IMG/VR virus record: IMGVR_UViG_3300044742_000149
Coordinates: 1-64,000 of that record
DNA: 64,000 nucleotides
Strand: one strand, 5' to 3'
DNA from: a virus
Below, piece by piece: positions 1 to 64,000 of the stretch. A model generated the notes under the pieces. It saw nothing but the letters and a program-made list of their open reading frames with translations, was not told where the DNA came from and searched no databases. The position numbers and the translations under genes were made by a program. Each line of letters starts with the position of its first letter. Position 1 is the stretch's first letter.

Positions 1-357
1 GGGGTCAGGGTGCCGGGGTGCCAGGGGTGCCGGTCGCCAGGGTGCCGGGTCAGAGGGTGCTCCCCTCGCCAGGGGTCAGGGTGCCGGGGTGCCAGGGGTC
101 AGGGTGCCAGGGGTGCGGTCGCCGGGTCCGAGGGTGCCGGGTCCGAGGGTGCCGGGTCCGAGGGTGCCGGGGTCCGAGGGTCAGGGTCGCCAGGGTGCCG
201 GGTCAGAGGGTGCTCCCCTCGCCAGGGGTCAGGGGTGCCAGGCGGTCGCCGGGTCCGAGGGTCAGGGGTGCCGGTCGCCAGGGTGCCAGGGTCAGGGGTG
301 CCAGGGGCGCCGGTCGCCAGCTGGCAGGGGTGCCGGTTCGAGGGGTGCCGGGGTCGC
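1..357. repeat. GC-rich degenerate tandem repeat block
   Basis: This stretch is built from short units of the GGGTGCC, GGGTCAGG and GGGTCCGA type. A 50-bp segment at 32-81 recurs exactly at 185-234 (offset 153). A 15-bp unit, GGGTCCGAGGGTGCC, occurs three times in tandem at 124-168. Several frames are open across it, but the translations are only Gly/Arg/Pro/Val repeats, so no gene is called. The many GGG runs on the + strand could form G-quadruplexes. It may be a true repeat region or partly an assembly artefact at a contig end. Confidence 0.85.
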
Positions 358-399
358 CGGTTTCATTACGGTGACGGCGTCGGTTTCATTACGGTGACG
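358..399. repeat. Two copies of a 19-bp direct repeat
   Basis: CGGTTTCATTACGGTGACG occurs at 358-376 and again, identically, at 381-399, a 23-bp period (about two helical turns). It lies between the GC-rich block and the first gene and is much less G-rich than its surroundings. The spacing would suit two protein-binding sites on one DNA face, but the function is unknown. The rest of 400-596 shows no convincing gene. Confidence 0.8.
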
Positions 400-596
400 A
401 CGCGCGGACGGACGACGAAACTTTCCAGCTGGGGGTCCAGACCGACGCGGGGCGTTTCTCGTATGGCCGCAAAAATACGCCAGGGGGGGTAAATGCCAGG
501 GGGGAGGCAACGAATTCGCGGTCATTGTTGCGTCAAAACAGCCACCGGGCTAGATCCAGAGGGTCAATTCCGACAATTCAATGGAAGGATGGGGCC

Positions 597-1271
597 ATGA
601 CCGGCTCGTATTTGGACTCTGATACTATCGAAAGCCGCGAGCCCACGATGGCCGATCTTGAAGCGGTCGTGTGGCGAGGGTCGAGACCTGATTGGCTTGA
701 CCCCGAGCCGTGCCCGGCCACGTTGCCGATGTCCGCCGACAGAATGCGTTGGTGCGTCCACGCCATCGGCTGGACGAGGGGTAATCTCGCCAGGCGCAGC
801 GGCTCGAATTCCACCACGTTAAAGAGGTTGGAATCGCGGAACAGGCTTATTCCCGACGTGCTGGCGATCTGGCTGGAACTGCAGGTGACCCGCGCGCTCA
901 CGCCGATCGAACCGCTGGAGAGGTTCTGGGAGCCGCCCGCCGACTGGGATCGGCCAGCGTGGCTGAAACCGGAGTGGTGCCCGCCCGGTCTGCCCATGAT
1001 GATCGCCCGCATGATGTGGTGCCTCCATGTCGTCGGCTGGACGCTGTTCGAGACCAATCGCCGCTATGGTCGTCCAGGCGTGACCGAGCGGTGGCTCCAC
1101 GAGATGATAGACGCGAGGCGGGAAATTCCGTTGGCTTTCGCCGCGTGGTTGGAAGTGCATACGCGGCGTGTACTTTCCACGCAGCCGACCGCGCCAGAAT
1201 GGCGGTCAACGCTCAACATAAACCGCGACTACTACGAAGAAGAAGACGAGGAAGGACTTGTTCCCGAGTAG
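597..1271 (+). CDS. Protein with two tandem HTH-like repeats
   Basis: A 224-residue protein of unrecognised family. It holds an internal duplication: residues about 33-101 and 121-193 share the order W-L-x-P-E-x-C-P, then L-P-M, a W-C-hydrophobic-H-x-x-GW block, and end in a similar I-P..A-x-WLE-hydrophobic stretch followed by R-x-hydrophobic-L. Each unit has the helix pattern and closing motif of phage Cro/CI-type helix-turn-helix domains, so a DNA-binding role is inferred. The ATG at 597 is chosen over the upstream TTG at 525 because AAGGA lies at a suitable distance. Its position just before the HNH and terminase genes could suit a late regulator or a DNA-end-binding factor. Confidence 0.7.
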   Translation: MTGSYLDSDTIESREPTMADLEAVVWRGSRPDWLDPEPCPATLPMSADRMRWCVHAIGWTRGNLARRSGSNSTTLKRLESRNRLIPDVLAIWLELQVTRALTPIEPLERFWEPPADWDRPAWLKPEWCPPGLPMMIARMMWCLHVVGWTLFETNRRYGRPGVTERWLHEMIDARREIPLAFAAWLEVHTRRVLSTQPTAPEWRSTLNINRDYYEEEDEEGLVPE

Positions 1272-1302
1272 GGAGTGGCGGGCGGCCGTGAGCGAATACT
1301 AC

Positions 1303-1333
1303 TTGACAACGGGACGGATTACGCCACTGAAAT
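1303..1333 (+). promoter_or_regulatory. Possible sigma70-like promoter before the HNH-terminase genes
   Basis: A perfect -35 hexamer TTGACA lies at 1303-1308. The best -10 candidate, TGAAAT at 1328-1333, is 19 bp away, longer than ideal. It is about 40 bp before the HNH start and could drive the late operon. The -10 match is weak, so this is tentative. Confidence 0.25.
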
Positions 1334-1370
1334 TGTCAGACTTCCAAAGAATCCGTGCGAGGCCGCCTCC

Positions 1371-1670
1371 ATGCCCACGCGGCCGCCCGTCCATCAGCCC
1401 TTCGGACGAAGGCCGGGAATGGCTCCGCCGAGGAGATCGGACGGCTTCTATCACACCTCGCGATGGCAACGAATTCGTGACTTAGTGCTTGCGCGAGACG
1501 GTTATCGTTGTCGCCTCGCACTTCCAGGCTGCGTCGTTCGCGCCACGATCGCCGACCATGTCAGAGAAAGAAAACAGGGCGGGTCGGACGATCCAGCGAA
1601 TCTGCGAGCGGTCTGTTCCGCTTGTCACAACCGGCGTCACCCCGACAAGTGGCGGGCGTGGAGAGACTGA
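1371..1670 (+). CDS. HNH endonuclease next to the terminase
   Basis: About 99 residues. The C-terminal half has the HNH layout: a Cys pair in YRC...PGC, the A-D-H of the first strand, the P-A-N-L Asn, and a C-S-A-C-H-N-R-R-H ending with a second Cys pair that would bind structural zinc. In HK97-like phages an HNH protein encoded beside the terminase stimulates cos cleavage and DNA packaging, and that role is inferred here from the neighbourhood. The ATG at 1371 gives the usual length for the family. An earlier in-frame start at 1275 would add 32 residues without recognisable features. Confidence 0.85.
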   Translation: MPTRPPVHQPFGRRPGMAPPRRSDGFYHTSRWQRIRDLVLARDGYRCRLALPGCVVRATIADHVRERKQGGSDDPANLRAVCSACHNRRHPDKWRAWRD

Positions 1671-1810
1671 ACCCTAGCCGCCCGCGCCTCCACCACCTGA
1701 ACCAGTCGCTCCGACTGCCTGACCAGGGGTCCTTCCGCTGGTCAGCGTGGCCCCCGTCCCGGTCGTGTGTCACACCGCCGCCGGGACGGACGGCGCTGAA
1801 AGGTTTTACC
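1671..1810. other. Structured gap between HNH and terminase genes; possible cos region
   Basis: The gap holds an 8-bp perfect hairpin, CTGACCAG at 1719-1726 with CTGGTCAG at 1738-1745. Downstream there is a second, GTCCCGG...CCGGGAC, enclosing GTGTG/CACAC. In HK97-like phages cohesive-end sites lie near the HNH and small terminase genes, so this is the most natural place for cos. No nick positions can be read from sequence alone. Confidence 0.35.
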
Positions 1811-1999
1811 ATGATAGATCTGCTAATTTACCTGCTCATACTTATCTTGTTCATGGGCGCGATCGTTTGGATCGTGCGACTACTACCGTTGCCCGAACCT
1901 TACGCCCAGGTCGCGATCGCCATCGTGGCGCTCATCTTCCTTCTGCTGCTGCTATCGATGCTGCTTGGCGCGATACCGCTCAGACCCCTCGTGCGGTAG
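1811..1999 (+). CDS. Small two-helix membrane protein
   Basis: 62 residues, almost entirely hydrophobic. There are two predicted membrane segments, about residues 2-25 and 31-54, joined by a short Leu-Pro-rich turn (LLPLPEP). GAAAGG precedes the ATG. It resembles the short bacterial proteins annotated as Thivi_2564-family membrane proteins, a resemblance based on pattern only. Its place between the HNH and terminase genes does not suggest a role. It could be a small holin-like or superinfection-exclusion protein, but nothing in the sequence decides this. Confidence 0.6.
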   Translation: MIDLLIYLLILILFMGAIVWIVRLLPLPEPYAQVAIAIVALIFLLLLLSMLLGAIPLRPLVR

Positions 2000-2010
2000 C
2001 GGAGGACAAC

Positions 2011-2544
2011 ATGCGAGGACGCAAGCCGACGCCGACGATGTTGAAAGAGCTACACGGCAACCCGCACAAGGGTGCGCTGCCGAAGCATGAGCCGAAGCCC
2101 GTTGGCGACCTGTCTGATCCGCCCGAATACTTCACCGATGACCAGAAAGCGGGCTGGAACTACGCTCTCGCGCACTCGCCACCCGGTCTGTTGAAGCGGA
2201 TCGACCGGGCGGCACTGGTGGCTTTCATCGCCGCGGAGGATCTCCACCGGCAGGCGATGATAGAACAGTCCAAGGCTCGGCTCCTGTGGCGTCCGCCTGG
2301 ATCGTCGCAACCTCAGCAGTCGCCCTACCTGCCGATCATCAACCGTCAGGCGCTCATCATGATGAAGGCGGCGACCGAACTTGGCTTCACGCCGGTATCG
2401 CGACCGCGCGTCTACGCCGGCAACCAGCCGGCAGGACCAGGATTGAATGCCCCAGCCAAATCCGGCCAGCGCAGCAACGTCAAACAACCAAAATCCCTCG
2501 ACGATTACCTCGCCTCCGCTCCCGCGCGCCCGACCCTCAACTAG
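2011..2544 (+). CDS. terS: Terminase small subunit, P27 family
   Basis: 177 residues. The N-terminus M-R-G-R-K-P-T-P-T-x-L-K-x-L-H-G-N-P-x-K is the signature of P27-type small terminases, followed by the usual Pro-rich linker, an aromatic stretch around W-N-Y-A-L and an Asp-Arg-Ala-Ala helix. The subunit recognises phage DNA and loads it onto the large subunit for packaging. A strong GGAGG lies 7 bases before the ATG. Its 3' end overlaps the large-subunit gene by 98 bases in another frame. Confidence 0.92.
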   Translation: MRGRKPTPTMLKELHGNPHKGALPKHEPKPVGDLSDPPEYFTDDQKAGWNYALAHSPPGLLKRIDRAALVAFIAAEDLHRQAMIEQSKARLLWRPPGSSQPQQSPYLPIINRQALIMMKAATELGFTPVSRPRVYAGNQPAGPGLNAPAKSGQRSNVKQPKSLDDYLASAPARPTLN

Positions 2545-4213
2545 TCACGACCCGGTCAGCGCCTACGCCTGGGACGTCGTAACGGGGAAGATCGTCGCGG
2601 GACGCCTCGTGCGCCTCGCTGGTGAGCGGCATTTCCACGACCTCGCCAACGGGCACAAGCGGGGACTGATGTGGAGCCCGCAATGGGCGGCGTATGGCAT
2701 CGACTTCTTCAAGGACTACCTCGTGCATGGCAAGGGCGAGTGGGCTCGCCAGCCGGTGATCCTCGAACCCTGGCAAAAGTTCACCGTGGGCAGCGTGTTC
2801 GGTTGGCTTCGGCGCGACGGCTATCGGCGGTTTCGGACGGTCTACGAGGAGGTCGCCCGGAAGAACGGGAAAAGCACGAAGCTGGCGGGCATTGGAATCT
2901 ATGGGCTCGTCGCCGATCAGGAGATGGGCGCGGAGGTCTACGCCGCGGCGACCCGCAAGGATCAGGCGCGGATCATCTTCGACGCGGCCAAGATGATGGT
3001 GCGCTCGGCGCCAGAACTGTCGGACCAGGTCGGCATCTTCAAATTGAATATGTCGGTGGACAACACCGGATCGAAGTTCGAGCCGCTGAGTTCCGACGAC
3101 CGCACCCTCGACGGTCTCAATCCGCACATCGTTCTGATCGACGAGTTGCACAAACACCGTTCCCGGGCCGTGCTCGACGTGCTCGATACCGCTCTCGGCT
3201 CCCGGCGCCAGCCGATCCTGTGGATCATCACGACCGCCGGTGATGACAACCCGGAGAGCGTTTATTCGACCGAGAACGACTATGCCATCAAGGTGCTCGA
3301 AGGCACCGTCAAGGACGACAACTACTTCGCTTATATCGCCACGCTGGACAAAGACGATCGTTGGGACGACCCGAAGGTCTGGATCAAGGCCAACCCCAAT
3401 CTGAACGTTAGCGTAAAGATGATGGATCTGAGGCGGCAGGCGGCGAAGGCCAAGAATTCGCCTCCGGATCAGATGGCGTTCAAGCGGCTTCGCCTCAACG
3501 TGCGCACCTCCGACGTCACCCGCGCGATCGACATGGACGTGTGGAACAGGAACACCAACGGCCTGTTCGATCCCGCCATGCTCTACGGTCGGCCATTCTT
3601 TGGGGGGCTGGATCTGTCGTCGAAGACCGACTTGTCCGCCTGGGTGAAACTGTTTCCGCCGCAGGGCGAGGAACGGGTCTGGTGGATAGTCCCCCGGTTC
3701 TGGATGCCCGGCGACACCGTCTCGGTCAAAAGCGATCGCGACCGCGTTCAGTATCAAAGGTGGATCGACATCGGGTTGATTGAGTCGACCGAGGGCAACG
3801 TCATCGACCACGATGAGCTGCAGGCCGCGATCATGGAGGACTGCCGCCTCTACCGGCCCTATGCCATCGCGTTCGACCCGTTCAACGCGACGCAATTGAC
3901 GACCAGGCTGTATCACGAGGGGTTGCCGGTCAACGAGTTCATCCAGGGATATCGCTCGTATAACGCGGCGACGAAGGAACTCGAGGCGCTGCTGCTCGCG
4001 GACAAGCTCGAGCACGGCGGGAACGAGGTGCTGGCCTGGATGGCGAGCAACATGAAGGTCCGGACCGACCACAACGAAAACCGGATGCCCTCGAAGAAAC
4101 ATTCCACCGGCAGAATAGACGGCATGTCCGCGCTGATCATGGCGATCGGCCGCTCGATGCTGGACGACATGGGCGAGGGTCTGGAGGGCTTCCTCAGCGG
4201 AACCTCCATGTAA
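2447..4213 (+). CDS. terL: Terminase large subunit, HK97-like
   Basis: 588 residues: an N-terminal packaging ATPase and a C-terminal RNase H-fold nuclease. The Walker A variant ARKNGKST (about residues 140-147) is typical of HK97-type large terminases, and IVLIDELH near 228-235 is Walker B with the catalytic Glu. The nuclease acidic residues are likely in GGLDLSSKTD (near 385), AFDPFNA and the C-terminal GRIDG. The first ~35 residues are low complexity and overlap terS. The conserved part begins near D-P-V-S-A-Y-A, so the true start could be later, but no better start is visible. Confidence 0.95.
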   Translation: MPQPNPASAATSNNQNPSTITSPPLPRARPSTSHDPVSAYAWDVVTGKIVAGRLVRLAGERHFHDLANGHKRGLMWSPQWAAYGIDFFKDYLVHGKGEWARQPVILEPWQKFTVGSVFGWLRRDGYRRFRTVYEEVARKNGKSTKLAGIGIYGLVADQEMGAEVYAAATRKDQARIIFDAAKMMVRSAPELSDQVGIFKLNMSVDNTGSKFEPLSSDDRTLDGLNPHIVLIDELHKHRSRAVLDVLDTALGSRRQPILWIITTAGDDNPESVYSTENDYAIKVLEGTVKDDNYFAYIATLDKDDRWDDPKVWIKANPNLNVSVKMMDLRRQAAKAKNSPPDQMAFKRLRLNVRTSDVTRAIDMDVWNRNTNGLFDPAMLYGRPFFGGLDLSSKTDLSAWVKLFPPQGEERVWWIVPRFWMPGDTVSVKSDRDRVQYQRWIDIGLIESTEGNVIDHDELQAAIMEDCRLYRPYAIAFDPFNATQLTTRLYHEGLPVNEFIQGYRSYNAATKELEALLLADKLEHGGNEVLAWMASNMKVRTDHNENRMPSKKHSTGRIDGMSALIMAIGRSMLDDMGEGLEGFLSGTSM

Positions 4214-4225
4214 TCGGAGGCCGCG

Positions 4226-5494
4226 ATGAAAAAGCTCTGGCTCAAGGCGGTGACGACCATCGCCAGGGGCATTGGGCTTAACGATCCGCGCCTTTACCGG
4301 ATGTTTGACGGCCCGGTCGATACTTACGCGGGCGAGACCGTCACCGTGAACTCAGCGATGAGCATGGACACGGTCTGGGCCTGCGTGATGCTGATCGCGC
4401 GGACCATCTCCACGCTGCCGTTGCAGTTCTACAAGTTGGACAAAGACGGACGCGGCGTTTTCGCGAAGGAACACCCTCTCTACTCGATCCTGCACGACGA
4501 GCCGAACGCGGACATGACGGCGGTAGCGTTCTGGCAGGCGATCATTGGCTCGCTGTTGCTGTGGGGAAATGCTTACGCGGAGATAAGTCGCAACGGTAAT
4601 CGCGTTGTCGCGCTCACTCCCCTGGTGCCGGACCGGTTGACGGTGCGCCGCGAGAACGACGGGACGATTGTCTATGAGTATCGCGACTACGCCGGGAAAG
4701 TTCTGAAGTTCAGCGAAGATCAAATCTTCCACGTCAAGGGTTTCTCCCTGGACGGCCTGTCGGGGTTGTCGCCGATCAGCCAGGCGCGGCAGACGTTGGG
4801 CATCGCCCAGGCGGCGGAGAAGTCGGCGGCCAGCGTATTCCGCAATTCGATGCGGCCCAGCGTGGCGCTGATCTCCCCGAATTTCATGACGAAGGAGCAA
4901 CGGAAGCAGTACGAGGAAGAACTACGGCCGAAAATGCTCGGCGCGATAAACGCCGGAACGCCCGCGTTGATGGAGGGCGGCTGGGACATCAAGAACATCT
5001 CGATGAACCCCGACGACGCGCAACTACTCGCGTCACGCGGTTTCTCGGTCGAGCAAATCTGCCGTTGGTTCGGCGTCGCCCCGCCAATGATCGGGCACAT
5101 GGAGAAATCGACGGCCTGGGGAACGGGCCTGGAACAGATGAACCTCTGGTTCCTGACATACACCCTGCGACCCTACCTCGAAGCGATCGAGCAGGAGATC
5201 AGGCGCTCGTGCCTGACCGCGGTCGAGAAGCAGAGCTACTACGCCGAATTCAACGTCGAAGGTTTGTTGCGCGCGGATAGCAAGACGCGGGCGGAAATCT
5301 TCCAGCTCTACGTCAACAACGGCCTGCGGACTCACAACGAAGTGCGCGCCCTCGACAATCAGCAACCGTTGGATGGCGGCGACAGGCTGACTGTCGCGAG
5401 TTCTCAGATTCCACTGACCGACATTGAAAAGGTGTCGGCCCCGGCGGCGATCCAGCCGGCCCCTGGAGTGAACGACAATGCAGCAGCGGCTTGA
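4226..5494 (+). CDS. Portal protein, HK97 family
   Basis: 422 residues, with the composition and order of HK97-type portals. An N-terminal V-x-x-A-M-x-x-x-T-V-x-A-C-V region is followed by segments about lipid-free head assembly (L-P-L-Q-F-Y, H-P-L-Y-x-I-L-H-D-E-P-N). The middle contains I-F-H-V-K-G-F-S-L-D-G-L-S-G-L-S-P, and the C-terminal region holds A-P-P-M-I-G-H and the clip/stem. The dodecameric ring sits at one capsid vertex and is the DNA channel. CGGAGG precedes the ATG. It lies 12 bases after terL and overlaps the protease gene by 17 bases. Confidence 0.95.
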   Translation: MKKLWLKAVTTIARGIGLNDPRLYRMFDGPVDTYAGETVTVNSAMSMDTVWACVMLIARTISTLPLQFYKLDKDGRGVFAKEHPLYSILHDEPNADMTAVAFWQAIIGSLLLWGNAYAEISRNGNRVVALTPLVPDRLTVRRENDGTIVYEYRDYAGKVLKFSEDQIFHVKGFSLDGLSGLSPISQARQTLGIAQAAEKSAASVFRNSMRPSVALISPNFMTKEQRKQYEEELRPKMLGAINAGTPALMEGGWDIKNISMNPDDAQLLASRGFSVEQICRWFGVAPPMIGHMEKSTAWGTGLEQMNLWFLTYTLRPYLEAIEQEIRRSCLTAVEKQSYYAEFNVEGLLRADSKTRAEIFQLYVNNGLRTHNEVRALDNQQPLDGGDRLTVASSQIPLTDIEKVSAPAAIQPAPGVNDNAAAA

Positions 5495-6389
5495 GGTATG
5501 TCGCGTTCCGTTCGACGGCGCGCTGAAGTTTGAGAGCGATGGCGAGGTCGGCGAGATCAGCGGCTACGGCTCGACATTCAATGTAACGGATCTGAACGGC
5601 GACATGATGATGCCGGGAGCGTTCGACGCCACGCTCGCGGAACACAAATCATCGGGCCGGGTCATGCCCATGTTCGGGGAGCACAGCTTCGCCTTCCTCG
5701 GCGGCGACCCCTACCCCATTGGGGGTTGGACCAAGCTGGAGCCGGACACCAAGGGCCTGCACGTCACCGGCAAGCTGGTCGGGCTCAAGCACCCCGACGT
5801 CGCCCGCGTGTATGAACTGGTAAAAGAGAAGTTGATCAGCGCCATGTCGATCGCTTATCGCGTGCGTGACGGTGGTTACGAAAAGGGCACCAAGGCGGGC
5901 GACCCAAGGCGATGGCTAAAGGCGGTGGATCTGTTCTCCATCGACCTTGTCGGCGATCCGGCGAACCCGCAGGCCACGATCGACAACATTAAGTCCGTGC
6001 TGACGCTGCCTAACCACCAGAGAGCGGCCTCATGGATCAAGGAAGCGTTCAGTTTGTGCGGTGAAAGTCTCGGCGGCGGCAACGCACCGACCAAGGCCCA
6101 GCGCGACCAACTGAACGGTTACCTACAAGACGCGCATCGCGAACTGACCGGCGAGGAAATTCCGGCGCTGATGCGCTTCGAACAACTGCGTGAGTTCAAG
6201 AAGTGGCTGCATTCCCCTGTGGACCAGGGGGGGCGCGGCTTCACGAACTCGCAGGCTGATGAGCTTGCCACGCTCATCTTCAAGTCAATGCCTCGGGATG
6301 AGGACGGAGACGCCGCTAAGGCCCGGAAGGAGGCGGTCGGCGATATCGCCCGCGCTCTTTCCGGCTTCTCACTCAAATTCGGGACATGA
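5478..6389 (+). CDS. Prohead protease, HK97 gp4-like, with long C-terminal extension
   Basis: 303 residues. The first ~175 match the HK97-type prohead serine protease: I-S-G-Y-G-S-x-F, a His in MFGEHSF (His69), a G-L-H-V-x-G-K-L strand and I-S-A-M-S-I-A-Y with the likely nucleophile Ser124, then D-L-F-S-I-D-L-V-G-D-P-A-N. The enzyme cleaves capsid delta domains and itself during head maturation. The remaining ~125 residues are charged and helical and could act as internal scaffold. They are longer than in the minimal family. The ATG lies inside the end of the portal gene, with TGGAG upstream. Confidence 0.92.
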   Translation: MQQRLEVCRVPFDGALKFESDGEVGEISGYGSTFNVTDLNGDMMMPGAFDATLAEHKSSGRVMPMFGEHSFAFLGGDPYPIGGWTKLEPDTKGLHVTGKLVGLKHPDVARVYELVKEKLISAMSIAYRVRDGGYEKGTKAGDPRRWLKAVDLFSIDLVGDPANPQATIDNIKSVLTLPNHQRAASWIKEAFSLCGESLGGGNAPTKAQRDQLNGYLQDAHRELTGEEIPALMRFEQLREFKKWLHSPVDQGGRGFTNSQADELATLIFKSMPRDEDGDAAKARKEAVGDIARALSGFSLKFGT

Positions 6390-6393
6390 AACA

Positions 6394-7593
6394 ATGGCTG
6401 ACGATCCGGAACTGGAACTGAAAAATCTTGGCGCCGACCTCAAGAAGGCGACCGACGAGGTCAAGGCGTTTGCCGAGAAGGTGACGACCGAGATGAAGAA
6501 CCTCGGCGCGGCGACGGAGGAAACCAAGGCCAATGCCGACAAGGCTCTGACCTCGATGAACGAACTTTCGGCTCGCGTGACCGAGATCGAGCAAAAATCC
6601 GCGCGCCGGCAGCAGGACACGCAGCCAGAGATCAAAAGCATCGGTCAGATGGTTGTTGAGAGTGATGGCGTCAAAGCCCTCATGGAGCGGAAGAACGGTC
6701 AGGCGAGGGTGACGATCGATCTCAAGAACATTCTGACCGGCCCGGCGCTATACGGCACGCACAATAGTATCGCGAACGCGCTCATCTCGCCGACCCGAGG
6801 CGATACGGTCATGGTGCCGACACGTCCCTTCTTCATCAGGGATCTGATCACGCCAGGCACCACGAACTCGAACGCGATCGAGTATGCGGTGGAAACCTCC
6901 AATCCGTATGCCACGCAGGCGGCGGTTGTTTCGGAAGGATTACGCAAGCCGCAGTCCGAAAATATCCAGTTCGATCTGAGAACCACGGCGGTCAGGACGA
7001 TAGCGCACTTCATGAAGGCGAGCCGTCAGGTGCTCGACGACGTGCCTATGCTGGCGAGCATGATTGATGGAAGGCTGCGATTCGGCCTGCAATACGTCGA
7101 GGAGCAAGAATTGCTGTTTGGCGATGGGACCGGGCAGCATCTACTCGGTATTGTTCCGCAGGCGACGGCCTATGCGGCCGCGTTCACGCCGGCCCTGCCA
7201 ACCGCGATCGACACGCTCCGGCTCGCCGCGTTGCAGGCGACTTTGGCGCTCTACCCAGCGACGGGGTATGTTTTGCACCCGACCGATTGGGCCAAGATCG
7301 AACTGACGAAGGACAGCCAAGGCCGCTACATCGTCGGCGATCCGCAAGCGCAGCTGATGAAACGACTTTGGACGCTCCCGGTGGTCGACACCCAGACCAT
7401 GCTGGCTGGCAAGTTCTTGACAGGGGCGTTCAGGATGGGCGCGCAGATTTTCGATCGCATGTCCATCGAGGTTTTGGTCTCAACGGAGAACGAGGACGAC
7501 TTCGTACGCAACATGATCACGATTCGCGCGGAAGAGCGTCTGGCGCTCGCCGTGTACCGGCCGACCGCGTTCATCTACGGCAACGTGCCGTAA
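6394..7593 (+). CDS. Major capsid protein, HK97 fold
   Basis: 399 residues. Residues about 1-90 are a Lys/Glu/Ala-rich coiled coil, the delta (scaffolding) domain that the neighbouring protease would remove. The rest follows the HK97 capsid pattern: P-T-R-x-F-F-I-R-D-L-I near the N-arm, an A-x-x-S-E-G-x-x-K-P E-loop region, F-x-K-A-S-R-Q-x-L-D-D, E-x-x-L-L-F-G-D-G-T-G, and a C-terminal I-R-A-E-E-R-L-A-L-A-V-Y-R-P-x-A-F. Only four bases separate it from the protease stop. The Shine-Dalgarno is weak for so abundant a protein. Confidence 0.95.
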   Translation: MADDPELELKNLGADLKKATDEVKAFAEKVTTEMKNLGAATEETKANADKALTSMNELSARVTEIEQKSARRQQDTQPEIKSIGQMVVESDGVKALMERKNGQARVTIDLKNILTGPALYGTHNSIANALISPTRGDTVMVPTRPFFIRDLITPGTTNSNAIEYAVETSNPYATQAAVVSEGLRKPQSENIQFDLRTTAVRTIAHFMKASRQVLDDVPMLASMIDGRLRFGLQYVEEQELLFGDGTGQHLLGIVPQATAYAAAFTPALPTAIDTLRLAALQATLALYPATGYVLHPTDWAKIELTKDSQGRYIVGDPQAQLMKRLWTLPVVDTQTMLAGKFLTGAFRMGAQIFDRMSIEVLVSTENEDDFVRNMITIRAEERLALAVYRPTAFIYGNVP

Positions 7594-7605
7594 GTTCCAC
7601 ACACC

Positions 7606-7890
7606 ATGCCCCTCGTACGCGCGCTGCGCCCTTGGTATAACCGCGAGCACGAGGGGTGGGTGGACCCCGGCCACGAGTTTGAGACCTCGGAGTATCGGGC
7701 GACCGAACTCGTGAACACCGGGTTGGCGGTCTACGCGGTCAGCACCACGGAAAAGATCAGCGTGACGGCGGACCCGCCGGCCGAGCCACCACCGCCGGAG
7801 AAACCCGCTGTCCCTTTAGCTCCGGAGCCTGCCGAAAGACCGCCACCACAACCAAAATCCCCGAGACCGTCAGGACGAAAGAGAAGTTAG
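7606..7890 (+). CDS. Small head-region protein with Pro-rich tail
   Basis: 94 residues. The first ~45 (A-L-R-P-W-Y-N-R-E-H-E-G-W-V-D-P-G, then a Glu-rich R-A-T-E-L-V-N-T-G-L strand) resemble the small domain often encoded just after HK97-type capsid genes. The rest is a Pro/Ala/Glu linker ending in Arg/Lys/Ser. The linker's -1 frame opens straight into the glycosyltransferase downstream, so this domain may be made both alone and as an N-terminal fusion. Confidence 0.7.
   Translation: MPLVRALRPWYNREHEGWVDPGHEFETSEYRATELVNTGLAVYAVSTTEKISVTADPPAEPPPPEKPAVPLAPEPAERPPPQPKSPRPSGRKRS
7854..7857 (+). other. Candidate -1 slippage site joining the small head protein to the glycosyltransferase
   Basis: Four A residues (zero frame CCA AAA TCC) allow the P-site Lys codon to slip back one base and pair perfectly. 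After the slip the reading continues K-I-P-E-T-V-R-T-K-E-K-L-A-P-L-H-I-R, straight into the glycosyltransferase core, giving a product of about 390 residues. No stimulatory hairpin was verified. An indel in this A-run during sequencing would look the same. Confidence 0.4.
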
Positions 7891-7895
7891 CGCCG

Positions 7896-8777
7896 CTGCA
7901 TATCAGGGCGCCGTGGGGCCTGGGGGATACCATCTACGTCCGCCCGCTGGTCGCCGACGCGGCCCGGCGACGGCGCGTCTACATCGACACGCCATGGCCT
8001 GAACTCTACGCCGATATTGATCTCCAGTTCGTCGCGAGCACGCGGATACTGCGGACGCAGATGCGAAATGTCGCTCTGCAACCAGCCGGAACTTACATAG
8101 ATCCGCCGGTCGGCCTGCCCTCGGTGGCTCTCGGCTACGGCCACCTCGAAATGGACCGCGGCGTGTTCGTGGCGATGGAACGAAAGTTGCCTTTAACGAG
8201 ACGCCCTAAATGGAACCTGCCGGACATGGGACCGTGTCCGATCGACACCGGGGGTGCCCCTCTCGCCGTCATCCGACCGGTGATGCGCCGCTACGAGTGG
8301 GACAACGAGGCGCGCAACCCGCTGCCTGAATACGTCAACTGGGTCGCGGGCGACCTGAAGCGGCTTGGCTTCGCCGTCGTCGTGATCGCCGACGAGAGGT
8401 TGGGCTGGGAGTGGATCGAGGGCGGCGTCGTGCCCCCCTGCAACGCCGCGTTTCTCCGCGGGGAGTTCACCGTGCGGCAACTGATGGCGACGGTCAGAGA
8501 CGCCGCCGTGGTGGTCGGAGGGGTCGGATGGATCGTGCCGGCGGCGATTGCCCTCGGGACGCCAGCCTTCGTCGTCCTTGGCGGCAACGGCGGCATGAAC
8601 GCACCCGACGTCATCATCGATCAGCGCATGGACGGATCGAAAATCGGGTTCGCCACACCGGAGGTGCTGTGCAGATGCTTCGACATGCGACACCGCTGCG
8701 ACAAGAGAATTCCGGACCTCGCCCAGCAGTGGCGCAGTTGGGCGGACTCAAATTTGAGGATGCCCCGCCGATCCTGA
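7896..8777 (+). CDS. Glycosyltransferase (GT9/heptosyltransferase-like), start unclear
   Basis: About 293 residues from 7896. The N-terminus has R-A-P-W-G-L-G-D-T-I-Y-x-R-P-L, the GLGD loop of GT-B enzymes such as ADP-heptose transferases. The C-terminal half has V-V-V-G-G-V-G-W-I-V-P-A-A-I-A-L-G-T-P, matching their nucleotide-sugar binding end. No ATG, GTG or TTG exists in frame before 8061, which would delete the GLGD strand. Options are a CTG at 7896 with GAGAAG upstream, or a -1 shift from the previous gene. With the methyltransferase that follows, it may decorate the capsid or tail, or modify a host surface sugar; this is inferred from position. Confidence 0.7.
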   Translation: MHIRAPWGLGDTIYVRPLVADAARRRRVYIDTPWPELYADIDLQFVASTRILRTQMRNVALQPAGTYIDPPVGLPSVALGYGHLEMDRGVFVAMERKLPLTRRPKWNLPDMGPCPIDTGGAPLAVIRPVMRRYEWDNEARNPLPEYVNWVAGDLKRLGFAVVVIADERLGWEWIEGGVVPPCNAAFLRGEFTVRQLMATVRDAAVVVGGVGWIVPAAIALGTPAFVVLGGNGGMNAPDVIIDQRMDGSKIGFATPEVLCRCFDMRHRCDKRIPDLAQQWRSWADSNLRMPRRS

Positions 8778-8779
8778 AA

Positions 8780-9394
8780 ATGCTCGCCGCACGCAGTCTG
8801 ACGTGGTTTCCCGAGCTTGAGTGCGGCTATTTCCCGGCGACGCCCGGTTCCCACACCTATGGCCAGGCTTATTTCGACAAGTATGCCGAGTATGCCGCCA
8901 CCGAGATGGGAAAACGGCTCAACGCCACGCGGATGGCTCTGGTCAACCGCCATTGGGGCGGTCCGTTGGTCGATATCGGCATCGGCAGCGGCCAATTCGT
9001 GACATCCCGTCCCGGTACATGCGGTTACGACATCAATCTGACGGCCATGGAGTGGCTCGATCGGCATGAACGCTGGTGGAATCCCTACCAACACCCCTGC
9101 GCGGCCGCGTCGATGTGGGACGCGCTGGAGCATATCGCCGACTTCCCGGCTTTGTTGGAGCAGATCCACGAATACCTGTTCGTCTCCCTGCCGGTTTTCG
9201 ACGGTCCTGACCACGTCCTGCGCTCGAAACACTACCGGAAAGACGAGCACTATTGGTATTTCACCGAAGCTGGCTTCGTTCGGCTGATGTCGGGTCTCGG
9301 CTGGAAATGCGTCGAAACCAACCACGATGAGACACGGCTGGGGCGGGACGGCATCGGCTCGTTCGCCTTTGCCCGGCGAGGGTCGACGTCGTGA
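8780..9394 (+). CDS. Class I SAM-dependent methyltransferase
   Basis: 204 residues. Motif I is L-V-D-I-G-I-G-S-G-Q-F-V (about 63-74), followed by G-Y-D-I-N as the acidic loop after strand 2 and S-M-W-D-A-L-E-H in the motif IV position. The end (Y-W-Y-F-T-E-A-G-F) resembles methyltransferases of the glycan/small-molecule type encoded near phage glycosyltransferases. It sits two bases after the glycosyltransferase and overlaps the next gene by four (GTGA). A GTG at 8729 would add 17 residues (V-A-Q-L-G-G-L-K-F-E...), so the start is not certain. The substrate is unknown. Confidence 0.75.
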   Translation: MLAARSLTWFPELECGYFPATPGSHTYGQAYFDKYAEYAATEMGKRLNATRMALVNRHWGGPLVDIGIGSGQFVTSRPGTCGYDINLTAMEWLDRHERWWNPYQHPCAAASMWDALEHIADFPALLEQIHEYLFVSLPVFDGPDHVLRSKHYRKDEHYWYFTEAGFVRLMSGLGWKCVETNHDETRLGRDGIGSFAFARRGSTS

Positions 9395-10044
9395 AAAGCA
9401 CCATGCTGAAGGTGCTTGTCGCCGCGCCGACGCACGATCTGACGACGCTTGAGAATGCCTACGAAGAGCTCGGCATCACCGACGACACGCACGATAACAG
9501 AATGGCCCGCTGGATCAGCGCGACGAGCGCGGCCATCGAGAAATGGTGCAACCGCGTCTTCGCGTTGGAGCAAGTGGTTGAAACGTGGCGGGCGGCGGAT
9601 GGGTGGACTGTCCACGACACCTACTATCCCGATGCGCTCCATCTGGCCCGCCGGCCGATCGTGCAAATCGACTCGGTCGTCGAGGACCTTAGTGAGCCGC
9701 TAACGACCGATGACTACGAGTTTGACGCGGAGAACGGACAGTTGTGGCGACTGTCTGGTGGGATCAGGCGGGACTGGTGCCTGTCGCGAGTGACGGTGAC
9801 GTACAGCGGCGGCTACGACGTGCCCGAGCACACGCCATTCGACCTCGAGCAGGCGTGTCTGATGTTGCTGAAAATCCGCAACGACGGGATCACCCGGGAC
9901 CGCTCGCTGCGCGCCCTGACCATCCCCGGCGTGCTGGAGGAGCAGTTCCAAACCCCGACCGGGTCTGGGGGCGGCATGTCGGGTGGGTTGGCACCGGAGG
10001 TCTGCACGATCCTCGACGCCTGGCGGGACTACAATCCGCCGTGA
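9391..10044 (+). CDS. Head-tail connector, gp6-like
   Basis: 217 residues. The N-terminal helices (A-R-W-I-x-x-T-S-A-A-I-E-K-W-C-N-R-V-F) and a later Y-S-G-G-Y-D-V-P segment followed by a Leu-rich helical C-terminus match the phage gp6-like head-tail connector family. That family forms the ring under the portal. The GTG at 9391 overlaps the methyltransferase stop and has GAGG nine bases upstream. An ATG at 9403 is also possible. Confidence 0.85.
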   Translation: MKSTMLKVLVAAPTHDLTTLENAYEELGITDDTHDNRMARWISATSAAIEKWCNRVFALEQVVETWRAADGWTVHDTYYPDALHLARRPIVQIDSVVEDLSEPLTTDDYEFDAENGQLWRLSGGIRRDWCLSRVTVTYSGGYDVPEHTPFDLEQACLMLLKIRNDGITRDRSLRALTIPGVLEEQFQTPTGSGGGMSGGLAPEVCTILDAWRDYNPP

Positions 10045-10385
10045 CGAACTACGTCGCCGACCGCGTGACCTACGCGATGAACAAGGTGGGAGAGACGGGC
10101 ACGCTCGTCCGCCTGCCGGGCACCACGGGCACGCGCGTGGAGTTGACGGTGAAGGTGGTGCCGTCCTTCGAGACGCCAACAGAGCCCCTCGGAGGCGTCG
10201 TGCAGAGCCACCGTGAGGCACGGATCGGCAACGCCGAGATCGCCGCCTCGAACTGGCCCGCGCCGATCAAGCGCGGCGACCTGATCATCCTCTCCGGTAT
10301 CTCATACGCCATCCAGGGCGTGCAGACGTCCGCGCCAGACGGCACGCCGGCCATCCACCTGCTCTACCTGATGCGAATGGGCTGA
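10041..10385 (+). CDS. Probable head-tail adaptor / head-closure protein
   Basis: 114 residues, beta-rich, with short strands ending in I-K-R-G-D-L-I-I-L-S-G and L-L-Y-L-M. Size, position between the gp6-like connector and the next neck protein, and beta content suit a head-closure protein such as those of SPP1 gp16 type. No strong motif is visible, so the role rests on synteny. The start is the GTG overlapping the previous stop. An ATG at 10077 is an alternative. Confidence 0.6.
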   Translation: MTNYVADRVTYAMNKVGETGTLVRLPGTTGTRVELTVKVVPSFETPTEPLGGVVQSHREARIGNAEIAASNWPAPIKRGDLIILSGISYAIQGVQTSAPDGTPAIHLLYLMRMG

Positions 10386-11125
10386 TGCCACAACTCCAGT
10401 TGTTCACGCCAACGCGAACGCGTGACTTCGTCGAGCGGGTACACGCGCACACGCGGCGACAGCTCATCGACCTGACGCTGGAGAGAACACGCGCCAATCA
10501 GGCGCTGATACAGCGAGCGTTCGGTCACGAAGCGCCGACTGAGTTGTTCGTCGATGGGCAGAGTGGCAAGCCGCTGATGTCGGCCCAGACCATCACGCTG
10601 ACCCAGTTCCACCTACAGAACGGTGTCGTGGACGCCGCCCATCGGATGCTGGTCGAGCGGTCACCATACGGACCCGACAAGCACGGTCATTACCAGGACG
10701 ATCACTGGATATTCGTCAACGGGGTGCGCCGCGATGCCACACGCGAGGGCGGAAAACCGATCGATATCGGGCCGCACGACAAGGTGATCATCGTCAACAT
10801 GCGGCCCTACGCCCGAAAGATCGAGGGCGGCCCGAACCAAACCTTCAGGCGGCGGCTGACCGATCGTCGTCCTGGGATCTCCGCGCAGGCGCCGAACGGG
10901 GTTTACGAGATCACCGCGCGTGATCTGCAACGTGCGTTCGGCAAGGTGGCGGACATCCGATTCACCTACCACGGCGTGATCGGTGGCACCCTGGTATTCG
11001 CGCCTGATCCACGACCGGCGATGCGAGGCCGACACGGTCGCTTCACGGCGCAAGGCGGGCCGCGACCCGCCAACGCGAAATTGAACCGCTTTCCGGCCCT
11101 GGAAATAGAGTCGCGGTTATTCTGA
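10385..11125 (+). CDS. Neck/tail-completion protein, function by position
   Basis: 246 residues with no family I can name firmly. The N-terminal 60 residues are helical and Arg-rich. The middle contains V-I-I-V-N-M-R-P-Y-A-R-K-I-E-G-G, recalling HK97 gp10-type proteins, where an N-x-x-P-Y-A-x-x-x-E-x-G motif is typical. The C-terminus is basic and probably flexible. It overlaps the previous stop by one base. A role in joining the tail to the neck is inferred from the order connector - adaptor - this gene - terminator - tail tube. Confidence 0.55.
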   Translation: MPQLQLFTPTRTRDFVERVHAHTRRQLIDLTLERTRANQALIQRAFGHEAPTELFVDGQSGKPLMSAQTITLTQFHLQNGVVDAAHRMLVERSPYGPDKHGHYQDDHWIFVNGVRRDATREGGKPIDIGPHDKVIIVNMRPYARKIEGGPNQTFRRRLTDRRPGISAQAPNGVYEITARDLQRAFGKVADIRFTYHGVIGGTLVFAPDPRPAMRGRHGRFTAQGGPRPANAKLNRFPALEIESRLF

Positions 11126-11126
11126 C

Positions 11127-11564
11127 ATGTTTGTCCCGGCGAAGAACGCGATCCGCGCCTGGATCGAGGCGCACTACTCTGCGCTGCCGATGCGATGGGC
11201 GAATGAGGACTGGCCGGGGGCCGACCCGCAGGCGACCCGCGATCCCTTCATAGAATGCGAGCTGATCGGCGGCACGAACGAACTGCGCGGCTTCAGCAGT
11301 CCAGGCAATCGTCTTTGGATACATCACGGGGTTTTCCGTTTCTACGTCTGGCAGCCATGGAATACCGGCATGGATGCCGCTTACGCGACGGCGGACGAAT
11401 TCGCCGTCTTCATGGAGCGGGCTGAGTTCGGCAGAGACGAAGCGACCGGACGGACTGTCAGAACGCTTGACTTCTCCGTTCACGCCAACGTCGCCGCCGA
11501 CGAGGCGGGGAACTACGTCGTGCTGCTTTGCAGCGTGCCGTTCGATTTTTACTACACGAACTAG
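11127..11564 (+). CDS. Probable tail terminator protein
   Basis: 145 residues: an N-terminal helix (A-I-R-A-W-I-E-A-H-Y), then mixed strands including H-G-V-F-R-F-Y-V-W-Q-P-W and a helix ending in V-F-M-E-R. Length, fold pattern and location directly before the major tail protein fit the tail terminator that caps the tail tube. A weak hairpin (CCTTG 11574-11578 with CAAGG 11581-11585) lies just downstream, before the tail tube gene. Confidence 0.65.
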   Translation: MFVPAKNAIRAWIEAHYSALPMRWANEDWPGADPQATRDPFIECELIGGTNELRGFSSPGNRLWIHHGVFRFYVWQPWNTGMDAAYATADEFAVFMERAEFGRDEATGRTVRTLDFSVHANVAADEAGNYVVLLCSVPFDFYYTN

Positions 11565-11615
11565 CCCCGCCGCCCTTGGGCAAGGCCCCTTTCCTTAAAA
11601 CAGGACGGAGTCGAA

Positions 11616-12878
11616 ATGGCTTACCAAACCCAAAGCAATGCCATCGTCGCGTACAAAGCACAAACCGGGCTTGGTGTCCCCGCTACCGGGACGGGCGCGT
11701 CCGTGTTGCGCGTGGCTGGCGGTACCGGTGGCGACCTGACCAAGGCGGCGACCGAGAGCAACGAAGTTCGTTACGATGGAATGCGGACGCGGGGCAGGCA
11801 TGGCATCCAAAAGACGACCGGCGCGTGGAGCGGCGAGGCTTCGCTCGGTAGTTTCGATATCATAGCGGAAGCGATCATGCGCGACACTTTGTCGGCGGCC
11901 GATCTGACGATCACGGAAGTTACCGCCGGCCTGACCAGCATCACCACGACGGCGTACAACCCGGTCGGCCCGGTCCCCGCCACCATCGTGGCCGCCGCCG
12001 GATCGTGGATCACGGCGGGATTGAAGGTGGCCGATATCATCCGCATGACCGGCCACAGCGCGACGGCGAATAACAACCGGAACATGCGGATCACCGGGCT
12101 GACCCCCACGACCATCACGATTGCTGAACAATGGCTGACCGCTTCCGGCACGGGCGACGCGGCGTTCAGCATCATCCGTCCCGGTAAGAAGCTGATCCAG
12201 AGCGGCACCCAGTTGATCAAGCGGTATTTCACCGTCGAGGAATATGAGATCGACATCGATCAGTCGATGGTAATGTCGGATTTCGTTTGGGGCGCGATGC
12301 GGGTCGGCATGGCGCCGAACGGCATCATCACCATGGACCCCAGCGGTATCGGCACCGGGCAGATGAGCGTCAACGACGTGGCCACCTCGCCGGTCTTCAC
12401 CACGCCGACCGCGACCACGTCGCTACCATTGGCGGTGGTGGACGCGACCATCCGCATCGGCGGCCGGGACATGGTGGACCTTACCAGTTTCGATCTGACA
12501 ATGGACATCTCGCCGATGAGCCCAGACGTGTTCGGCTCCGGAAATATCAAGTACGGACCTGATGTTTTCACCGGTCAGATGGGCATTGGGATCAACTTCA
12601 CGGCGCTACGGAAAGACCTGCAAATGTTGCAGGACTTCATCGCGGAGACGCAATATTCGATCTCGATCCTGGCGGTCGAGAACGAAGCGGAGCCGAAAAG
12701 TTTTCTGTCCATTTATGTCCCGAACCTGACGCTCGGCGGTCTGACCAAATCGGCTTACGCGAAAGAAGGCGGGCCGCGCACGCAGTCCGTCACCGTGCCG
12801 ATGGCGCTGATCGGCAAGGACATCACGTCTCCGGAGACGGACGGAACGATGATCAAAATCCAGTCGAGCGCGACCTGA
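11616..12878 (+). CDS. Major tail (tube) protein
   Basis: 420 residues. The start M-A-Y-Q-T-Q-S-N-A-I-V-A-Y-K-A-Q-T-G-L-G and the region of strand-turn-strand repeats with many Thr/Gly (T-I-T-E-V-T-A-G-L) are typical of phage tail tube subunits in the connector-chaperone gap. Residues 100-170 look like an inserted Ig-like or beta domain, making it longer than the minimal ~200-residue tube proteins. GGACGGAG precedes the ATG. The tail chaperone and tape measure follow directly, as expected. Confidence 0.8.
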   Translation: MAYQTQSNAIVAYKAQTGLGVPATGTGASVLRVAGGTGGDLTKAATESNEVRYDGMRTRGRHGIQKTTGAWSGEASLGSFDIIAEAIMRDTLSAADLTITEVTAGLTSITTTAYNPVGPVPATIVAAAGSWITAGLKVADIIRMTGHSATANNNRNMRITGLTPTTITIAEQWLTASGTGDAAFSIIRPGKKLIQSGTQLIKRYFTVEEYEIDIDQSMVMSDFVWGAMRVGMAPNGIITMDPSGIGTGQMSVNDVATSPVFTTPTATTSLPLAVVDATIRIGGRDMVDLTSFDLTMDISPMSPDVFGSGNIKYGPDVFTGQMGIGINFTALRKDLQMLQDFIAETQYSISILAVENEAEPKSFLSIYVPNLTLGGLTKSAYAKEGGPRTQSVTVPMALIGKDITSPETDGTMIKIQSSAT

Positions 12879-12902
12879 ATTCACCATACCACAAGGAGTG
12901 TC

Positions 12903-13385
12903 ATGGCAGACATCATGTCAGAACCTTTCGACATCGACGAAATAAAAGCCCTGGATACCGCCGAAGTCGCCGTCGTCCATCCGTTCTCCGGGTTGCCGAC
13001 GACGTGGATCTGGACGCTCGCCGGCCCCGGTCATCCAAAGGCAATCGCGGCCAGCAATAACGCATTGCGAGAGATGCTTCGGGTGCAAAAGCTGAAGGAC
13101 CAGGCGCAGGCCAACCGTAAGAAGTGGATCGAGCCGGACCGCTCGCCCGAGGAAGTGCGCCTGGACAATGTTAAATCATTCGCCTTGCGGGTGCTTGGCT
13201 GGACACCCGCGAAGATAAACGGCGCGGACTATCCGTACAGCTACGAAAACGTTGTCGAACTGCTGAACAACCAGGCTTTCACCAAACTATACACGCAATT
13301 GCTTGAGTATTTCACGTCCGATGAAAGTTTTACAAAGCCCTCTGCGACGACCTCGCCGACTTCGCCGAACGAGATTTCGTCCTAG
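12903..13385 (+). CDS. Tail assembly chaperone, unshifted form (gpG-like)
   Basis: 160 residues, acidic N-terminus, with P-F-S-G-L-P-T-T-W-I-W-T-L-A-G-P-G-H-P and a helical middle. It occupies the classic chaperone slot between tail tube and tape measure. Chaperones of this group keep the tape measure soluble during tail assembly and are usually made in short and -1-shifted long forms. CAAGGAG is a good Shine-Dalgarno. Confidence 0.85.
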   Translation: MADIMSEPFDIDEIKALDTAEVAVVHPFSGLPTTWIWTLAGPGHPKAIAASNNALREMLRVQKLKDQAQANRKKWIEPDRSPEEVRLDNVKSFALRVLGWTPAKINGADYPYSYENVVELLNNQAFTKLYTQLLEYFTSDESFTKPSATTSPTSPNEISS

Positions 13386-13717
13386 AGGGCAAGGATAAAA
13401 AGGGCGTCAGCTATCGCGAGACGCTGGAAGGATTGCTCAAGCGGGCGCGCAACCCGAAAAAACGAACGGAATACGAGGCGGAACTGGAAACGGACGATTT
13501 TCCCCTTCCGCTCCTGTATTTATGGGTCGCGTTCAATCGCATTCGGCGACGCAAGGGCGGCAACGGCTTTGGCCCGTCGCCCATCGAAATGACGGATATC
13601 GACGCTTTCAACCGGCTGTCAGGGATGGCGTTCGCGCCGTGGGAGGTCGAGATGATCGAACGCCTCGACGATATCTTCCTCAAATCCCTGGCTGACGCCG
13701 CCGAGAAGGACAAGTAG
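12903..13717 (+). CDS. Tail assembly chaperone, -1 frameshifted form (gpGT-like)
   Basis: A -1 shift before the short form's stop fuses it to the frame ending at 13717, about 271 residues. The shift must happen between 13325 (just after a TGA in the -1 frame at 13322-13324) and the zero-frame stop at 13383-13385. The best slip is TTTT at 13328-13331, giving F-Y-K-A-L-C-D-D-L-A-D-F-A-E-R-D-F across the junction. The downstream part has no plausible start of its own near its N-terminus and reads as a continuous helical domain. This layout is conserved in siphophages. Confidence 0.8.
13328..13331 (+). other. Candidate -1 frameshift site in tail chaperone
   Basis: Zero-frame codons are AGT TTT ACA. 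The P-site Phe tRNA can re-pair with TTT one base back. It lies within the 60-base window in which the shift must occur. It is not a textbook X-XXY-YYZ heptamer, so the exact base is uncertain although the shift itself is well supported. Confidence 0.5.
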
Positions 13718-13722
13718 CGGCG

Positions 13723-16700
13723 GTGTCCGGCACCGAGAGAATAGTCACTGAAATAATCATCGATACCTCGAACGCCGTCCGCAGCACGGCGGAACTCGCG
13801 GCGATCCAGCGTGTCGCGCAAAAAGCGGCGGACGACTACACGGGACGCGTCGACAGAAACGCCGCGGCGGTAAAAGCCGCCGCCGCCGCTGGCGTGGACG
13901 CCGCCTCGGCGCTCGGACTGACCAGCGCCCAGTACAAAGCGGCCGCCGCCGCGGCTGACTCGTACCGGGGCCGCCTCGATCCCGCCGTGGCGGCGCAGTT
14001 GGCGCTCACCAAGGAACTGCAACTGGCCAGTACGGCATTGTTGGGTCTCGGCAAGCAATACGCGCAGCAACAAGTCAGCGTGAAGGAGTTGGATCAGGGC
14101 ACGGTTCAGTTGAAGGCGCGCATGGTGGAGTTGCAAGGCGCGATAGATGGCGTGAAAAGCGGCTCCATGGGGGCGACGCAGGGAATGAATTTCCTGAAGA
14201 CCTCCGCGGAACAGGCGGCTGAAACGATCAAGCCTCTCATCGCCGCCACCAATGATCTTCGCCTGAAATACGATGATGTCTATCGTGTCACGAAACAATA
14301 TGACGCCGCCATCGACGGGATAATCGCGGCCAGGAACGCCGAGAAGATTTCCGTCGATCTGGCGTCGGCGGCGATAGCGAAAGAAACAGCGATACGAGAC
14401 GCGAACCTGGCGGCGATCAAGAAGGCGGCGGCGACGCCGGACAAGGCGGCGGAAGCCAATAAATTACGCGCCAGCATCGACCCGCTGTTCGCCGCGTTCC
14501 AGAAATACGAGGCGGAACTTGAGCGGATCGCCGCGGTGGAGAGCAAGGTCGCCGGGATGACCACCGTGGCGACCGCGGCGCGAGACCGCGCCAAGGCCTC
14601 GTATCAGAAGGAAGTCGAGGGGGTCATCGGTCTCGGGAAGGCACATGAGGATCTCGGCAAGAAGATGGGGGATGCCGGCGCGTCGGCGAGCCAGATGAAG
14701 TTCGCCACGCAGCAATTGACCGTTCAGATGAGCCAGATGTTTTCCGGCATCGCCACCGGCCAGCCGATCATGATCACGCTGATCCAGCAAGGTCATCAGG
14801 TGCTCGACGTGATGTGGTCGACCGGCACCAGCGTCAAGCAACTCGGCGAACAGTTCATGACGCTGGTCAACGGAGCGTTGAAGGCGATCCTCACGCCAAT
14901 CGGCCTCGTGGTCACCGGGGTGCTCGCCGTCGCTGGCGCGATAGCCTACCTGGCGGTGAACGCTGAAACCCAGGCGCGGTCGTTCAACGCTCTGAAGGTC
15001 GCCCTGTCAGCGACACGCGGCGATTACGACGCGGTCGCCACCTCGATTGAGAAGGACTCACGCCGCATCGCCGCTTCGCTTGGCCTGTCGCGCGATGAGG
15101 TGACCTCGACCATGGGAGCCATAGCGGCGCTGCCGTTGCCGGCGGGGCTGAACTCCTCGCTGGAGGACCTGACCCGCACCGCCGCGAACCTGGGAACGGT
15201 GCTGGGGACCGGGCTGGCGGGTGGCCTGAAGAATGTATCGGCGGCGCTGCAGGACCCCACCAAGGCGGCCATGGCGTTCGCCGACACGGCGGGTGGGTTG
15301 CGGACCCTGAGTGGCGCGTTGCTGCGGAACATCATCGATCTACAGGCGGCGGGCGACAGGGTCGGCGCGACGAACATCTTGCTGGCGTCGATGAAGGCCG
15401 CGGCCAAGATCGCCGAGGAAGGCCTGACACCGCTGGAAAAGGCGATGCGCGATCTGAGTGTGACATTCGAAAAAGGCAGTACCGGCGGCAAGAATTTTTT
15501 CCGGGATCTGGGCGACGGCATCAACAGCGTCGTCGTCGGCGCGGTGAAGGCGCTCGACGGACTCGTCCAGGCGATCAATAAACTTTACGAACTGGCGAGT
15601 AAGTTTCCGTCGCTTGGCGCGGCCATCACGGGCGCGTTTGGCGCGATGCCAGGTTTGGGACCTTTCGTGACGGCGGGTGTCGGCGTCGCGAATATTTACG
15701 ACGCGTTCTTTGGGCAGAATTTCACGACCAAGAGCGTGACGCCCGATAAAGCCGCGCAAATTGAACTGTGGCGCGCCGCGCCGGGAGCGGTGCGGTCGGC
15801 GGTGTCGTCCGCGGGCGCGATTGGCACCGGGCAACTCATGCCTGGCACCGCGATGGACCTTCAGGTCAATCCGATGATCCCCATGGAAAACATCAAGGGG
15901 ATGATGACGTATATCCAGCAACTGTCGAAACGTTTCTCGAGTCAGGGGGAGATCGCCGCGGCTTATCTACAGGGTCCGGCGGGCGCGGGTCTCGGTTCTC
16001 AGGCGGGTAGGACTTACGCCTGGGAGACGAACGCGCAGAACCCGTTGGCCGTGCCGAAAAACACGGCCGAGATGATCCAGTTCTGGGGCAACGCTCTCGG
16101 TATGCCGGCCGACCTCATCATGTTCGGCATGAAGATCGCGATGCAGGAGAACAAGGGGCAGCAAGGTCCCGTCAGCATCATGAGCCGGTTCGTCGATCCC
16201 ATCGGCGGCGCCGCCGCCGCCGCGGCCGCCGCGGCTGGCAAGCCAGCGGAGACCGGAGGCAACAAGGACGTGCTGGCGGGCATACAGCAGATCAAGGCTT
16301 ATACCGCGGCCATCGACGCGTTGAAGGAACAGCAACGTCAACTCGACCTGGCGAGAGGGAACGGGGTAAGCGAAAAAGAATACCTCATGCGTTCGAAACA
16401 GATCGCCCTGGAGATCGCCAGGGAGACAGACAAGATGATGGAACTGAACCGCGCCACGCAGCAGAACATCGCGGTGAGCAAGGTGGCGAACGAAGCCGAC
16501 GCGACGATGCTGCGGAACCGTCAGGCGATGGAAGACAGACGCCGCAACGATCCGACCATCACCGACGCGCAGGCGAAGGACCGGCTGATCCAACAAGAAG
16601 CGGAACTGTTGATCGCGTATAATCAGACCGACATCGAACTCAACAAGAAGATCGCCGCCGACGACAAGGCGGCCAAGGCGCAGGCGGGTGGTGCCGCCGC

Positions 16701-19700
16701 GACGATGAAGCAAGAAGCCGCGCAAAAGGCTTTGAACGACGTGAGCAAATCCTTCGTCTCCGACAACCCCGCGTTTGTCCAGGCGTTGGCCGCGCGTACC
16801 GCGAAATATCTCGAAGCCGAGTCCGGAGCGCAAAAGATCAATCTGGAAAAGGAAAAGGTCAGAAACCAGGAAACCATCGCCGGCATCAAAACGGAAACCG
16901 AGGCGCTGCACATGCAGGTCGACGTGGGCGCGCTTTACGTGCAGCACAAAAAAGACGCCCTCGCCGTCGAGAAGGAATACGCCGGTCTGTCACCGCAAAT
17001 TCAGGCCAACGCGCTGAAGACACGCGATGCCATCGCGGCGATGAATCAGGAACTGAGCAATCAACGCGCCATCGGGCAATACCTCGCCGGTCAGTTCGAT
17101 ACGATGTTCAGCACCATCGGCACCGCGATCACGCAGGCGTTCGTGCAGGGTCAGGGCGCCGCGGTGAACTGGGGCAACGTCGTCAAGGGAGTCATCACTC
17201 AGGTACAGCAAGCGTTTATCCAGCTCGCCATCATCAATCCGATCAAGCAATTGTTCCTGGGTTCCTCCATCGCGTCGGCGCCGACGCTGTCCAATGTCTT
17301 TGGCTATCTGGGTGGCGGTGGCGTGGGTGGCGGCCTGAGCGTGAATTCCGCCACGGGCGAGGTCACCAGGGACGCCGCGGGCACGAGTGGCGGCGGTAGT
17401 ATTCTGAGCCTGCTCAGTAGCGGTAGCAGCGCCGTCTCGGGCGGCAACTCCCTGCTTCAAATGCTTGGCTTCAAAGGCCTGGGCGATCAACTGGGCATTT
17501 CCAACATGTTCAGCGGGGCTGGTCTGTTCGGCTCCGGTGGCTATGTCGCGAACCTGTTGGCGACACCGTTCGCCAGCGTCAGCGGGAGCGCCACGAACGC
17601 CGCCCTCGCCGGTCTTACTCAGGCCGGGAGCGCGGCGCAGTTCGGTCCCGCGACGGCGTCCCAGTTCACCGGAGCCGGCGGTGTCATTCCCGGCACGATT
17701 GGCGGCGCGCTCGGCGGGTTCGGCGCCGGCTTCGCCGCGGGCAGTCTGGCGGGCACGGGGGTTCAGCAGTTGACCGGCAAAACCGGTTACGGTCCCGAGA
17801 TCGGCGCCGCCGCCGGGGCGGCGCTGGCCACCGCCGCGGTCGCGCTCGCGCCAGCGACATTCGGCATCTCGCTTCTGGCGGCCGGCTTGCTTGGCGGTGT
17901 CGTTGGCGGCGTCGGTGGCGGTCTCATCGGTCCAAAAGCGCCCTCCGTCTTCTCATCCACCGGAATAGGCCTCGACGAGGCGGGGCGCGCGGTGATCGGC
18001 GCGTCGGTGGGCCAGGGGGTGAACACCGCCGCCGAACGGAAGCAGGCGCTGGACGACGTGATGACGTTGAATTCGTTCCTCGACACCACTGGGGTCAAGC
18101 TGATGTCGCTCGGCGACGTGGCGCAACTCGGCAGGGGGACCGGCGCGGATAAAGCGGCCAATGTCGGCGCGGCGTTCAGCCAGTTCCGCTTCGCCCCATC
18201 GGCCACCGATGCCACGTTGAGCGCGTATCTCTCCGGCAAGTCGTTCACCGGCCTTGAGGAGTTTGAAACCACGATCCGGGAATACCGGGCGCTGGTCGAC
18301 ACGGCGCTGCCGGCGTTGCTGAAAGTCGGCAAGACGACGGGAACCCTGGCTGATTCGTTCGCCGAACTGAACAAGGTGTTCGAACCGGCGGTCGGGATGG
18401 CGAACAAATACGGCGTGTCGATCACCGAAATAATGAAAGTGCACGCGGAACAGGAAGCCAAACTCCGCGCCGCGGCGAACAAGGAGATCAGCGATTTCGA
18501 CACGACGTTGCGAATTCGCAAGCGTGTCGCGGAAGGCGGCGATCCGCGCGCCATCGAGCTGGAGTCGTTCGACAAGGCGGCGGAAGACCAGCGGGTGGCG
18601 TTCAAGGACAAAATGGTTGGTATCTTCGGCGATGCCATAACGCAAACCGAGTGGTTCGCGCCGCAGATGGCGCTGCTGGAAGAGACGCTCGGAGCGGAAC
18701 GTCTCGCCATCGTTAATAAATACGTCGATCAGATCACGCAGCAAGACAGGGCGCTCGGACAAATCCACGAGAACTTCGCGATCCGGCTCATGAATGCCCG
18801 CGGCACCGGGACCGCGGAAAGCAGGGAATTGTTCGCTTTCGACATCAACGCGGCGCGCGAGCGGATTTCGTTCAGCGAGCAACTCACGAGCATCTTCGGC
18901 ATCGCCTACAAGAGCACCGCGGCTTTCGGCCAGGAGATGGCGCGGCTGGAGGAAGTACTCGGCGCGGAGCGGCTCGCGGTGATCAAGAAATACACCGACG
19001 CGCTGGCGTTGGCGGACCAGCAATTGTTCCGCGCGAACGAGGATCTGAACACGCGCATCCTCAACGCGAAGCCTGGCGAGGCGATGGCGAAAGAGCTTCG
19101 CGCCTTCGATATCAACGCGCGGCGCGAGACCGAGGATTTCACAAAGAACTTGCTGAACACCTACGGCGAGGCGTTCGCGACATCGAAGCGTTACGCCGAC
19201 GAGATATCGTTGATGGAAGAGGCTCACGGCGCGGAGCGCGCCGCGATCGTCGAGAAATACTTCGACGCCGCCAGGAAGACGGCGACATCGGCGGTCACCT
19301 CGCTGGCGAATTATGCGACCGGCTTGTCGCTGTCGCAGGCCTCACCGCTGTCGCAGCAGGATCAGCTCGCTCTCGCGCGCGGTCAGTTCAACGCCGTGTC
19401 CGGCGCGGCGGCGGCGGGTGATTTCAACTCGCTCACGCAACTGCAAAGCTATGCCGATAGCTTCTTGAACGCATCGCGCGCCGTTTACGGTTCGGGCGAG
19501 GCTTATGTCACCGATTTCCAGCGCGTGCTCGCGGCGCTCAGCGCGGTATCCAGCACGTCGTCGGACACGTTGACGGCGTCGGTGATGCAGTCGGAGACAC
19601 GCACCCAGACCGCCGAACTGGTGCAAGAACTCGGCAGGCTGCGTGACGCGGTCAACACCGTGACGACGCAGTTGCGGCAAAACCAGACAGCCCCGGCGAG

Positions 19701-19713
19701 GATCGCGGCATGA
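13723..19713 (+). CDS. Tail tape measure protein with degenerate SLT domain
   Basis: 1,996 residues, the longest gene here, setting tail length. It begins with a GTG (AAGGA upstream). Ala-rich coiled coils fill residues ~1-370. A hydrophobic segment lies near 389-412. Residues ~686-770 resemble a lytic transglycosylase: G-A-I-G-T-G-Q-L-M-P-G-T-A and A-A-A-Y-L-Q-G-P are clear, but the position of the catalytic Glu is Ala686. Coiled coils follow at ~860-1110 and Gly/Ser-rich hydrophobic stretches at ~1170-1400. Three tandem ~88-residue repeats lie at about 1612-1860, each with E-L-x-x-F-D and a hydrophobic-G-A-E-R-x-A-hydrophobic-hydrophobic-x-K-Y motif. It overlaps the next gene by four bases. 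Confidence 0.93.
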   Translation: MSGTERIVTEIIIDTSNAVRSTAELAAIQRVAQKAADDYTGRVDRNAAAVKAAAAAGVDAASALGLTSAQYKAAAAAADSYRGRLDPAVAAQLALTKELQLASTALLGLGKQYAQQQVSVKELDQGTVQLKARMVELQGAIDGVKSGSMGATQGMNFLKTSAEQAAETIKPLIAATNDLRLKYDDVYRVTKQYDAAIDGIIAARNAEKISVDLASAAIAKETAIRDANLAAIKKAAATPDKAAEANKLRASIDPLFAAFQKYEAELERIAAVESKVAGMTTVATAARDRAKASYQKEVEGVIGLGKAHEDLGKKMGDAGASASQMKFATQQLTVQMSQMFSGIATGQPIMITLIQQGHQVLDVMWSTGTSVKQLGEQFMTLVNGALKAILTPIGLVVTGVLAVAGAIAYLAVNAETQARSFNALKVALSATRGDYDAVATSIEKDSRRIAASLGLSRDEVTSTMGAIAALPLPAGLNSSLEDLTRTAANLGTVLGTGLAGGLKNVSAALQDPTKAAMAFADTAGGLRTLSGALLRNIIDLQAAGDRVGATNILLASMKAAAKIAEEGLTPLEKAMRDLSVTFEKGSTGGKNFFRDLGDGINSVVVGAVKALDGLVQAINKLYELASKFPSLGAAITGAFGAMPGLGPFVTAGVGVANIYDAFFGQNFTTKSVTPDKAAQIELWRAAPGAVRSAVSSAGAIGTGQLMPGTAMDLQVNPMIPMENIKGMMTYIQQLSKRFSSQGEIAAAYLQGPAGAGLGSQAGRTYAWETNAQNPLAVPKNTAEMIQFWGNALGMPADLIMFGMKIAMQENKGQQGPVSIMSRFVDPIGGAAAAAAAAAGKPAETGGNKDVLAGIQQIKAYTAAIDALKEQQRQLDLARGNGVSEKEYLMRSKQIALEIARETDKMMELNRATQQNIAVSKVANEADATMLRNRQAMEDRRRNDPTITDAQAKDRLIQQEAELLIAYNQTDIELNKKIAADDKAAKAQAGGAAATMKQEAAQKALNDVSKSFVSDNPAFVQALAARTAKYLEAESGAQKINLEKEKVRNQETIAGIKTETEALHMQVDVGALYVQHKKDALAVEKEYAGLSPQIQANALKTRDAIAAMNQELSNQRAIGQYLAGQFDTMFSTIGTAITQAFVQGQGAAVNWGNVVKGVITQVQQAFIQLAIINPIKQLFLGSSIASAPTLSNVFGYLGGGGVGGGLSVNSATGEVTRDAAGTSGGGSILSLLSSGSSAVSGGNSLLQMLGFKGLGDQLGISNMFSGAGLFGSGGYVANLLATPFASVSGSATNAALAGLTQAGSAAQFGPATASQFTGAGGVIPGTIGGALGGFGAGFAAGSLAGTGVQQLTGKTGYGPEIGAAAGAALATAAVALAPATFGISLLAAGLLGGVVGGVGGGLIGPKAPSVFSSTGIGLDEAGRAVIGASVGQGVNTAAERKQALDDVMTLNSFLDTTGVKLMSLGDVAQLGRGTGADKAANVGAAFSQFRFAPSATDATLSAYLSGKSFTGLEEFETTIREYRALVDTALPALLKVGKTTGTLADSFAELNKVFEPAVGMANKYGVSITEIMKVHAEQEAKLRAAANKEISDFDTTLRIRKRVAEGGDPRAIELESFDKAAEDQRVAFKDKMVGIFGDAITQTEWFAPQMALLEETLGAERLAIVNKYVDQITQQDRALGQIHENFAIRLMNARGTGTAESRELFAFDINAARERISFSEQLTSIFGIAYKSTAAFGQEMARLEEVLGAERLAVIKKYTDALALADQQLFRANEDLNTRILNAKPGEAMAKELRAFDINARRETEDFTKNLLNTYGEAFATSKRYADEISLMEEAHGAERAAIVEKYFDAARKTATSAVTSLANYATGLSLSQASPLSQQDQLALARGQFNAVSGAAAAGDFNSLTQLQSYADSFLNASRAVYGSGEAYVTDFQRVLAALSAVSSTSSDTLTASVMQSETRTQTAELVQELGRLRDAVNTVTTQLRQNQTAPARIAA

Positions 19714-20084
19714 CCCCAGGCAGCCTCCCGCTCGCGCTCTATCGCGGCGATTCATCTAGCTGGCGGTTCGTGTTGTGGGCTGACACCGCGAAGACGATCC
19801 CGGCTGATCTTGCTGGCGTCGTCGCCAAAGCGGAAATCCGCGACAAACCCGCGGGGAGCAACCTGACCATGCTCACCTGTTCCATCGAAATGCCGAACGC
19901 GATCCTGGTCACACTCGATGCCACGACAAGCGCCAGACTGCCCGCCAAGGGCGTTTGGGACCTGCAGTTGACCTACCCAGAGGGGGCGGTCGCCACGGTC
20001 CTGGCGGGGGCTGTGACAGTCACCGCCGACGTGACCGATAGCGCGCCGATCGTTCGCACGCTCGTGCCGGTGCGCGCGGCATGA
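19710..20084 (+). CDS. Small virion protein, BppU-N-like beta domain
   Basis: 124 residues: L-A-L-Y-R-G-D-S-S-S-W-R-F-V-L-W, K-A-E-I-R-D and W-D-L-Q-L-T-Y-P strands. This arrangement is typical of the Ig-like N-terminal domain of baseplate upper proteins and similar phage surface proteins. It overlaps the tape measure (ATGA) and the next gene (ATGA), so it is translationally coupled. A structural role in the tail tip or adhesin complex is inferred. Confidence 0.6.
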   Translation: MTPGSLPLALYRGDSSSWRFVLWADTAKTIPADLAGVVAKAEIRDKPAGSNLTMLTCSIEMPNAILVTLDATTSARLPAKGVWDLQLTYPEGAVATVLAGAVTVTADVTDSAPIVRTLVPVRAA

Positions 20085-20572
20085 GCGACACCATTGTCGA
20101 GATCGTCACGGTCGAGGCATCAACGCTGACCATCGATGTCATCGTGCCGCCACCAGCCGCGGTCGTGATCGAGGTCGTGGCGTTCGCGGGACCGCCCATC
20201 GGCTATCCACAACTGCCAGAGGAATTGCGGCAACTGCCGATTTCGTTTCCGTTCACCGACAAACCGGGCACGGGGACGACAGTCAACGTACCGATGGGAT
20301 TCGCCGTCACCGTTCCGGTTGGGCTGGCGGGCGCGCGGACCTACGCCGGGGTCAAGCCCGCGTTTGGCTCGGTGTTCACGCTTAATCGGGTCAGCGGAGT
20401 GGTGGTGACGGAACTGGGCACCGTGACGCTAACGCCTGCCACGAATACCAGTTGCGTCCTGGCCGGTCCCGGCGGGCCGCTCGCGGCCGGCGACGTGATG
20501 CAGTTGGTCGCGGGCAGCCCGGACGCGAACGCCGCTGACATCGGCATCACCGTCATGGCGAACAGAGTTTAG
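20081..20572 (+). CDS. Putative virion protein, beta-rich
   Basis: 163 residues, very Val/Thr/Pro-rich, with alternating strands throughout and no Cys-rich or catalytic motif. The N-terminal 45 residues (I-V-E-I-V-T-V-E..., V-V-I-E-V-V-A-F-A-G-P-P) look like a short attachment strand segment. The rest looks like a single beta sandwich. It is translationally coupled to the gene before it. I do not recognise a family; a tail or adhesin component is likely from context. Confidence 0.5.
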   Translation: MSDTIVEIVTVEASTLTIDVIVPPPAAVVIEVVAFAGPPIGYPQLPEELRQLPISFPFTDKPGTGTTVNVPMGFAVTVPVGLAGARTYAGVKPAFGSVFTLNRVSGVVVTELGTVTLTPATNTSCVLAGPGGPLAAGDVMQLVAGSPDANAADIGITVMANRV

Positions 20573-20596
20573 CAGCCACACCCGAAAGGAACTTCC

Positions 20597-21028
20597 ATGT
20601 CCATCGCCAACGTCACCGAGGACGCCATCCTCAACCTCATCTTCTCCGCGACCACCTGGGCCAACTACGCCAACAACGCCACGACCACGCCGGAGACGCA
20701 GATCGTCTGCGTGTTGCACACCGCCGATCCCGGCGAGACGGGGACCGGCTCCACCAGTGAGATCACCTATGCTGGCTACGCGCGCACCAACGTCGCGCGC
20801 AGCACCGGCTGGACGACCTCGTCGGCGGGCAGCACCAGTCCGGCCGCCATCGTTTCATTCCCCATCGGAACGGCGGGCGGCACGCCCATAGCCACCCACT
20901 TCTCTGTTGGTAAGAGTGGCGGCGGCACCTCGCCCATTCTGTTTTCCGGTACCGTCACGCCGAACATCACCACCGGAAACGGCGTCACGCCGCAGTTGTC
21001 GACGAGCACGACGATCACGCTGGACTGA
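20597..21028 (+). CDS. Phage tail-fibre-associated protein of the 'LHTADPG' type
   Basis: 143 residues. C-V-L-H-T-A-D-P-G-E-T-G-T-G-S-T-S-E-I, followed by Y-A-G-Y-A-R and a C-terminal series of Gly/Thr strands, is the hallmark of a common small siphophage protein, often annotated as tail fibre protein. AAAGGAA precedes the ATG. It shares one base with the next gene (TGATG). Confidence 0.7.
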   Translation: MSIANVTEDAILNLIFSATTWANYANNATTTPETQIVCVLHTADPGETGTGSTSEITYAGYARTNVARSTGWTTSSAGSTSPAAIVSFPIGTAGGTPIATHFSVGKSGGGTSPILFSGTVTPNITTGNGVTPQLSTSTTITLD

Positions 21029-21420
21029 TGGAACACGCGGCTGAGTTCAGGCGATGTCTGATCGAGATGGACGCGCGCGGCATCCGCGCGGTCTGGAACC
21101 ATGTCGCGCCCGGTATGCCGCAGCCGAAAGACGATGAGGAAGCGCTGATCGGCATTCATCTCGCGCGGCTGGATCTTCCTGGGATGACGCGGGGGCAGCG
21201 CGACTATTCGGCTCGCTTCCTGGCCGAGAGGGAGACCGGACGACGGGCCATGGCGGTCGGGATCAGCGTCAACGCGCCAGCGCACCGAAAGACCCAGGCG
21301 TTGTCGATCCGCCATGAGATGAGCGAGGCGGTCCTGCTGTCGGTGCGCGACGGTCTCGATCTGGACACGGACGCGAAAGAAGTGACGCGGCGGATGAAGA
21401 TCGCCAGGGGGAGAGGCTGA
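21028..21420 (+). CDS. Hypothetical phage protein
   Basis: 130 residues, helical and charged, unlike its beta-rich neighbours. It contains L-H-L-A-R-type and Q-R-D-Y-S-A-R-F-L-A-E-R-E segments and ends basic. No motif or family recognised. It sits in a chain of one-base overlaps (TGATG), so it is co-translated with the fibre-region genes and may be an assembly factor rather than a virion part. Confidence 0.55.
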   Translation: MEHAAEFRRCLIEMDARGIRAVWNHVAPGMPQPKDDEEALIGIHLARLDLPGMTRGQRDYSARFLAERETGRRAMAVGISVNAPAHRKTQALSIRHEMSEAVLLSVRDGLDLDTDAKEVTRRMKIARGRG

Positions 21421-21773
21421 TGGCGAAACAAATCATTATTCTGGATCGCGTCGATGAACCGTCGGACAATTCGTATAACGTCGCCTACTGGCTGACGATC
21501 CCCCCGGCGCGGGTCGCCGCGTACGCGGACCCGAACGCGACAAGTCGGTTCACGCAGGCGACCGCCGCCGAACTCCTCGCGATCCAGAACGGAGAAATCG
21601 TGGAGTATGTCGAGAAGACATCGTTCGTCGCTGGCACGGGCATTCCCGCGATCCAGGCGGCGTTGATCAACCGGTTCAACACGCTTCAGGCCGCCGCGAC
21701 CTCGCGCAACCCGTGGGTCCGCTACGGAACGACGTGGGACGGCACCGCGTGGGTGGCGGGAGGAACGGCCTGA
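21420..21773 (+). CDS. Hypothetical phage protein
   Basis: 117 residues. I-I-I-L-D-R-V and Y-W-L-T-I-P-P-A-R at the start, a helical A-A-E-L-L-A-I-Q-N-G-E-I-V-E middle, and a C-terminal W-V-R-Y-G-T-T-W-D-G-T-A-W. No family recognised. One-base overlaps on both sides place it in the same translational unit as the surrounding small virion-like genes. Confidence 0.6.
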   Translation: MAKQIIILDRVDEPSDNSYNVAYWLTIPPARVAAYADPNATSRFTQATAAELLAIQNGEIVEYVEKTSFVAGTGIPAIQAALINRFNTLQAAATSRNPWVRYGTTWDGTAWVAGGTA

Positions 21774-22273
21774 TGGCGACGGTTAGCACGCTCTACGGCG
21801 CTCGCGCGGTCCTGGCGGTGACCGCGCTGCAAAGCCTCGCGTCGTCCGCGACGGCGGGATGGAAGTCGGTGCTGGTGGACAACACCAGCGCGCTCGCGCT
21901 GGACTACGAGATTTACGTCAGCCTGACGACGGCCAATGTCGCGCCGGCCAACGACAGGGCGATGTATGTTTATGTATCACCCGCCCATAAAGACAATGGT
22001 GGAACGTTTCGCTACTCGGACGGCGGCACGACCACGCTACCGACCAGCGCCGACGCGGCCTATACGATCGCCAATCCAAACGATCTGCGCTTGCTCGGCG
22101 TGTTGAATTACACGACGCAACAGCAGATTTGTCAGGGCGTGTTCAACCTGTCGAACGCGGTCGGTAATTCGATGCCGCAGGGCTTTCTCGTTATCGTCGT
22201 GAATTTCTCGGGCGCGGCGCTCTCGACCGGCTGCGTGGTCGAGGTGATGCCCGTCAACCAAACGGTCACGTAA
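21773..22273 (+). CDS. Putative virion protein, jelly-roll-like
   Basis: 166 residues, beta-rich, with W-K-S-V-L-V-D-N-T-S-A-L-A-L-D-Y-E-I-Y-V-S-L near the start and V-V-E-V-M-P-V-N-Q at the end. Such ~160-residue proteins are common in fibre regions and may be decoration or tail surface proteins; this is inferred from composition and position. The ATG overlaps the previous stop by one base. Confidence 0.6.
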   Translation: MATVSTLYGARAVLAVTALQSLASSATAGWKSVLVDNTSALALDYEIYVSLTTANVAPANDRAMYVYVSPAHKDNGGTFRYSDGGTTTLPTSADAAYTIANPNDLRLLGVLNYTTQQQICQGVFNLSNAVGNSMPQGFLVIVVNFSGAALSTGCVVEVMPVNQTVT

Positions 22274-23049
22274 TGGGATCGTTCCTGTTCAACCCGCCGC
22301 TCGGTGCCCGGATCAACTGGAGTCACCCGATCAACCGGGGACTCGTTGGGTGTTGGCTCATGAACGAGGGCGGCGGACAGGTCTATCGTAACCTCGCGGG
22401 CAATCGAGGCGCGACCGATGGCGTTGGGATCGGCAACCCCGTGCCGGTCATGAGCCCTTACGGAAGAGCGATGTTCTTCGACGGAGCCACCCAGTACGTG
22501 GACATGGGGTCCTCGATCCCGTTTGACTCGGACAACTGGTCGATGGCGTTGTGGTTCTATCAACCGGGGGGGGAGGGACCCAACAAACGATATTTTAGCT
22601 ACTACGGCGATGGCCCGACCCTGTGGCAGGGAGGGACCACGTTGCAGATAGTGCATTCAGGTGTCGCGGATTTCAATACCAATATCTTACAACTGACCAA
22701 ACAGTGGCATCACGTCGTGGTGGCACGCGCTGGCCCCGCGATCAGGGCATATGAAAACGGCAATCTGACGGCGTCGAACGACTCCTTTACCGTTATCTTC
22801 AGCGCCACGAATGGTCCGGTTCACCTGGGTCACTCAAACGCGTTCAATGAATATGGGCTGTGCGGCATGGTTCGCCCCATGCTCTACAACCGCGCGCTTT
22901 CTCAGCAAGAAGCCCAGTTGTTATACGTCCAACCGTTCGTCGGCCTGAACAGCGGTCGTTCGTTTGGCCTGAACTCCCTTCCGTCGTCAGCGCCGTCAGC
23001 GCTTCACCGACGCACCCTGGGTCAACGCACTGGATCGAGGGCCGCCTGA
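22273..23049 (+). CDS. LamG/concanavalin-type lectin-like protein
   Basis: 258 residues. G-L-V-G-C-W-L-M-N-E-G-G-G, M-F-F-D-G-A-T-Q-Y-V-D-M-G, W-S-M-A-L-W-F-Y and W-H-H-V-V-V-A-R form the laminin-G/concanavalin jelly roll, used by phages to bind sugars. The last ~25 residues are Ser/Arg-rich and probably disordered. It may bind a host surface glycan as part of a fibre or decoration. One-base overlaps on both sides. Confidence 0.8.
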   Translation: MGSFLFNPPLGARINWSHPINRGLVGCWLMNEGGGQVYRNLAGNRGATDGVGIGNPVPVMSPYGRAMFFDGATQYVDMGSSIPFDSDNWSMALWFYQPGGEGPNKRYFSYYGDGPTLWQGGTTLQIVHSGVADFNTNILQLTKQWHHVVVARAGPAIRAYENGNLTASNDSFTVIFSATNGPVHLGHSNAFNEYGLCGMVRPMLYNRALSQQEAQLLYVQPFVGLNSGRSFGLNSLPSSAPSALHRRTLGQRTGSRAA

Positions 23050-23591
23050 TGGAAGGTTTTCTGAAACAATCCACCGCCGTGACCGTGACGATCCTGATGA
23101 TCGACAGCGGTGATCATATCACTGGCAAAACGGGACTGGCGGCTGGCCTGACGATTTATTGCAGCAAGGCGGGTGGCACGCCCACGAACGCCACGTTCAC
23201 CACGGTCGAACTGGACGCCACCAACTGCAAGGGTCTTTACAGCCTGGCGCTGACCACCGCCGCGACCAACACGCTCGGCGAGTTTCAGTTGCACATCACC
23301 GCGGCCGGCGCCGACCCGACCGACCTCAAGTGGCAGATCGACGTGGCGACACCGGGTGACATGGTCGCCTTCGCCGACGCGCTACTCGACCGTAACATGG
23401 CGACCGGGACCGACAGCGGCTCACCCACCGTTCGCACCGCGCGCCAGGCGTTGCGGGTGCTGAGAAACAAGGTCGATGTCACCAGCGGAACGATGACGGT
23501 GACGAAGGAGAACGACACCACGGCGTCGTGGACGGCGGCGGTGACCTCCACGCCGGGAGCTGATCCAGTCACGGCAATCGATCCGGCGTAA
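23049..23591 (+). CDS. Putative tail/adhesin beta-domain protein
   Basis: 180 residues. The first ~105 (A-V-T-V-T-I-L-M-I-D-S-G-D, G-L-Y-S-L-A-L-T, L-G-E-F-Q-L-H-I-T-A-A-G-A-D-P-T-D) match a recurring Ig-like domain in tail and fibre proteins. The C-terminal segment has a short helix (A-R-Q-A-L-R-V-L-R-N-K) and a final strand, as found in proteins that anchor to fibres. It overlaps the previous stop by one base. Confidence 0.65.
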   Translation: MEGFLKQSTAVTVTILMIDSGDHITGKTGLAAGLTIYCSKAGGTPTNATFTTVELDATNCKGLYSLALTTAATNTLGEFQLHITAAGADPTDLKWQIDVATPGDMVAFADALLDRNMATGTDSGSPTVRTARQALRVLRNKVDVTSGTMTVTKENDTTASWTAAVTSTPGADPVTAIDPA

Positions 23592-23597
23592 CAGCCG

Positions 23598-26500
23598 ATG
23601 GCATTCGGAGACCTTCGCACCGGCACGCTGACCGGCGGTGCCGCGTCGATAACCGGCGGCGCGATGCCGGGTTCCGGCAGCATCACGGTCTCAGTCGGCG
23701 ATCTCCTGGTCGTCATGGTCGCCGAGATCACCGCCAACACCGTCACCAGCGTCACGACCGGCGCTTATGGACTGACGTTGACGCCGGTCAACGCGGGCAC
23801 GTTATCGACCGTCGCCGGCAGGCTTTTCTACGGCATCTGCCTGACCGCCGGAACGATCACCGCGATCAGCGCCGCGGCGACCACGTCAGCGAACGACTGG
23901 GCGATTGCCGGCGCGGCGTTCGAGGGTCCGTTCAACACCATCGACCGGGCTCCGGCCAACACGGTCGACGCCGCCACGCCGTTTACCTGCGCCGCGACCA
24001 CGACGTTATCTCAGGCCAATGAAATAATCATCGCGGGTTTGGCTCTCACCAGGGGCCAGACCGCGACCACGGCGACCTCGCCGTTGTTGCTGGCGGTCAA
24101 CGCCGCGTCATCTACCGCAAACGCGGCGAACTCGGCGTCGGCGTCCATCGGCAGACAGGTCGTCGCCGCCACGACATCGGTCACCCCGGTTTTCGCCAGC
24201 ACCGGCACGATCAATGGCGGCGTGCAGATCGTCGCGACGTTCCGGCAGGGTTCTCCCCCCGGAACCGGCGCGGCGGCCGGCGTCGGCGCGGCGACGGGCG
24301 ATGGAGACTCGTTGCGACGGGCGACCGGCGACAACGCCGGAGCGGTGGGCACCGCGACCGGCGTCGGTGTGTCGGCGATCACGGCGACCGGCTCGGCGGC
24401 GGGTGTCGGCGCGGCGGCGGCGGTCCAGAACGTCCTCGTGGGGTTCCGCTCGGCGTTGTTCCGCTGGACCGGCGGCTTCGCGGCGGCGGCGGTCGATCCC
24501 GGTCTCGCGACCGGCACCGCCGCCGGAACCGGCGCGGCGCGAGCCGACGCGCTGACCATCGGCGTGGCGGCGGGAACGGGCGCGGCGACGGCGGTGGCGG
24601 TCGTTCCCATGGCGCCCCTCGACGCCAACACGGTGTTGCTGTGCCACGCGGATTACGACGGCTCGAATCCGCTGGCGTTCGTTGACAATTCTTTCAGCGC
24701 GCATTCGCTGACATCAACCAACAGCGCCCAGGTCAATCACACCGCCGGAGCACAGAAGTTCGGGAGTGGGGGTCTTTGGACGCCGTTCAGCGACAGTTAT
24801 GTCGATGTCGCGGGAAGCGTCTCGGACTTCAATTTCGGTTCCGGGCCGTTCACCATCGAGGCATGGATTTTTCTCGCCGCGACACCGCCTGGCTACGTTC
24901 CGGTAATAACGCAAGCATCGAACACCGGTTCGGATAACGGCTGGGCGTTTCTTGTTGAACCTACTGGATACGCCTTCTTCTACACCACCAATGGGACCAT
25001 TTGGAACGCCGTTGGAGAAACCAGGAGTTGGGCGTCCGATCTGAATACATGGACGCATTTCGCGGTCGATAGAGATGCCAGTAACAATCTACGCTTCTAC
25101 ATCAACGGAGCGGTTGTTCTTAACACCAGCCTCGCAAGCTCCATCTATCCATCGACCAGAAACGCCGCGCTTGGAAACTACGATGCCGGCGCGTCGAATT
25201 TCCCCGGCTACATCGATGAGATAAGGGTTTCAAAAGGCGTCGCTCGTTACGGCGGCGCGTTCACGCCAGCGACCGCGCCATTCGCGGACGGCACCGTGTC
25301 GGCGGTCGGCGCCGGGTCGGCGGCTGGCGTGGGAGCCGCCACCGCGACGGGTATTGGGCTGGCGCGCGCCGATGGCGCCGCCGCGGGTCTGGGAGTCGCG
25401 CAGGCTACCGGCATCGCGCTGACACGTTCGGATGGTGCCACCAGCGGTCTGGGAGCCGCCCAGGCGGTAGGCGTTCGCCTGGCACGCGCGGATGGTGCCA
25501 CCGCCGGTCTCGGTGCCGCCACGGCGGCTGGGATCGGCCTGACGGCGGGGGCTGGAGCCGCCAGTGGCATCGGCGCGGCGAATGGGACCGGCGCCTCCCT
25601 GTTCATCGGAACCGGCGCGGCGGCCGGCATTGGTGCCGCTACTGGTTCCGCGTCCGCCGGTCTGGCTTCCGGAGCGGCGACAGGCCTTGGGACCTCCACC
25701 GGGATCGGCGCTTCACTGGCGCGGTCGGATGGGGCCGCGGCTGGTATCGGAGCGGCGACGGCGCGCTCTCTGGGAATTGGTGCCGCCACCGGCCTGGGAG
25801 CCGCGCAGGCGACCGGGATCTGGCAGACGCGGGCTGACGGTGCCGCCACCGGCATCGGCGTGGCGACCGGCGTCGGTGCCTCGCTCGCGGCTGGTGTCGG
25901 CGCGGCGGCGGGCGTCGGCGAAGCTATCGGCTCACCTTCAGCGGGCTTTGCTTCCGGCGCGGCGGTGGGTCTGGGGACCGCTACCGGAGTTGGTGCTTCG
26001 CTGGCGCGCTCGGATGGTGTCGCCAGCGGCGTTGGGGCCGTCACCGCTCGACCGCTCGGGCTTGGTGCCGCCGCCGGCCTTGGGGTCGCCACTGCGACCG
26101 GTATCGCGCTGGTGCGCGCCGATGGTGTCGCCATCGGCATCGGCGCCGCCACGGCGCGCCCCGTGTGGCTCGGCGTGGCGACCGGCGTGGGCACCGCCCA
26201 GGCGACCGGCATCGCGCTTACGCGGGTTGATGGTGCCGCCAGTGGTGCTGGCGTGGCGACCGGCATCGGCGCCTCGCTCGCTTCCGGGGTCGGCGCGGCG
26301 GCGGGACTTGGAGCCGCAACCGGCTCACCGTCCGCCGGTTTCGCTTCCGCGACGGCGGCCGGTCTGGGCGCCGCGACGGCGGTCGGGCGCGCCCTGGCGC
26401 GGGCGGATGGGGCCGTCAGCGGCGCGGGAGCCGCGACCGGCGTCGGCGCTTCCCTGGTCGTCACGACCGGTGTGGCGGCGGGCCTGGGCGCGGCGTTTGG

Positions 26501-26834
26501 ATCGCCGTCCGCTGGCTTCGCTTCCGCCGCGGCTTCCGGCACGGGTACCGCCACGGCGGTGGGTTCCTGGCTGTTCGCCGGGACCGGCGCGGCGGCGGGC
26601 GTTGGGACAGCTACCGCGCGACCCATGGGGATCGGTGCCGCGACGGGTCTGGGAACCGCCCAGGCGGTCGGGCGTGCGTTGGTGGACGCGGTGGGCACGG
26701 CCAGCGGTCTGGGCGTGGCGACCGGTCTCGGTGCCTCGCGGATCGTCGGCGTCGGCGCGGCGGCGGGTGTCGGTCTGGCGAGCGCGCGGGGACGCGTTCG
26801 TGACGCCCAGGTGCGCGTGATGGTCATGGCATGA
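23598..26834 (+). CDS. Large LamG protein with Ala/Gly tandem repeats
   Basis: 1,078 residues in three parts. Residues 1-~220 are a beta-rich domain (S-V-G-D-L-L-V-V-M-V-A-E). A LamG domain lies at ~330-560 (V-L-L-C-H-A-D-Y-D-G, F-T-I-E-A-W-I-F, W-T-H-F-A-V-D-R). About 24 Ala/Gly/Thr repeats follow at ~570-1065, consensus G-A-A-T-G-x-G-x-S-L-A-R-A-D-G-A-A-A-G-L, then a short basic tail. The repeat section could form an extended solenoid or rod holding the lectin domain away from the virion; this is a structural guess. An identical-length reading on the opposite strand is a by-product of the repeats. Confidence 0.85.
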   Translation: MAFGDLRTGTLTGGAASITGGAMPGSGSITVSVGDLLVVMVAEITANTVTSVTTGAYGLTLTPVNAGTLSTVAGRLFYGICLTAGTITAISAAATTSANDWAIAGAAFEGPFNTIDRAPANTVDAATPFTCAATTTLSQANEIIIAGLALTRGQTATTATSPLLLAVNAASSTANAANSASASIGRQVVAATTSVTPVFASTGTINGGVQIVATFRQGSPPGTGAAAGVGAATGDGDSLRRATGDNAGAVGTATGVGVSAITATGSAAGVGAAAAVQNVLVGFRSALFRWTGGFAAAAVDPGLATGTAAGTGAARADALTIGVAAGTGAATAVAVVPMAPLDANTVLLCHADYDGSNPLAFVDNSFSAHSLTSTNSAQVNHTAGAQKFGSGGLWTPFSDSYVDVAGSVSDFNFGSGPFTIEAWIFLAATPPGYVPVITQASNTGSDNGWAFLVEPTGYAFFYTTNGTIWNAVGETRSWASDLNTWTHFAVDRDASNNLRFYINGAVVLNTSLASSIYPSTRNAALGNYDAGASNFPGYIDEIRVSKGVARYGGAFTPATAPFADGTVSAVGAGSAAGVGAATATGIGLARADGAAAGLGVAQATGIALTRSDGATSGLGAAQAVGVRLARADGATAGLGAATAAGIGLTAGAGAASGIGAANGTGASLFIGTGAAAGIGAATGSASAGLASGAATGLGTSTGIGASLARSDGAAAGIGAATARSLGIGAATGLGAAQATGIWQTRADGAATGIGVATGVGASLAAGVGAAAGVGEAIGSPSAGFASGAAVGLGTATGVGASLARSDGVASGVGAVTARPLGLGAAAGLGVATATGIALVRADGVAIGIGAATARPVWLGVATGVGTAQATGIALTRVDGAASGAGVATGIGASLASGVGAAAGLGAATGSPSAGFASATAAGLGAATAVGRALARADGAVSGAGAATGVGASLVVTTGVAAGLGAAFGSPSAGFASAAASGTGTATAVGSWLFAGTGAAAGVGTATARPMGIGAATGLGTAQAVGRALVDAVGTASGLGVATGLGASRIVGVGAAAGVGLASARGRVRDAQVRVMVMA
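25311..26780 (+). repeat. Tandem coding repeats of 16, 19 and 20 codons
   Basis: About 24 units of mainly 60 bp, with 48-bp and 57-bp variants, encode Ala/Gly-rich blocks. Units are arranged in a higher order, 20-16-20-20-19 codons (about 95 codons), seen at least twice with an extra 20+16 pair inserted in one copy. Members of the same class (for example the G-S-P-S-A-G-F-A-S units) are closer to each other than to their neighbours, so growth was probably by unequal recombination of whole super-units. Confidence 0.85.
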
Positions 26835-26844
26835 GAGGATCGAA

Positions 26845-28230
26845 ATGAAAATCTCCGAATTCGAGCCGCTTAGTTCCGGTTTCACGCCGACATTGGATAT
26901 CGTGCCACTGGTTCACGCCGGCAAAAATTATTCAATGCGGATCAGCGATCTACAGATATCCGCCGAGGGTTCCAACTTCCTTCCGACCACGGGCGGAATA
27001 CTCACGGGGCCGTTATATTTGTACGCGGCGCCATCAGATCCGCTCGAAGCGGCGACGAAGGCTTATGTCGATGAACATGTATCGCCAAGCGGTGACGCGC
27101 TGCCTTTGACCGGCGGTGAGTTGTCAGGTCCTTTGTTTTTATCGCGCGATCCGCTCGACGCGAACGAAGCGACGACCAAGAGTTATACCGACGCGATGTT
27201 CGCCGACGCCGCGATGGGTGGCGTGTCGGTGCTGGAATACAGACTGAAAACCGTGACCACGTTCGCCGATCCTGGCCCCGGCAATATGGGATTCAATAGC
27301 GCGACGCAGGAAGAAGCGACCATGCTGTACATCGACCAGGTGTCGATGGCCGGACGCGACTGGACGAACCTGCTACTGACTCTGCGGGTCGGCCAGAGGA
27401 TCTCGATCCAGAGCATTTCCGATCACAACCGCGTGGCGCGTTTCGCCGTTTCCGGCACGGTGCTGGACCAGGGCGGCTGGACGACGGTCCCGGTCACGCC
27501 GGTCAATGCCACGGGCTTCCCGCTGGCCAACAACACCGACGTGGCCATCGCCGTGCTCGGCATGAATTCGGATTTGTGGTTGCCTCTGGAAGGCGGCACC
27601 CTCACCGGACCCCTCCATATCCAGCATCCGACCGACGCGAATATCTACGTGACCGCGACTGGCAGTTCATGGCCAGGCATCAAATGGGACACGACGACGA
27701 CCGGCACGGCCTGCGGATACTTCGAGTCCAAGCGACAGGGTCTGTCGCGTTGGGCGGTCGAGTTCGGCTCGACGGAAGCGGAGACGACCGGAACCAACCA
27801 GGGCTCCAATTTTCATATCCGCCCTTTCAATGATAACGGCTCGGCGCAGCCGCTGATATTCGGCCTGTATCGAAACGACCGTCACGGCTACATGGACGGG
27901 GCGTTTACTTTCGGCCTGGGTTTGAAGAACGCGGTCACCATCACGCCCGGCAGCAACACCGCCAACGCCGCCGTCATCTCGGCGACCGGCGCCGCCGGCA
28001 TCAGCGTCACCTCCCGGCTTTACCTACAGGGCAACCCGACCGCGAACCTGGAAGCGGTGCCGAAACAATGGGTCGAGGCGAACTACACGACGGCGACGAA
28101 CGTCGTGCAAAAATCCGGGGACACGATGCTGGGGCGATTACAGTTGTCCGATCAGATACCCATCACCGCGTCGGAAGCGGCGAGTAAATTCTACGTCGAG
28201 AACCATACCGTGGACGGAGGTAATTTTTAG
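26845..28230 (+). CDS. Tail fibre protein
   Basis: 461 residues. Repeated fibre motifs of the type L-T-G-G-x-L-x-G-P-L-x-L ... D-P-L-x-A-x-E-A-x-T-K-x-Y appear near residues 49-80, 93-117, 251-263 and again at the C-terminus. They are typical of trimeric shaft segments. A globular insert around 125-240 and another at 270-360 separate them. The start M-K-I-S-E-F-E is a common head of phage fibre proteins. A GAGG lies upstream of the ATG. Confidence 0.8.
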   Translation: MKISEFEPLSSGFTPTLDIVPLVHAGKNYSMRISDLQISAEGSNFLPTTGGILTGPLYLYAAPSDPLEAATKAYVDEHVSPSGDALPLTGGELSGPLFLSRDPLDANEATTKSYTDAMFADAAMGGVSVLEYRLKTVTTFADPGPGNMGFNSATQEEATMLYIDQVSMAGRDWTNLLLTLRVGQRISIQSISDHNRVARFAVSGTVLDQGGWTTVPVTPVNATGFPLANNTDVAIAVLGMNSDLWLPLEGGTLTGPLHIQHPTDANIYVTATGSSWPGIKWDTTTTGTACGYFESKRQGLSRWAVEFGSTEAETTGTNQGSNFHIRPFNDNGSAQPLIFGLYRNDRHGYMDGAFTFGLGLKNAVTITPGSNTANAAVISATGAAGISVTSRLYLQGNPTANLEAVPKQWVEANYTTATNVVQKSGDTMLGRLQLSDQIPITASEAASKFYVENHTVDGGNF

Positions 28231-29577
28231 ATGACCGATGTCCTTCGCATCAAGCGCCGTGTCAGCGGCGGGGCCGGTGCCCCATCCGGTCTGGCGAACG
28301 CCGAGTTGGCATATAACGAAGTCGATCATATCCTCTATTACGGCGAGGGAACGGGTGGCTCGGGCGGCTCCGCGTCGGTGATCGCCGCCATCGCCGGACA
28401 GGGTCTGGCCTATAATTCCAATCCGACGATGAACGGTTCCGTGGCGGCCGGCGCCGCTTCGCTTTGGGCGCGCGGCGATCATGTCCATCCCGTGGACACC
28501 TCGCGCGCGTCGGTCGCGTCCGTGCCGCTGGCGCAGACCGATCTGCCGCTGGTGGACAGCGGGACCGGTGTCACCGGCACCGGCACGACCTACGCGCGGA
28601 ACGATCACCGCCATCCGATCGATCTGACCCGCGCGCCCCTGGATAATCCCGTGTTCACCGGGGACGCGCGTCTGACGACATCGCCGGTCAATACCGACAA
28701 CGACAAGAGCATCGCCTCGACGGAATTCGTGAAGGGCCAGCGGCTCGATCAGTTCGCGTTGCCGACCGCGACCGTGAACATGAATGGCCAGATCGTCAGC
28801 AACGTCCAGCAAGGCACCGCCGGGACGGATGTCGCGACCAGGGCTTACGTCGATGCGAACTCGGCCGGTCTGGTGGCGCACACCGCCGTCGCGGCGGCGA
28901 CCGTGGCGAATATCACGCTGTCGGGAGCGCAGACCATCGACGGGGTCGCGGTGACCACTTCCAACCGGGTGCTGGTGAAGGACCAGGCGGCGGCTCAGAC
29001 GAATGGCATTTACGTGGTGCAGACGGGAGCGTGGTCACGCGCCGCGGACATGGATGTCTGGACCGAGGTGCCGCAGGCCTACGTGTTGGTCAGCAACGGC
29101 ACGGTCAACGCCGCCAGCGGCTGGGTCTGCAATTCATCGCCTGGCGGCACGCTGGAAACCACGCCGATCACCTGGCAGCAGTTCAGCCAGCAAACGCAGG
29201 TCACCGCCGGGGCCGGTCTCACGCGCACGGGCAACCAGTTCGATGTCGTCGGTGTCGCCAACCAGATCATCGTCAACGCCGATGATATCGGCATCCATTC
29301 CGGTTATGTCGGACAATCCTCGATCACCACGCTGGGTACCATCGCCGGGAGCGCGGTCTGGAACGCCACCACCATCGCCATGGGCAAGGGCGGCACGGGT
29401 GCCACGTCCATCGCCAGCGGTTACGTGACCTCCAACGGATCATTGCTTTCGTCGGTTTCGACCATCCCCAACACCGCGATCAACGGGCTCGGCACGATGT
29501 CCACGCAGGCCGCCAACAACGTGGCCATCACGGGCGGTACGATCGAGAACGTCGTATTCGATATGGGCACGTTTTAG
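28231..29577 (+). CDS. Tail fibre protein with 'RIKRR' N-terminal module
   Basis: 448 residues. The N-terminal ~40 residues (T-D-V-L-R-I-K-R-R, G-A-P-S-G-L, E-L-A-Y-N-E-V-D-x-I-L-Y-Y-G) match those of the next gene and of many phage fibres, and probably attach the fibre to the tail. Shaft repeats follow (N-P-V-F-T-G-D-A-R-L ... S-I-A-S-T-E-F-V). The end has a knob-like domain with V-A-T-T-S-N-R-V-L-V-K-D-Q and a Ser/Thr-rich tip. It begins directly after the preceding stop, with GGAGGT upstream. Confidence 0.8.
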   Translation: MTDVLRIKRRVSGGAGAPSGLANAELAYNEVDHILYYGEGTGGSGGSASVIAAIAGQGLAYNSNPTMNGSVAAGAASLWARGDHVHPVDTSRASVASVPLAQTDLPLVDSGTGVTGTGTTYARNDHRHPIDLTRAPLDNPVFTGDARLTTSPVNTDNDKSIASTEFVKGQRLDQFALPTATVNMNGQIVSNVQQGTAGTDVATRAYVDANSAGLVAHTAVAAATVANITLSGAQTIDGVAVTTSNRVLVKDQAAAQTNGIYVVQTGAWSRAADMDVWTEVPQAYVLVSNGTVNAASGWVCNSSPGGTLETTPITWQQFSQQTQVTAGAGLTRTGNQFDVVGVANQIIVNADDIGIHSGYVGQSSITTLGTIAGSAVWNATTIAMGKGGTGATSIASGYVTSNGSLLSSVSTIPNTAINGLGTMSTQAANNVAITGGTIENVVFDMGTF

Positions 29578-29595
29578 AACGGTATCGGAACATAG

Positions 29596-32500
29596 ATGAC
29601 CGACACGCTTCGCATCAAGCGACGACCGGCCGGGGGCGCCGCCGGGGCGCCCACGTCCCTGTCGTCGTCCGAGATCGCGTTCAACGAGGTTGACGACACG
29701 CTCTGGTATGGCAAGGGCGACAGCGGCGGGCTGGCGACCAGCATCATCCCCATCGCGGGAGCGGGCGCGTTCCCCGCGCTCGGTGATGGACGGTGGGTAA
29801 AAAAAGCCGGCGACACGATGGTGGGCGGGCTGAGTTTTGGTCAGCAGACTTCGCCCGGTGACGTGGCGACCAACGTTTCAAGGCACATCTCGCTTTACGA
29901 CGGGTTCGGCGGGTTCTCGATCACGCCCGGCACGATGAACGTCGTGTCCGGCGGGGATCTGTCACTGTTCGGCGGCTGGAACAAAGGGCTGACGCTGAAC
30001 GGCACCACGCTATGGTCTTACGTTCCCATCTCGCTGCCATCGCCAAACCCGACGGATGGACTGCACGCGGCGCACAGGAACTACGTGGATGGCGCGGTCA
30101 CGCGCGCGGGTGGGCCGTTCCTGGCTCTCGCTGGTGGATCGATGCTCGGCCAGTTGAACATAACCAACAACACCAATTTCGTCCTCAAGGACGCTTCCGG
30201 CGGCGATGTTCGGTTCGTTGTCGGCAGCGATAATCATTTCGGACTTTACAGCACCAACGCGGCGGGCGCGACCGCTATCACGGTGTGGGACTTCTACGCG
30301 CGCACCGATAGTCCAACGCAGACGTTCCGGTTGAGGACTTACTTTTCCCAGATGACGCATCACGACGGCGGCCTGGCCTGGCCAACCGCTGGCGGCGACT
30401 TTAGGCAAGGCTCGCTCTACGCGGACGCCAACTGGGGCGGTCTGTTCCGGGGCTTCGCTGGCAACATGGCTGATCTCGGCCTCGCGGACAGAGATGGCAA
30501 CATCATGTTGCGGATACGCCAGGGTTGGATTGAGTTCACCGAGGCTGTCAGCGTCACGAATACGGCCGTTACCCTGACGCTGAGTAAAGACCCGACAGAA
30601 GACATGCACGCGGTGACGCGGCGCTACGCCACTACCAATTTCGCGCCCATCGTGAGCGGCGGCTATCTCGCGCTCACTGGCGGCGCGATGACCGGGGCGA
30701 TCCAGTTCAACGCCAGCGGGAATAATAATTACATCGGCCAGGGCGCCGATGGCGTCGGGGCGGTCAACAACAACATCAAGATATCGTCGTGGTGGGGCGT
30801 CGGCTTCTACAACAACGTTGGTGTTGGGTCGGTGCCGGGCGGACAGGCTGGCATTTGGTTCGATACCCGTGAGGGCAACGCGACATTCCGCAATGTGAGC
30901 ACGACCGGTCTCTATGTCGGCGGCGACAGCACGACGCACAACATCTACCACGACGGCAGCGTCGGCATCATGTATCGCGGCGTCGCGGGCGCCGATTGGT
31001 TCGCCTTCAAATGGGACGGTACTTATTCGCACATAATCGTCAATGGCGGCGATCAGGGCACGCTCGCCACCCAGGCCTGGACGAATACCAACTTCGCGGC
31101 TTCGGGCGCGCTTGGTAGCTATGTCGCCAAGGCCGGCGATGTCATGTCCGGCGGACTCCGAATTAATTACACGCCGACCAACACGTCGGCGCAGCTTTGG
31201 TTGAGCCCAAACAGCGGCAACGCCGGGGCCAGCATCATCCGTTTCAACGGCACGTTCGCCGCGCCCCAGCCGGATACGGGGCCGCGCTACGCCACTTCGA
31301 TCCGTTCCGGTCAGTCCACGACCGGTTGGGGCGGTGAATACCTGGACGTTTGGATAACGGACCAGGTCAACGACGTGAACTCCGACGCCAGACAAACACG
31401 CGCCGCGCGTTTCACGTTGGGTCAGACGACATTCGACACGCCGGTCGTCATCAACCGCAATCTGTTCGTCAACGGGGCCGCGGGCGATCCGGTTTCCATA
31501 AGTGCCCCCAACGGAAGCTGGGGACGCTATTTCTCAACCGTCGTTGGTACGCGGACCTGGGCGGCGGGGACGAGTTATTATGGTGCTTATGTCATCAGCG
31601 ACGAGAACGTGCCAGCGGTTCGTTTCCAGATCGGCACGGATGGAAACGCGGATGTCGCGCAGGGATTGACGGTCGGCGCGAACCTCAACATCCCGAATGG
31701 CGGTATCAACCTCATCAACGGCGTTTCAACCGGCAGCGCGCAGAACAGCACGCGCGGGATCACGTTCTGGGGGCCGGTCACGGGACCGAATTACGGCATC
31801 GTGGTGACCGGCAACACGCTGAACTACAACACCGACAACACCTTGGGCGCGCACGACTTTTACTCGGGTGGTGGATCGGTTCTGTTCCGCATAAAGGGCG
31901 GCGACCGGGTCACTTCAAATCTGCCGATCTTCGCCAGGAACAACATTCAGATCGATGGCACGGCCGGCGCGAGCGTTGGCCTGACCCTCAACAATGGCGG
32001 CGGCGGTGGCGTAAACGATATCCTTGGCTACAACAACAGCTCGCTGCGCTGGATCATGCGGTTGGGCGGCGCCAATGACCAGACTGGTGATCCCATCACC
32101 GGGACCGGCGGCTCGGCCTTCGCGCTATTTGCTTATCGCAATGATGGCAACTTCCTCGGCCAGCCGTTCTACATCACGCGTTCCGCGACCGGCGGCGACA
32201 CGACGATCAACGGCTATGGCTACGTCGCCAACAGTCCGAATGGGGCTAATGGCATCGTCAACCTCGGATATCTCCAGGCGAACTACATCTCGGCGACCGC
32301 CGGAGACGCGCGATGGGTGAACCAGAGCGGCGACGAGATCACCGGACAACTTGTCGTGACCGGCACGACCTTCGCCAACGGACGCTTCCTGTTCAACGAT
32401 CAAATGGGTCACGTTCCGGTTCCGTCCGCTGGCGCTGGCTATCTTGGATGGAACGTCAGCAATGGTTGGGGCGAGGTCAATTTCGTCAATGGTTGCTACT

Positions 32501-35175
32501 GGGCACCCGCCGGATTTGATTGGAAACAGGTGACAGGCGAGGGCACCTGGAAGACGCTGATGACCATGCGTAACGATGGTCATTTGCATATGTATGGTTA
32601 CGGCGTCGGCTACGATGGCCTGACCGGCGGCGGCAACATCATTGGTTTCACCTGGACCGGAAGCGTGATCCGCGCGTTCGTGGACGGCGGCAGCGGTATC
32701 GGCGACCTCGCGACGCAGGGTTGGGCCGGTGGTCAGTTCCTGAACAAGACGACCGGCGGCACCGTGACCGGAACGACCACCTTCACGCCGGACATCGGAA
32801 TAGACAGTGCTCCCGCGCGCCTCTGGATTTCCGCCAGCTTCGGAGGTGGGTGGAACCCAATCGTGACGGCTGGCGACACCACGATCTTCGCGCGCCGGGA
32901 CGCCGGGGCCGATCTGGGCGCGCTCACCCTCATGACGTGGAGCAATTCAGCGCTGGGCATCCGCATCGACGGAGCGTCGCACACCATCGGGATGCACGCC
33001 GCCAGCGGAATTAACATCAATAACACTTTGACCGTTAACGCGAGTGCCAGGGTTTTTACGGGGGATGGTATTCCGCTCGTTGTCAGCGGCGCGACCAAGG
33101 GCGTGCGCTTCCTGGTTGACGGCACCGCGATGGCTATCGAGGGCGTGGATAACACTGGGACCGCGTCATATCAGCCGCTCAGAATTGGCGGTTCGTCGGT
33201 TACTCTCACCGCGCCGGTCACGGTTCAATCGGGCCAGTCTTTCACGCTTGGCAAAGACCCGGCTAACGCCATGGAAGCGGTCACGCGACAGTATCTTGAA
33301 GCCAACGCCGTCACATTGACCGCCGGGGACGCGCGGTGGATCAACGTCAATGGTGACGCGATGGCGGGCGGACTTGGGTTTGGCGCGGCCAACGTGGGGC
33401 CTCTCGATGTGACGCGCCACATCCGGCTGTATGACGGAGGCGTGCCGAATAACCAATACGGCTTCAGCGTGTCATGGGACGGCGTGGCCACCGCTCGGCT
33501 GAATTATGTCGTGACGGAACCGGGCCATACCTACCACGCGTTTTGGGTGGGTTCATCAAACGTCCTGGAGATCGGACCCACCGAGACCAAGGTTTACAAT
33601 CAACTCACCGCCACTGGTAACCTCAGTGTCAGTGGCGGCATCAACCTCAACAACGGCGTGTCCGGTCCTCAGAACAGTTCGCGCGGCATCACGTTCTGGG
33701 GGTCTCCGACCGGTCCCAATTACAGCATCGTCGTCAGCGGGAGCACGCTGAATTACAATGTGAACAACACCAATGATAAGCACGATTTCTATAGTGGTGG
33801 TGTGTTGCGCCTTACCGTGACTGACTCGATCGTTTCGTCGGTTCCGGTTACCGTGAACAACGGTGTTCAGGTCAACGGTCAGCTTTCAACCGGCGGCTGG
33901 CTGCGCGCCGCTTACAACACCAACATCACGCCACCACCGGATGGCGCTGGTCTCATTTCATGGAACCGCAGCCAGGGTGAGGGCGAGGTCAATTTTTATA
34001 ATGGGTGGAACGGCAGCGGAAGGATTTTCGACTGGCGGCAGGTAACCGGCGTGGGGACCGAGAAGACCCTGATGCACCTCAACACCACGGGCAGTCTGAC
34101 ATTGGCCGGCACGCTTGAGGTCATGCCGCCGACCGGCCAGTTCTTCGTGCAGAATGGAGCCAAGGTAACGCGCATCGCGGATCGGCTGTTCGTTGGTCCC
34201 GCGACCGCCAATGATGGACGCTATCCGAATGTGAGCAAGGATTGGTTGCAGGCGTTTCTCATCACGCCGAACGGCGGTTCCATAGTCGGTCCCATGGTGG
34301 GCACGATGATGTCGGTCTTATCAAGCAACGGTCAGTTCGGGTTCGTCTCGGGATCGAGATCAAGCGACAACGACACCCCACCGGCCTCCGAGAACACCAT
34401 CGGTATCGGCAGCTTCGCGATCAACGATAATACCACCACATTCCGCACGGTTTACGCCTATTACGGCGAAGGCCGACGCCTGCAAGGCGTGAACGGTGTC
34501 ACGTTCGGCCTGGAACTGGACGTTTCCAACCAGGACAGCCTCGTGAGTCCGACGCCCTACGGACAGTTACCCGGCCAGACGGTCGGTATCCAGATGGCGA
34601 GCGGCTGCGGGGTCACGCTGCCAAACGCCAACGATACCTCGATTGGCATCGCGTTCCAGAGCAACCCGACGAAGTTCTGCACGGGCATCCTGTTCGGTGC
34701 CACATCGATCCGGGGAACGGACGGCAATACCGGCGCGGGTGATGCCATCGCTTTCGCGAAAGGGCATACGCTGACGTGGTACTCCCCCGGCGGTCAGCAG
34801 ACGGCGAAAATCCAGTGTCAGATCGAAGATCCCGCGCTATCGATGAACCTCATATTCGACAACAATGGAGTAAACTTCACCAGGATTCCGGGCGGCGTTC
34901 CCCTGGTTAATATCCCGCCGGTCGCGAACCCCGCGAACTGGCTGGTCCTGGTGGGCGCCCCGGCGGGCGGCGCGGTGGGTATCGTGGCCGGTGGTGGGGA
35001 TACGAATATCAATCTCGCGCTGCATCCCAAGGGTACTGGTGTTCCCGACATGAAATCACAGGCGACGGTGGGCGCCAACGCGGGTAGCGCCGCCGCCCTG
35101 CCCGCCAATCCGTCGGGATATATGGTTCTGATACTCAACGGAGCCATCGTTAAGATTCCATATTATAATCCCTGA
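29596..35175 (+). CDS. Very long tail fibre protein
   Basis: 1,859 residues. The N-terminal module repeats that of the previous gene (T-D-T-L-R-I-K-R-R-P, E-I-A-F-N-E-V-D-D-T-L-W-Y-G). The body alternates shaft segments (K-A-G-D-T-M-V-G-G-L, L-T-G-G-A-M-T-G-A-I) and small beta domains. Several of these occur twice: R-G-I-T-F-W-G blocks near residues 716-755 and 1358-1395, W-N-x-S-x-G-x-G-E-V-N-F blocks near 951 and 1456, and G-L-x-F-G blocks near 77 and 1256. It has no S74 chaperone signature. The C-terminus ends in small strands. Probably the main host-range fibre. Confidence 0.85.
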   Translation: MTDTLRIKRRPAGGAAGAPTSLSSSEIAFNEVDDTLWYGKGDSGGLATSIIPIAGAGAFPALGDGRWVKKAGDTMVGGLSFGQQTSPGDVATNVSRHISLYDGFGGFSITPGTMNVVSGGDLSLFGGWNKGLTLNGTTLWSYVPISLPSPNPTDGLHAAHRNYVDGAVTRAGGPFLALAGGSMLGQLNITNNTNFVLKDASGGDVRFVVGSDNHFGLYSTNAAGATAITVWDFYARTDSPTQTFRLRTYFSQMTHHDGGLAWPTAGGDFRQGSLYADANWGGLFRGFAGNMADLGLADRDGNIMLRIRQGWIEFTEAVSVTNTAVTLTLSKDPTEDMHAVTRRYATTNFAPIVSGGYLALTGGAMTGAIQFNASGNNNYIGQGADGVGAVNNNIKISSWWGVGFYNNVGVGSVPGGQAGIWFDTREGNATFRNVSTTGLYVGGDSTTHNIYHDGSVGIMYRGVAGADWFAFKWDGTYSHIIVNGGDQGTLATQAWTNTNFAASGALGSYVAKAGDVMSGGLRINYTPTNTSAQLWLSPNSGNAGASIIRFNGTFAAPQPDTGPRYATSIRSGQSTTGWGGEYLDVWITDQVNDVNSDARQTRAARFTLGQTTFDTPVVINRNLFVNGAAGDPVSISAPNGSWGRYFSTVVGTRTWAAGTSYYGAYVISDENVPAVRFQIGTDGNADVAQGLTVGANLNIPNGGINLINGVSTGSAQNSTRGITFWGPVTGPNYGIVVTGNTLNYNTDNTLGAHDFYSGGGSVLFRIKGGDRVTSNLPIFARNNIQIDGTAGASVGLTLNNGGGGGVNDILGYNNSSLRWIMRLGGANDQTGDPITGTGGSAFALFAYRNDGNFLGQPFYITRSATGGDTTINGYGYVANSPNGANGIVNLGYLQANYISATAGDARWVNQSGDEITGQLVVTGTTFANGRFLFNDQMGHVPVPSAGAGYLGWNVSNGWGEVNFVNGCYWAPAGFDWKQVTGEGTWKTLMTMRNDGHLHMYGYGVGYDGLTGGGNIIGFTWTGSVIRAFVDGGSGIGDLATQGWAGGQFLNKTTGGTVTGTTTFTPDIGIDSAPARLWISASFGGGWNPIVTAGDTTIFARRDAGADLGALTLMTWSNSALGIRIDGASHTIGMHAASGININNTLTVNASARVFTGDGIPLVVSGATKGVRFLVDGTAMAIEGVDNTGTASYQPLRIGGSSVTLTAPVTVQSGQSFTLGKDPANAMEAVTRQYLEANAVTLTAGDARWINVNGDAMAGGLGFGAANVGPLDVTRHIRLYDGGVPNNQYGFSVSWDGVATARLNYVVTEPGHTYHAFWVGSSNVLEIGPTETKVYNQLTATGNLSVSGGINLNNGVSGPQNSSRGITFWGSPTGPNYSIVVSGSTLNYNVNNTNDKHDFYSGGVLRLTVTDSIVSSVPVTVNNGVQVNGQLSTGGWLRAAYNTNITPPPDGAGLISWNRSQGEGEVNFYNGWNGSGRIFDWRQVTGVGTEKTLMHLNTTGSLTLAGTLEVMPPTGQFFVQNGAKVTRIADRLFVGPATANDGRYPNVSKDWLQAFLITPNGGSIVGPMVGTMMSVLSSNGQFGFVSGSRSSDNDTPPASENTIGIGSFAINDNTTTFRTVYAYYGEGRRLQGVNGVTFGLELDVSNQDSLVSPTPYGQLPGQTVGIQMASGCGVTLPNANDTSIGIAFQSNPTKFCTGILFGATSIRGTDGNTGAGDAIAFAKGHTLTWYSPGGQQTAKIQCQIEDPALSMNLIFDNNGVNFTRIPGGVPLVNIPPVANPANWLVLVGAPAGGAVGIVAGGGDTNINLALHPKGTGVPDMKSQATVGANAGSAAALPANPSGYMVLILNGAIVKIPYYNP

Positions 35176-35215
35176 CACACTGAAGCACTCGCCAACCAAC
35201 AAGGAGTAAACCAAC

Positions 35216-35578
35216 ATGGCCGCTCTCATCATTCCGAACTCGACACCGTTTGGTGGCATGACCAACCAGACCGTCTCTGGACTGCTGCGTCTGCACACGA
35301 CGGTGGAGCGTCTTCAGGACGCCATCGCCACCGCGTCAGCCGGCTATACCGGCGTGGACGGCACACAGTTCGAAGCACAGTCCATGGGCATGATGCCGAC
35401 CGGCATGACGGCTTACGCGGGACCGAACAATTTCGGCGTGCAGCCCGACCCCACCACGCCGGGTAAGAACGGCACCGACTATGCGTATGCCATGAACGTG
35501 CTGGCGGCCGCCTGGGCGACGTTCTGGACCGCGGCCGAGGCCAGCATCAACCAGTTGGACAATGGCGGGTCGTATTGA
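35216..35578 (+). CDS. Hypothetical phage protein
   Basis: 120 residues. Begins M-A-A-L-I-I-P-N-S-T-P-F-G-G, continues with a helical L-L-R-L-H-T-T-V-E-R-L-Q-D-A-I-A-T-A, a Met/Gly-rich turn (S-M-G-M-M-P-T-G-M) and a helical end. No recognised family. CAAGGAG lies upstream. It stands alone between the long fibre and the tail hub. Confidence 0.55.
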   Translation: MAALIIPNSTPFGGMTNQTVSGLLRLHTTVERLQDAIATASAGYTGVDGTQFEAQSMGMMPTGMTAYAGPNNFGVQPDPTTPGKNGTDYAYAMNVLAAAWATFWTAAEASINQLDNGGSY

Positions 35579-35616
35579 GTCCGACGCTTTCCGGCTGAGA
35601 CGAGGAGCGCCATGCG

Positions 35617-37389
35617 ATGCGATGGATTTTCGGCGGTCCTTACGCGATCCGAATGGAAGAACCCGACGGGGAGGAAGCGCTGACCATGGAAGACAGTGTT
35701 ACTCCCATCGAGATCGAGCACTACGATGACATCCCAGGACCGGACATTCGGTTTTTCGTGGTGGAACTGGATGTCTACAAACCCGGCGTGACCACGGTGA
35801 CGACGACCGAGAGCCATCTCAGTCATCCACATCTCGCGCTCGCCGAGTTCGAGGACCCGGCCGAGATTTCATCGCGCATTCTCGCCAGCGATCTTGGCTA
35901 TCGCACGTTGGCGAGCGATGCCGGCGGCATCGTGCCCTACCCGCCGATCCTCGATCAGGCGTTCCAGGTTGACAACAAAATCAATCTCGATCTCGCCGCG
36001 TCCGGCGTCGGCGCGGCCTGGGGCAACATCATATTGTCCAACGCCGACGACCAGTTCGACGCGCTGGCCGGGACGTTCAATTCGGATGGACGGAACCTCA
36101 AGATCCTGACGGGCGTGAAAACCTGGGACAGCTCACGGCAATATCATCGCGACCCCGCCTACGCCTCGCTGGAATTCATGTGGGCCGGCGTGGCGACGCC
36201 GTGGTTCCTGTCGGACACGGCGCTGACCATCCCCGTGCGGGACGCCACGTACTGGCTCGACAGGCCTTACCAGAACTCCGTCTATACCGGCGCGGGAACT
36301 TACTTCGGCACGCCCACCCTGGCGGGGAAGCCGCTGCCACGCGCGCGGGGCGGCACCACCGCGGAGCCGGTGCGGAACGTCTCGCCGGTCCTCGTCGATC
36401 CGGTCAACCGAATCTACCAGTACACCGATGGGCCGGGGACGGTGGTGGCGCTCTATGAGGGTGGCGCTCAGGTCATCACCTTCGATTCCAACACCACGAA
36501 TCTTTATTCTGGCGGCACGCCGGCCGGGAAATATCGCACCGACAATTCGCGCGGCTTGTTCCAGCTTGGCAGCATCGCCGTGCATGCGATCACCTGCGAC
36601 GTGACCGGGCAGTTCCCGGTGGCCGGCGCGGTCACCACGTTCAGCCAGATCGCGCGCTACGTGCTCACCGAGGATCTGCTGCTGCCGCCGGAACTGATCG
36701 ACATCGGGTCGTTCAACACGATCGACGCGTCGTGGCCTTATACCGCCGGGGGTTACTACGGGGCCGACACCGCGGTGACCGGCATCGACGTGCTGACCTC
36801 TTTGGTGGCGGGACCGGGTTGCAAATTGATCTCCAAACGCGACGGCAGGCTGGGGCTCTATATGCCACGGGCGCTGGCGGCGGACGCGCATTCCGACGCG
36901 ATCCTCGATCTCTCCAACATCATCCAGATCGATCCGGTGCCGCTGCCCGCCTCGCTTGATCCGCCGCCTTACCGCATTCGTTCCGAATACGATCATAACT
37001 TCACCACGCAGACCAGTGACATGAACACCGCCTCGATGACGGCGGCGCACAAGCAATATGTCGAGATGACCGGTAGCTTCGCTTACTGGTCGTCCACGGC
37101 GGTGCTGACGGCGTTCCGGCGTCCCAACGACCCGCCGCCGATCCAGGGCTTGCTGTTGAAGCAAGACGAGGCGCAGACCGTCGTGAACGACCTGGGGGCG
37201 TTGTGGGGCGTCAGGCGGCGGCTCTACGACGTCACCCTGCCCGCCTTCGAAAATACCAGCCTCGACATCGGTCACGTCGTGACCCTGGTTTATCCGATGG
37301 ACGACCTGACGAACGGTAAAATGGGCCAGATCGTTGGCTACTCGTTCCGATCGCCGAATGCCTCGATCATCATGCGGGTGCTGGTCTGA
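35617..37389 (+). CDS. Tail tip / baseplate hub protein
   Basis: 590 residues. N-terminal and central strands of the form N-K-I-N-L-D-L-A-A-S-G, F-M-W-A-G-V-A-T-P and L-D-R-P-Y-Q-N-S-V-Y-T-G-A-G-T-Y, with G-K-P-L-P-R-A-R-G-G-T and a later L-I-S-K-R-D-G-R-L-G-L-Y domain, match large hub proteins that close the tail tube in siphophages. The C-terminus ends in I-G-H-V-V-T-L-V-Y-P, a typical hub barrel. GAGGAG is nine bases before the ATG at 35617. The ATG at 35612 opens only a short frame. Confidence 0.75.
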   Translation: MRWIFGGPYAIRMEEPDGEEALTMEDSVTPIEIEHYDDIPGPDIRFFVVELDVYKPGVTTVTTTESHLSHPHLALAEFEDPAEISSRILASDLGYRTLASDAGGIVPYPPILDQAFQVDNKINLDLAASGVGAAWGNIILSNADDQFDALAGTFNSDGRNLKILTGVKTWDSSRQYHRDPAYASLEFMWAGVATPWFLSDTALTIPVRDATYWLDRPYQNSVYTGAGTYFGTPTLAGKPLPRARGGTTAEPVRNVSPVLVDPVNRIYQYTDGPGTVVALYEGGAQVITFDSNTTNLYSGGTPAGKYRTDNSRGLFQLGSIAVHAITCDVTGQFPVAGAVTTFSQIARYVLTEDLLLPPELIDIGSFNTIDASWPYTAGGYYGADTAVTGIDVLTSLVAGPGCKLISKRDGRLGLYMPRALAADAHSDAILDLSNIIQIDPVPLPASLDPPPYRIRSEYDHNFTTQTSDMNTASMTAAHKQYVEMTGSFAYWSSTAVLTAFRRPNDPPPIQGLLLKQDEAQTVVNDLGALWGVRRRLYDVTLPAFENTSLDIGHVVTLVYPMDDLTNGKMGQIVGYSFRSPNASIIMRVLV

Positions 37390-38174
37390 TGGGCAATACC
37401 GTCCTCGGCGTCAACAACCTGATCAAATCCGGCGCGCTGATCGCCGGCTCTTACGCGCCGACCATGCCGATCACGAATTTGCAGACGGATTCGGGCGCGG
37501 CTTCCATGGCGTGGCAGACCGTCTCGGGTGTCCTCACGCCCGCGGCCGGCGCGACGTTCCGCTGCACGCCCTCGAGGCAGCTCTGGCGGCTGTTCGGCCT
37601 GTTCCGCACCAATCTCTCGCAGGGCGCCAGCGTGACCTTCAGCGTCTATCTGAACCCCGGCACGCTGGTGTGGAGCGGCACGGTGACCGGCCCGCAACCC
37701 GGCTACGGCCAGGTCGTCGCGGTCGCGCCCGATAACATGTTCGCGGACTATTGCGTGGTCGATATCACCGATACGGCCAACCCGGACGGCTTCATCAACA
37801 TCCCCCTCGCTTACGCGGGACCGGCGTGGATACCCAGGTTGGGATTTACGTGGAATTCAACCTATGGCCGTGATTCAACGGTCGATGAGATGATCAGCCG
37901 CGGCGGTCAGGAATATCCGACCTATCGTTTCCAACAACGCCGCTGGGAAGCAGCGTTCGACGCGATCAGTGACACTGAACTATGGACAGAGGCGCAGAAC
38001 CTCGATCGCGTGTCGCGCTACGGCGGCAACATCCTTTTCGTGCCGGACCTCGCCTCGATCACGAGCAGCAACGAGGCGGTATTCGGTCGTGTGACAGTGA
38101 CCGCCGATGTCAGCTACATCGCCGGGTTTCATGATCGTCACGCCTGGAAGTTCCGAATAAAGGAGCGCCTCTGA
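37389..38174 (+). CDS. Distal-tail-like structural protein
   Basis: 261 residues, one base overlap with both neighbours. Repeated beta strands (T-F-R-C-T-P-S-R-Q-L-W-R-L-F-G-L-F, V-T-F-S-V-Y-L-N-P), then a more helical part with R-R-W-E-A-A-F-D-A-I-S-D and a final strand pair ending F-R-I-K-E-R-L. Order and size are consistent with a distal tail or tail-tip accessory protein. No specific motif confirms this. Confidence 0.6.
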   Translation: MGNTVLGVNNLIKSGALIAGSYAPTMPITNLQTDSGAASMAWQTVSGVLTPAAGATFRCTPSRQLWRLFGLFRTNLSQGASVTFSVYLNPGTLVWSGTVTGPQPGYGQVVAVAPDNMFADYCVVDITDTANPDGFINIPLAYAGPAWIPRLGFTWNSTYGRDSTVDEMISRGGQEYPTYRFQQRRWEAAFDAISDTELWTEAQNLDRVSRYGGNILFVPDLASITSSNEAVFGRVTVTADVSYIAGFHDRHAWKFRIKERL

Positions 38175-39871
38175 TGCTCGGCAACCTCATCCTCGAAATG
38201 TGCAACGCGCCGGGGACGGCGGCGGACTGCAATCTGCTTGGTCCGACTTCCGGTCGCCTGCCCTTTGGTTTCTGGTTCGCGACGGGCGCGCAATGTTTTT
38301 ACGTGATGACCGATGGCACCCAGGAGGAATGGGGAATCGGCACTTACACCGCCGGATCGCCGAATAAGTTGAACAGAACGACGGTCATCAAGAATTCCGC
38401 CAACTCGACAGCCCGCCTGAATTTCCTGGGCACGACCAAGATTTACAACGAGACACCGGCTGAACGCTCGCTATGGATCGACAACAGCAACAATCTCAAT
38501 ATTTCTGGCGTGATCACCGCGCAGAGCATGTCGGTGAGCAACGCCGTCGGACCCTTGCTCGCGCTTCAGCACACGGCGGCGGCGCTCGACGCGAAGAACT
38601 GGGAGATCGTGTCACAGTCCGGCAACTTTTATGGGCGTTCGGCCAACGATACCAATAACGCCTGGACGAACTGGCTGACCGTCACCCGTGGCACCGGCAC
38701 CGCCATCGGCGCCATCACCCTGGCGGGGACGAACATCACGCTGGCTGGCGCGGTGGCGACCAACGCGTTGGCGGTGACCGGCGCGCTCACCGCGAGCGGC
38801 GACATCACCAGCGGCGGCATCGCGACGGCCCAGTTCGTCAGAGCGCGACAGGTCGCCGGTTATCCCCAGGTCCAATTCTGGAACACCACGGGATCGACCG
38901 ATCAGAAGCGCACCGTTTTGTTTCAGGACCCAACCGGCAACTTTCAGGCGCAGTTCAACAGCGACAATGACGCCGCGGCGGCGGCCTTCCTACAGGTGAC
39001 CCGCTCGGGATACGCCGTCGCGACGATGACGCTGACCGCGCCGACGATCAACCTGACCGGCGCGGTCATGGCGTCGGCCAATGTCAGCGTCAGCCAGGGC
39101 GTCGTTTATCGTTCGCTCAACACCAATATCATGGGATTCGGCTGGGACGCCGGCAACAGTATCATCAATGCCTATGTCGATACCTTCTATCAGGGCGGCA
39201 TCGCGATGCGGGGATGGGTCAGCGGCAACTTTATCCCCGTCGGCACCTACACGCCCAATCAGAACGTGAATACGGGGCAAAGTCCGAGTTTCAATACCAT
39301 CTACGCATGCAACGATGTGAGTTGCTATTGGGGTTCCGGCGGCTCCGGTCGCGTCTTTGAGTATGCCATCGGCTGGTACTGGGACTGGAATATCAGCAAC
39401 GGCACGATCCAGTGGATCGCCAGCGGCACCGGCAATCTCAGCATGCGCGCGGGTCCGGACTGGCTGGTCTGGAACGCCTCTGGGCCGGTCGCCGGCTACG
39501 GCGCGTATCAGAACCTCTCGGATATCCGCGGCAAGCGTGATGTACAGCCAGCCGCGGTCGGTCTCGCGGAGGTGCTTCGCATCGAACCGGTCAGCTTTCG
39601 CCGCGTGCGTAAGGCCGGAACACCCTTGCCCGATCATGAGGAGATTGGATTCTCGGCGCAGCAATTGCGTGATATAATTCCGCTGTCGGTTCGTGTCGTC
39701 GGGCTCGAACTGCCCGATGGAACCGGCGGGCTCGACAGTGACGAGCCTTCCCTCGCGGTAAGCACTGACGGGATCGTCGCGGCCCTGGTCAACGCCATCA
39801 GGGAGATGCACGAAAAACTAAGCGAGGCGAATGATCGCATCGCCAATCTGGAACGCCGCGCCGCGGCATAG
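38174..39871 (+). CDS. Tail spike/fibre with C-terminal S74 intramolecular chaperone
   Basis: 565 residues. The N-terminal ~95 residues (C-N-A-P-G-T-A-A-D, W-G-I-G-T-Y, L-N-R-T-T-V) are a known attachment-type domain of fibre proteins. A shaft of beta repeats follows to ~440. The C-terminus is the endosialidase-type chaperone: L-S-D-I-R-G-K-R-D-V, with the Ser/Lys dyad at about Ser449 and Lys454, then I-G-F-S-A-Q-Q-L, and a coiled coil at the end. This domain trimerises the fibre and then cuts itself off. Confidence 0.85.
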   Translation: MLGNLILEMCNAPGTAADCNLLGPTSGRLPFGFWFATGAQCFYVMTDGTQEEWGIGTYTAGSPNKLNRTTVIKNSANSTARLNFLGTTKIYNETPAERSLWIDNSNNLNISGVITAQSMSVSNAVGPLLALQHTAAALDAKNWEIVSQSGNFYGRSANDTNNAWTNWLTVTRGTGTAIGAITLAGTNITLAGAVATNALAVTGALTASGDITSGGIATAQFVRARQVAGYPQVQFWNTTGSTDQKRTVLFQDPTGNFQAQFNSDNDAAAAAFLQVTRSGYAVATMTLTAPTINLTGAVMASANVSVSQGVVYRSLNTNIMGFGWDAGNSIINAYVDTFYQGGIAMRGWVSGNFIPVGTYTPNQNVNTGQSPSFNTIYACNDVSCYWGSGGSGRVFEYAIGWYWDWNISNGTIQWIASGTGNLSMRAGPDWLVWNASGPVAGYGAYQNLSDIRGKRDVQPAAVGLAEVLRIEPVSFRRVRKAGTPLPDHEEIGFSAQQLRDIIPLSVRVVGLELPDGTGGLDSDEPSLAVSTDGIVAALVNAIREMHEKLSEANDRIANLERRAAA

Positions 39872-39879
39872 GAGAGAAA

Positions 39880-40119
39880 ATGGAAGCTACACAACAACTG
39901 ATGATTGGCCTTGAAGTCCGCCAGTGGAACGACGTGGTCGAGGCGCTGAACAACGCGCCATTCCGGATCGCCGCCCCGCTCATACAAGAGATCGTGCGCC
40001 AGCATAACGAAGCCGAGATGAGGGCTCAGGCGGCGAAGGAGACCGGTCCCGACATCGAAATCACCCGCCCCACCCCCAGGACCAATGGCGCCGCCGCGTC
40101 TGATCATCAAATGAGATGA
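39880..40119 (+). CDS. Hypothetical protein before lysis genes
   Basis: 79 residues, a helical N-terminal two thirds and a polar, Pro-rich C-terminus. No signal or membrane segment. It ends in a four-base overlap with the membrane protein gene that follows. No family recognised. Confidence 0.55.
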   Translation: MEATQQLMIGLEVRQWNDVVEALNNAPFRIAAPLIQEIVRQHNEAEMRAQAAKETGPDIEITRPTPRTNGAAASDHQMR

Positions 40120-40742
40120 GCGATCCCCCGCCGCCGCCACCTGGGGCCGTGGCGGGGACCATAGATCGCGTCCTGCGTTTCATCGACGAGCCATGGAAAG
40201 CAGTCGTGGTCGTCGTGCTGATCCTGATCGTGGGCGTTGGCTGGTTCGCCTGGGACAAACGCGACACGCTGTTCGAGGCCTGGCTGACACCCAGTGCGCC
40301 GGAACTGAAGACGGCGATGATTCCCGAGGCGCTCGACAAACTCACCTCCGAAACCAACGCCGACATCGTTCAAATCTGGGCGGTCGACCTCTCGGCCAAC
40401 AGTCAATGGTTCCTCGGCGCGCGACTGCACAGCGGCGAGCGTCCCGTCATTCCGTCGCCGCGACGGTTGCCGATAATCGTCGCGTCTTCCGACGTGAAAG
40501 CTCTACTCGATGTTCTGGAGGGCACGCCGACCTGCAAGGACCTGGAGTCGAACGGCTCACCACTGGCGCGGCGGCTTGAAGCGCGTGGCATGAAGCGCGG
40601 CTGCGCGATCCCCATCCCGCCGGGACCGCAGGCTTTCGTGGGCGTCATCTATATCGCCTGGGCGACCGCGACCGACGCCAGCAACGAGAACGTGGCCGTC
40701 GGCGCGGCGCGTGAGATCGCGACGAAACTCGCGACACACTGA
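40116..40742 (+). CDS. Membrane-anchored protein with GAF-like domain, possible lysis factor
   Basis: 208 residues. An N-terminal Pro-rich segment and one clear membrane helix (about 28-48) are followed by a soluble domain with a GAF-like pattern (A-D-I-V-Q-I-W-A-V-D-L-S, then a late G-C-A-I-P-I-P-P-G and F-V-G-V-I-Y-I-A-W). The topology, inside N-terminus and one helix, and the place directly before the endolysin suggest a role in holin control, signalling or anchoring. It has none of the usual sequence signs of a canonical holin. Known phages carry such proteins at this spot; the function is not established here. Confidence 0.6.
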   Translation: MSDPPPPPPGAVAGTIDRVLRFIDEPWKAVVVVVLILIVGVGWFAWDKRDTLFEAWLTPSAPELKTAMIPEALDKLTSETNADIVQIWAVDLSANSQWFLGARLHSGERPVIPSPRRLPIIVASSDVKALLDVLEGTPTCKDLESNGSPLARRLEARGMKRGCAIPIPPGPQAFVGVIYIAWATATDASNENVAVGAAREIATKLATH

Positions 40743-40754
40743 AAGGATACGGCC

Positions 40755-41336
40755 ATGGTAGATCGTGACAAGTTCTTCGACGCCGTGAGAAATAATCCGT
40801 TCCCGGGATCACTCACCCAGGAGCAGGTGAACGGAATGAACTACCTGCTCGACACCTGGGAAAAACACTTCGCCAAAGCGAACCCGAACGATGGAGACAT
40901 GTGGTTGGCTTACGCTCTCGCGACCACGTTCCACGAGACGGCGCAACGAATGGAGCCCATCGAGGAATACGGAAAGGGGGCCGGCAAGTCCTACGGACAG
41001 CCAACGGGTCCGTACGGGAAATGCTACTATGGTCGAGGACACGTTCAACTCACATGGGAAACTAATTACATCAAGGCCCAGCGTCAGTTGCTGGCGTATG
41101 GCGTGACAGCACCTCTGCACCGCGAGCCGGACCTGATGCTGCGCGACGAAACATCGGCGCTGGTGCTGTATGATGGCTCCATTGATGGTTGGTTCACTGG
41201 TGTGGGTTTGCCGAAATATTTCAACGCCGCGAAAGGCATCGAGGACCCGTACAATGCCCGTCGGGTGATCAATGGGACGGATCAGGCTTCGCTCATTGAA
41301 GGCTACTATTGGGACTTTAAGAAAGCCATTATGTAG
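40755..41336 (+). CDS. Endolysin, GH19 chitinase-like lysozyme
   Basis: 193 residues with no signal peptide. T-T-F-H-E-T-A-Q-R-M at residues 57-66 (E61 likely catalytic), P-I-E-E-Y-G at 68-73 with a second acidic residue, and Y-Y-G-R-G-H-V-Q-L-T-W at 91-101 are characteristic of glycoside hydrolase family 19 endolysins. It cuts peptidoglycan to release progeny. Without a signal it would need a holin. AAAGGA precedes the ATG. Confidence 0.92.
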   Translation: MVDRDKFFDAVRNNPFPGSLTQEQVNGMNYLLDTWEKHFAKANPNDGDMWLAYALATTFHETAQRMEPIEEYGKGAGKSYGQPTGPYGKCYYGRGHVQLTWETNYIKAQRQLLAYGVTAPLHREPDLMLRDETSALVLYDGSIDGWFTGVGLPKYFNAAKGIEDPYNARRVINGTDQASLIEGYYWDFKKAIM

Positions 41337-41478
41337 TCCGCGGCGGCTTCAGGACCCCGGTAAGGCTAAGGTATCGAACGTTGTCGTCCTGAGCGGCCCC
41401 GTTCAGGTCACTGTTCCCAACCTCGTCAATGAATAGGCGGCACGAAGAGCCACAGTGCCGGCAGGGAATGACTGCCAT
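41329..41478 (-). CDS. Small Cys-rich protein resembling a DUF3800 N-terminus
   Basis: 49 residues: M-A-V-I-P-C-R-H-C-G-S-S-C-R-L-F-I-D-E-V-G-N, later N-V-R-Y-L-S-L-T-G-V, then a stop. Three Cys residues suggest a zinc knuckle fused to a segment like the first strands of DUF3800 (I-D-E-x-G-N ... Y-x-x-L-x-G-V), whose full length is usually 200+ residues. It would be a truncated relic or a small independent gene. The stop overlaps the end of the endolysin by eight bases in convergent direction. The Shine-Dalgarno is weak. Confidence 0.5.
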   Translation of the reverse strand: MAVIPCRHCGSSCRLFIDEVGNSDLNGAAQDDNVRYLSLTGVLKPPRTT

Positions 41479-41499
41479 GGCAGATCAGAAATCATCCTC

Positions 41500-41739
41500 T
41501 CAGGGGCGACGTCGGTCCATCTGATTTTCCATCTCCAGGCGCAATTCGACCAAACCGACCTTGGCGCGGGAGATGCGGCGACACAGGTCGGCGACATTGG
41601 CCGAGAGCCGGTCGAGAGCCCTGTCCGCCGTTTCCTTTTCCGGGGAGTTTGGCATTCGGTCGAGGATGCGTCGGATTACCGCGATGTCAGCCCGTGGATC
41701 GCTCATGTCCGGTCCAGCCAGTATTTCCATGACGCTCAT
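41500..41739 (-). CDS. Hypothetical phage protein
   Basis: 79 residues, helical, ending in a long amphipathic helix rich in Arg and Glu. It begins with an ATGA overlap with the gene encoding the zinc-ribbon protein. An alternative start at M-S-D-P is 33 bases further in. No motif recognised. Confidence 0.55.
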   Translation of the reverse strand: MSVMEILAGPDMSDPRADIAVIRRILDRMPNSPEKETADRALDRLSANVADLCRRISRAKVGLVELRLEMENQMDRRRP

Positions 41740-42026
41740 GCCCTGCCACCTCGCCCGCGCGTCAGGTCTTTGCGAATCGCCCGGCCCCTGGCCCGCTCGG
41801 CGTCGCCGAGAAGCTCGACATACTCTAGCTCGAGAGCGGCGCGCTCCGCATCAGTCATCGGCACCCATTGGTCGGCATGGCGGACGTAGTATTCGCCGCA
41901 GTTCATGCACAGCGACAGATCGTCTTCTCGCGGCGCGCGGAACTGGCCCTCCCACGCGCTCGCGGCGTCCATCGTGTAACCGCAGGCAAAGCACATCCAC
42001 GGTTTGTCGCGCGTGACGTCGCTCAT
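41736..42026 (-). CDS. Small zinc-ribbon protein
   Basis: 96 residues. W-M-C-F-A-C-G-Y ... S-L-C-M-N-C-G-E-Y provides a C-x2-C and C-x2-C pair about 28 residues apart, a classic zinc ribbon, followed by a helical tail with D-A-E-R-A-A-L-E-L-E-Y-V-E. Such proteins are common in phage early regions. The ATG at 42026 gives the natural N-terminus M-S-D-V-T; an earlier start adds a poor stretch. Confidence 0.7.
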   Translation of the reverse strand: MSDVTRDKPWMCFACGYTMDAASAWEGQFRAPREDDLSLCMNCGEYYVRHADQWVPMTDAERAALELEYVELLGDAERARGRAIRKDLTRGRGGRA

Positions 42027-42129
42027 GCCCTGCCCCCGCTCCAACTTCCCGGCGCCGCATCTCGTCATACTGACGAAAAGCCTTCCTCGGATCCATGGCC
42101 GTCCGGAGACGGCCTGGTCTGTCAGTCAT
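41851..42129 (-). CDS. Possible small phage ORF, overlaps zinc-ribbon gene
   Basis: 92 residues if used. Only the first ~35 (M-D-P-R-K-A-F-R-Q-Y-D-E-M-R-R-R) look protein-like, and they cover the 99-base gap before the zinc-ribbon gene. The rest runs antiparallel in reading sense to good coding. Its ATG overlaps the previous stop (ATGA), like its neighbours. It may be a short real gene with an unusual end or may have lost its stop. Confidence 0.25.
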   Translation of the reverse strand: MTDRPGRLRTAMDPRKAFRQYDEMRRREVGAGAGHERRHARQTVDVLCLRLHDGRRERVGGPVPRAARRRSVAVHELRRILRPPCRPMGADD

Positions 42130-42302
42130 GGCAAAGCCTTGAGAGTGTCGAGCACGTTCCGGTAGGCGTCACGCGCGCCGCGGCGGTAGGCCAGAGTCTC
42201 GGCGGTGTCGCCGTTCTCGGGCAGCGCCAGGAACGGCGGTTCCAGTTCCGAGATAGCCTTCTCCAGGCCCTCGATGATCGCGGCGGTGATAGCGTCAGTC
42301 AT
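42126..42302 (-). CDS. Small helical phage protein
   Basis: 58 residues, M-T-D-A-I-T-A-A-I-I-E-G-L-E-K-A-I-S-E-L, then R-G-A-R-D-A-Y-R. Fully helical. GGAGGAG is well placed. Upstream starts would add a poor sequence. No function recognised. Confidence 0.65.
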   Translation of the reverse strand: MTDAITAAIIEGLEKAISELEPPFLALPENGDTAETLAYRRGARDAYRNVLDTLKALP

Positions 42303-42389
42303 GGGCACTCCTCCCGTCCCGACAGTCCCGATTCCCGTTCGTCGTAATTCTGGCTTCCCATTCCATGACGCCTCCATCGCATTGCCATT

Positions 42390-42418
42390 CCCAGCTTTCC
42401 CAGGGTGGGAAGGCTGGG
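42390..42418 (-). terminator. Strong hairpin after the winged-helix gene
   Basis: CCCAGCTTTCCCA (42390-42402) pairs with TGGGAAGGCTGGG (42406-42418) with one mismatch and a three-base loop. It lies directly after the stop of the leftward gene ending at 42423. There is no U-run on either strand, so it may be an attenuator, a processing site or a protein site rather than a simple terminator. Confidence 0.45.
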
Positions 42419-42422
42419 AAAG

Positions 42423-42896
42423 CTAACTAACACCAGCGTTCCCCATTCCCCGTGTCCTGCCCGCGAGCCATTCCTGAGCAGCCTTTTTCGTTCGCTCCGC
42501 CGCGATCCGCGCCAAGGAGACCCGTGCGTCACTCGAATCGGGCGCAGTAAGGAAGAAAAGATTCTCCTGTGTAGCTACTCCGAATTGTTTTCCGTTAGGC
42601 GGTTTTCCTGGGTTTTCGATCAACAGCGTGTAGAGGTTGGAGGTCCGCTCGGTACCCCACGAGGCCGGTTTGCGGCGCGCTATCCATCCGACGATGCCCA
42701 GGCCCCTCGCCGCCTTCAGGGCGTTCCCGACGGTCTTGGCGCAGCACTTCGCTCGTTTGGCGATCGCCTCGTGTGACGGGAAAATCCCGCCGCGGCCGCG
42801 AAATTTTGCCAGACAAAGTAGCACATCGCGGAAGGCCCGGGTGAGTTCGCCGGTCCTGAACAACGCCCATATCTTGTTTTCCCACGTATTTCCCAT
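42423..42896 (-). CDS. Winged-helix DNA-binding protein, replication-type
   Basis: 157 residues. A central F-P-S-H-E-A-I-A-K-R-A-K-C-C-A-K-T-V-G-N-A-L-K-A-A motif is a helix-turn-helix of the type found in phage/plasmid replication proteins, followed by a wing (L-G-I-V-G-W-I-A-R-R). The N-terminus I-W-A-L-F-R-T-G-E-L-T-R-A-F-R-D is helical. The C-terminus is basic. GGGGGAAG is near the ATG at 42896; M-F-W-N at 42968 would be longer but lacks a Shine-Dalgarno. Confidence 0.65.
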   Translation of the reverse strand: MGNTWENKIWALFRTGELTRAFRDVLLCLAKFRGRGGIFPSHEAIAKRAKCCAKTVGNALKAARGLGIVGWIARRKPASWGTERTSNLYTLLIENPGKPPNGKQFGVATQENLFFLTAPDSSDARVSLARIAAERTKKAAQEWLAGRTRGMGNAGVS

Positions 42897-43299
42897 GTCT
42901 TCCCCCTTGGCGAGGGCGGCACGGAGGGCGCGTCGCAACTGTTGCAACGGGCTTGCATTCCAAAACATTTTGTAGGAGGGTCAGGACAACACAGCTACCA
43001 ACTGTTGTTTGACCCATCCGGGTTTGTGTTTTGGCGGTGCCCCTCGGTGCCGCCATTCGCATTTTTACCTCATGTCAATCTCCAGCGAGTCGGCGGGAGT
43101 TCCGCCGCTTTTCGGCCATTGTTACGCTGCGGGCTTTGTAACAGGCATGTCAAGACCGCATTGCTCAACGCCTCTGACATCTGTATTCCGATGGCGCGAG
43201 GCGGCGCGGATTCCAGCCGAATACCAGCTCGAAAAACGCCTCAAGATCGTCCATGAGCAGACCGCGCTTCGACCTCGGGGGTGAGTTTGTCGAACGCCA
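42897..43299. other. Gene-poor stretch with small ORFs and repeated CAAC/GTTG motifs
   Basis: About 400 bases without a gene I am sure of. It holds GCAACTGTTGC (42935-42945) and CAACTGTTG (42999-43007), and on the - strand several tiny reading frames: M-A-F-D-K-L-T-P-E-V-E-A-R-S from 43300, M-D-D-L-E-A-F-F from 43254 and M-S-E-A-L from 43180. Their overlaps suggest a broken small gene. A promoter for the winged-helix gene is expected here, but none stands out. Confidence 0.5.
43165..43254 (-). CDS. Possible very small protein
   Basis: 29 residues, M-D-D-L-E-A-F-F-E-L-V-F-G-W-N-P-R-R, ending in basic residues. The sequence is reasonable for a phage microprotein, but there is no convincing ribosome-binding site. 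It could be the frameshifted remainder of the M-A-F-D-K-L-T-P frame that begins at 43300, because joining the two would give one plausible protein. Confidence 0.3.
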   Translation of the reverse strand: MDDLEAFFELVFGWNPRRLAPSEYRCQRR

Positions 43300-43497
43300 T
43301 CAGAACACTTTGAATATGCTTTTTTCGATGGTCTTGCCGCACCGCATACAACGGCGGCGCTGGTAAAGTGAACCATCGTAGTTAGCCTCCCACATCGTCC
43401 AACGGTGGAACCAGAGCCAGCATTTCTCGGCTCGTGGCGAGTATATTTCGCGGGCGGCTTCCTTGGCGAGACGCCGTAGGTCATTTACCGGGGTCAT
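43300..43497 (-). CDS. Small Cys-containing phage protein
   Basis: 65 residues. C-W-L-W-F-H-R-W followed by R-R-R-C-M-R-C-G-K is a pattern seen in many small phage proteins, with a likely C-H-C-C metal site. GGAGGAAAT is close to the ATG. Role unknown; it may bind nucleic acid. Confidence 0.7.
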   Translation of the reverse strand: MTPVNDLRRLAKEAAREIYSPRAEKCWLWFHRWTMWEANYDGSLYQRRRCMRCGKTIEKSIFKVF

Positions 43498-43588
43498 ATT
43501 TCCTCCACGGCCAGCATCCAAGGCACCCACGCGACCGATGGTGCCTGATGCGGTATCCTATCGCCGCTTGCATCTCGGAGCGGGTCAT
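43481..43588 (-). CDS. Possible small protein, 35 residues
   Basis: M-T-R-S-E-M-Q-A-A-I-G-Y-R-I-R-H-H-R-S-R-G-C-L-G-C-W-P. It begins with an ATGA overlap with the preceding RHH-like gene and ends just past the start of the small Cys-rich gene, as a coupled intermediate would. The GGGGGAAG upstream is plausible. Confidence 0.4.
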   Translation of the reverse strand: MTRSEMQAAIGYRIRHHRSRGCLGCWPWRKYDPGK

Positions 43589-44025
43589 ACTTCCCCCACC
43601 TGCGCGTCTGACTTCTTACCCCTCCTAGTCTGACCGCCCCGCTTCAGGGCTTTGAGCCTTCCACGCACGAGGTCATACCCGAGCTTCCGCACGTCCTCTG
43701 GCAGGGGGTCGCCGCTAACCTCCTGGAGATCCCGCGCGATGGCGATCACCCCCTTGATTTCCTCCAGGTCGGCCTTCGGGTCTGACGGTGTGACCGGCTG
43801 GTCCGCCACGACGGTCACGCGGGTTTGTTGGCGGTTTTGCTGGATTATCGCCGGTATGTTGCGCTCGAACCATTTACCGATAGGCAGACCATCCCGGTCG
43901 GCGGCGGAGATGGCGGCGTTGCGGATTTCGATCGGAATGCCCTTGATCGTCCACGGCTTGATCCGGTCCGACTGGTCCGATTCTGGCGCGGCAAAGTCTG
44001 CCTCCGGAATTACCTGCACATCCAT
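43585..44025 (-). CDS. Ribbon-helix-helix-like putative DNA-binding protein
   Basis: 146 residues. The segment K-P-W-T-I-K-G-I-P-I-E-I-R-N-A-A-I-S-A-A-D-R-D-G-L resembles an RHH fold strand-helix-helix: a short strand, then I-R-x-x-A-x-x-A-A-x-x-x-G-x-x-I-G-x-W. A Gln-rich middle and a basic C-terminus follow. GAGGAAA precedes the ATG at 44025. It may be a local repressor; the CAAC...GTTG element lies just upstream at 44080-44089. Confidence 0.6.
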   Translation of the reverse strand: MDVQVIPEADFAAPESDQSDRIKPWTIKGIPIEIRNAAISAADRDGLPIGKWFERNIPAIIQQNRQQTRVTVVADQPVTPSDPKADLEEIKGVIAIARDLQEVSGDPLPEDVRKLGYDLVRGRLKALKRGGQTRRGKKSDAQVGEV

Positions 44026-44152
44026 GGTCTGACTTTCCTCCCCGAAAGTCTGACCGATGCCCCGATTCGGTCTTCCTGACAACAAGTTGTTTGGACCATG
44101 CGTCCCCCACGAATCGCTATTCCGGAATTAGTGGCGGATCAGCAACAGCGGG

Positions 44153-44308
44153 TCACTCATCGCGTGCTCCTCCGGGTTCCAACTTCGGGTAGGCGTAGCC
44201 GATGCCGATGGCGAGAGCTTCGGCGCGGGCGTATTCGCGCATCTTCTCGGGGAAGATATGGCGCTCCATCGCATCCAGCATGGCGCGCGATCCTCCAGAT
44301 GGCGTCAT
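44153..44308 (-). CDS. Small hypothetical protein
   Basis: 51 residues, M-T-P-S-G-G-S-R-A-M-L-D-A-M-E-R-H-I-F-P-E-K-M, helical, ending acidic. Its ATG overlaps the previous stop (ATGA). Part of a run of coupled small genes. No function recognised. Confidence 0.6.
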   Translation of the reverse strand: MTPSGGSRAMLDAMERHIFPEKMREYARAEALAIGIGYAYPKLEPGGARDE

Positions 44309-44532
44309 GTCACACCCCCACCAACACCCCGCTCCATCTCCCGTAGCACCAGCCACGTTATGACCGCGGCATGATGATCCCTGCCACGCGCCCGTTCCAT
44401 GGCGTCGCGCAGCGCCGCCGGGTCGCCGTCGAACGTCCCATCGGCGTGCAGCGTGAACCTCACCGCGTCGTCTCCGGTGCCAAAAACGATTTTGACCGGG
44501 AACGTCGGCTCGCCGCTGAAGAAGCTGGTCAT
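44305..44532 (-). CDS. Small hypothetical protein
   Basis: 75 residues. F-P-V-K-I-V-F-G-T-G-D-D-A-V-R-F-T-L-H-A-D-G-T-F-D-G-D gives a beta hairpin, then helices (A-A-L-R-D-A-M-E-R-A). No recognised family. Coupled to both neighbours (TGATGA at the start). Confidence 0.6.
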   Translation of the reverse strand: MTSFFSGEPTFPVKIVFGTGDDAVRFTLHADGTFDGDPAALRDAMERARGRDHHAAVITWLVLREMERGVGGGVT

Positions 44533-44774
44533 CACACCCCCACCAGAACCAAACCCTTCGCCGCGCGCGTGCTGCCCGTGTAAAGCAGCCGCCGCACCTC
44601 CAGCGGGTTGTCGGCCATCCGCGCCCGCGTGTTGGGAATGTCCAGAAACACCCATTGGAACGTCGATCCCTGGCTGGCATGCAGGGTCATCGCATAGATG
44701 CTCTGGGCGCGGATGAACGACGCGGTGAACTCGTGCAGCCGCGCGGCGGCGAGGGGGATCGTGGCTTCGGTCAT
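44532..44774 (-). CDS. Stand-alone UvrD/RecD-type helicase C-terminal domain
   Basis: 80 residues. Y-A-M-T-L-H-A-S-Q-G-S-T-F matches motif V of superfamily 1 helicases (T-x-H-x-S-Q-G), and R-R-L-L-Y-T-G-S-T-R-A-A-K matches motif VI (L-Y-x-x-x-T-R-A). This is the UvrD_C_2 region that normally ends a helicase of 400+ residues. The Walker A and B domain is absent, and the upstream gene encodes an unrelated 54-residue protein. It is either a remnant or a part that works with another ATPase subunit. Confidence 0.75.
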   Translation of the reverse strand: MTEATIPLAAARLHEFTASFIRAQSIYAMTLHASQGSTFQWVFLDIPNTRARMADNPLEVRRLLYTGSTRAAKGLVLVGV

Positions 44775-44935
44775 GCCGTGACCCTCCATTGCATCAGAGC
44801 CTCCGCGAGCAAATCTCGCTCCTCGACTGTCAGGGTTGACCAGGGCGGCGTGACGACCCGATCCTTTCCACGCTTGGCGGCGTATCGGTTGCAGATAGGC
44901 TCACGGTCCAACCGTTGCGCAGCCGAAGCCAGCAT
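44771..44935 (-). CDS. Small hypothetical protein
   Basis: 54 residues: M-L-A-S-A-A-Q-R-L-D-R-E-P-I-C-N-R-Y-A-A-K-R-G-K-D-R, then W-S-T-L-T-V-E-E-R-D-L-L-A-E-A-L-M-Q-W. It ends in a four-base overlap with the helicase-domain gene, so the two are co-translated and could interact. Confidence 0.6.
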   Translation of the reverse strand: MLASAAQRLDREPICNRYAAKRGKDRVVTPPWSTLTVEERDLLAEALMQWRVTA

Positions 44936-44966
44936 GTATCATTTATGTAGCCCGCCGCGTTCGCGC

Positions 44967-45185
44967 TCACCTCCTCCTCCTCCCGCGCCTGGGGGCAGGG
45001 GAGGGCGCTTTAGCGATGCCTGGCATTCGCAGCCCGTCAAGCCGGGCGTGCGCCAGGCAGCACCAGCCCAGCAGCCCGTCGTCGGCGGAGAGCGCCGTCA
45101 CCGTGACGACGGGTGCGTCGCACCAGCGGCAGTCCATCAGCGCCAAGCAGGGCGTCTGGAACACGGTGCGGACGGTGCCACTCAT
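44967..45185 (-). CDS. Small Cys-rich hypothetical protein
   Basis: 72 residues. C-R-W-C-D-A-P-V-V-T-V and G-W-C-C-L-A-H-A-R provide a possible metal-binding C-x2-C ... C-C-x3-H. Basic C-terminus. The start at 45185 is chosen as an internal M-S-G-T-V-R. No function known. Confidence 0.6.
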   Translation of the reverse strand: MSGTVRTVFQTPCLALMDCRWCDAPVVTVTALSADDGLLGWCCLAHARLDGLRMPGIAKAPSPAPRRGRRRR

Positions 45186-45220
45186 CGTGTGGACCCCGCG
45201 ATCGGCGAAGTCGCCGCCGG

Positions 45221-45559
45221 TCACCGCCTGGGCCTCCGGGGCGGCACGGTGACGGGGACCACATCGTCGGCCACACGTTTCAGCGCGGCGGCGAAGTCGT
45301 GGACCCAGGCCAATTGAGCCGCGGTTTGCCGGCTCCGGTTTGCGACAATGTAGAGGGCCAACAGCCCTATCGCCGGCTCATGCCGAAAGAGCGTCTCCGA
45401 CAATTCTCGGACCGCGTCGCCGATCGTCTGCTCCCGTTCCGTTGCCCACATGCGAGCGGCGTTGTCCCAGAGGCCCGCCCAGGTGTGTTCCTCGACAGCA
45501 TCTTGAGGGAAGTCTTTGGCCAGTTTCGCGAACATCGCGAGCGCTTCTTTGTAGGCCAT
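45221..45559 (-). CDS. Hypothetical helical protein
   Basis: 112 residues, mostly helical, starting M-A-Y-K-E-A-L-A-M-F-A-K-L-A and ending in a Pro/Arg tail. A strong AGGAGGAG lies before the ATG. No family recognised. It sits in the recombination operon, downstream of the ATPase. Confidence 0.65.
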   Translation of the reverse strand: MAYKEALAMFAKLAKDFPQDAVEEHTWAGLWDNAARMWATEREQTIGDAVRELSETLFRHEPAIGLLALYIVANRSRQTAAQLAWVHDFAAALKRVADDVVPVTVPPRRPRR

Positions 45560-45835
45560 TCACTCCTCCTGTGCGGTGCGTTGCCCCCGCTTGGTCGGCT
45601 TGGCTGGTTGTGGTGGCGCGCGATCCACGGCCACAACCACCTCGGCGGCGGGCCAGTAGATCCGGCCCTTGCGCGGGGCGTCGGCCAGCAGCGGCTCACC
45701 GTTCAGTTCCTCGATCACCTGGAGCGCCTCGATGCCACGTTCCTCCAGCGCATCCCGAAGGTGATCCCGTATCTGCGTGACATGCAGCGCGTCGTCGGCG
45801 GGAAACCTGACCGTCAGTCGCACCATCTTTGTCAC
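45560..45835 (-). CDS. Small hypothetical protein
   Basis: 91 residues: V-R-L-T-V-R-F-P-A-D-D-A-L-H-V-T-Q-I-R-D-H-L-R-D-A-L-E, a beta-alpha pattern, then a Pro-rich basic tail. The GTG at 45835 overlaps the stop of the ATPase gene and has GAGGAG eight bases before it; an ATG at 45826 is the alternative. Confidence 0.65.
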   Translation of the reverse strand: MTKMVRLTVRFPADDALHVTQIRDHLRDALEERGIEALQVIEELNGEPLLADAPRKGRIYWPAAEVVVAVDRAPPQPAKPTKRGQRTAQEE

Positions 45836-46986
45836 AACGGTAGCTCCTCGGTTTGCTCGGTGGGCTGTTGAGTGGGCGCGCCCGACGGCGAATTGCGCTG
45901 CACGCTGGCGTCGATCGCGGGCTTGAGCCTCGTCCGGTAGAGGTCCCGTTGGTTGTTTCGCAGCCATTCGATGCGGGTCCGCATTTCCGCGTCATCGACG
46001 ATCGCGAGATGCGCCTGGAGATCCGGCGTGCCGAGAAACCGCTCGACCATACTATCCACCCAAGCGATCATCTTTGGATCGGGTCCGGATGACGCTGCTC
46101 CATCGGGTGGTGGGGTCACCTCCTCATCGGGCGGTCCGGACGCATAATCTGGCGCATAATCCGGTGACCCATCCGGTGCCTCCTCGGTCGGCACATCGCC
46201 GCGCGAGGTCCGTTGTCGGGCGGGGCGTGTGGCGATGGGAGCTACGGTATCGCCCCTGGCCCAGGCAGCGATGCGCTCGCCGGTCGCCTCGTCCAGCGGC
46301 GCGGTGAGGTCGATCATGTGATCCAACTTGTCGAGCCGCTTCAGCCACGTCGGCACGCCAGGGTTCTTCGCGTCGAGCAAGAAGCTGCACGTCATCGCGA
46401 ACGGGATGTCGGGCGCGCAAACCGGCGTCGGCGTGGCGTCGGGGTTTGGCACCATCTTGCCGCGCCGGTCCTTGATCAGGTCCAGCTTCTTTTCGGCGTG
46501 GCAACACAACACGATGTGCGCGTTCAATTGCCAGAGACGCTGGAGCAAATGCTTATGCTCCATCTTCGGCTTGATCCACGCGGCGTATTTGAGAGCTTCC
46601 TGCTTGGAGAGATCACCCTTCGTCATCCGATTCAGTTCGTCATTGAACATGTCCAGAACGCCACCGGGGCCGACATGTTCATGGCTGAATGAGTCACAGA
46701 CCCAGACCGAGTGACCCGCGCGCTGCGAGGCCACCGCGGCCGCCTCGAACCGCTTCGGCGTGAACGGTTCCTTCAATTCCCCGTGCAGGAAACTGAACTC
46801 GTCGGCGTAATAAAGTGCGCGGCCATGTTCGGTGTCGCAGAAGCCAATAAGCTTACCGCCAGCGAGACCGGTGGCCAGACGCAGCGCGGACTTCGTCTTG
46901 CCCGAACCCGACGGTCCCGCGAGCATGATCAGAACGCCGACATTGCCTCGTTTCGCTGGGGAATAGATGAGGTCGCCGTCAGCCAC
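45832..46986 (-). CDS. RecA-like AAA ATPase (Sak4/AAA_24 type)
   Basis: 384 residues. Walker A is G-P-S-G-S-G-K-T at 24-31. Walker B is V-W-V-C-D-S-F-S-H-E at 94-103. The order then follows phage Sak4-like ATPases (A-H-I-V-L-C-C-H-A-E-K-K, a D-x-T-x-P-x-x-A-P sensor-like area). The last ~100 residues are acidic and Pro-rich and end in a helical segment. It may promote single-strand annealing or recombination with the nuclease and SbcC-like ATPase in the same operon. The GTG at 46986 has GAGGTGGAG upstream; longer starts add poor sequence. Confidence 0.8.
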   Translation of the reverse strand: MADGDLIYSPAKRGNVGVLIMLAGPSGSGKTKSALRLATGLAGGKLIGFCDTEHGRALYYADEFSFLHGELKEPFTPKRFEAAAVASQRAGHSVWVCDSFSHEHVGPGGVLDMFNDELNRMTKGDLSKQEALKYAAWIKPKMEHKHLLQRLWQLNAHIVLCCHAEKKLDLIKDRRGKMVPNPDATPTPVCAPDIPFAMTCSFLLDAKNPGVPTWLKRLDKLDHMIDLTAPLDEATGERIAAWARGDTVAPIATRPARQRTSRGDVPTEEAPDGSPDYAPDYASGPPDEEVTPPPDGAASSGPDPKMIAWVDSMVERFLGTPDLQAHLAIVDDAEMRTRIEWLRNNQRDLYRTRLKPAIDASVQRNSPSGAPTQQPTEQTEELPL

Positions 46987-47176
46987 ACCGACGCTCCACC
47001 TCGGCCAAGAGCAACTGAGCTTCCTCAACACACGTTGACATCTCCCCCTTGACGATCGGCTGGCCGCGCACCGCGACGATCCGGGCGCCAAGCAGGATGG
47101 TGGCCATGATTGCCAGCATCATCTCCCGGTCCAGAGGAGCGATCTCGACGTTGTCGTTGACCAGGTCCATCGTCAT
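46979..47176 (-). CDS. Small hypothetical protein in recombination operon
   Basis: 65 residues, with a hydrophobic helix (L-A-I-M-A-T-I-L-L-G-A-R-I-V) and a helical acidic end (C-V-E-E-A-Q-L-L-L-A-E-V-E-R-R-C-G). The ATGA start overlaps the nuclease stop and its own end overlaps the ATPase start. It may be a small partner protein of either. Confidence 0.6.
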   Translation of the reverse strand: MTMDLVNDNVEIAPLDREMMLAIMATILLGARIVAVRGQPIVKGEMSTCVEEAQLLLAEVERRCG

Positions 47177-48108
47177 CCTCCCAGGTTTCCCGTGTCGAGC
47201 ATCATCTTCACGGCGGCGTTGTCCGCTTCCGACCGCACGCGGCCACGACCGGATTGCCGTTGCCACATCCGTTCTTTTAGTTTCCACGGTGGAATGTCGA
47301 TCCATTCTACGTCGTCGGGATAAGCCGGCCACTCGTCGGTCTCGCGGCAGCGTTGCCACAGCGCGATGGCGTCGTGAATTTCTTCGTTCGCGTCATCGAG
47401 CGCGGCGGGCGTGTACTCAAATACGCGAATGCCATATGGCGGCTTCGTTTCGATCACGCAGAACCGCATTCCCTCTGGCGGTTCGCCGCGCACGCACTCA
47501 GCGCCACGAGGGTAGTAGGCCGCTTGCATGTCATAACCGAATGCCGACCGGGCGAACGTGTCGGCGGAAGCGAGGCCGCTCGTCGTCTTCAGATCCCAGA
47601 GAAAAGCGCCGGGTTCATCAGGCAGCCAGTCGACCTTGCAGCGGCCCCACTCGTTTCCCTCAGTCCATATCAGGGTCTGTTCGGGTTTGCCGGCGGTGAA
47701 CGCACCCGTGCGCAGCCGGAACCGTTCCAGCTCGTCGACGACGCGACGGACACCCTCATAGCTGGTCAGCTTGAGTGGGATTTTTCCCTCCGCGATGGCG
47801 GCTTCGCGCATCTCCTTGGCTTTGTTCGTTCTGAAGTCGGTTACGTTCAGGACGCGGACGCGGTCCTCTCCCTGGAGAAACATCGCGTGGGCCACGGTCC
47901 CGACGTCCTGCGCGTCGGTAGAGTCCCACTCCGCATCCGGTGCGCCGCCGAGCCGTGGGTGCGCGGCCCAGGCGTGGCGCGGAGAGACCAGCATCAGGCG
48001 AGCGGTCGTGTTGTTGAGTGAAGGCACGACGACCGGGTCAGCGAGGTAGGCCGGATCGCTGATCTGGTAGATGCCCGGCTGATCGATACGTGGGGCGGTC
48101 TCGCTCAT
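47173..48108 (-). CDS. PD-(D/E)XK exonuclease, RecE-C/DUF3799-like
   Basis: 311 residues. G-T-V-A-H-A-M-F (His74), C-K-V-D-W (Asp160) and L-W-D-L-K-T-T (Asp172 and Lys174) mark the core of a PD-(D/E)XK phage exonuclease related to RecE and to DUF3799 proteins. It would process DNA ends to give single strands for recombination. An R-x-x-A-Y-Y region and an acidic C-terminus (E-E-I-H-D-A-I-A-L-W) follow. It is coupled by four-base overlaps to the ATPase gene before and the small gene after. Confidence 0.85.
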   Translation of the reverse strand: MSETAPRIDQPGIYQISDPAYLADPVVVPSLNNTTARLMLVSPRHAWAAHPRLGGAPDAEWDSTDAQDVGTVAHAMFLQGEDRVRVLNVTDFRTNKAKEMREAAIAEGKIPLKLTSYEGVRRVVDELERFRLRTGAFTAGKPEQTLIWTEGNEWGRCKVDWLPDEPGAFLWDLKTTSGLASADTFARSAFGYDMQAAYYPRGAECVRGEPPEGMRFCVIETKPPYGIRVFEYTPAALDDANEEIHDAIALWQRCRETDEWPAYPDDVEWIDIPPWKLKERMWQRQSGRGRVRSEADNAAVKMMLDTGNLGG

Positions 48109-49472
48109 GGCGTGGCCTCTTGTGGGGCGCGCTTACGAACCCTGCCGGCGACAAGTTCGATCCCGGTCGGGCTGTCGGAGCCAACGCGCTCCAGCCAGAC
48201 CTGATACCCACGCTCCCGCGCCATCTGCCTGACGAGTTCCATCCCATCAGAGTCCAGCAATGAACCGTCACGAACCCGGATCACCTTCAGCCGCGGGTTC
48301 AATGCCATTGCCAGGGCGATGCTGGTACGGAGTTGCTCAGCGTCGGAGGCCTGATCGAACGGTAGATCGTTGAGCCGCACACCGCCCTCGGTGGTGAGCG
48401 TAAGGCCTGGGATTGGCATCTCGGCCGCGGCGATCTTCGCGTCCGCCTCATGCCTGCGAGCCGCCATCGCGTCAGTCAGAGCCTTCGCCTCGCCGTCCAG
48501 GCGCTTGGCCTCGACCTCTGCTTCACGACGTTGCCGTGCCACATCGATCCGCGTGTTGATACCGCGCGCCTGGTTCACTTTGTTCAGTATCAGGTTGGTG
48601 TCCACGATTTCCGGCAGCGGCGGGGCGTCGTGCAATTTCTGTCGGAGTTCCTCGGCGTCCAACCGGAGCAGTTCAGCGGCGGCGCCTGTCTCACTGGCCT
48701 TCTTGGCCAGGGCGTGTGCTTCGGCGAGCATTTCCTCGGCCCGCCGCAGCTTGACCTCAATCTCTGTCTCCACGTTCTCGCGACGGACGCGCCTTGTCTC
48801 TGTCTCGGTGTTCAGCTTCCCCGCCGCGATGAATTCCTGCTCCATGGCTCCGAGATCGATCGGAGCCTCGGGCAGTTCGTGTTCACCAGGGACAACGAAT
48901 TTGGCGATCAGACCTTTGAGTTGTCGCACTTGCGTATTGAGATCGCGACGCGCGTTGAAGTCGGCGTTGTTCGCCATCTCGATCGCTTCGAAGTCGACAT
49001 CAGGAACGAACTGGCGCAGCAGCGCGAACTGCTCCTTCTGGTCCATTCTCAGAAACCCCAGCGGATCGAGGCTCAACTTATTAAAAAAGCTGTCTACGAG
49101 TTCCTGCGGGCGCCGATATTCAGCACCGGCCGCGTTGCGAACGGACAACGAGGTCGTGACACCACTCGCGCCCTGGCTGATATTTCGACGCACGACGAAT
49201 TCGCCGAGGTCGATCTGACAGAATCCTTCGTCGGCGCCGCGGCGGATCGGCTCGGCGGCGATCTCCCTCGACCCGGCGAGGGTCCAGAACAGCGCGTCGA
49301 GCACGCTGGTCTTGCCGCTGCCGTTCTTGCCGGTGAGTTCCACTATCTCCCCGTCGGGGCGGATGTGGACGACCTCGAGCCGCTTGATATTTTCGGCAAT
49401 GAATTCCACAATTCTCATGCCGCCCGCCTCTGCTGGAGGCTGCCCGGCATCATCCCTCGAAATGTCAGCCAT
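48105..49472 (-). CDS. SbcC/RecN-like AAA ATPase with central coiled coil
   Basis: 455 residues, Walker A G-K-N-G-S-G-K-T at 48-55. A coiled coil spans about 190-350, shorter than in true SMC proteins. The C-terminal part has S-D-A-E-Q-L-R-T-S-I-A-L-A-M-A-L as a degenerate ABC signature and V-I-R-V-R-D-G-S-L-L-D-S-D. It probably acts on DNA ends alongside the PD-(D/E)XK nuclease. It is the first gene of the operon after the operator-controlled promoter at 49500-49528. A start at M-R-I-V-E-F (49418) is also possible. Confidence 0.85.
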   Translation of the reverse strand: MADISRDDAGQPPAEAGGMRIVEFIAENIKRLEVVHIRPDGEIVELTGKNGSGKTSVLDALFWTLAGSREIAAEPIRRGADEGFCQIDLGEFVVRRNISQGASGVTTSLSVRNAAGAEYRRPQELVDSFFNKLSLDPLGFLRMDQKEQFALLRQFVPDVDFEAIEMANNADFNARRDLNTQVRQLKGLIAKFVVPGEHELPEAPIDLGAMEQEFIAAGKLNTETETRRVRRENVETEIEVKLRRAEEMLAEAHALAKKASETGAAAELLRLDAEELRQKLHDAPPLPEIVDTNLILNKVNQARGINTRIDVARQRREAEVEAKRLDGEAKALTDAMAARRHEADAKIAAAEMPIPGLTLTTEGGVRLNDLPFDQASDAEQLRTSIALAMALNPRLKVIRVRDGSLLDSDGMELVRQMARERGYQVWLERVGSDSPTGIELVAGRVRKRAPQEATP

Positions 49473-49499
49473 CGTACCTCGCCCCTTTTCAGGGAGGCG

Positions 49500-49528
49500 A
49501 TTAAGGGACATTATGTCCCCATGGTCAA
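49500..49528 (-). promoter_or_regulatory. Leftward early promoter with operator in its spacer
   Basis: Read on the - strand, TTGACC (49523-49528) is the -35 and CTTAAT (49500-49505) the -10, separated by 17 bp. The perfect palindrome GGGACATAATGTCCC (49505-49519) fills most of the spacer. Transcription would begin about 20 bases before the SbcC-like gene. Repressor bound here would block RNA polymerase directly. Confidence 0.75.
49505..49519. promoter_or_regulatory. Operator, GGGAC-N5-GTCCC (left)
   Basis: Perfect dyad with a 5-bp centre ATTAT. Same arms as the site between repressor and cro at 50394-50408. A weaker second match, GGGACGATACGTCAC, lies at 49584-49598 and a poor one at 49528-49542, which suggests a short operator cluster. 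Confidence 0.75.
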
Positions 49529-49583
49529 GAACGCCACGTCCCGGCACGTTCCCGCGTGGATTGCTAAAGGACAATGCCACTTT

Positions 49584-49598
49584 GGGACGATACGTCAC
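49584..49598. promoter_or_regulatory. Weaker operator-like site
   Basis: GGGACGATACGTCAC, one arm mismatch to the consensus. It sits 65 bp upstream of the leftward operator, in the region between the repressor gene's end and the early promoter. It could allow cooperative binding or loop formation. Confidence 0.5.
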
Positions 49599-49703
49599 CC
49601 TCGCCGGTCTGGCGCTCGCCGTGTGTTACGTTAAGATTACCGGAGAGGAGTCCGACCGTGCCGTCAGTCTCGTTTACCCCGGCCGGTTCGGATCGGCCTC
49701 AAT

Positions 49704-50378
49704 CTATCCGTTTGACGTCGGACGCGCCCTTTTTCTTGCGGGGGCGATATTGCGTGGCCGGCTGCGTGTGCGATGCCCACTCGGTTTTACGTCCGAAGGT
49801 GCGGACCCTGGAAGCAGGCCAGGATTACGCCGCAGCAATTCCTCTCCAAACTCAGCGGCGATTCCGTCGAGGATGCCTCGATACAGGAAGTCAAGCCCCA
49901 CCCGATGCTGATCACCGAACTGGCGCGAAAATTGTATCAATGTATCAACCGGGGGTATTGCCGCGCCACTCTCCCAGGACAGCCAGGTAGCAACGTCAAC
50001 ATCCATGAGAGCCGCGGTCTTTTCGACTGACGGCTCAAGGATCAGGCGCACCATTCGCAGCCTGTCGCCGACCGAATACTCGCCTTCGGCGAGCCCGCGT
50101 CTATCTATCAAAGTGTCGTTCCCCGCGACTCGGCCAGCGATCAGCATGTCCAGTGACACGCCGGTCAATTTCTGGATCGCGATAAGAACTTCCATCGGCG
50201 CCCCGAGTTCCGCCCGCTCGTAGCGAGAGTAACGCTCCCGCTTGATCCCGAGCGCGGCCGAGAACGCGGCGATAGAATAATCCGTCACACCTAATTTTGC
50301 CCCGTGGGCATAGCGAAGGGCGCGCAATCGACGCGCCACCGCTGCCAGCACGGCATGATCTCTCGTGCCATTTTCCAT
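49704..50378 (-). CDS. Repressor with two HTH domains
   Basis: 224 residues. The first HTH covers ~32-80 (Y-S-I-A-A-F-S-A-A-L-G-I-K-R-E-R-Y-S-R-Y-E-R). The second, at ~102-150 (V-E-K-T-A-A-L-M-D-V-D-V-A-T-W-L-S-W-E-S-G-A-A-I-P), also fits the Cro/CI family. The C-terminus is basic and has no LexA-type protease motif, so RecA-triggered self-cleavage is unlikely. It is divergent from the Cro-like gene with three operator-like dyads nearby, so it is the probable lysogeny repressor. No clear Shine-Dalgarno precedes the ATG. Confidence 0.85.
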   Translation of the reverse strand: MENGTRDHAVLAAVARRLRALRYAHGAKLGVTDYSIAAFSAALGIKRERYSRYERAELGAPMEVLIAIQKLTGVSLDMLIAGRVAGNDTLIDRRGLAEGEYSVGDRLRMVRLILEPSVEKTAALMDVDVATWLSWESGAAIPPVDTLIQFSRQFGDQHRVGLDFLYRGILDGIAAEFGEELLRRNPGLLPGSAPSDVKPSGHRTRSRPRNIAPARKRARPTSNG

Positions 50379-50393
50379 ATTACGCAGTCATAA

Positions 50394-50408
50394 GGGACCA
50401 CACGTCCC
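50394..50408. promoter_or_regulatory. Operator between repressor and cro
   Basis: GGGACCACACGTCCC, perfect arms GGGAC/GTCCC with a 5-bp centre. It lies about 15 bases upstream of the repressor start and is a likely site of autoregulation, overlapping the repressor promoter. On the - strand TTATGA directly after it could be the -10 of that promoter. Confidence 0.7.
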
Positions 50409-50430
50409 CTGTCCGGGGGGGTGTTCGGGC

Positions 50431-50459
50431 TTGCCTTTGGAGACGCTACGTCCCAATGT
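50431..50459 (+). promoter_or_regulatory. Candidate rightward promoter with embedded operator
   Basis: TTGCCT (50431-50436) as -35 and CAATGT (50454-50459) as a poor -10 flank GAGACGCTACGTCCC (50440-50454), with exactly the same 17-bp geometry as the leftward promoter. The -10 match is weak, so the promoter call rests on the parallel. Transcription would start close to the second ATG of the Cro-like gene, giving a nearly leaderless mRNA. Confidence 0.45.
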
Positions 50460-50710
50460 CGCGGGCCATGACGTCCTTCTCAACCCTCCTGGCCCACCAC
50501 AACGTGACCGAGGCCGACGTCGCCGCCGCTCTCGGGGTCACCCCGAAAGCCGTGCGGAACTGGCGCAATGGCGCCTACGGGCCGTCGCCGGCCATGGCAC
50601 GCGCCATCGAAAAAGAATTCGGCATCCCGAAGCATCTGCTGCGACCGGACATCTGGGACGCGCCAGTCGAACCGAAAAGCAGTCGCCGAAACGAAAAAGA
50701 ACCCGCTTAA
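50456..50710 (+). CDS. Cro/YdaS-like HTH protein
   Basis: 84 residues. V-T-E-A-D-V-A-A-A-L-G-V-T-P-K-A-V-R-N-W-R-N-G is a clear helix-turn-helix, and F-G-I-P-K-H-L-L-R-P-D-I-W-D is the ending of the YdaS/Cro-type family. It faces the repressor with operators between, so a Cro function (lytic switch) is inferred. Two ATGs are possible, 50456 and 50468; the second may lie at the start of the transcript. Confidence 0.8.
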   Translation: MSRAMTSFSTLLAHHNVTEADVAAALGVTPKAVRNWRNGAYGPSPAMARAIEKEFGIPKHLLRPDIWDAPVEPKSSRRNEKEPA

Positions 50711-50735
50711 TTCCAAACTCGAGGGGCTAAAAATA

Positions 50736-51320
50736 ATGTCAGACGATCCAGCAGCCAGCGTGATGGCCGTAAAACCCGAAACATTCCTCGGCCACTGGCG
50801 CGACATGCGCGACGCCAAAGATGAGGCGGGCACTGCCGCGACGGAGGTCGCGCGACGGAAAAAGGCGGCGAAACGGGCCGGCGTGGATCTGGACGTGGTC
50901 AAGCTGGTCGAGAAACTCAGTGACCTGGAAGACGACGAGCGTCAGGCGTTCCTCTCCAAGGTCGAGACATATTGCGGCTGGCTGAAGCTGCCGCTCGGCG
51001 CGTTCTCGGCGGGGATCGTTATCGAGGAGCCGAAAGAATCATCGCGCGAAGCCTTCAACCGATGGGAGGCCGGTCAGGATGGACACGAGGCCGGGCTCAA
51101 CGGCTCACCGAAAGAAGCCAACCCGCATCGTAACGGGTCGCCGGAAGCCCAAGAGTGGGCGAAGAAGTGGAAGATCGGCTTCGACGCCAACCAGCGAAAG
51201 ATCGCGGCGAAGTTGGCGAAGGGTACCGGCGCTCCGAGGAAAGGGGCGAACAAACCGAACGCCGCGGTGAGCGGCAAGATGGCCGCGGCTGGCGAAGGGC
51301 TGACATCCACGATCAACTAA
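50736..51320 (+). CDS. GapR/DUF2312-like helical protein
   Basis: 194 residues. The region A-K-R-A-G-V-D-L-D-V-V-K-L-V-E-K-L-S-D-L, followed by D-D-E-R-Q-A-F-L, has the hallmark pattern of DUF2312/GapR-type proteins of alphaproteobacteria, though it lacks their short, compact form. The C-terminal ~90 residues are polar, with a Lys/Ala-rich end. A DNA-binding role is possible. GAGGGG is upstream. Confidence 0.55.
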   Translation: MSDDPAASVMAVKPETFLGHWRDMRDAKDEAGTAATEVARRKKAAKRAGVDLDVVKLVEKLSDLEDDERQAFLSKVETYCGWLKLPLGAFSAGIVIEEPKESSREAFNRWEAGQDGHEAGLNGSPKEANPHRNGSPEAQEWAKKWKIGFDANQRKIAAKLAKGTGAPRKGANKPNAAVSGKMAAAGEGLTSTIN

Positions 51321-51333
51321 ATGGGGTGCCGTC

Positions 51334-51774
51334 GTGGGGCACCCCGCGTTTCAGCTCGATGAATGGGTCGTACCCGAAGTCGACCTACAGGCTGCTGGCG
51401 CACAGGCATTCGATCGCCTGTTGCGTCCACCAGCCATGTGGACGGCCATCGCGCTCGGGCACATCGAACTAACCGGGCAGCAAGCAGCACGGCTCTCTCG
51501 CATCGGGCTCAAACGATCGTGGCCCGACCACCTGGTCATTTGGCCTGGGAATGTCGTCGGCATTGAGTGGAAGACCGGCGACGGCAAGCTATCGATCTCG
51601 CGCATGGTTCACTCGAAACGCGGCAAGCCTCGTTGGGTGGAGGGCCAGCGCGAAACATTTCCGAAACTCAAAGCGGCGGGGATGCGGATCTACGTCTGCA
51701 TCAGCGTCGGCCATGCGCTGCGCATTCTGAAGGCGCTCGAATGTCCAATGGTGAAGTGGGAGATCACCGCATGA
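51334..51774 (+). CDS. VRR-NUC-type nuclease
   Basis: 146 residues. P-D-H-L-V-I-W-P-G-N-V-V-G-I-E-W-K-T-G-D-G-K-L-S contains the D...E-x-K core of the VRR-NUC fold (PD-(D/E)XK superfamily). Q-R-E-T-F, A-G-M-R-I-Y-V-C and V-G-H-A-L-R-I-L follow as the standard helices and strands. It may resolve or nick branched DNA in replication. The start is a GTG with only a poor Shine-Dalgarno. The 3' end is repeated downstream, see 52436. Confidence 0.8.
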   Translation: MGHPAFQLDEWVVPEVDLQAAGAQAFDRLLRPPAMWTAIALGHIELTGQQAARLSRIGLKRSWPDHLVIWPGNVVGIEWKTGDGKLSISRMVHSKRGKPRWVEGQRETFPKLKAAGMRIYVCISVGHALRILKALECPMVKWEITA

Positions 51775-52436
51775 CAACTCCCAGCTTCGCCATGGCACGC
51801 GGGTTTTCTTTCAAAGTCCTCCACACCGAGGACGGCACCCGCAAAGTCGCGCGATTTATTTGTTCCACGTGCGGCGATTGCCTCGACATCACGAACGGAA
51901 GTGGCGGCAAGGCCGCTGAATTCTTCGTTGCTCGCGCGGACCGTATGGGTTGGGCCGCGGACGCCCGCAAGCGATCGAAATGCTACTGCCCCCGCTGCCT
52001 GGGGGACATGAAAGCAAAACAATTCGCTCCGGAACGATCTCCGCCGCAGACCTCATTGCCGCTTGGGCCGGTCGTGATCTCACCACCACCGTCTGTCATC
52101 GACGACCAACCGAAGCAGAAGGAAGCAGTGACAGTGCAGACAGCTATCAAACCCCGCGAGCCCACTGCCGAAGAACGGATGCGCATCAGAGGCTTTTTCG
52201 ACAAGTGTTTCGATGACGCACAAGGCGTCTATCTCGACGATATGTCCGATCAAAAGATCGGCGAGGAAATCAACGTGCCCTGGTCGCTCGTCACGCGCAT
52301 TCGCGAGATGGCGTACGGACCTATCCGCTCCGATCCGGAACTCGCGGCGCTGAAGACACGGCAAGCCGCACTGCAAACGCAGATGGATCAACTCAAAGCC
52401 GACATCGAGGCATTCGGAAAGAGGCGGGCGGCGTAA
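51771..52436 (+). CDS. Zinc-ribbon plus HTH protein
   Basis: 221 residues. C-S-T-C-G-D-C-L-D and C-Y-C-P-R-C-L-G-D form a four-Cys ribbon in the first ~85 residues. A Pro-rich linker follows. Then D-Q-K-I-G-E-E-I-N-V-P-W-S-L-V-T-R-I-R resembles a helix-turn-helix, ending in a coiled coil. It may be a DNA-binding regulator. It overlaps the nuclease gene by four bases. Confidence 0.65.
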   Translation: MTTPSFAMARGFSFKVLHTEDGTRKVARFICSTCGDCLDITNGSGGKAAEFFVARADRMGWAADARKRSKCYCPRCLGDMKAKQFAPERSPPQTSLPLGPVVISPPPSVIDDQPKQKEAVTVQTAIKPREPTAEERMRIRGFFDKCFDDAQGVYLDDMSDQKIGEEINVPWSLVTRIREMAYGPIRSDPELAALKTRQAALQTQMDQLKADIEAFGKRRAA

Positions 52437-52480
52437 TGGCGCTCAACTGTCCAATGTTGAACTGGGAGATAACGGCGTGA
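52436..52480 (+). repeat. Duplicated 3' end of the VRR-NUC gene
   Basis: The frame M-A-L-N-C-P-M-L-N-W-E-I-T-A-stop parallels the nuclease C-terminus A-L-E-C-P-M-V-K-W-E-I-T-A-stop at 51736-51774. The nucleotide match covers ~40 bases with only a few differences. It occupies the junction between two genes, and the following GTG starts at its stop. This is the scar of a duplication or of a recombination event at that boundary. Confidence 0.75.
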
Positions 52481-52752
52481 AGATTGCGAAAGCCCAATCA
52501 GCGCCTCCAACCTGCAAGATCGTAGGAAGAAACGCTCGCACGAAACGTGAACGTCTCATAGAGCAATATCTTTCCTGGCCGACTGGTGATGGTGGCTATC
52601 CGCCGCAATTCCTCTTCGTTGGGTCAGACATCATCGTTGCTGACGTCGACCACGACGGTGGTGCGGAGTTGACCATCGTCACCATCGACGAGTTTGCCTC
52701 CGATCATGACTGGATCTTCGAGGATGACTGGAAGCCGTACCATGAGCGGTGA
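52477..52752 (+). CDS. Hypothetical phage protein
   Basis: 91 residues, basic N-terminus, acidic C-terminus (A-S-D-H-D-W-I-F-E-D-D-W). D-I-I-V-A-D-V-D-H-D-G is prominent, but no known domain is recognised. GTG start overlaps the stop of the duplicated remnant; its end overlaps the next gene by 11 bases. Confidence 0.55.
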   Translation: MKIAKAQSAPPTCKIVGRNARTKRERLIEQYLSWPTGDGGYPPQFLFVGSDIIVADVDHDGGAELTIVTIDEFASDHDWIFEDDWKPYHER

Positions 52753-53338
52753 GCTGGTTCGTTACGATGCGATGTGTCATGCGATCGCGGCGGCGTACCA
52801 GATCGATGAGGTCAAGGACATCCGCGACAAGGCCATCGCGCTGGAAGTGTACGCCAGACAGGCACGCAACACGGAAGCGGAACGGCAGGCGTGCGAGATC
52901 AGACTGCGAGCTGAACGTAAGGCGGGACAGCTAACCGCGAAACTTCCAACGGCACGAGGCGAGCGGACGGATTTAACTTCATCGCATGGCGCGACGAAGT
53001 TCGATGCATTGGCGGAAGCTGGGATCAGTCCTGATCAGGCGTCCAAATGGGAAAGGCTCGGTGGCATTCCCGACGATGTGTTTGAAACCGCGTTGCACGA
53101 CGGGAAGCCAACTACGAACGGCATCATCTCCGCATACGCGCCGTCCCCCGAACGCGACGCGCTCAAAACCAAGGCGCTCTGGCTGTGGGGCCGCCTGCAA
53201 GACTTCGAGCGCGAAGGACTGCTCGAAGAACGCCCCGCCGATCTGCTCGCGGTGATGTCCGATCACATGCGAGCAACAACGCTGGCGTTATCACCACGGG
53301 TAATAGAATGGTTGGGAGGGTTAAACGATGACGGCTGA
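52742..53338 (+). CDS. Phage protein of the ParB-methyltransferase neighbourhood
   Basis: 198 residues. I-D-E-V-K-D-I-R-D-K-A-I-A-L-E-V-Y-A-R-Q-A and E-I-R-L-R-A-E-R-K-A-G-Q-L are the typical helices of a widespread phage/actinobacterial family that occurs near DNA methyltransferase and ParB-type genes. F-D-A-L-A-E-A-G-I-S-P-D-Q-A-S-K-W-E suggests a HTH. Function unknown; possible regulator. Confidence 0.65.
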   Translation: MSGELVRYDAMCHAIAAAYQIDEVKDIRDKAIALEVYARQARNTEAERQACEIRLRAERKAGQLTAKLPTARGERTDLTSSHGATKFDALAEAGISPDQASKWERLGGIPDDVFETALHDGKPTTNGIISAYAPSPERDALKTKALWLWGRLQDFEREGLLEERPADLLAVMSDHMRATTLALSPRVIEWLGGLNDDG

Positions 53339-53774
53339 GGAACTGCTTTATGCGGCTGTGCAGAAGGTCATCGATGACTATTCCCATGTGGGTGAGGTTA
53401 GCCCGTCGTGGGTCGCCACACAGGTCATGCGCGATATACATTTCGCGCGAGAGCTACACGAGTTGGGCTATGTCGGCTGTCACCTTGAGGTCCGGCAAAT
53501 AGCGCGACACAAGCTGCGGAAGCAGCACGATCCAAACGTCCGTATTGACGACGTAATCAAAGATGAGCAGCAGGAGATGTTTCCTGAAACACTTCAGGAC
53601 CGTTATCCGCGGAGGCAGAAGCCGGGAGAAGAACCGATCTATGCCCTGCGACATCTACTGACTCATGACGACGTTCAGTTCAATACTGACCGGATGCGCC
53701 GCGGTGGACGAGCTTTGTTGAAACACGCTGACGCGCTCGACGAGTGGGATCTGTCCAGGCGGGGGGCGGCATGA
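53328..53774 (+). CDS. Hypothetical phage protein
   Basis: 148 residues, alpha-helical N-terminus (E-E-L-L-Y-A-A-V-Q-K-V-I-D-D-Y), then a more mixed region with E-M-F-P-E-T-L-Q. No motif recognised. Overlaps by 11 bases upstream and four bases downstream. Confidence 0.55.
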   Translation: MTAEELLYAAVQKVIDDYSHVGEVSPSWVATQVMRDIHFARELHELGYVGCHLEVRQIARHKLRKQHDPNVRIDDVIKDEQQEMFPETLQDRYPRRQKPGEEPIYALRHLLTHDDVQFNTDRMRRGGRALLKHADALDEWDLSRRGAA

Positions 53775-53962
53775 CCGATCCCCCGATCCGCATCCTCACC
53801 GCCGAAGAATGGGACGAGATGATGCTGGCGCCGCTGCGCGAGTATTGGCGGCTGCAATCTCTCGCGTACCAGCGGAATTCCCTCGGGCTGACCTGCCTGG
53901 GCGGCGATCCATACCCGACCGGCGATTGGTCGACGATAGCCAGGAAGGACGACGCGCCATGA
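53771..53962 (+). CDS. Small hypothetical protein
   Basis: 63 residues, M-T-D-P-P-I-R-I-L-T-A-E-E-W-D-E-M-M-L-A-P-L-R-E-Y, helical, then a Pro/Gly-rich end. Four-base overlaps on both sides. No function recognised. Confidence 0.6.
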   Translation: MTDPPIRILTAEEWDEMMLAPLREYWRLQSLAYQRNSLGLTCLGGDPYPTGDWSTIARKDDAP

Positions 53963-54225
53963 CCGTGTACCGAGCAGACGGAACCGAACTGCTGCACCCC
54001 GCGGACTGGCCATACGAACGCGCCGAGCATCCGATGCCCGAAGTCCCCAAGCTGACGTTCACCCGCGATCGCGATCACCTCGTCATCTACGCGGCCGGCG
54101 ATGGCGTCACGTTGGATCGCAACACCATCCGCGCGATCGGCATCATGATGGTCAATCTGGCAAACGACATCGAGGCTGAGGACAGCCGAAACCATTCACA
54201 AGCCACGAAACCCTCTGACCAATAG
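53959..54225 (+). CDS. Small hypothetical protein
   Basis: 88 residues: L-T-F-T-R-D-R-D-H-L-V-I-Y-A-A-G-D-G gives two strands, N-T-I-R-A-I-G-I-M-M-V-N-L-A-N-D-I-E a helix. No family recognised. Coupled to the gene before it. Confidence 0.6.
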   Translation: MTVYRADGTELLHPADWPYERAEHPMPEVPKLTFTRDRDHLVIYAAGDGVTLDRNTIRAIGIMMVNLANDIEAEDSRNHSQATKPSDQ

Positions 54226-54236
54226 GACTAGGCGTT

Positions 54237-55016
54237 ATGGCCGCGTTCGATCATTGGCTTCCGTTGCATGTCGGGGATTATCTCGCTGACACGATGCACC
54301 TCAGCACGTTGCAGCATGGCATCTACATCCGCCTGATCATGCACTATTGGAAACGACGCGGCCTGCCCGCCGACGAGCGGTCGCTTGCCCAGATCGCCGG
54401 GATACCGACGCTCAAGTTCCGGGTCCATGGAGGGCCGGTGATGGCGCTGTTTACCCCGGTCGGCGTCGGATCTGAGTCAAAACTCCTGGGGACTTTGAAT
54501 AAAAAAGTAGACACGAACGACGGGGTATCTGGCGAGTCAAAACCCCATGGGGTTAATGGTGTCGACCATGTTACGGTTCCCGACATGGCGCCGACCCTGT
54601 CTCACAAGCGCCTCGATGCCGAATTGGCCCGTGCCGTGGGCATTTTCGAGCACCGCAAGGACGTCGCTACCCGCTCAGCGGCAGCACGCCGAGGTGGCAA
54701 AACCAACGGTCACAAGAGTGAGCATTTGCTCAACGGAAAAGCAGTCGAATCCCCGACTCCCGCGCCTCAGCGCGCACGCGACTCTACCACCACAACCTCT
54801 GAAGAGTCCCCCCTAACGCCCCCCCAGGGGGGCAAGCGCGAGCGTGGAATTTCAAAACCTCGACCAACAAAACCAGAGCCCGTCACTTTCCGGTGCGGGT
54901 TTGGCGCAAGCGCCGTCAGCGACATGCAGGAGGCAGTCGACTATGCCGAACCAAGCAACCCACCTACCGGTCGTCCGCAACTGGTGTCAGTCGCTGGGCG
55001 TCTTGTCAGCGGTTAG
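54237..55016 (+). CDS. DUF1376-family replication-associated protein
   Basis: 259 residues. F-D-H-W-L-P-L-H-V-G-D-Y-L-A-D-T-M-H-L-S-T, then G-I-Y-I-R-L-I-M-H-Y-W and G-L-P-A-D-E-R-S-L-A-Q-I-A-G-I are the signature of DUF1376/YdaU-type proteins, which occur in phage replication modules. The remainder is low-complexity and polar. It overlaps the next gene and probably works with it in replication initiation or helicase loading. Confidence 0.75.
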   Translation: MAAFDHWLPLHVGDYLADTMHLSTLQHGIYIRLIMHYWKRRGLPADERSLAQIAGIPTLKFRVHGGPVMALFTPVGVGSESKLLGTLNKKVDTNDGVSGESKPHGVNGVDHVTVPDMAPTLSHKRLDAELARAVGIFEHRKDVATRSAAARRGGKTNGHKSEHLLNGKAVESPTPAPQRARDSTTTTSEESPLTPPQGGKRERGISKPRPTKPEPVTFRCGFGASAVSDMQEAVDYAEPSNPPTGRPQLVSVAGRLVSG

Positions 55017-55431
55017 CATTTCTCGCGCCGAGGCCGAAATGAAGCTGGCGGCGTTCGTTCCGCTGCTCATGCGGGAGTTCCCCGACGGCGCGTTCACGGC
55101 TGATTCGTTGAGCCATTGCGCCAAGGCAGCGATCAAGGGGTTCCCGACCTATGGCGAGCTGGTGCACTCGCTCAGCGAATGGTGGCGCGAGCATCAGCCG
55201 GTGCGGCCGGCGTTGCCACCACCGGAGCCGCTGCCGTTTCACGTTCCGACACCGGAAGAACTCGCCCACATCCGCGCCTGCGTCGAGGAAGTGACTGCCA
55301 GGGTCAGCGCCCACGCCGACGAGGCCGCGGCCGCGTCCCGTTTCGGCGCGCGGCATCTCTCGCCCGGCGTGCTCGATCAGATCAACCCGCTGCCGAATGG
55401 GCGCAAGCGCGTCATGGACGGCGTGTCGTGA
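54943..55431 (+). CDS. Helical protein of the replication region
   Basis: 162 residues from the ATG at 54943, which has GGAGGC upstream. A-E-A-E-M-K-L-A-A-F-V-P-L-L-M-R-E-F-P and A-A-I-K-G-F-P-T-Y-G-E-L-V are helical, followed by a Pro-rich linker and a second helical half. It may be a loader or partner of the DUF1376 protein. Not assigned to a family. Confidence 0.6.
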   Translation: MPNQATHLPVVRNWCQSLGVLSAVSISRAEAEMKLAAFVPLLMREFPDGAFTADSLSHCAKAAIKGFPTYGELVHSLSEWWREHQPVRPALPPPEPLPFHVPTPEELAHIRACVEEVTARVSAHADEAAAASRFGARHLSPGVLDQINPLPNGRKRVMDGVS

Positions 55432-55607
55432 GCATCGATTACGACCACGCCACGATGAACTTGTTGATCAGCCTGCGCGGTGGCTTGCCCGACGCGTGCG
55501 ACTTCTGCGGCCAGCCGTTCACCGATCAGCGTTGGCCGGTGCCCGAAGAAGCGGGCGAGTGGGCATGCAGCGAATGCGAGGCACGTTGGGCGAAGGAGGT
55601 GAAATGA
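55428..55607 (+). CDS. Small zinc-ribbon protein
   Basis: 59 residues. C-D-F-C-G-Q-P-F and C-S-E-C-E-A-R-W form C-x2-C ... C-x2-C, ending basic. GTG overlaps the previous stop by four bases; it ends by four bases into the next gene. Probably nucleic-acid binding. Confidence 0.65.
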   Translation: MSIDYDHATMNLLISLRGGLPDACDFCGQPFTDQRWPVPEEAGEWACSECEARWAKEVK

Positions 55608-56167
55608 CAACGCTGGCAGAGGCCCCGAATGATCGGCTGGTGATGTATCTCCAGGTCCGTTTCGACCTCAACACGCTGATCGAAACCGGGACCTTCGAGG
55701 GCACGAGCACGGTCTGGGCGGCTGAGCGGTTCCGCGAGGTTCTCACGATCGACATTCGTCGGGACTTCCTCGATCAGGCCCAAACCGCCTGTTCGGATCA
55801 TCAAAACGTCCTGTTCATGGTTGGCGATACGCGGTTCTGGCTGCGCAACCTCGTCCCGACGCAGGAGGTGCCAGTGATGTTCTGGCTCGATGCGCACTCC
55901 GCCCCAGGGATGTTCGGGGATCACGACGACTGGCCGGTGCTGGACGAACTGGCGATCATCACCCAGTCGCCGTCGCGCCATTTCATTCTGATCGACGACG
56001 CGCATTGTTTTCTCGCCGGAACGCCATTCCCGGCTTGCCCGAAGTTCGACGAGGTTTTCGATTTCGCGACCGACAACGGCTATGCGACCCGGATCATCGG
56101 CGACGTGATCGTGCTGGTGCCGCAGGCCTCGGTCGGAGCCCTCGACGAGTTCGAGGCCGCGGCATGA
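55604..56167 (+). CDS. Class I SAM methyltransferase-fold protein
   Basis: 187 residues. L-I-E-T-G-T-F-E-G-T-S-T-V-W-A-A is a motif I variant, V-L-T-I-D-I follows as the acidic strand, and V-M-F-W-L-D-A-H-S and I-L-I-D-D-A-H mark the later catalytic edge. It resembles small FkbM/TylF-type O-methyltransferases. No DPPY-type motif of DNA adenine methylases is seen, so the substrate may be a sugar or small molecule. It lies in the replication operon with ParB-like and Trm1-like genes. Confidence 0.6.
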   Translation: MTTLAEAPNDRLVMYLQVRFDLNTLIETGTFEGTSTVWAAERFREVLTIDIRRDFLDQAQTACSDHQNVLFMVGDTRFWLRNLVPTQEVPVMFWLDAHSAPGMFGDHDDWPVLDELAIITQSPSRHFILIDDAHCFLAGTPFPACPKFDEVFDFATDNGYATRIIGDVIVLVPQASVGALDEFEAAA

Positions 56168-57114
56168 CGACGATCACGCTCCGCGCCCGCCAACTCGACC
56201 AGCCGCTCGCTGTAGGCGATCTCGTGCGCAGAGCGGCGCCGGGGGCGGTCTACCGCGTCGTGTCGCTCACCAGAGTCCGCGTTTCCGGCGAGGTCGGCAA
56301 AGATCACTTTCGGTTGATCCTGGAACGACTTCAGGAGCAACTTACCCCCCCCGGGGCCGAGGTCCGGCCGTGGCCCCGCGACCGGACCGCGCCACGACAG
56401 AGGCGTTCCGTTTGTTCAGGAGCAACGACCGACCCTGGCCCCCCAGAGCCCGCGACCGCCCGGCTCGCGCGCATTCGGGCGAAAGCGCCGCTGATGCTCG
56501 ACATGGCGCTCGAAGCGATCCGAAAGGGCCGCGTCACGGATCATCTGGCCCAACTCGCCAGAGTGGCGCGCGTCGGCCGGGACGACGGGGTTCGCGAGGG
56601 AAGGGACTACGGGCCGGGGATACGGCTGCGACCGGTGCGAGGGCGGCGACAGTCCGGCGTTCTGCGCGAAGCGGACGTCGAGGTCGTCACCGGAGCCGAT
56701 CCCACCAAACCCAACATCAACGTCTCTCGTGCGCGGCGCTGCGATCCGCTGGTCAAACTGCAGAAAGCCGGGACGATCGGCGGGCGGCACGTCGACGCGG
56801 CGGAGATGCTCCGTGAGCAGATGGAGGCGTCCGAGGCGGGGGTCTGCGCGGGCGACCTGTCGTCGGTGCATTTGCCGGCCCACCAGCGCGCCAACATCAC
56901 AGACAGGCAAATCCTGGCCCTGGGGAGGGCCAGGGAGGCCCTGGGGGCTGTCGCCGCACCCAACAGGCCATCCGTGCTCTGGACCGTCTCAGGGGGCAAC
57001 GTGGCGGGCTACGCGGCCTATGTCGGAATGCGCCACACGACCGCGGCGAGCCGTCTCCTGACCGGGCTCGAGGAACTGGCCGACCACTATCGCCTGCCGG
57101 GAGGGGGCAACTGA
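56164..57114 (+). CDS. DUF6456-like phage regulator
   Basis: 316 residues. The last third (D-P-L-V-K-L-Q-K-A-G-T-I-G-G-R-H-V-D-A-A-E-M-L-R, then L-G-R-A-R-E-A-L and G-M-R-H-T-T-A-A-S-R-L-L-T-G-L) follows the DUF6456 pattern of alphaproteobacteria and their phages, with a HTH near the end. Residues ~65-100 form a Pro/Arg-rich linker. It may be a transcription regulator. It shares four bases with the gene before it and one with the ParB-like gene. Confidence 0.6.
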   Translation: MTTITLRARQLDQPLAVGDLVRRAAPGAVYRVVSLTRVRVSGEVGKDHFRLILERLQEQLTPPGAEVRPWPRDRTAPRQRRSVCSGATTDPGPPEPATARLARIRAKAPLMLDMALEAIRKGRVTDHLAQLARVARVGRDDGVREGRDYGPGIRLRPVRGRRQSGVLREADVEVVTGADPTKPNINVSRARRCDPLVKLQKAGTIGGRHVDAAEMLREQMEASEAGVCAGDLSSVHLPAHQRANITDRQILALGRAREALGAVAAPNRPSVLWTVSGGNVAGYAAYVGMRHTTAASRLLTGLEELADHYRLPGGGN

Positions 57115-57722
57115 TGGCCAAAGCAGCCGCCAAGGCAAAGCCGGAGAACGGCGAACTCACCGAGGACATCTTCGACATCGAAGCCCTGGTCGAGAACCCG
57201 CGCAACCCCAACCAGCACCCGGAGGAGCAGATCGTCCGCCTGATGGCGAGCCTGCGGGTCAACGGCCTCTACAAGCCGGTGCTGGCGCGGCGAGCGAACC
57301 GAATGTTGATCGCCGGTCACGGTATCCGTCAGGCCGCGATGCGGCTCGGCTGGACGACGATACGGGTCGCGTTCTGGGACGTGGATCAGGTGACGGCCGA
57401 TCGGACCATGCTCGGCGACAATCGGCTCGGGGAGTTGTCCAGGCCGAACCAGGATCGCGTGGCTGAACTGCTGCGCGAGATCCCCGAGGACGACTGGCTG
57501 AGCGTCGGCTTCTCCGACGACGAGGCCGCGAAGCTGATGTCCGATCTGCGCGACGGCGAGATCCAGGTCTACGAGGTGGACGCCGGCATCGTGCATGACA
57601 CGTTCTGGATCAATGTTCGCGGGCCGCTGCCGAAGCAGGCGGATGTCTTGCAGCACATGAAAACGCTACTCGGTCAATACCGCGACGTTACGATCGAGAT
57701 CGGTCTGACGGAGCAACCGTGA
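57114..57722 (+). CDS. ParB-like nuclease-domain protein
   Basis: 202 residues. E-N-P-R-N-P-N-Q-H-P-E-E-Q, V-N-G-L-Y-K-P-V-L, then I-A-G-H-G-I-R-Q-A-A (residues 66-75) and the W-D-V-D-Q segment match the ParB N-terminal domain that binds CTP or nucleic acid. There is no typical HTH after it, as in phage ParB-like proteins of DNA methylation modules. It is followed directly by a methyltransferase-fold gene. Confidence 0.8.
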   Translation: MAKAAAKAKPENGELTEDIFDIEALVENPRNPNQHPEEQIVRLMASLRVNGLYKPVLARRANRMLIAGHGIRQAAMRLGWTTIRVAFWDVDQVTADRTMLGDNRLGELSRPNQDRVAELLREIPEDDWLSVGFSDDEAAKLMSDLRDGEIQVYEVDAGIVHDTFWINVRGPLPKQADVLQHMKTLLGQYRDVTIEIGLTEQP

Positions 57723-57723
57723 G

Positions 57724-58401
57724 ATGGTCAAACGTCTTCGCGAGAAACTACAGCACGTCAAGAAGCGCAACAGCACGCCGGCCGCCGTGCGCGCCAAGGC
57801 GAAGATCCGACAGTCGATCCTCGACAAGATCGGCGCGGAGAACGCTCACGTCTTCGACGCTTATTGCGGCGATGGTCAGCTCTATCGGGCGGTGTGGCAC
57901 AAGGCGGCGACCTGTGTCGGATGCGACATGGAATTCTATCCCGACGAGCGGATCGCGTTCAAAGCCGACAACCGCCGCGTGATGCGGGCGATCGACCTGC
58001 AACAATTCAACATATTCGACATGGATTCCTATGGCTCGCCGTGGGAGCAGCTTTACATCCTGGCTTACCGCCGGCGGATGAAACCCGGGGAACTCGTGGC
58101 GATCGTGCTGACCGAGGGCCAGGGAATGAAACTCAAGCTGGGCGGCATGTCACTGCCGTTGTCCCGGCTCGCGGGCGTCCGTCACTGGCTGCCCGGTCTC
58201 CCGAAATTTCAAAAGGAACTCATCGACCGGGCATTGCTGCGGGTGGCGAAGATGATGAACGCCACTCCAATCTACCGCGAGGAAGGTAATGAAGCCCAGG
58301 GCTCGACGATGAACTATGTCGGCGTGATCATGCGCGGGAATGATCCGGTGGAGGTTCCCAGCGGGCAGCCTGAGGCGACTGCCCAACTGGTCGCGGCTTA
58401 A
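57724..58401 (+). CDS. Methyltransferase with Trm1-like motif IV
   Basis: 225 residues. Motif I V-F-D-A-Y-C-G-D-G-Q at 43-52, acidic loop V-G-C-D-M-E at 65-70, and F-D-M-D-S-Y-G-S-P-W at 98-107. The last resembles D-x-D-P-Y/F-G-S-P of Trm1-type tRNA guanine-N2 methyltransferases rather than N-P-P-Y of DNA adenine enzymes. There is no separate RNA-binding domain, so the protein is much shorter than Trm1. It might modify RNA or DNA bases. It starts two bases after the ParB-like gene and ends convergent with the next. Confidence 0.65.
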   Translation: MVKRLREKLQHVKKRNSTPAAVRAKAKIRQSILDKIGAENAHVFDAYCGDGQLYRAVWHKAATCVGCDMEFYPDERIAFKADNRRVMRAIDLQQFNIFDMDSYGSPWEQLYILAYRRRMKPGELVAIVLTEGQGMKLKLGGMSLPLSRLAGVRHWLPGLPKFQKELIDRALLRVAKMMNATPIYREEGNEAQGSTMNYVGVIMRGNDPVEVPSGQPEATAQLVAA

Positions 58402-58616
58402 ATCCACTTAAAGCCGTGTGCCATGACGCCGAGTAGCGTGGCGAAGCCGGTAATTCCTCCACCCACCACCAGGCCAAGCAAGCTGATGATCCAGCGGAAG
58501 TCCGTCACCTGACGCGCGGCGATACGTTCGATCGACCGTTCCAGGCGGAGAATGCTTGCTTCGGTGCCGCGCGCGATCTGTTCCAGCACGGCGACCCGTG
58601 TTTCAATATCGTCCAT
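58398..58616 (-). CDS. XhlA-like small membrane protein
   Basis: 72 residues. M-D-D-I-E-T-R-V-A-V-L-E-Q-I-A-R-G-T-E-A is an amphipathic coiled coil, followed by one strongly hydrophobic C-terminal helix (about 47-70). This is the layout of XhlA/hemolysin-type phage proteins, which can assist holins or anchor complexes to the membrane. It has AAAGGAG in a small hairpin before the start. Its end overlaps the Trm1-like gene by four bases. Confidence 0.65.
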   Translation of the reverse strand: MDDIETRVAVLEQIARGTEASILRLERSIERIAARQVTDFRWIISLLGLVVGGGITGFATLLGVMAHGFKWI

Positions 58617-58622
58617 GTCGAT

Positions 58623-58639
58623 TGCTCCTTTCCCGAGCA
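58623..58639 (-). promoter_or_regulatory. Shine-Dalgarno-masking hairpin, XhlA-like gene
   Basis: On the - strand TGCTC (58635-58639) pairs with GAGCA (58623-58627) around the loop GGGAAAG. The GGAG of the ribosome-binding site lies at the loop-stem border. The same arrangement occurs at 59218-59236 in front of another leftward gene. Confidence 0.5.
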
Positions 58640-58650
58640 TGAGAGGGGTT

Positions 58651-58688
58651 GCCGACCAGGGATCTCCACGGCCCCTGGTCGGCTTTTT
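58651..58688 (+). terminator. Rho-independent-type terminator
   Basis: GCCGACCAGGG (58651-58661) pairs perfectly with CCCTGGTCGGC (58673-58683), followed by TTTTT on the + strand. It would end transcripts of the rightward operon after the Trm1-like gene. On the - strand it lies between two genes with no U-run after it. Confidence 0.75.
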
Positions 58689-58691
58689 CCG

Positions 58692-58895
58692 TCAGGCGTC
58701 TTTGTCGAACAGGTCCAGGGCGTCGAGCACCGCCGCCTCGGCATACTGGCGGGGGACGCTCAACGTCAGGGCCATAATCCCACCGATGGTTGAGTTGCCG
58801 AGCGGCGCTCCCTGGCGAGCGTCGTCAACGAAGTCTGGATCGGAGGTCTTCATCAACTCCAGCGCGTGCCGGACCAGCCTGCAATGATCGCTCAT
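58692..58895 (-). CDS. Small hypothetical protein
   Basis: 67 residues, helical at both ends (R-L-V-R-H-A-L-E-L-M, A-A-V-L-D-A-L-D-L-F-D), polar centre. No family recognised. Part of the second leftward operon. Confidence 0.55.
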   Translation of the reverse strand: MSDHCRLVRHALELMKTSDPDFVDDARQGAPLGNSTIGGIMALTLSVPRQYAEAAVLDALDLFDKDA

Positions 58896-58897
58896 GG

Positions 58898-59212
58898 TCA
58901 GCCCTCTTCCGGCTCGCCGAAGACCTCGGCGTAGAGGGCGGGGCGACCGTGGTGTTCGACCATGGAACGCGCGTCGGACTCGTCCACCAGACGGAGGCCG
59001 TCGCCGCCTGACCAACTGCCTTGCCCGGTGCTCACGGCCCACCGAGAGCGAGGCCCGCCGTGACCGGAGATGAAGAACTGACCCTTGCGAGTGCGATACA
59101 ACCGCGTCTCGTCGTAGTTAAACTTTCCCCGGTCGGAGATATTCCCGCTGACGTTGCATATTTCCTCGGCTGTCTCGGTGTCGTAGACTTTGCCGTCAAT
59201 GACTTTACGCAT
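58898..59212 (-). CDS. Widespread small phage/plasmid protein, function unknown
   Basis: 104 residues. M-R-K-V-I-D-G-K-V-Y-D-T-E-T-A-E-E-I, L-Y-R-T-R-K-G-Q-F-F-I-S-G-H-G-G and a C-terminal helix belong to a widely distributed family of small phage and plasmid proteins of unknown function. GAAAGGAG precedes the ATG inside a hairpin. Confidence 0.75.
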   Translation of the reverse strand: MRKVIDGKVYDTETAEEICNVSGNISDRGKFNYDETRLYRTRKGQFFISGHGGPRSRWAVSTGQGSWSGGDGLRLVDESDARSMVEHHGRPALYAEVFGEPEEG

Positions 59213-59217
59213 GTTGG

Positions 59218-59236
59218 TTGCTCCTTTCACGAGCAA
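59218..59236 (-). promoter_or_regulatory. Shine-Dalgarno-masking hairpin before the widespread small protein
   Basis: TTGCTCGTGAAAGGAGCAA on the - strand: TTGCTC pairs with GAGCAA, loop GTGAAAG. Part of the ribosome-binding site is in the stem. Same design and almost same sequence as at 58623-58639. Confidence 0.55.
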
Positions 59237-59245
59237 TGAGACTTT

Positions 59246-59284
59246 CCGGCCGGGAAGGGGCAACCTCCCGGCCGGTTTCTTTAT
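59246..59284 (+). terminator. GC-rich hairpin with T-rich 3' side on + strand
   Basis: CCGGCCGGG (59246-59254) pairs with CCCGGCCGG (59267-59275), followed by TTTCTTTAT on the + strand. Like the one at 58651-58688, it lies between a leftward gene's end and the next leftward gene's leader. Confidence 0.65.
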
Positions 59285-59964
59285 CAGGCGAACGGTAGAA
59301 GCTGCACAGCCCGCAGCTTCGGCGGCATCGTGATCGGATCGACCGGACCCGCCTCGACGATCCGGCGCAGCCATTCGTTCTCGGCCAGCGCCTTGGTGGC
59401 GTCCTCTATTCCCTCGGCGAAAACGTGAAACAGGCTGAACTTCTTCTGCCGCGAGATCGTTTCCAGTTCGTCGCGGATCATCTGGCGCAGGTTCACGTCG
59501 CCACGGCTCGGGTGGAGGTAGAGGCTTTGAAAGCCCTGGGCATTGATCCACTGCTCGGCCGGATCGCACATCCGCAGGCTCCCGCTGAGGTCCAGGAAGC
59601 CGGCCCATGTCACCAGCACCGGCACGTAGCCGATCCACTCGACCCATGAACCAGGGCGCGCGAGGCTCGGGACGGTGCCGCCGGGACGCGCGAGGCCGGC
59701 GAAAAACAAATCGACAGCTTCCAGGTTCATCTCGTCTTCGATCAGGACATCCATGCGCCGGACGATGGCGTCCATTTCCTCGCGCTCCTTCGCCAGCGGG
59801 CCGTTACCCCACCGCCAGTTCAGGACTTTCAACGTCGGCAGCAGCTCGTCGACGCGATCGAGCAACTCGCCCATCTCGGCGATCAGGCTCTCGCGTGTGT
59901 CAGCGGTTTTCGGCTTCTTCGTCCGCTTTGGTCGCGGCTTTGGGTTTATCGCGGCTTTCGCCAT
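59284..59964 (-). CDS. Hypothetical phage protein
   Basis: 226 residues with a Lys/Pro-rich N-terminus (K-P-R-P-K-R-T-K-K-P-K), helical middle, and W-V-E-W-I-G-Y-V-P-V-L-V-T-W-A-G-F-L. No known family. It may bind nucleic acid with its basic tail. The ATG at 59964 follows GGAGACC; a GTG at 60066 would add a Pro/His-rich stretch. Confidence 0.6.
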   Translation of the reverse strand: MAKAAINPKPRPKRTKKPKTADTRESLIAEMGELLDRVDELLPTLKVLNWRWGNGPLAKEREEMDAIVRRMDVLIEDEMNLEAVDLFFAGLARPGGTVPSLARPGSWVEWIGYVPVLVTWAGFLDLSGSLRMCDPAEQWINAQGFQSLYLHPSRGDVNLRQMIRDELETISRQKKFSLFHVFAEGIEDATKALAENEWLRRIVEAGPVDPITMPPKLRAVQLLPFA

Positions 59965-60138
59965 TTTAGGTCTCCAATTGGATTCAGCCCGACGAATGTC
60001 GGAACCGTCCGCGAACTGGCGCGGAGAGAAGCTGTGCGGTGGTCCGTGCGGCGGTCCGTACGGCACTTCGCAAACCGTTGACGTTGCAGGTGCGGCGCAT
60101 CTGCGGCGGTCTGCGGCGGTTCACAGCTTCCCCCTTCG

Positions 60139-61035
60139 TCAGATCAGCTCGACTTTCTTGTTCAACGCCGCCGTCGCCGTGTGGTAGTGCGCCGGGAACT
60201 CCCGCCAGGTGACCTTGTTCGCCAGCGTGGCCCCGCCTTTTTCGTTCAGGAGCAACTCATGCCCCTGGTCCACCAGCCATTGGAACCGGAACCGGATGCC
60301 CCCAGGGGGCGACAGTGGTAACAGCGGGTGTGACCAGGGCGTGCCGTGCTGCTTGTGGTAGACGGCCGCCCCGGCCAGCTTGGCGTTCTCAATGGCCGGC
60401 AGCAGCCATTCGGGTCGCATGATCCGGGCGCCGCCGCCGCTCTCGCCGCCAGTGATGACCCAATCCATCCCGGTAAAGTTCAGGGCGTCGGTTGGGCCAA
60501 TGATCGGCTCGACCGAGACGAATGCCGTCATGTTCCCGCCGGTGCGCTCCTTGATCGAGCGCAGGACGTTCAGCCTCGCGGCAACTCGGTTGTCCTCCGC
60601 GGACACCCCGATCCAGAAGTTGGCCGGGATGCCGCTGTTGCCGTAGCGATCGACGAGGATTTTGCGGGCTCTGATCGGACGTTTACTGAGGATTTGCATG
60701 ATTACGGTTGGGTGCTGCTCGAAGGCATCCAGGGCCTTGTGGATCGCGTCATCCGGCACTTGCTCGTGGAAAAAGTCGCTCATGCTATTCACGAAGTTCA
60801 GGAACGGGCGGAGCGTGCCGTCATCGGCGACATGAGGTTTCATTCGCCTCAACTGTGACAGCCGATGCAGATGCAGCTTCACGTCCTCGAACTTATGTCC
60901 GAAGTTGAAGCGCGTGTTCCCAACCAAAGCGGCCGCATAGCAGTTGTCGCAACCGGCGCTGACCTTCGTGCAGCCGACCCAGGCGTTGAGCGTGCCGGAA
61001 CACCAACTGATATTCGAGTTCAGCACGACCATCAT
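60139..61035 (-). CDS. DUF5131 (Gp37/Gp68) family protein
   Basis: 298 residues. W-C-S-G-T-L-N-A-W-V-G-C-T-K-V-S-A-G-C-D contains the family hallmark, a three-Cys motif C-x6-C-x2-C (about Cys22, Cys29 and Cys32) thought to bind an iron-sulfur cluster of the radical SAM type. I-Q-I-L-S-K-R-P, V-S-A-E-D, F-V-S-V-E-P and W-V-I-T-G-G-E-S-G follow in order. Its chemistry is not established; it is common in phages. It is coupled to the GIY-YIG gene (ATGA). Confidence 0.85.
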   Translation of the reverse strand: MMVVLNSNISWCSGTLNAWVGCTKVSAGCDNCYAAALVGNTRFNFGHKFEDVKLHLHRLSQLRRMKPHVADDGTLRPFLNFVNSMSDFFHEQVPDDAIHKALDAFEQHPTVIMQILSKRPIRARKILVDRYGNSGIPANFWIGVSAEDNRVAARLNVLRSIKERTGGNMTAFVSVEPIIGPTDALNFTGMDWVITGGESGGGARIMRPEWLLPAIENAKLAGAAVYHKQHGTPWSHPLLPLSPPGGIRFRFQWLVDQGHELLLNEKGGATLANKVTWREFPAHYHTATAALNKKVELI

Positions 61036-61751
61036 GAGTCTCCTGGCGCGAATAAGAAACTTTGCCCGTTGGCCTCCATCGCCTCCCGCTCGTGGCGCTT
61101 CCTCGTGCGCCAAAGGCGTTTGACGGCTTCCGCAGGCATCGGGATGCCACTACGGCTCGCGCTCATCTTCTTCTTGGTTTCCGGCGATCGAGCTACTCCT
61201 GTTCGTGTTGCAATTTCAGCCTGGCCTTCCGGCGAAGAGAAATATCTCTTCCGGGCCGCTGATATTTTGGCCCCGACGCTCGGATCGCGCTTCCTCCCGA
61301 GTTGGTGTGAGGCGTGCGCGACTTTCATCTCCGGGGTCGCTGCCGCCCAGCGCAGTGTGTGTGATCTCGACTTTTTTCGGCGCGTGACGTCGCTATCCTT
61401 GTGACCCTTTTTCAAATCACTGAGCAGCTTCTTTGTGTATTCGGTGAGCCTGAAAGCGCCCTGGTGTGGATCAGGGATCGTGCCGTTGAAGTAAGCCGCG
61501 AAATGATAGGCGTATTTGGACTCCACAAACCCGAGTGCCGCCGGCTCGACGTCATGTGCCAAAACAACGAACGCGAAGGCGGACTCCCCGTACTTGGCCC
61601 ATGCGCGCTGCAATTTAACACTGTGATGTTGCCCATTGCGCAACGCCAAACGATGCGCCTGCCAGCGCAAATCGACTTCTCGACTGGTTTTGCCGACGTA
61701 CCAGCGGTCCGTCCCGCGTTGATTGATGCCATAGATTATCCCGGTCATCAT
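61032..61751 (-). CDS. GIY-YIG homing-type endonuclease
   Basis: 239 residues. G-I-I-Y-G-I-N at the start, then W-Y-V-G-K-T-S-R, H-R-L-A-L-R-N and E-S-K-Y-A at the end of the nuclease domain are GIY-YIG signs. The C-terminal half is Lys/Arg/Ser-rich with S-P-E-T-K-K-K-M-S-A-S-R-S-G, as in NUMOD3 DNA-binding repeats of homing enzymes. The gene is free-standing and inserted in a coupled operon, so it may be mobile. Confidence 0.85.
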   Translation of the reverse strand: MMTGIIYGINQRGTDRWYVGKTSREVDLRWQAHRLALRNGQHHSVKLQRAWAKYGESAFAFVVLAHDVEPAALGFVESKYAYHFAAYFNGTIPDPHQGAFRLTEYTKKLLSDLKKGHKDSDVTRRKKSRSHTLRWAAATPEMKVAHASHQLGRKRDPSVGAKISAARKRYFSSPEGQAEIATRTGVARSPETKKKMSASRSGIPMPAEAVKRLWRTRKRHEREAMEANGQSFLFAPGDS

Positions 61752-61954
61752 GCTTCGTTCTCCTCCAGCACGCCCTCGATCATGCCAAGCACGATCCCCG
61801 CTTCCTCCCTCAACTCGGCGAGAGATTCGCGGGCTCCCCTCACGTCGCCGGTCAGAGTGAGCGAAGTAACCCGGCGTGCGAGCAGGGTAACTCGCCCGCT
61901 GTGCCGGATCACGACTGCCATGGCCGCTCGCATTTCGATTTCGGTGTCGCTCAT
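61748..61954 (-). CDS. Small hypothetical protein
   Basis: 68 residues, helical, with S-L-A-E-L-R-E-E-A-G-I-V-L-G-M-I-E-G-V-L. Coupled on both sides by four-base overlaps. No family recognised. Confidence 0.6.
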   Translation of the reverse strand: MSDTEIEMRAAMAVVIRHSGRVTLLARRVTSLTLTGDVRGARESLAELREEAGIVLGMIEGVLEENEA

Positions 61955-62172
61955 GCCTTCCCTTTCGCCTTGGCGATTACGAAGTCGATCTTAGCCAGCA
62001 CGGCTTCGTCCCTGGCTATGACTTCCGCCTCCATGGCATCGAGCGTTTCACGGATCGGGTTGTTGGCGTCGTCAGGCACGCAGAACGATTGCAGCAGGCT
62101 CAGGATGTTGTCCGCGATGTAGTCGCGCGCCATGTTCAGCGCGCGTAACAGTTCGGCTTCTCGCTTGGTCAT
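61951..62172 (-). CDS. Small hypothetical protein
   Basis: 73 residues, fully helical: E-A-E-L-L-R-A-L-N-M-A-R-D-Y-I and K-I-D-F-V-I-A-K-A-K. No family recognised. Coupled on both sides. Confidence 0.6.
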   Translation of the reverse strand: MTKREAELLRALNMARDYIADNILSLLQSFCVPDDANNPIRETLDAMEAEVIARDEAVLAKIDFVIAKAKGKA

Positions 62173-62390
62173 TCTGGCTCCTTATCGCAGGCGGGGGAAA
62201 CATTCACTTGCACGTCACCGTGCCGGCCGAGCCGATAGAGACTCACAATCAGTGCGCCATTGGCATTGCGACGGAAGCTAATCAGCCCGCCGCGACCGTG
62301 ACCGTCGTTGGAATCGAATTCAATGATTCTTTCATCCCGGCCGGCATACTGATTCGCGACGCATCGCGTGGTTACTTTCGGTCTGATCAT
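62169..62390 (-). CDS. Small hypothetical protein
   Basis: 73 residues, beta-rich with G-L-I-S-F-R-R-N-A-N-G-A-L-I-V-S-L-Y-R-L. No known family. Coupled to the gene downstream. Confidence 0.55.
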   Translation of the reverse strand: MIRPKVTTRCVANQYAGRDERIIEFDSNDGHGRGGLISFRRNANGALIVSLYRLGRHGDVQVNVSPACDKEPE

Positions 62391-62396
62391 GCGCCA

Positions 62397-62876
62397 TTAT
62401 TCCTCGTCTTTCGGGCGTGGCACATTGCGGAACAGCGATCCCATCCGCTGGAGGACTTCGGGCTCATCCAGCGTCCCGTCAGGGTTGATGGTCGAGAACG
62501 TGATCGCCGGCTCGCTGGCGTTCGCCTTGCCCCAGGCATCGAACTGGACGCGATCCAGGAACCGGACGAACTGCGCCAGGCTTCGCGGAGAGCAACCGGG
62601 CGGGTCGGTCCGAACGTATTCGCCGTCGCGGTCGTGAACTTCCGGACCAACGATCACCCCGTTGCCAGCGATCGGAGCCGCGTGTCCGTGGATCATGAAG
62701 AACGATGTCTGCGGCTTGAACATGCCTTCCTCGTCAACGTAGAGCACGTCCCCGTTGGGCAGGCCCAGATACACGGCCTCGATCCAGCCGCCGACGAACC
62801 TTTGCAGGTCCGCCGTCGTGGAATACTCAACCTCGCGGATTTCCCTGGCCGCGCTGTCGATCAACATCGCTTTCAT
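62397..62876 (-). CDS. DUF3846-like protein
   Basis: 159 residues. D-L-Q-R-F-V-G-G-W-I-E-A-V, V-L-Y-V-D-E-E-G-M-F and I-A-G-N-G-V-I-V-G-P-E match DUF3846, a frequent phage protein without known function. The C-terminal half is extra relative to the short family members. Four-base overlap with the gene before it. Confidence 0.7.
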   Translation of the reverse strand: MKAMLIDSAAREIREVEYSTTADLQRFVGGWIEAVYLGLPNGDVLYVDEEGMFKPQTSFFMIHGHAAPIAGNGVIVGPEVHDRDGEYVRTDPPGCSPRSLAQFVRFLDRVQFDAWGKANASEPAITFSTINPDGTLDEPEVLQRMGSLFRNVPRPKDEE

Positions 62877-63307
62877 GGCTTGTACTCCGTCCAGCTCAGG
62901 TCCAACGCCTCCACGGCGGCCACCAGCAGCTCGTGTGGGCTGTTTTCGTCGGTCATCCTGGTATGATCCCGCCCCCAGTCCAGCAACGCCCTCAGCGCCT
63001 CCTCCAGGCGGCTCTCGCGGGGTGCCGTCTCGGCCAGGGTCCGGACCGCCACGTCATAGGTGGCGTGCAGGTCCGGCCACTCGTCAGCGAGGTCCGGCGC
63101 ACCTTTCCCGTGCGCCGCCTCGATGTCCTTGACGAACTCCTGCGCGATCTCGCGCAGGGTCCAGCCCGTCCGATCTACCGGCTCGGCCAGAGTCGCGACC
63201 GCGGCCTCGTAAGCCGTGTCCAGATCGGACCAATCGACCGACTCTCCGCAGCCCGTGCCGCGCTCATACGCGGCAACGAGCAACTCACAGACCTCTCTGG
63301 CGGTCAT
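62873..63307 (-). CDS. Protein with internal duplication
   Basis: 144 residues. W-S-D-L-D-T-A-Y-E-A-A-V-A-T-L-A-E-P (about 26-43) reappears as W-P-D-L-H-A-T-Y-D-V-A-V-R-T-L-A-E-T (about 77-94), each preceded by a helical R-E-hydrophobic segment. A third, poorer helical unit ends the protein. No known family; it may be a helical scaffold. Confidence 0.6.
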   Translation of the reverse strand: MTAREVCELLVAAYERGTGCGESVDWSDLDTAYEAAVATLAEPVDRTGWTLREIAQEFVKDIEAAHGKGAPDLADEWPDLHATYDVAVRTLAETAPRESRLEEALRALLDWGRDHTRMTDENSPHELLVAAVEALDLSWTEYKP

Positions 63308-64000
63308 CTGATCCTCCCCGACGTCTGCGCCCGACCGGCGATGCCCTGGTTGATGGAAACGCTCTCAGCTGCGGTTCGACCGGCGTTGTATGCCGCCGGA
63401 TCGGCCACCCTCCGACCATGGCTCCCGCCGGCCAGCCTCATGCCCAGCGCCGCGAATGCCTCATCGACCAGGGGAGCCTTGATCAGCACCAGGTCGCGGC
63501 CAGTGGTCCGTTGCGTGAAGTCTCGTGCTGACTTCAGTTCCAGCAGCCGCTCACCCAGACGTGCCGCCATGCCCATTTTGAAGCTGGACAGCATACCGGA
63601 CTGCCCGTGCTTCTTGAGCGCCATGTAATCCGGGTTGAACAACACGAAATGGTCGCTCTCCCGGTCGATCGCGCGCTTGAACACCAGCGTCAGATACTCG
63701 GCGATCTCGGTATCAACCTTGAAGCCGAAGTAAACAACGCCGGAGCCTTGCGCCCAGGCTTTGCAGTCGGTGAACGCCGCGATCCGCAGCACCGCGCCGC
63801 TGATCTCATGGTGCCGGACGTTCGCCACCTCCTGCTGGAAGATTACCTGTTCCTTGACGGTGACCTCGTCGAGGTCGATCTCGTATTTGGCCAGGAGACG
63901 ATCGACCGCCGCCGCGGCTTCCTTCGCCTCGGCCTCGGTGCATCCGTTGTCCACGGTCCGCGCCATCATAGCGCGGATTTGCGCGAGCTTACTTTCGCGC
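63304..64000 (-). CDS. DUF2786-like protein, 5' end beyond the window
   Basis: Reading from the right edge, the frame is already open (E-S-K-L-A-Q-I-R-A before the ATG at 63969), and together with N-G-C-T-E-A-E-A-K-E-A-A-A-A-V-D-R-L-L-A-K-Y it forms the DUF2786 pattern (K-I-x-A-L-L-A-K ... G-x-T-x-x-E-A). The start is therefore beyond 64000. About 231 residues are visible. The C-terminal half is unassigned, with a polar end. Such proteins are typical of phage early regions. Confidence 0.7.
   Translation of the reverse strand, partial: RESKLAQIRAMMARTVDNGCTEAEAKEAAAAVDRLLAKYEIDLDEVTVKEQVIFQQEVANVRHHEISGAVLRIAAFTDCKAWAQGSGVVYFGFKVDTEIAEYLTLVFKRAIDRESDHFVLFNPDYMALKKHGQSGMLSSFKMGMAARLGERLLELKSARDFTQRTTGRDLVLIKAPLVDEAFAALGMRLAGGSHGRRVADPAAYNAGRTAAESVSINQGIAGRAQTSGRIR

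Follow-up and report, generated by a model that had tools for sequence, protein, structure and literature searches.

The window, a 64,000-nucleotide stretch of a 68,004-base virus record, very probably contains a lambda-style immunity region in which a repressor controls cro, the recombination operon and probably also its own gene. With considerable confidence it is read as a tailed-phage immunity region, where a 224-residue repressor of prophage type would act on 15-bp dyads, silence the promoters PL and PR and regulate itself, with a Cro counterpart. The genes follow the lambda order, the recombination operon and its promoter PL pointing left, then the leftward repressor gene, and then PR reading rightward into a cro-like gene and on to the replication genes (Table 1). 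The repressor gene is divergent from the cro-like gene with early operons on either side, and the identical operator stands on both sides of it, overlapping the early promoters, as in the lambdoid design. A genetic switch with one operator on two sides had been proposed in a first-pass annotation. The proposal is supported by the gene order, by a dyad search that presupposed no motif and by relatives in which positions, spacing and promoter geometry persist despite a changed operator sequence; this comparative evidence is the strongest support for the switch. The term lambda-like, used in the same annotation, holds for the design of the region but not for family membership, because the repressor carries a pair of HTH domains but lacks S24, the OR2 site is missing and no integrase was found.

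Table 1. Features of the proposed immunity region and of the adjoining genes, with positions in the window.
Feature	Position	Strand	Remarks
AAA_24 ATPase, next gene of the recombination operon	45832-47040	-	phrog_1366
Exonuclease VIII-like, DUF3799 PD-DEXK	47173-48108	-	phrog_412
SbcC/RecF-like ATPase, first gene of the PL operon	48105-49472	-	phrog_1499; leader of ~21 nt, plausible Shine-Dalgarno
PL, recombination operon promoter	49500-49528	-	TTGACC 49523-49528, 17-bp spacer, CTTAAT 49500-49505; predicted +1 ~49493
Left operator GGGACATTATGTCCC, perfect	49505-49519		fills the PL spacer; same geometry in relatives
Auxiliary left operator AGAACGCCACGTCCC, 2 mismatches	49528-49542		23 bp from 49505; overlaps the PL -35 by one base
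Distal left operator GGGACGATACGTCAC, 1 mismatch	49584-49598		L015 counterpart is the distal perfect site at 5643
Repressor, 224 aa, tandem XRE/HTH	49704-50378	-	HTH1 34-78, HTH2 ~104-156; Pfam HTH_31/HTH_3; phrog_2328 transcriptional repressor
Putative PRM	contains the 50394 dyad	-	weak hexamers CCCGGA-N17-CTTATG
Right operator GGGACCACACGTCCC, perfect	50394-50408		inside the putative repressor promoter PRM
PR, cro promoter	50431-50459	+	TTGCCT 50431-50436, 17-bp spacer, CAATGT 50454-50459; predicted +1 ~50466
Right operator GAGACGCTACGTCCC, 1 mismatch	50440-50454		fills the PR spacer
Tentative weak right operator GGGCCATGACGTCCT, 2 mismatches	50463-50477		covers the cro start codon; basis is the 23-bp spacing from 50440 only
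cro-like gene, 80 aa	50468-50710	+	HTH_3/YdaS-like, phrog_35; L015, L016 and L067 homologues likewise divergent from the repressor
Gene at the cII position	50736-51320	+	weak ribosome modulation factor (RMF)-like domain; next to cro also in L015, L016

The four GGGAC-N5-GTCCC dyads of the first-pass annotation, two perfect and two with one mismatch, were recovered by a rescan at the same coordinates and with the same mismatch counts, and the repressor gene lies between the two groups as had been described. Left out there were the two weaker sites at 49528 and 50463, which have two mismatches each and stand at exactly 23 bp from one of the strong sites, and the location of the site at 50394 upstream of the repressor gene, at the expected place of the repressor's own promoter. 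The perfect sites at 49505 and 50394 are the only ones in the whole virus record. In the intergenic sequence bordering the repressor gene (two stretches, 327 bases in all) there are four sites with at most one mismatch (0.044 expected), two of them perfect (0.002 expected). When up to two mismatches are allowed, the motif is not enriched across the window (45 found, 55 expected), and three sites per side are obtained only by including sites with two mismatches. Two further one-mismatch sites, at 8999 and 44092, are without the promoter grammar and were taken as chance occurrences. Nothing resembling the dyad is present at the OR2 position (50417), so self-activation of the lambda type is not indicated.

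A search that presupposed no motif gave the same result. Each of the 1024 possible five-base arms was combined with gaps of 0-9, and dyads were scored if they occurred both between repressor and cro and beyond the other end of the repressor gene. In the window GGGAC-N5 ranked first with a score of 6, while 2000 shuffles never exceeded 4. The best dyads in the related loci L015 and L067 were GGAAC-N5 and CCAAC-N5, and the best in L069, CAACA with a gap of 3, covers the same sites as CCAAC dyads in another register. At each locus the observed score was reached by none of the 2000 shuffles.

The positions of the operators within the promoters also agree with the first-pass annotation, which had placed one dyad in the 17-bp spacer of the promoter for the recombination operon and another in identical geometry in a candidate cro promoter. 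Of the 18 operator sites in the four independent loci, 8 have a TTGnC whose first base is exactly 9 bp ahead of the dyad (0.15 expected, P ~3e-12), and each of the other offsets from 4 to 19 occurs at most once. The operator would thus fill the spacer between the -35 and -10 hexamers. The PR layout recurs in L015, L067 and L069. Neither PL nor PR was listed in a generic sigma-70 scan because their -10 hexamers are poor. The predicted PR start is only two bases ahead of the cro ATG, and in all five loci read (the window, L015, L016, L067 and L069) the cro start codon lies 10-13 nt past the operator, which corresponds approximately to +1; the cro mRNA is therefore probably leaderless, judging from these positions. 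The predicted start of the repressor transcript, ~4 nt from its ATG, would make this message nearly leaderless as well, but the PRM hexamers are poor. Leaderless cI and cro mRNAs have been reported for phage PY54 (PMC4488713).

The second domain of the repressor is HTH_19-like in Pfam. The predicted model, with a mean pLDDT of 68 from an alignment of three sequences only, has two helical domains, a disordered linker (82-99) and a disordered tail (191-224). For this model Foldseek gives P22 C2 (28-30% identity) and ImmR as the best PDB matches, at E-values above 0.01. The first domain thereby resembles the P22 C2/434-type repressors in predicted fold, and it also matches P22 C2 weakly by sequence; unlike in that type, a second XRE domain replaces the C-terminal oligomerisation and cleavage domain. 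No S24 match was found anywhere in the record and a second HTH is present instead, so the protein does not belong to the self-cleaving CI/LexA type. It should consequently escape RecA-stimulated self-cleavage, and induction would have to proceed otherwise. Operator binding is likely to reside in HTH1, since relatives with a single HTH have 5-5-5 dyads too. Two-domain HTH_XRE regulators are known from Wolbachia phage WO (PMC9203015). The likeness drawn is one of domain layout, two XRE domains in one phage regulator, and the WO proteins are not known to sit in an operator region of CI/Cro type.

In the proposed mechanism the repressor would bind the dyads, with a dimer as the probable binding form and HTH1 as the probable contact. 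From the -35/-10 spacers of PL and PR it would keep RNA polymerase away and so shut down both early operons, and at the 50394 dyad in its own putative promoter it would bring its own gene under negative autoregulation. Expression from the divergent promoter would supply the Cro-like protein, which probably recognises these sites as well and would tip the balance towards lytic growth. Lysogeny and leaderless transcripts are likewise predicted.

The related loci fall into two sets. L015 and L016 were found by an exonuclease VIII scan, in records of 64.8 and 69.6 kb, and carry repressor, cro and RMF-like genes in the order of the window. Their TerL proteins are 70% and 62% identical, respectively, to that of the window phage. 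The L015 repressor is 36% identical to that of the window, and GGAAC-N5-GTTCC occurs at the four counterpart positions, perfectly at two of them and with one mismatch at the others; 0.43 such sites are expected in 12.9 kb. This operator has a superficial likeness to a GAAC/GTTC box, which raises the question of whether the sites are bound by a protein of the host, such as an SOS-type LexA. Since the sequence varies with each phage repressor while the positions stay constant, and known LexA boxes have a gap unlike that of these dyads, a host protein is scarcely credible here. L016, with a repressor 35% identical, yielded no equivalent set of operators, nor a convincing one in the motif-free dyad search, which is the main gap in the comparison. 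Its cro promoter has the same geometry with a weak dyad, a tentative ATAAC-N5-GTTAT site, and a site with two mismatches lies on the far side.

L067/L068 and L069 were found by a repressor-profile scan; L067 and L068 are identical over the 2.2 kb compared. Their repressors are more distant relatives that have the first HTH only. CCAAC-N5-GTTGG flanks the repressor gene on both sides, with four sites in each locus. The L067 dyads are at 3878/3924 (46 apart) and 4393/4416 (23 apart), those of L069 at 3887/3910 and 4337/4360 (23 apart in each pair). Both L067 spacings recur in the window: the sites at 50394 and 50440 are 46 bp apart, as in the corresponding pair 3878/3924, and an upstream accessory site at 23 bp, like that at 49528, is found in L067 (4393/4416) and in L069 (both pairs). 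Over the three operator types the inner AC/GT is invariant and the outer bases vary.

In L067 and L069 the shared CCAAC operator goes together with similar recognition helices in Cro (T[AS]EAVRLW). Such co-variation of Cro with operator type would also be seen if the dyads were bound mainly by the Cro-like protein, the 224-aa protein acting elsewhere or on some of the sites only. The dyads are, however, present at the far end of the repressor gene too, by the PL operon, as expected for operators shared as by lambda CI and Cro, and relatives of the repressor follow the operator system across loci, so that binding mainly by Cro is considered unlikely. These loci, in which the operator sequence has changed and the positions, spacing and promoter geometry are kept, make the specificity between repressor and operator directly testable.

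No matches were obtained in viral_contigs with the repressor and the ATPase as single queries, or in genome_contigs with TerL and the repressor alignment. The annotated phages with the closest ATPases (Caulobacter Sansa, Erythrobacter ZS04 and R6L) had no matching operator in the stretches fetched, and window positions 44000-60000 had no near DNA relative among annotated phages.

The same dyad is found elsewhere in another setting. A scan of 2.9 million viral contigs for two exact GGGAC-N5-GTCCC dyads at 23 bp gave 19 contigs with the exact tandem (L078-L096), from phages of very different G+C content, with dyads 22-23 bp apart (e.g. L081 4997-5056, L091 2400-2460). The array lies inside a replication-initiator-like gene in nine of the ten contigs examined, and three of five such proteins scanned match HTH_36. 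These arrays are probably widely shared replication iterons, and the contigs were rejected as immunity regions since those examined have this appearance. The dyad sequence alone is consequently no identifier of an operator; position and comparison are. A protein of the same initiator type (HTH_36) is encoded in the window at 42423-42968, without iterons in its own gene.

With this gene at hand, and with exact tandem dyads at 23-bp spacing in the initiator-like genes of other phages, the window sites might be taken for origin iterons bound by an HTH_36-type initiator. The sites form two groups 0.9 kb apart in promoters, though, and not a tandem array within an initiator gene, no such dyads are found in the window HTH_36 gene or the DUF1376 region, and the relatives keep the positions and not the sequence. 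An origin function of the dyads is highly improbable on this evidence.

The classical lambda switch design is already known, and what the region adds are variant features, namely a two-HTH repressor without a cleavage domain, a strict grammar of spacer-filling operators and an absent integrase. The layout from PL over the repressor gene to PR and cro, the use of one dyad on both sides and the position of operators within the promoters are shared with lambda, as are the spacing of ~23 bp between adjacent sites and the predicted leaderless repressor message. The PR and PRM sites are 47 bp apart in lambda and 46 bp in the window. The window dyads are of 15 bp (5-5-5) whereas lambda operators are of 17 bp, and the region further differs from lambda in that the OR2 position is vacant, the repressor combines two HTH domains with the lack of S24, no integrase was found and the PL operon has no recognised N-like first gene. 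Elsewhere in the window, an 85-aa ORF at 44532-44789 matches only the helicase C-terminal domain UvrD_C_2 and may represent a gene remnant or one part of a gene that has been split.

Tyrosine integrase (PF00589), serine integrase/resolvase (PF00239) and rve transposase (PF00665) are absent from the records of the window, L015 and L016 (G000, G001 and G002), which may be incomplete. An integrase is present in the records of L067/L068 and L029. A switch of CI/Cro type combined with the lack of a chromosomal integration system is also known from the immB regions of the telomere phages N15, PY54 and phiKO2, but neither protelomerase (PF16684) nor ParA (PF13614) was found in the phages of the window, L015 and L016. 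This raises the questions of how phages with a lysogeny-type switch and no known integrase persist, and of what the second HTH does in the place of the CI C-terminal domain. A speculative and rather doubtful reading is that a phage group without recognisable integration or partition functions has entrusted a switch of CI/Cro style to a repressor with two HTH domains; HTH2 would there replace the CI C-terminal domain, for instance by joining the operators of the two sides, and induction would take place without RecA-stimulated cleavage. The three records are labelled linear in IMG/VR, so that ends may be missing, and all end at a similar distance from TerL (3.3-3.6 kb in the L015 and L016 records, 2.4 kb in that of the window). 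Tandem 15-bp repeats (GGGTCCGAGGGTGCC) are found at 124-168 in the window, near the record end, where assembly may have stopped.
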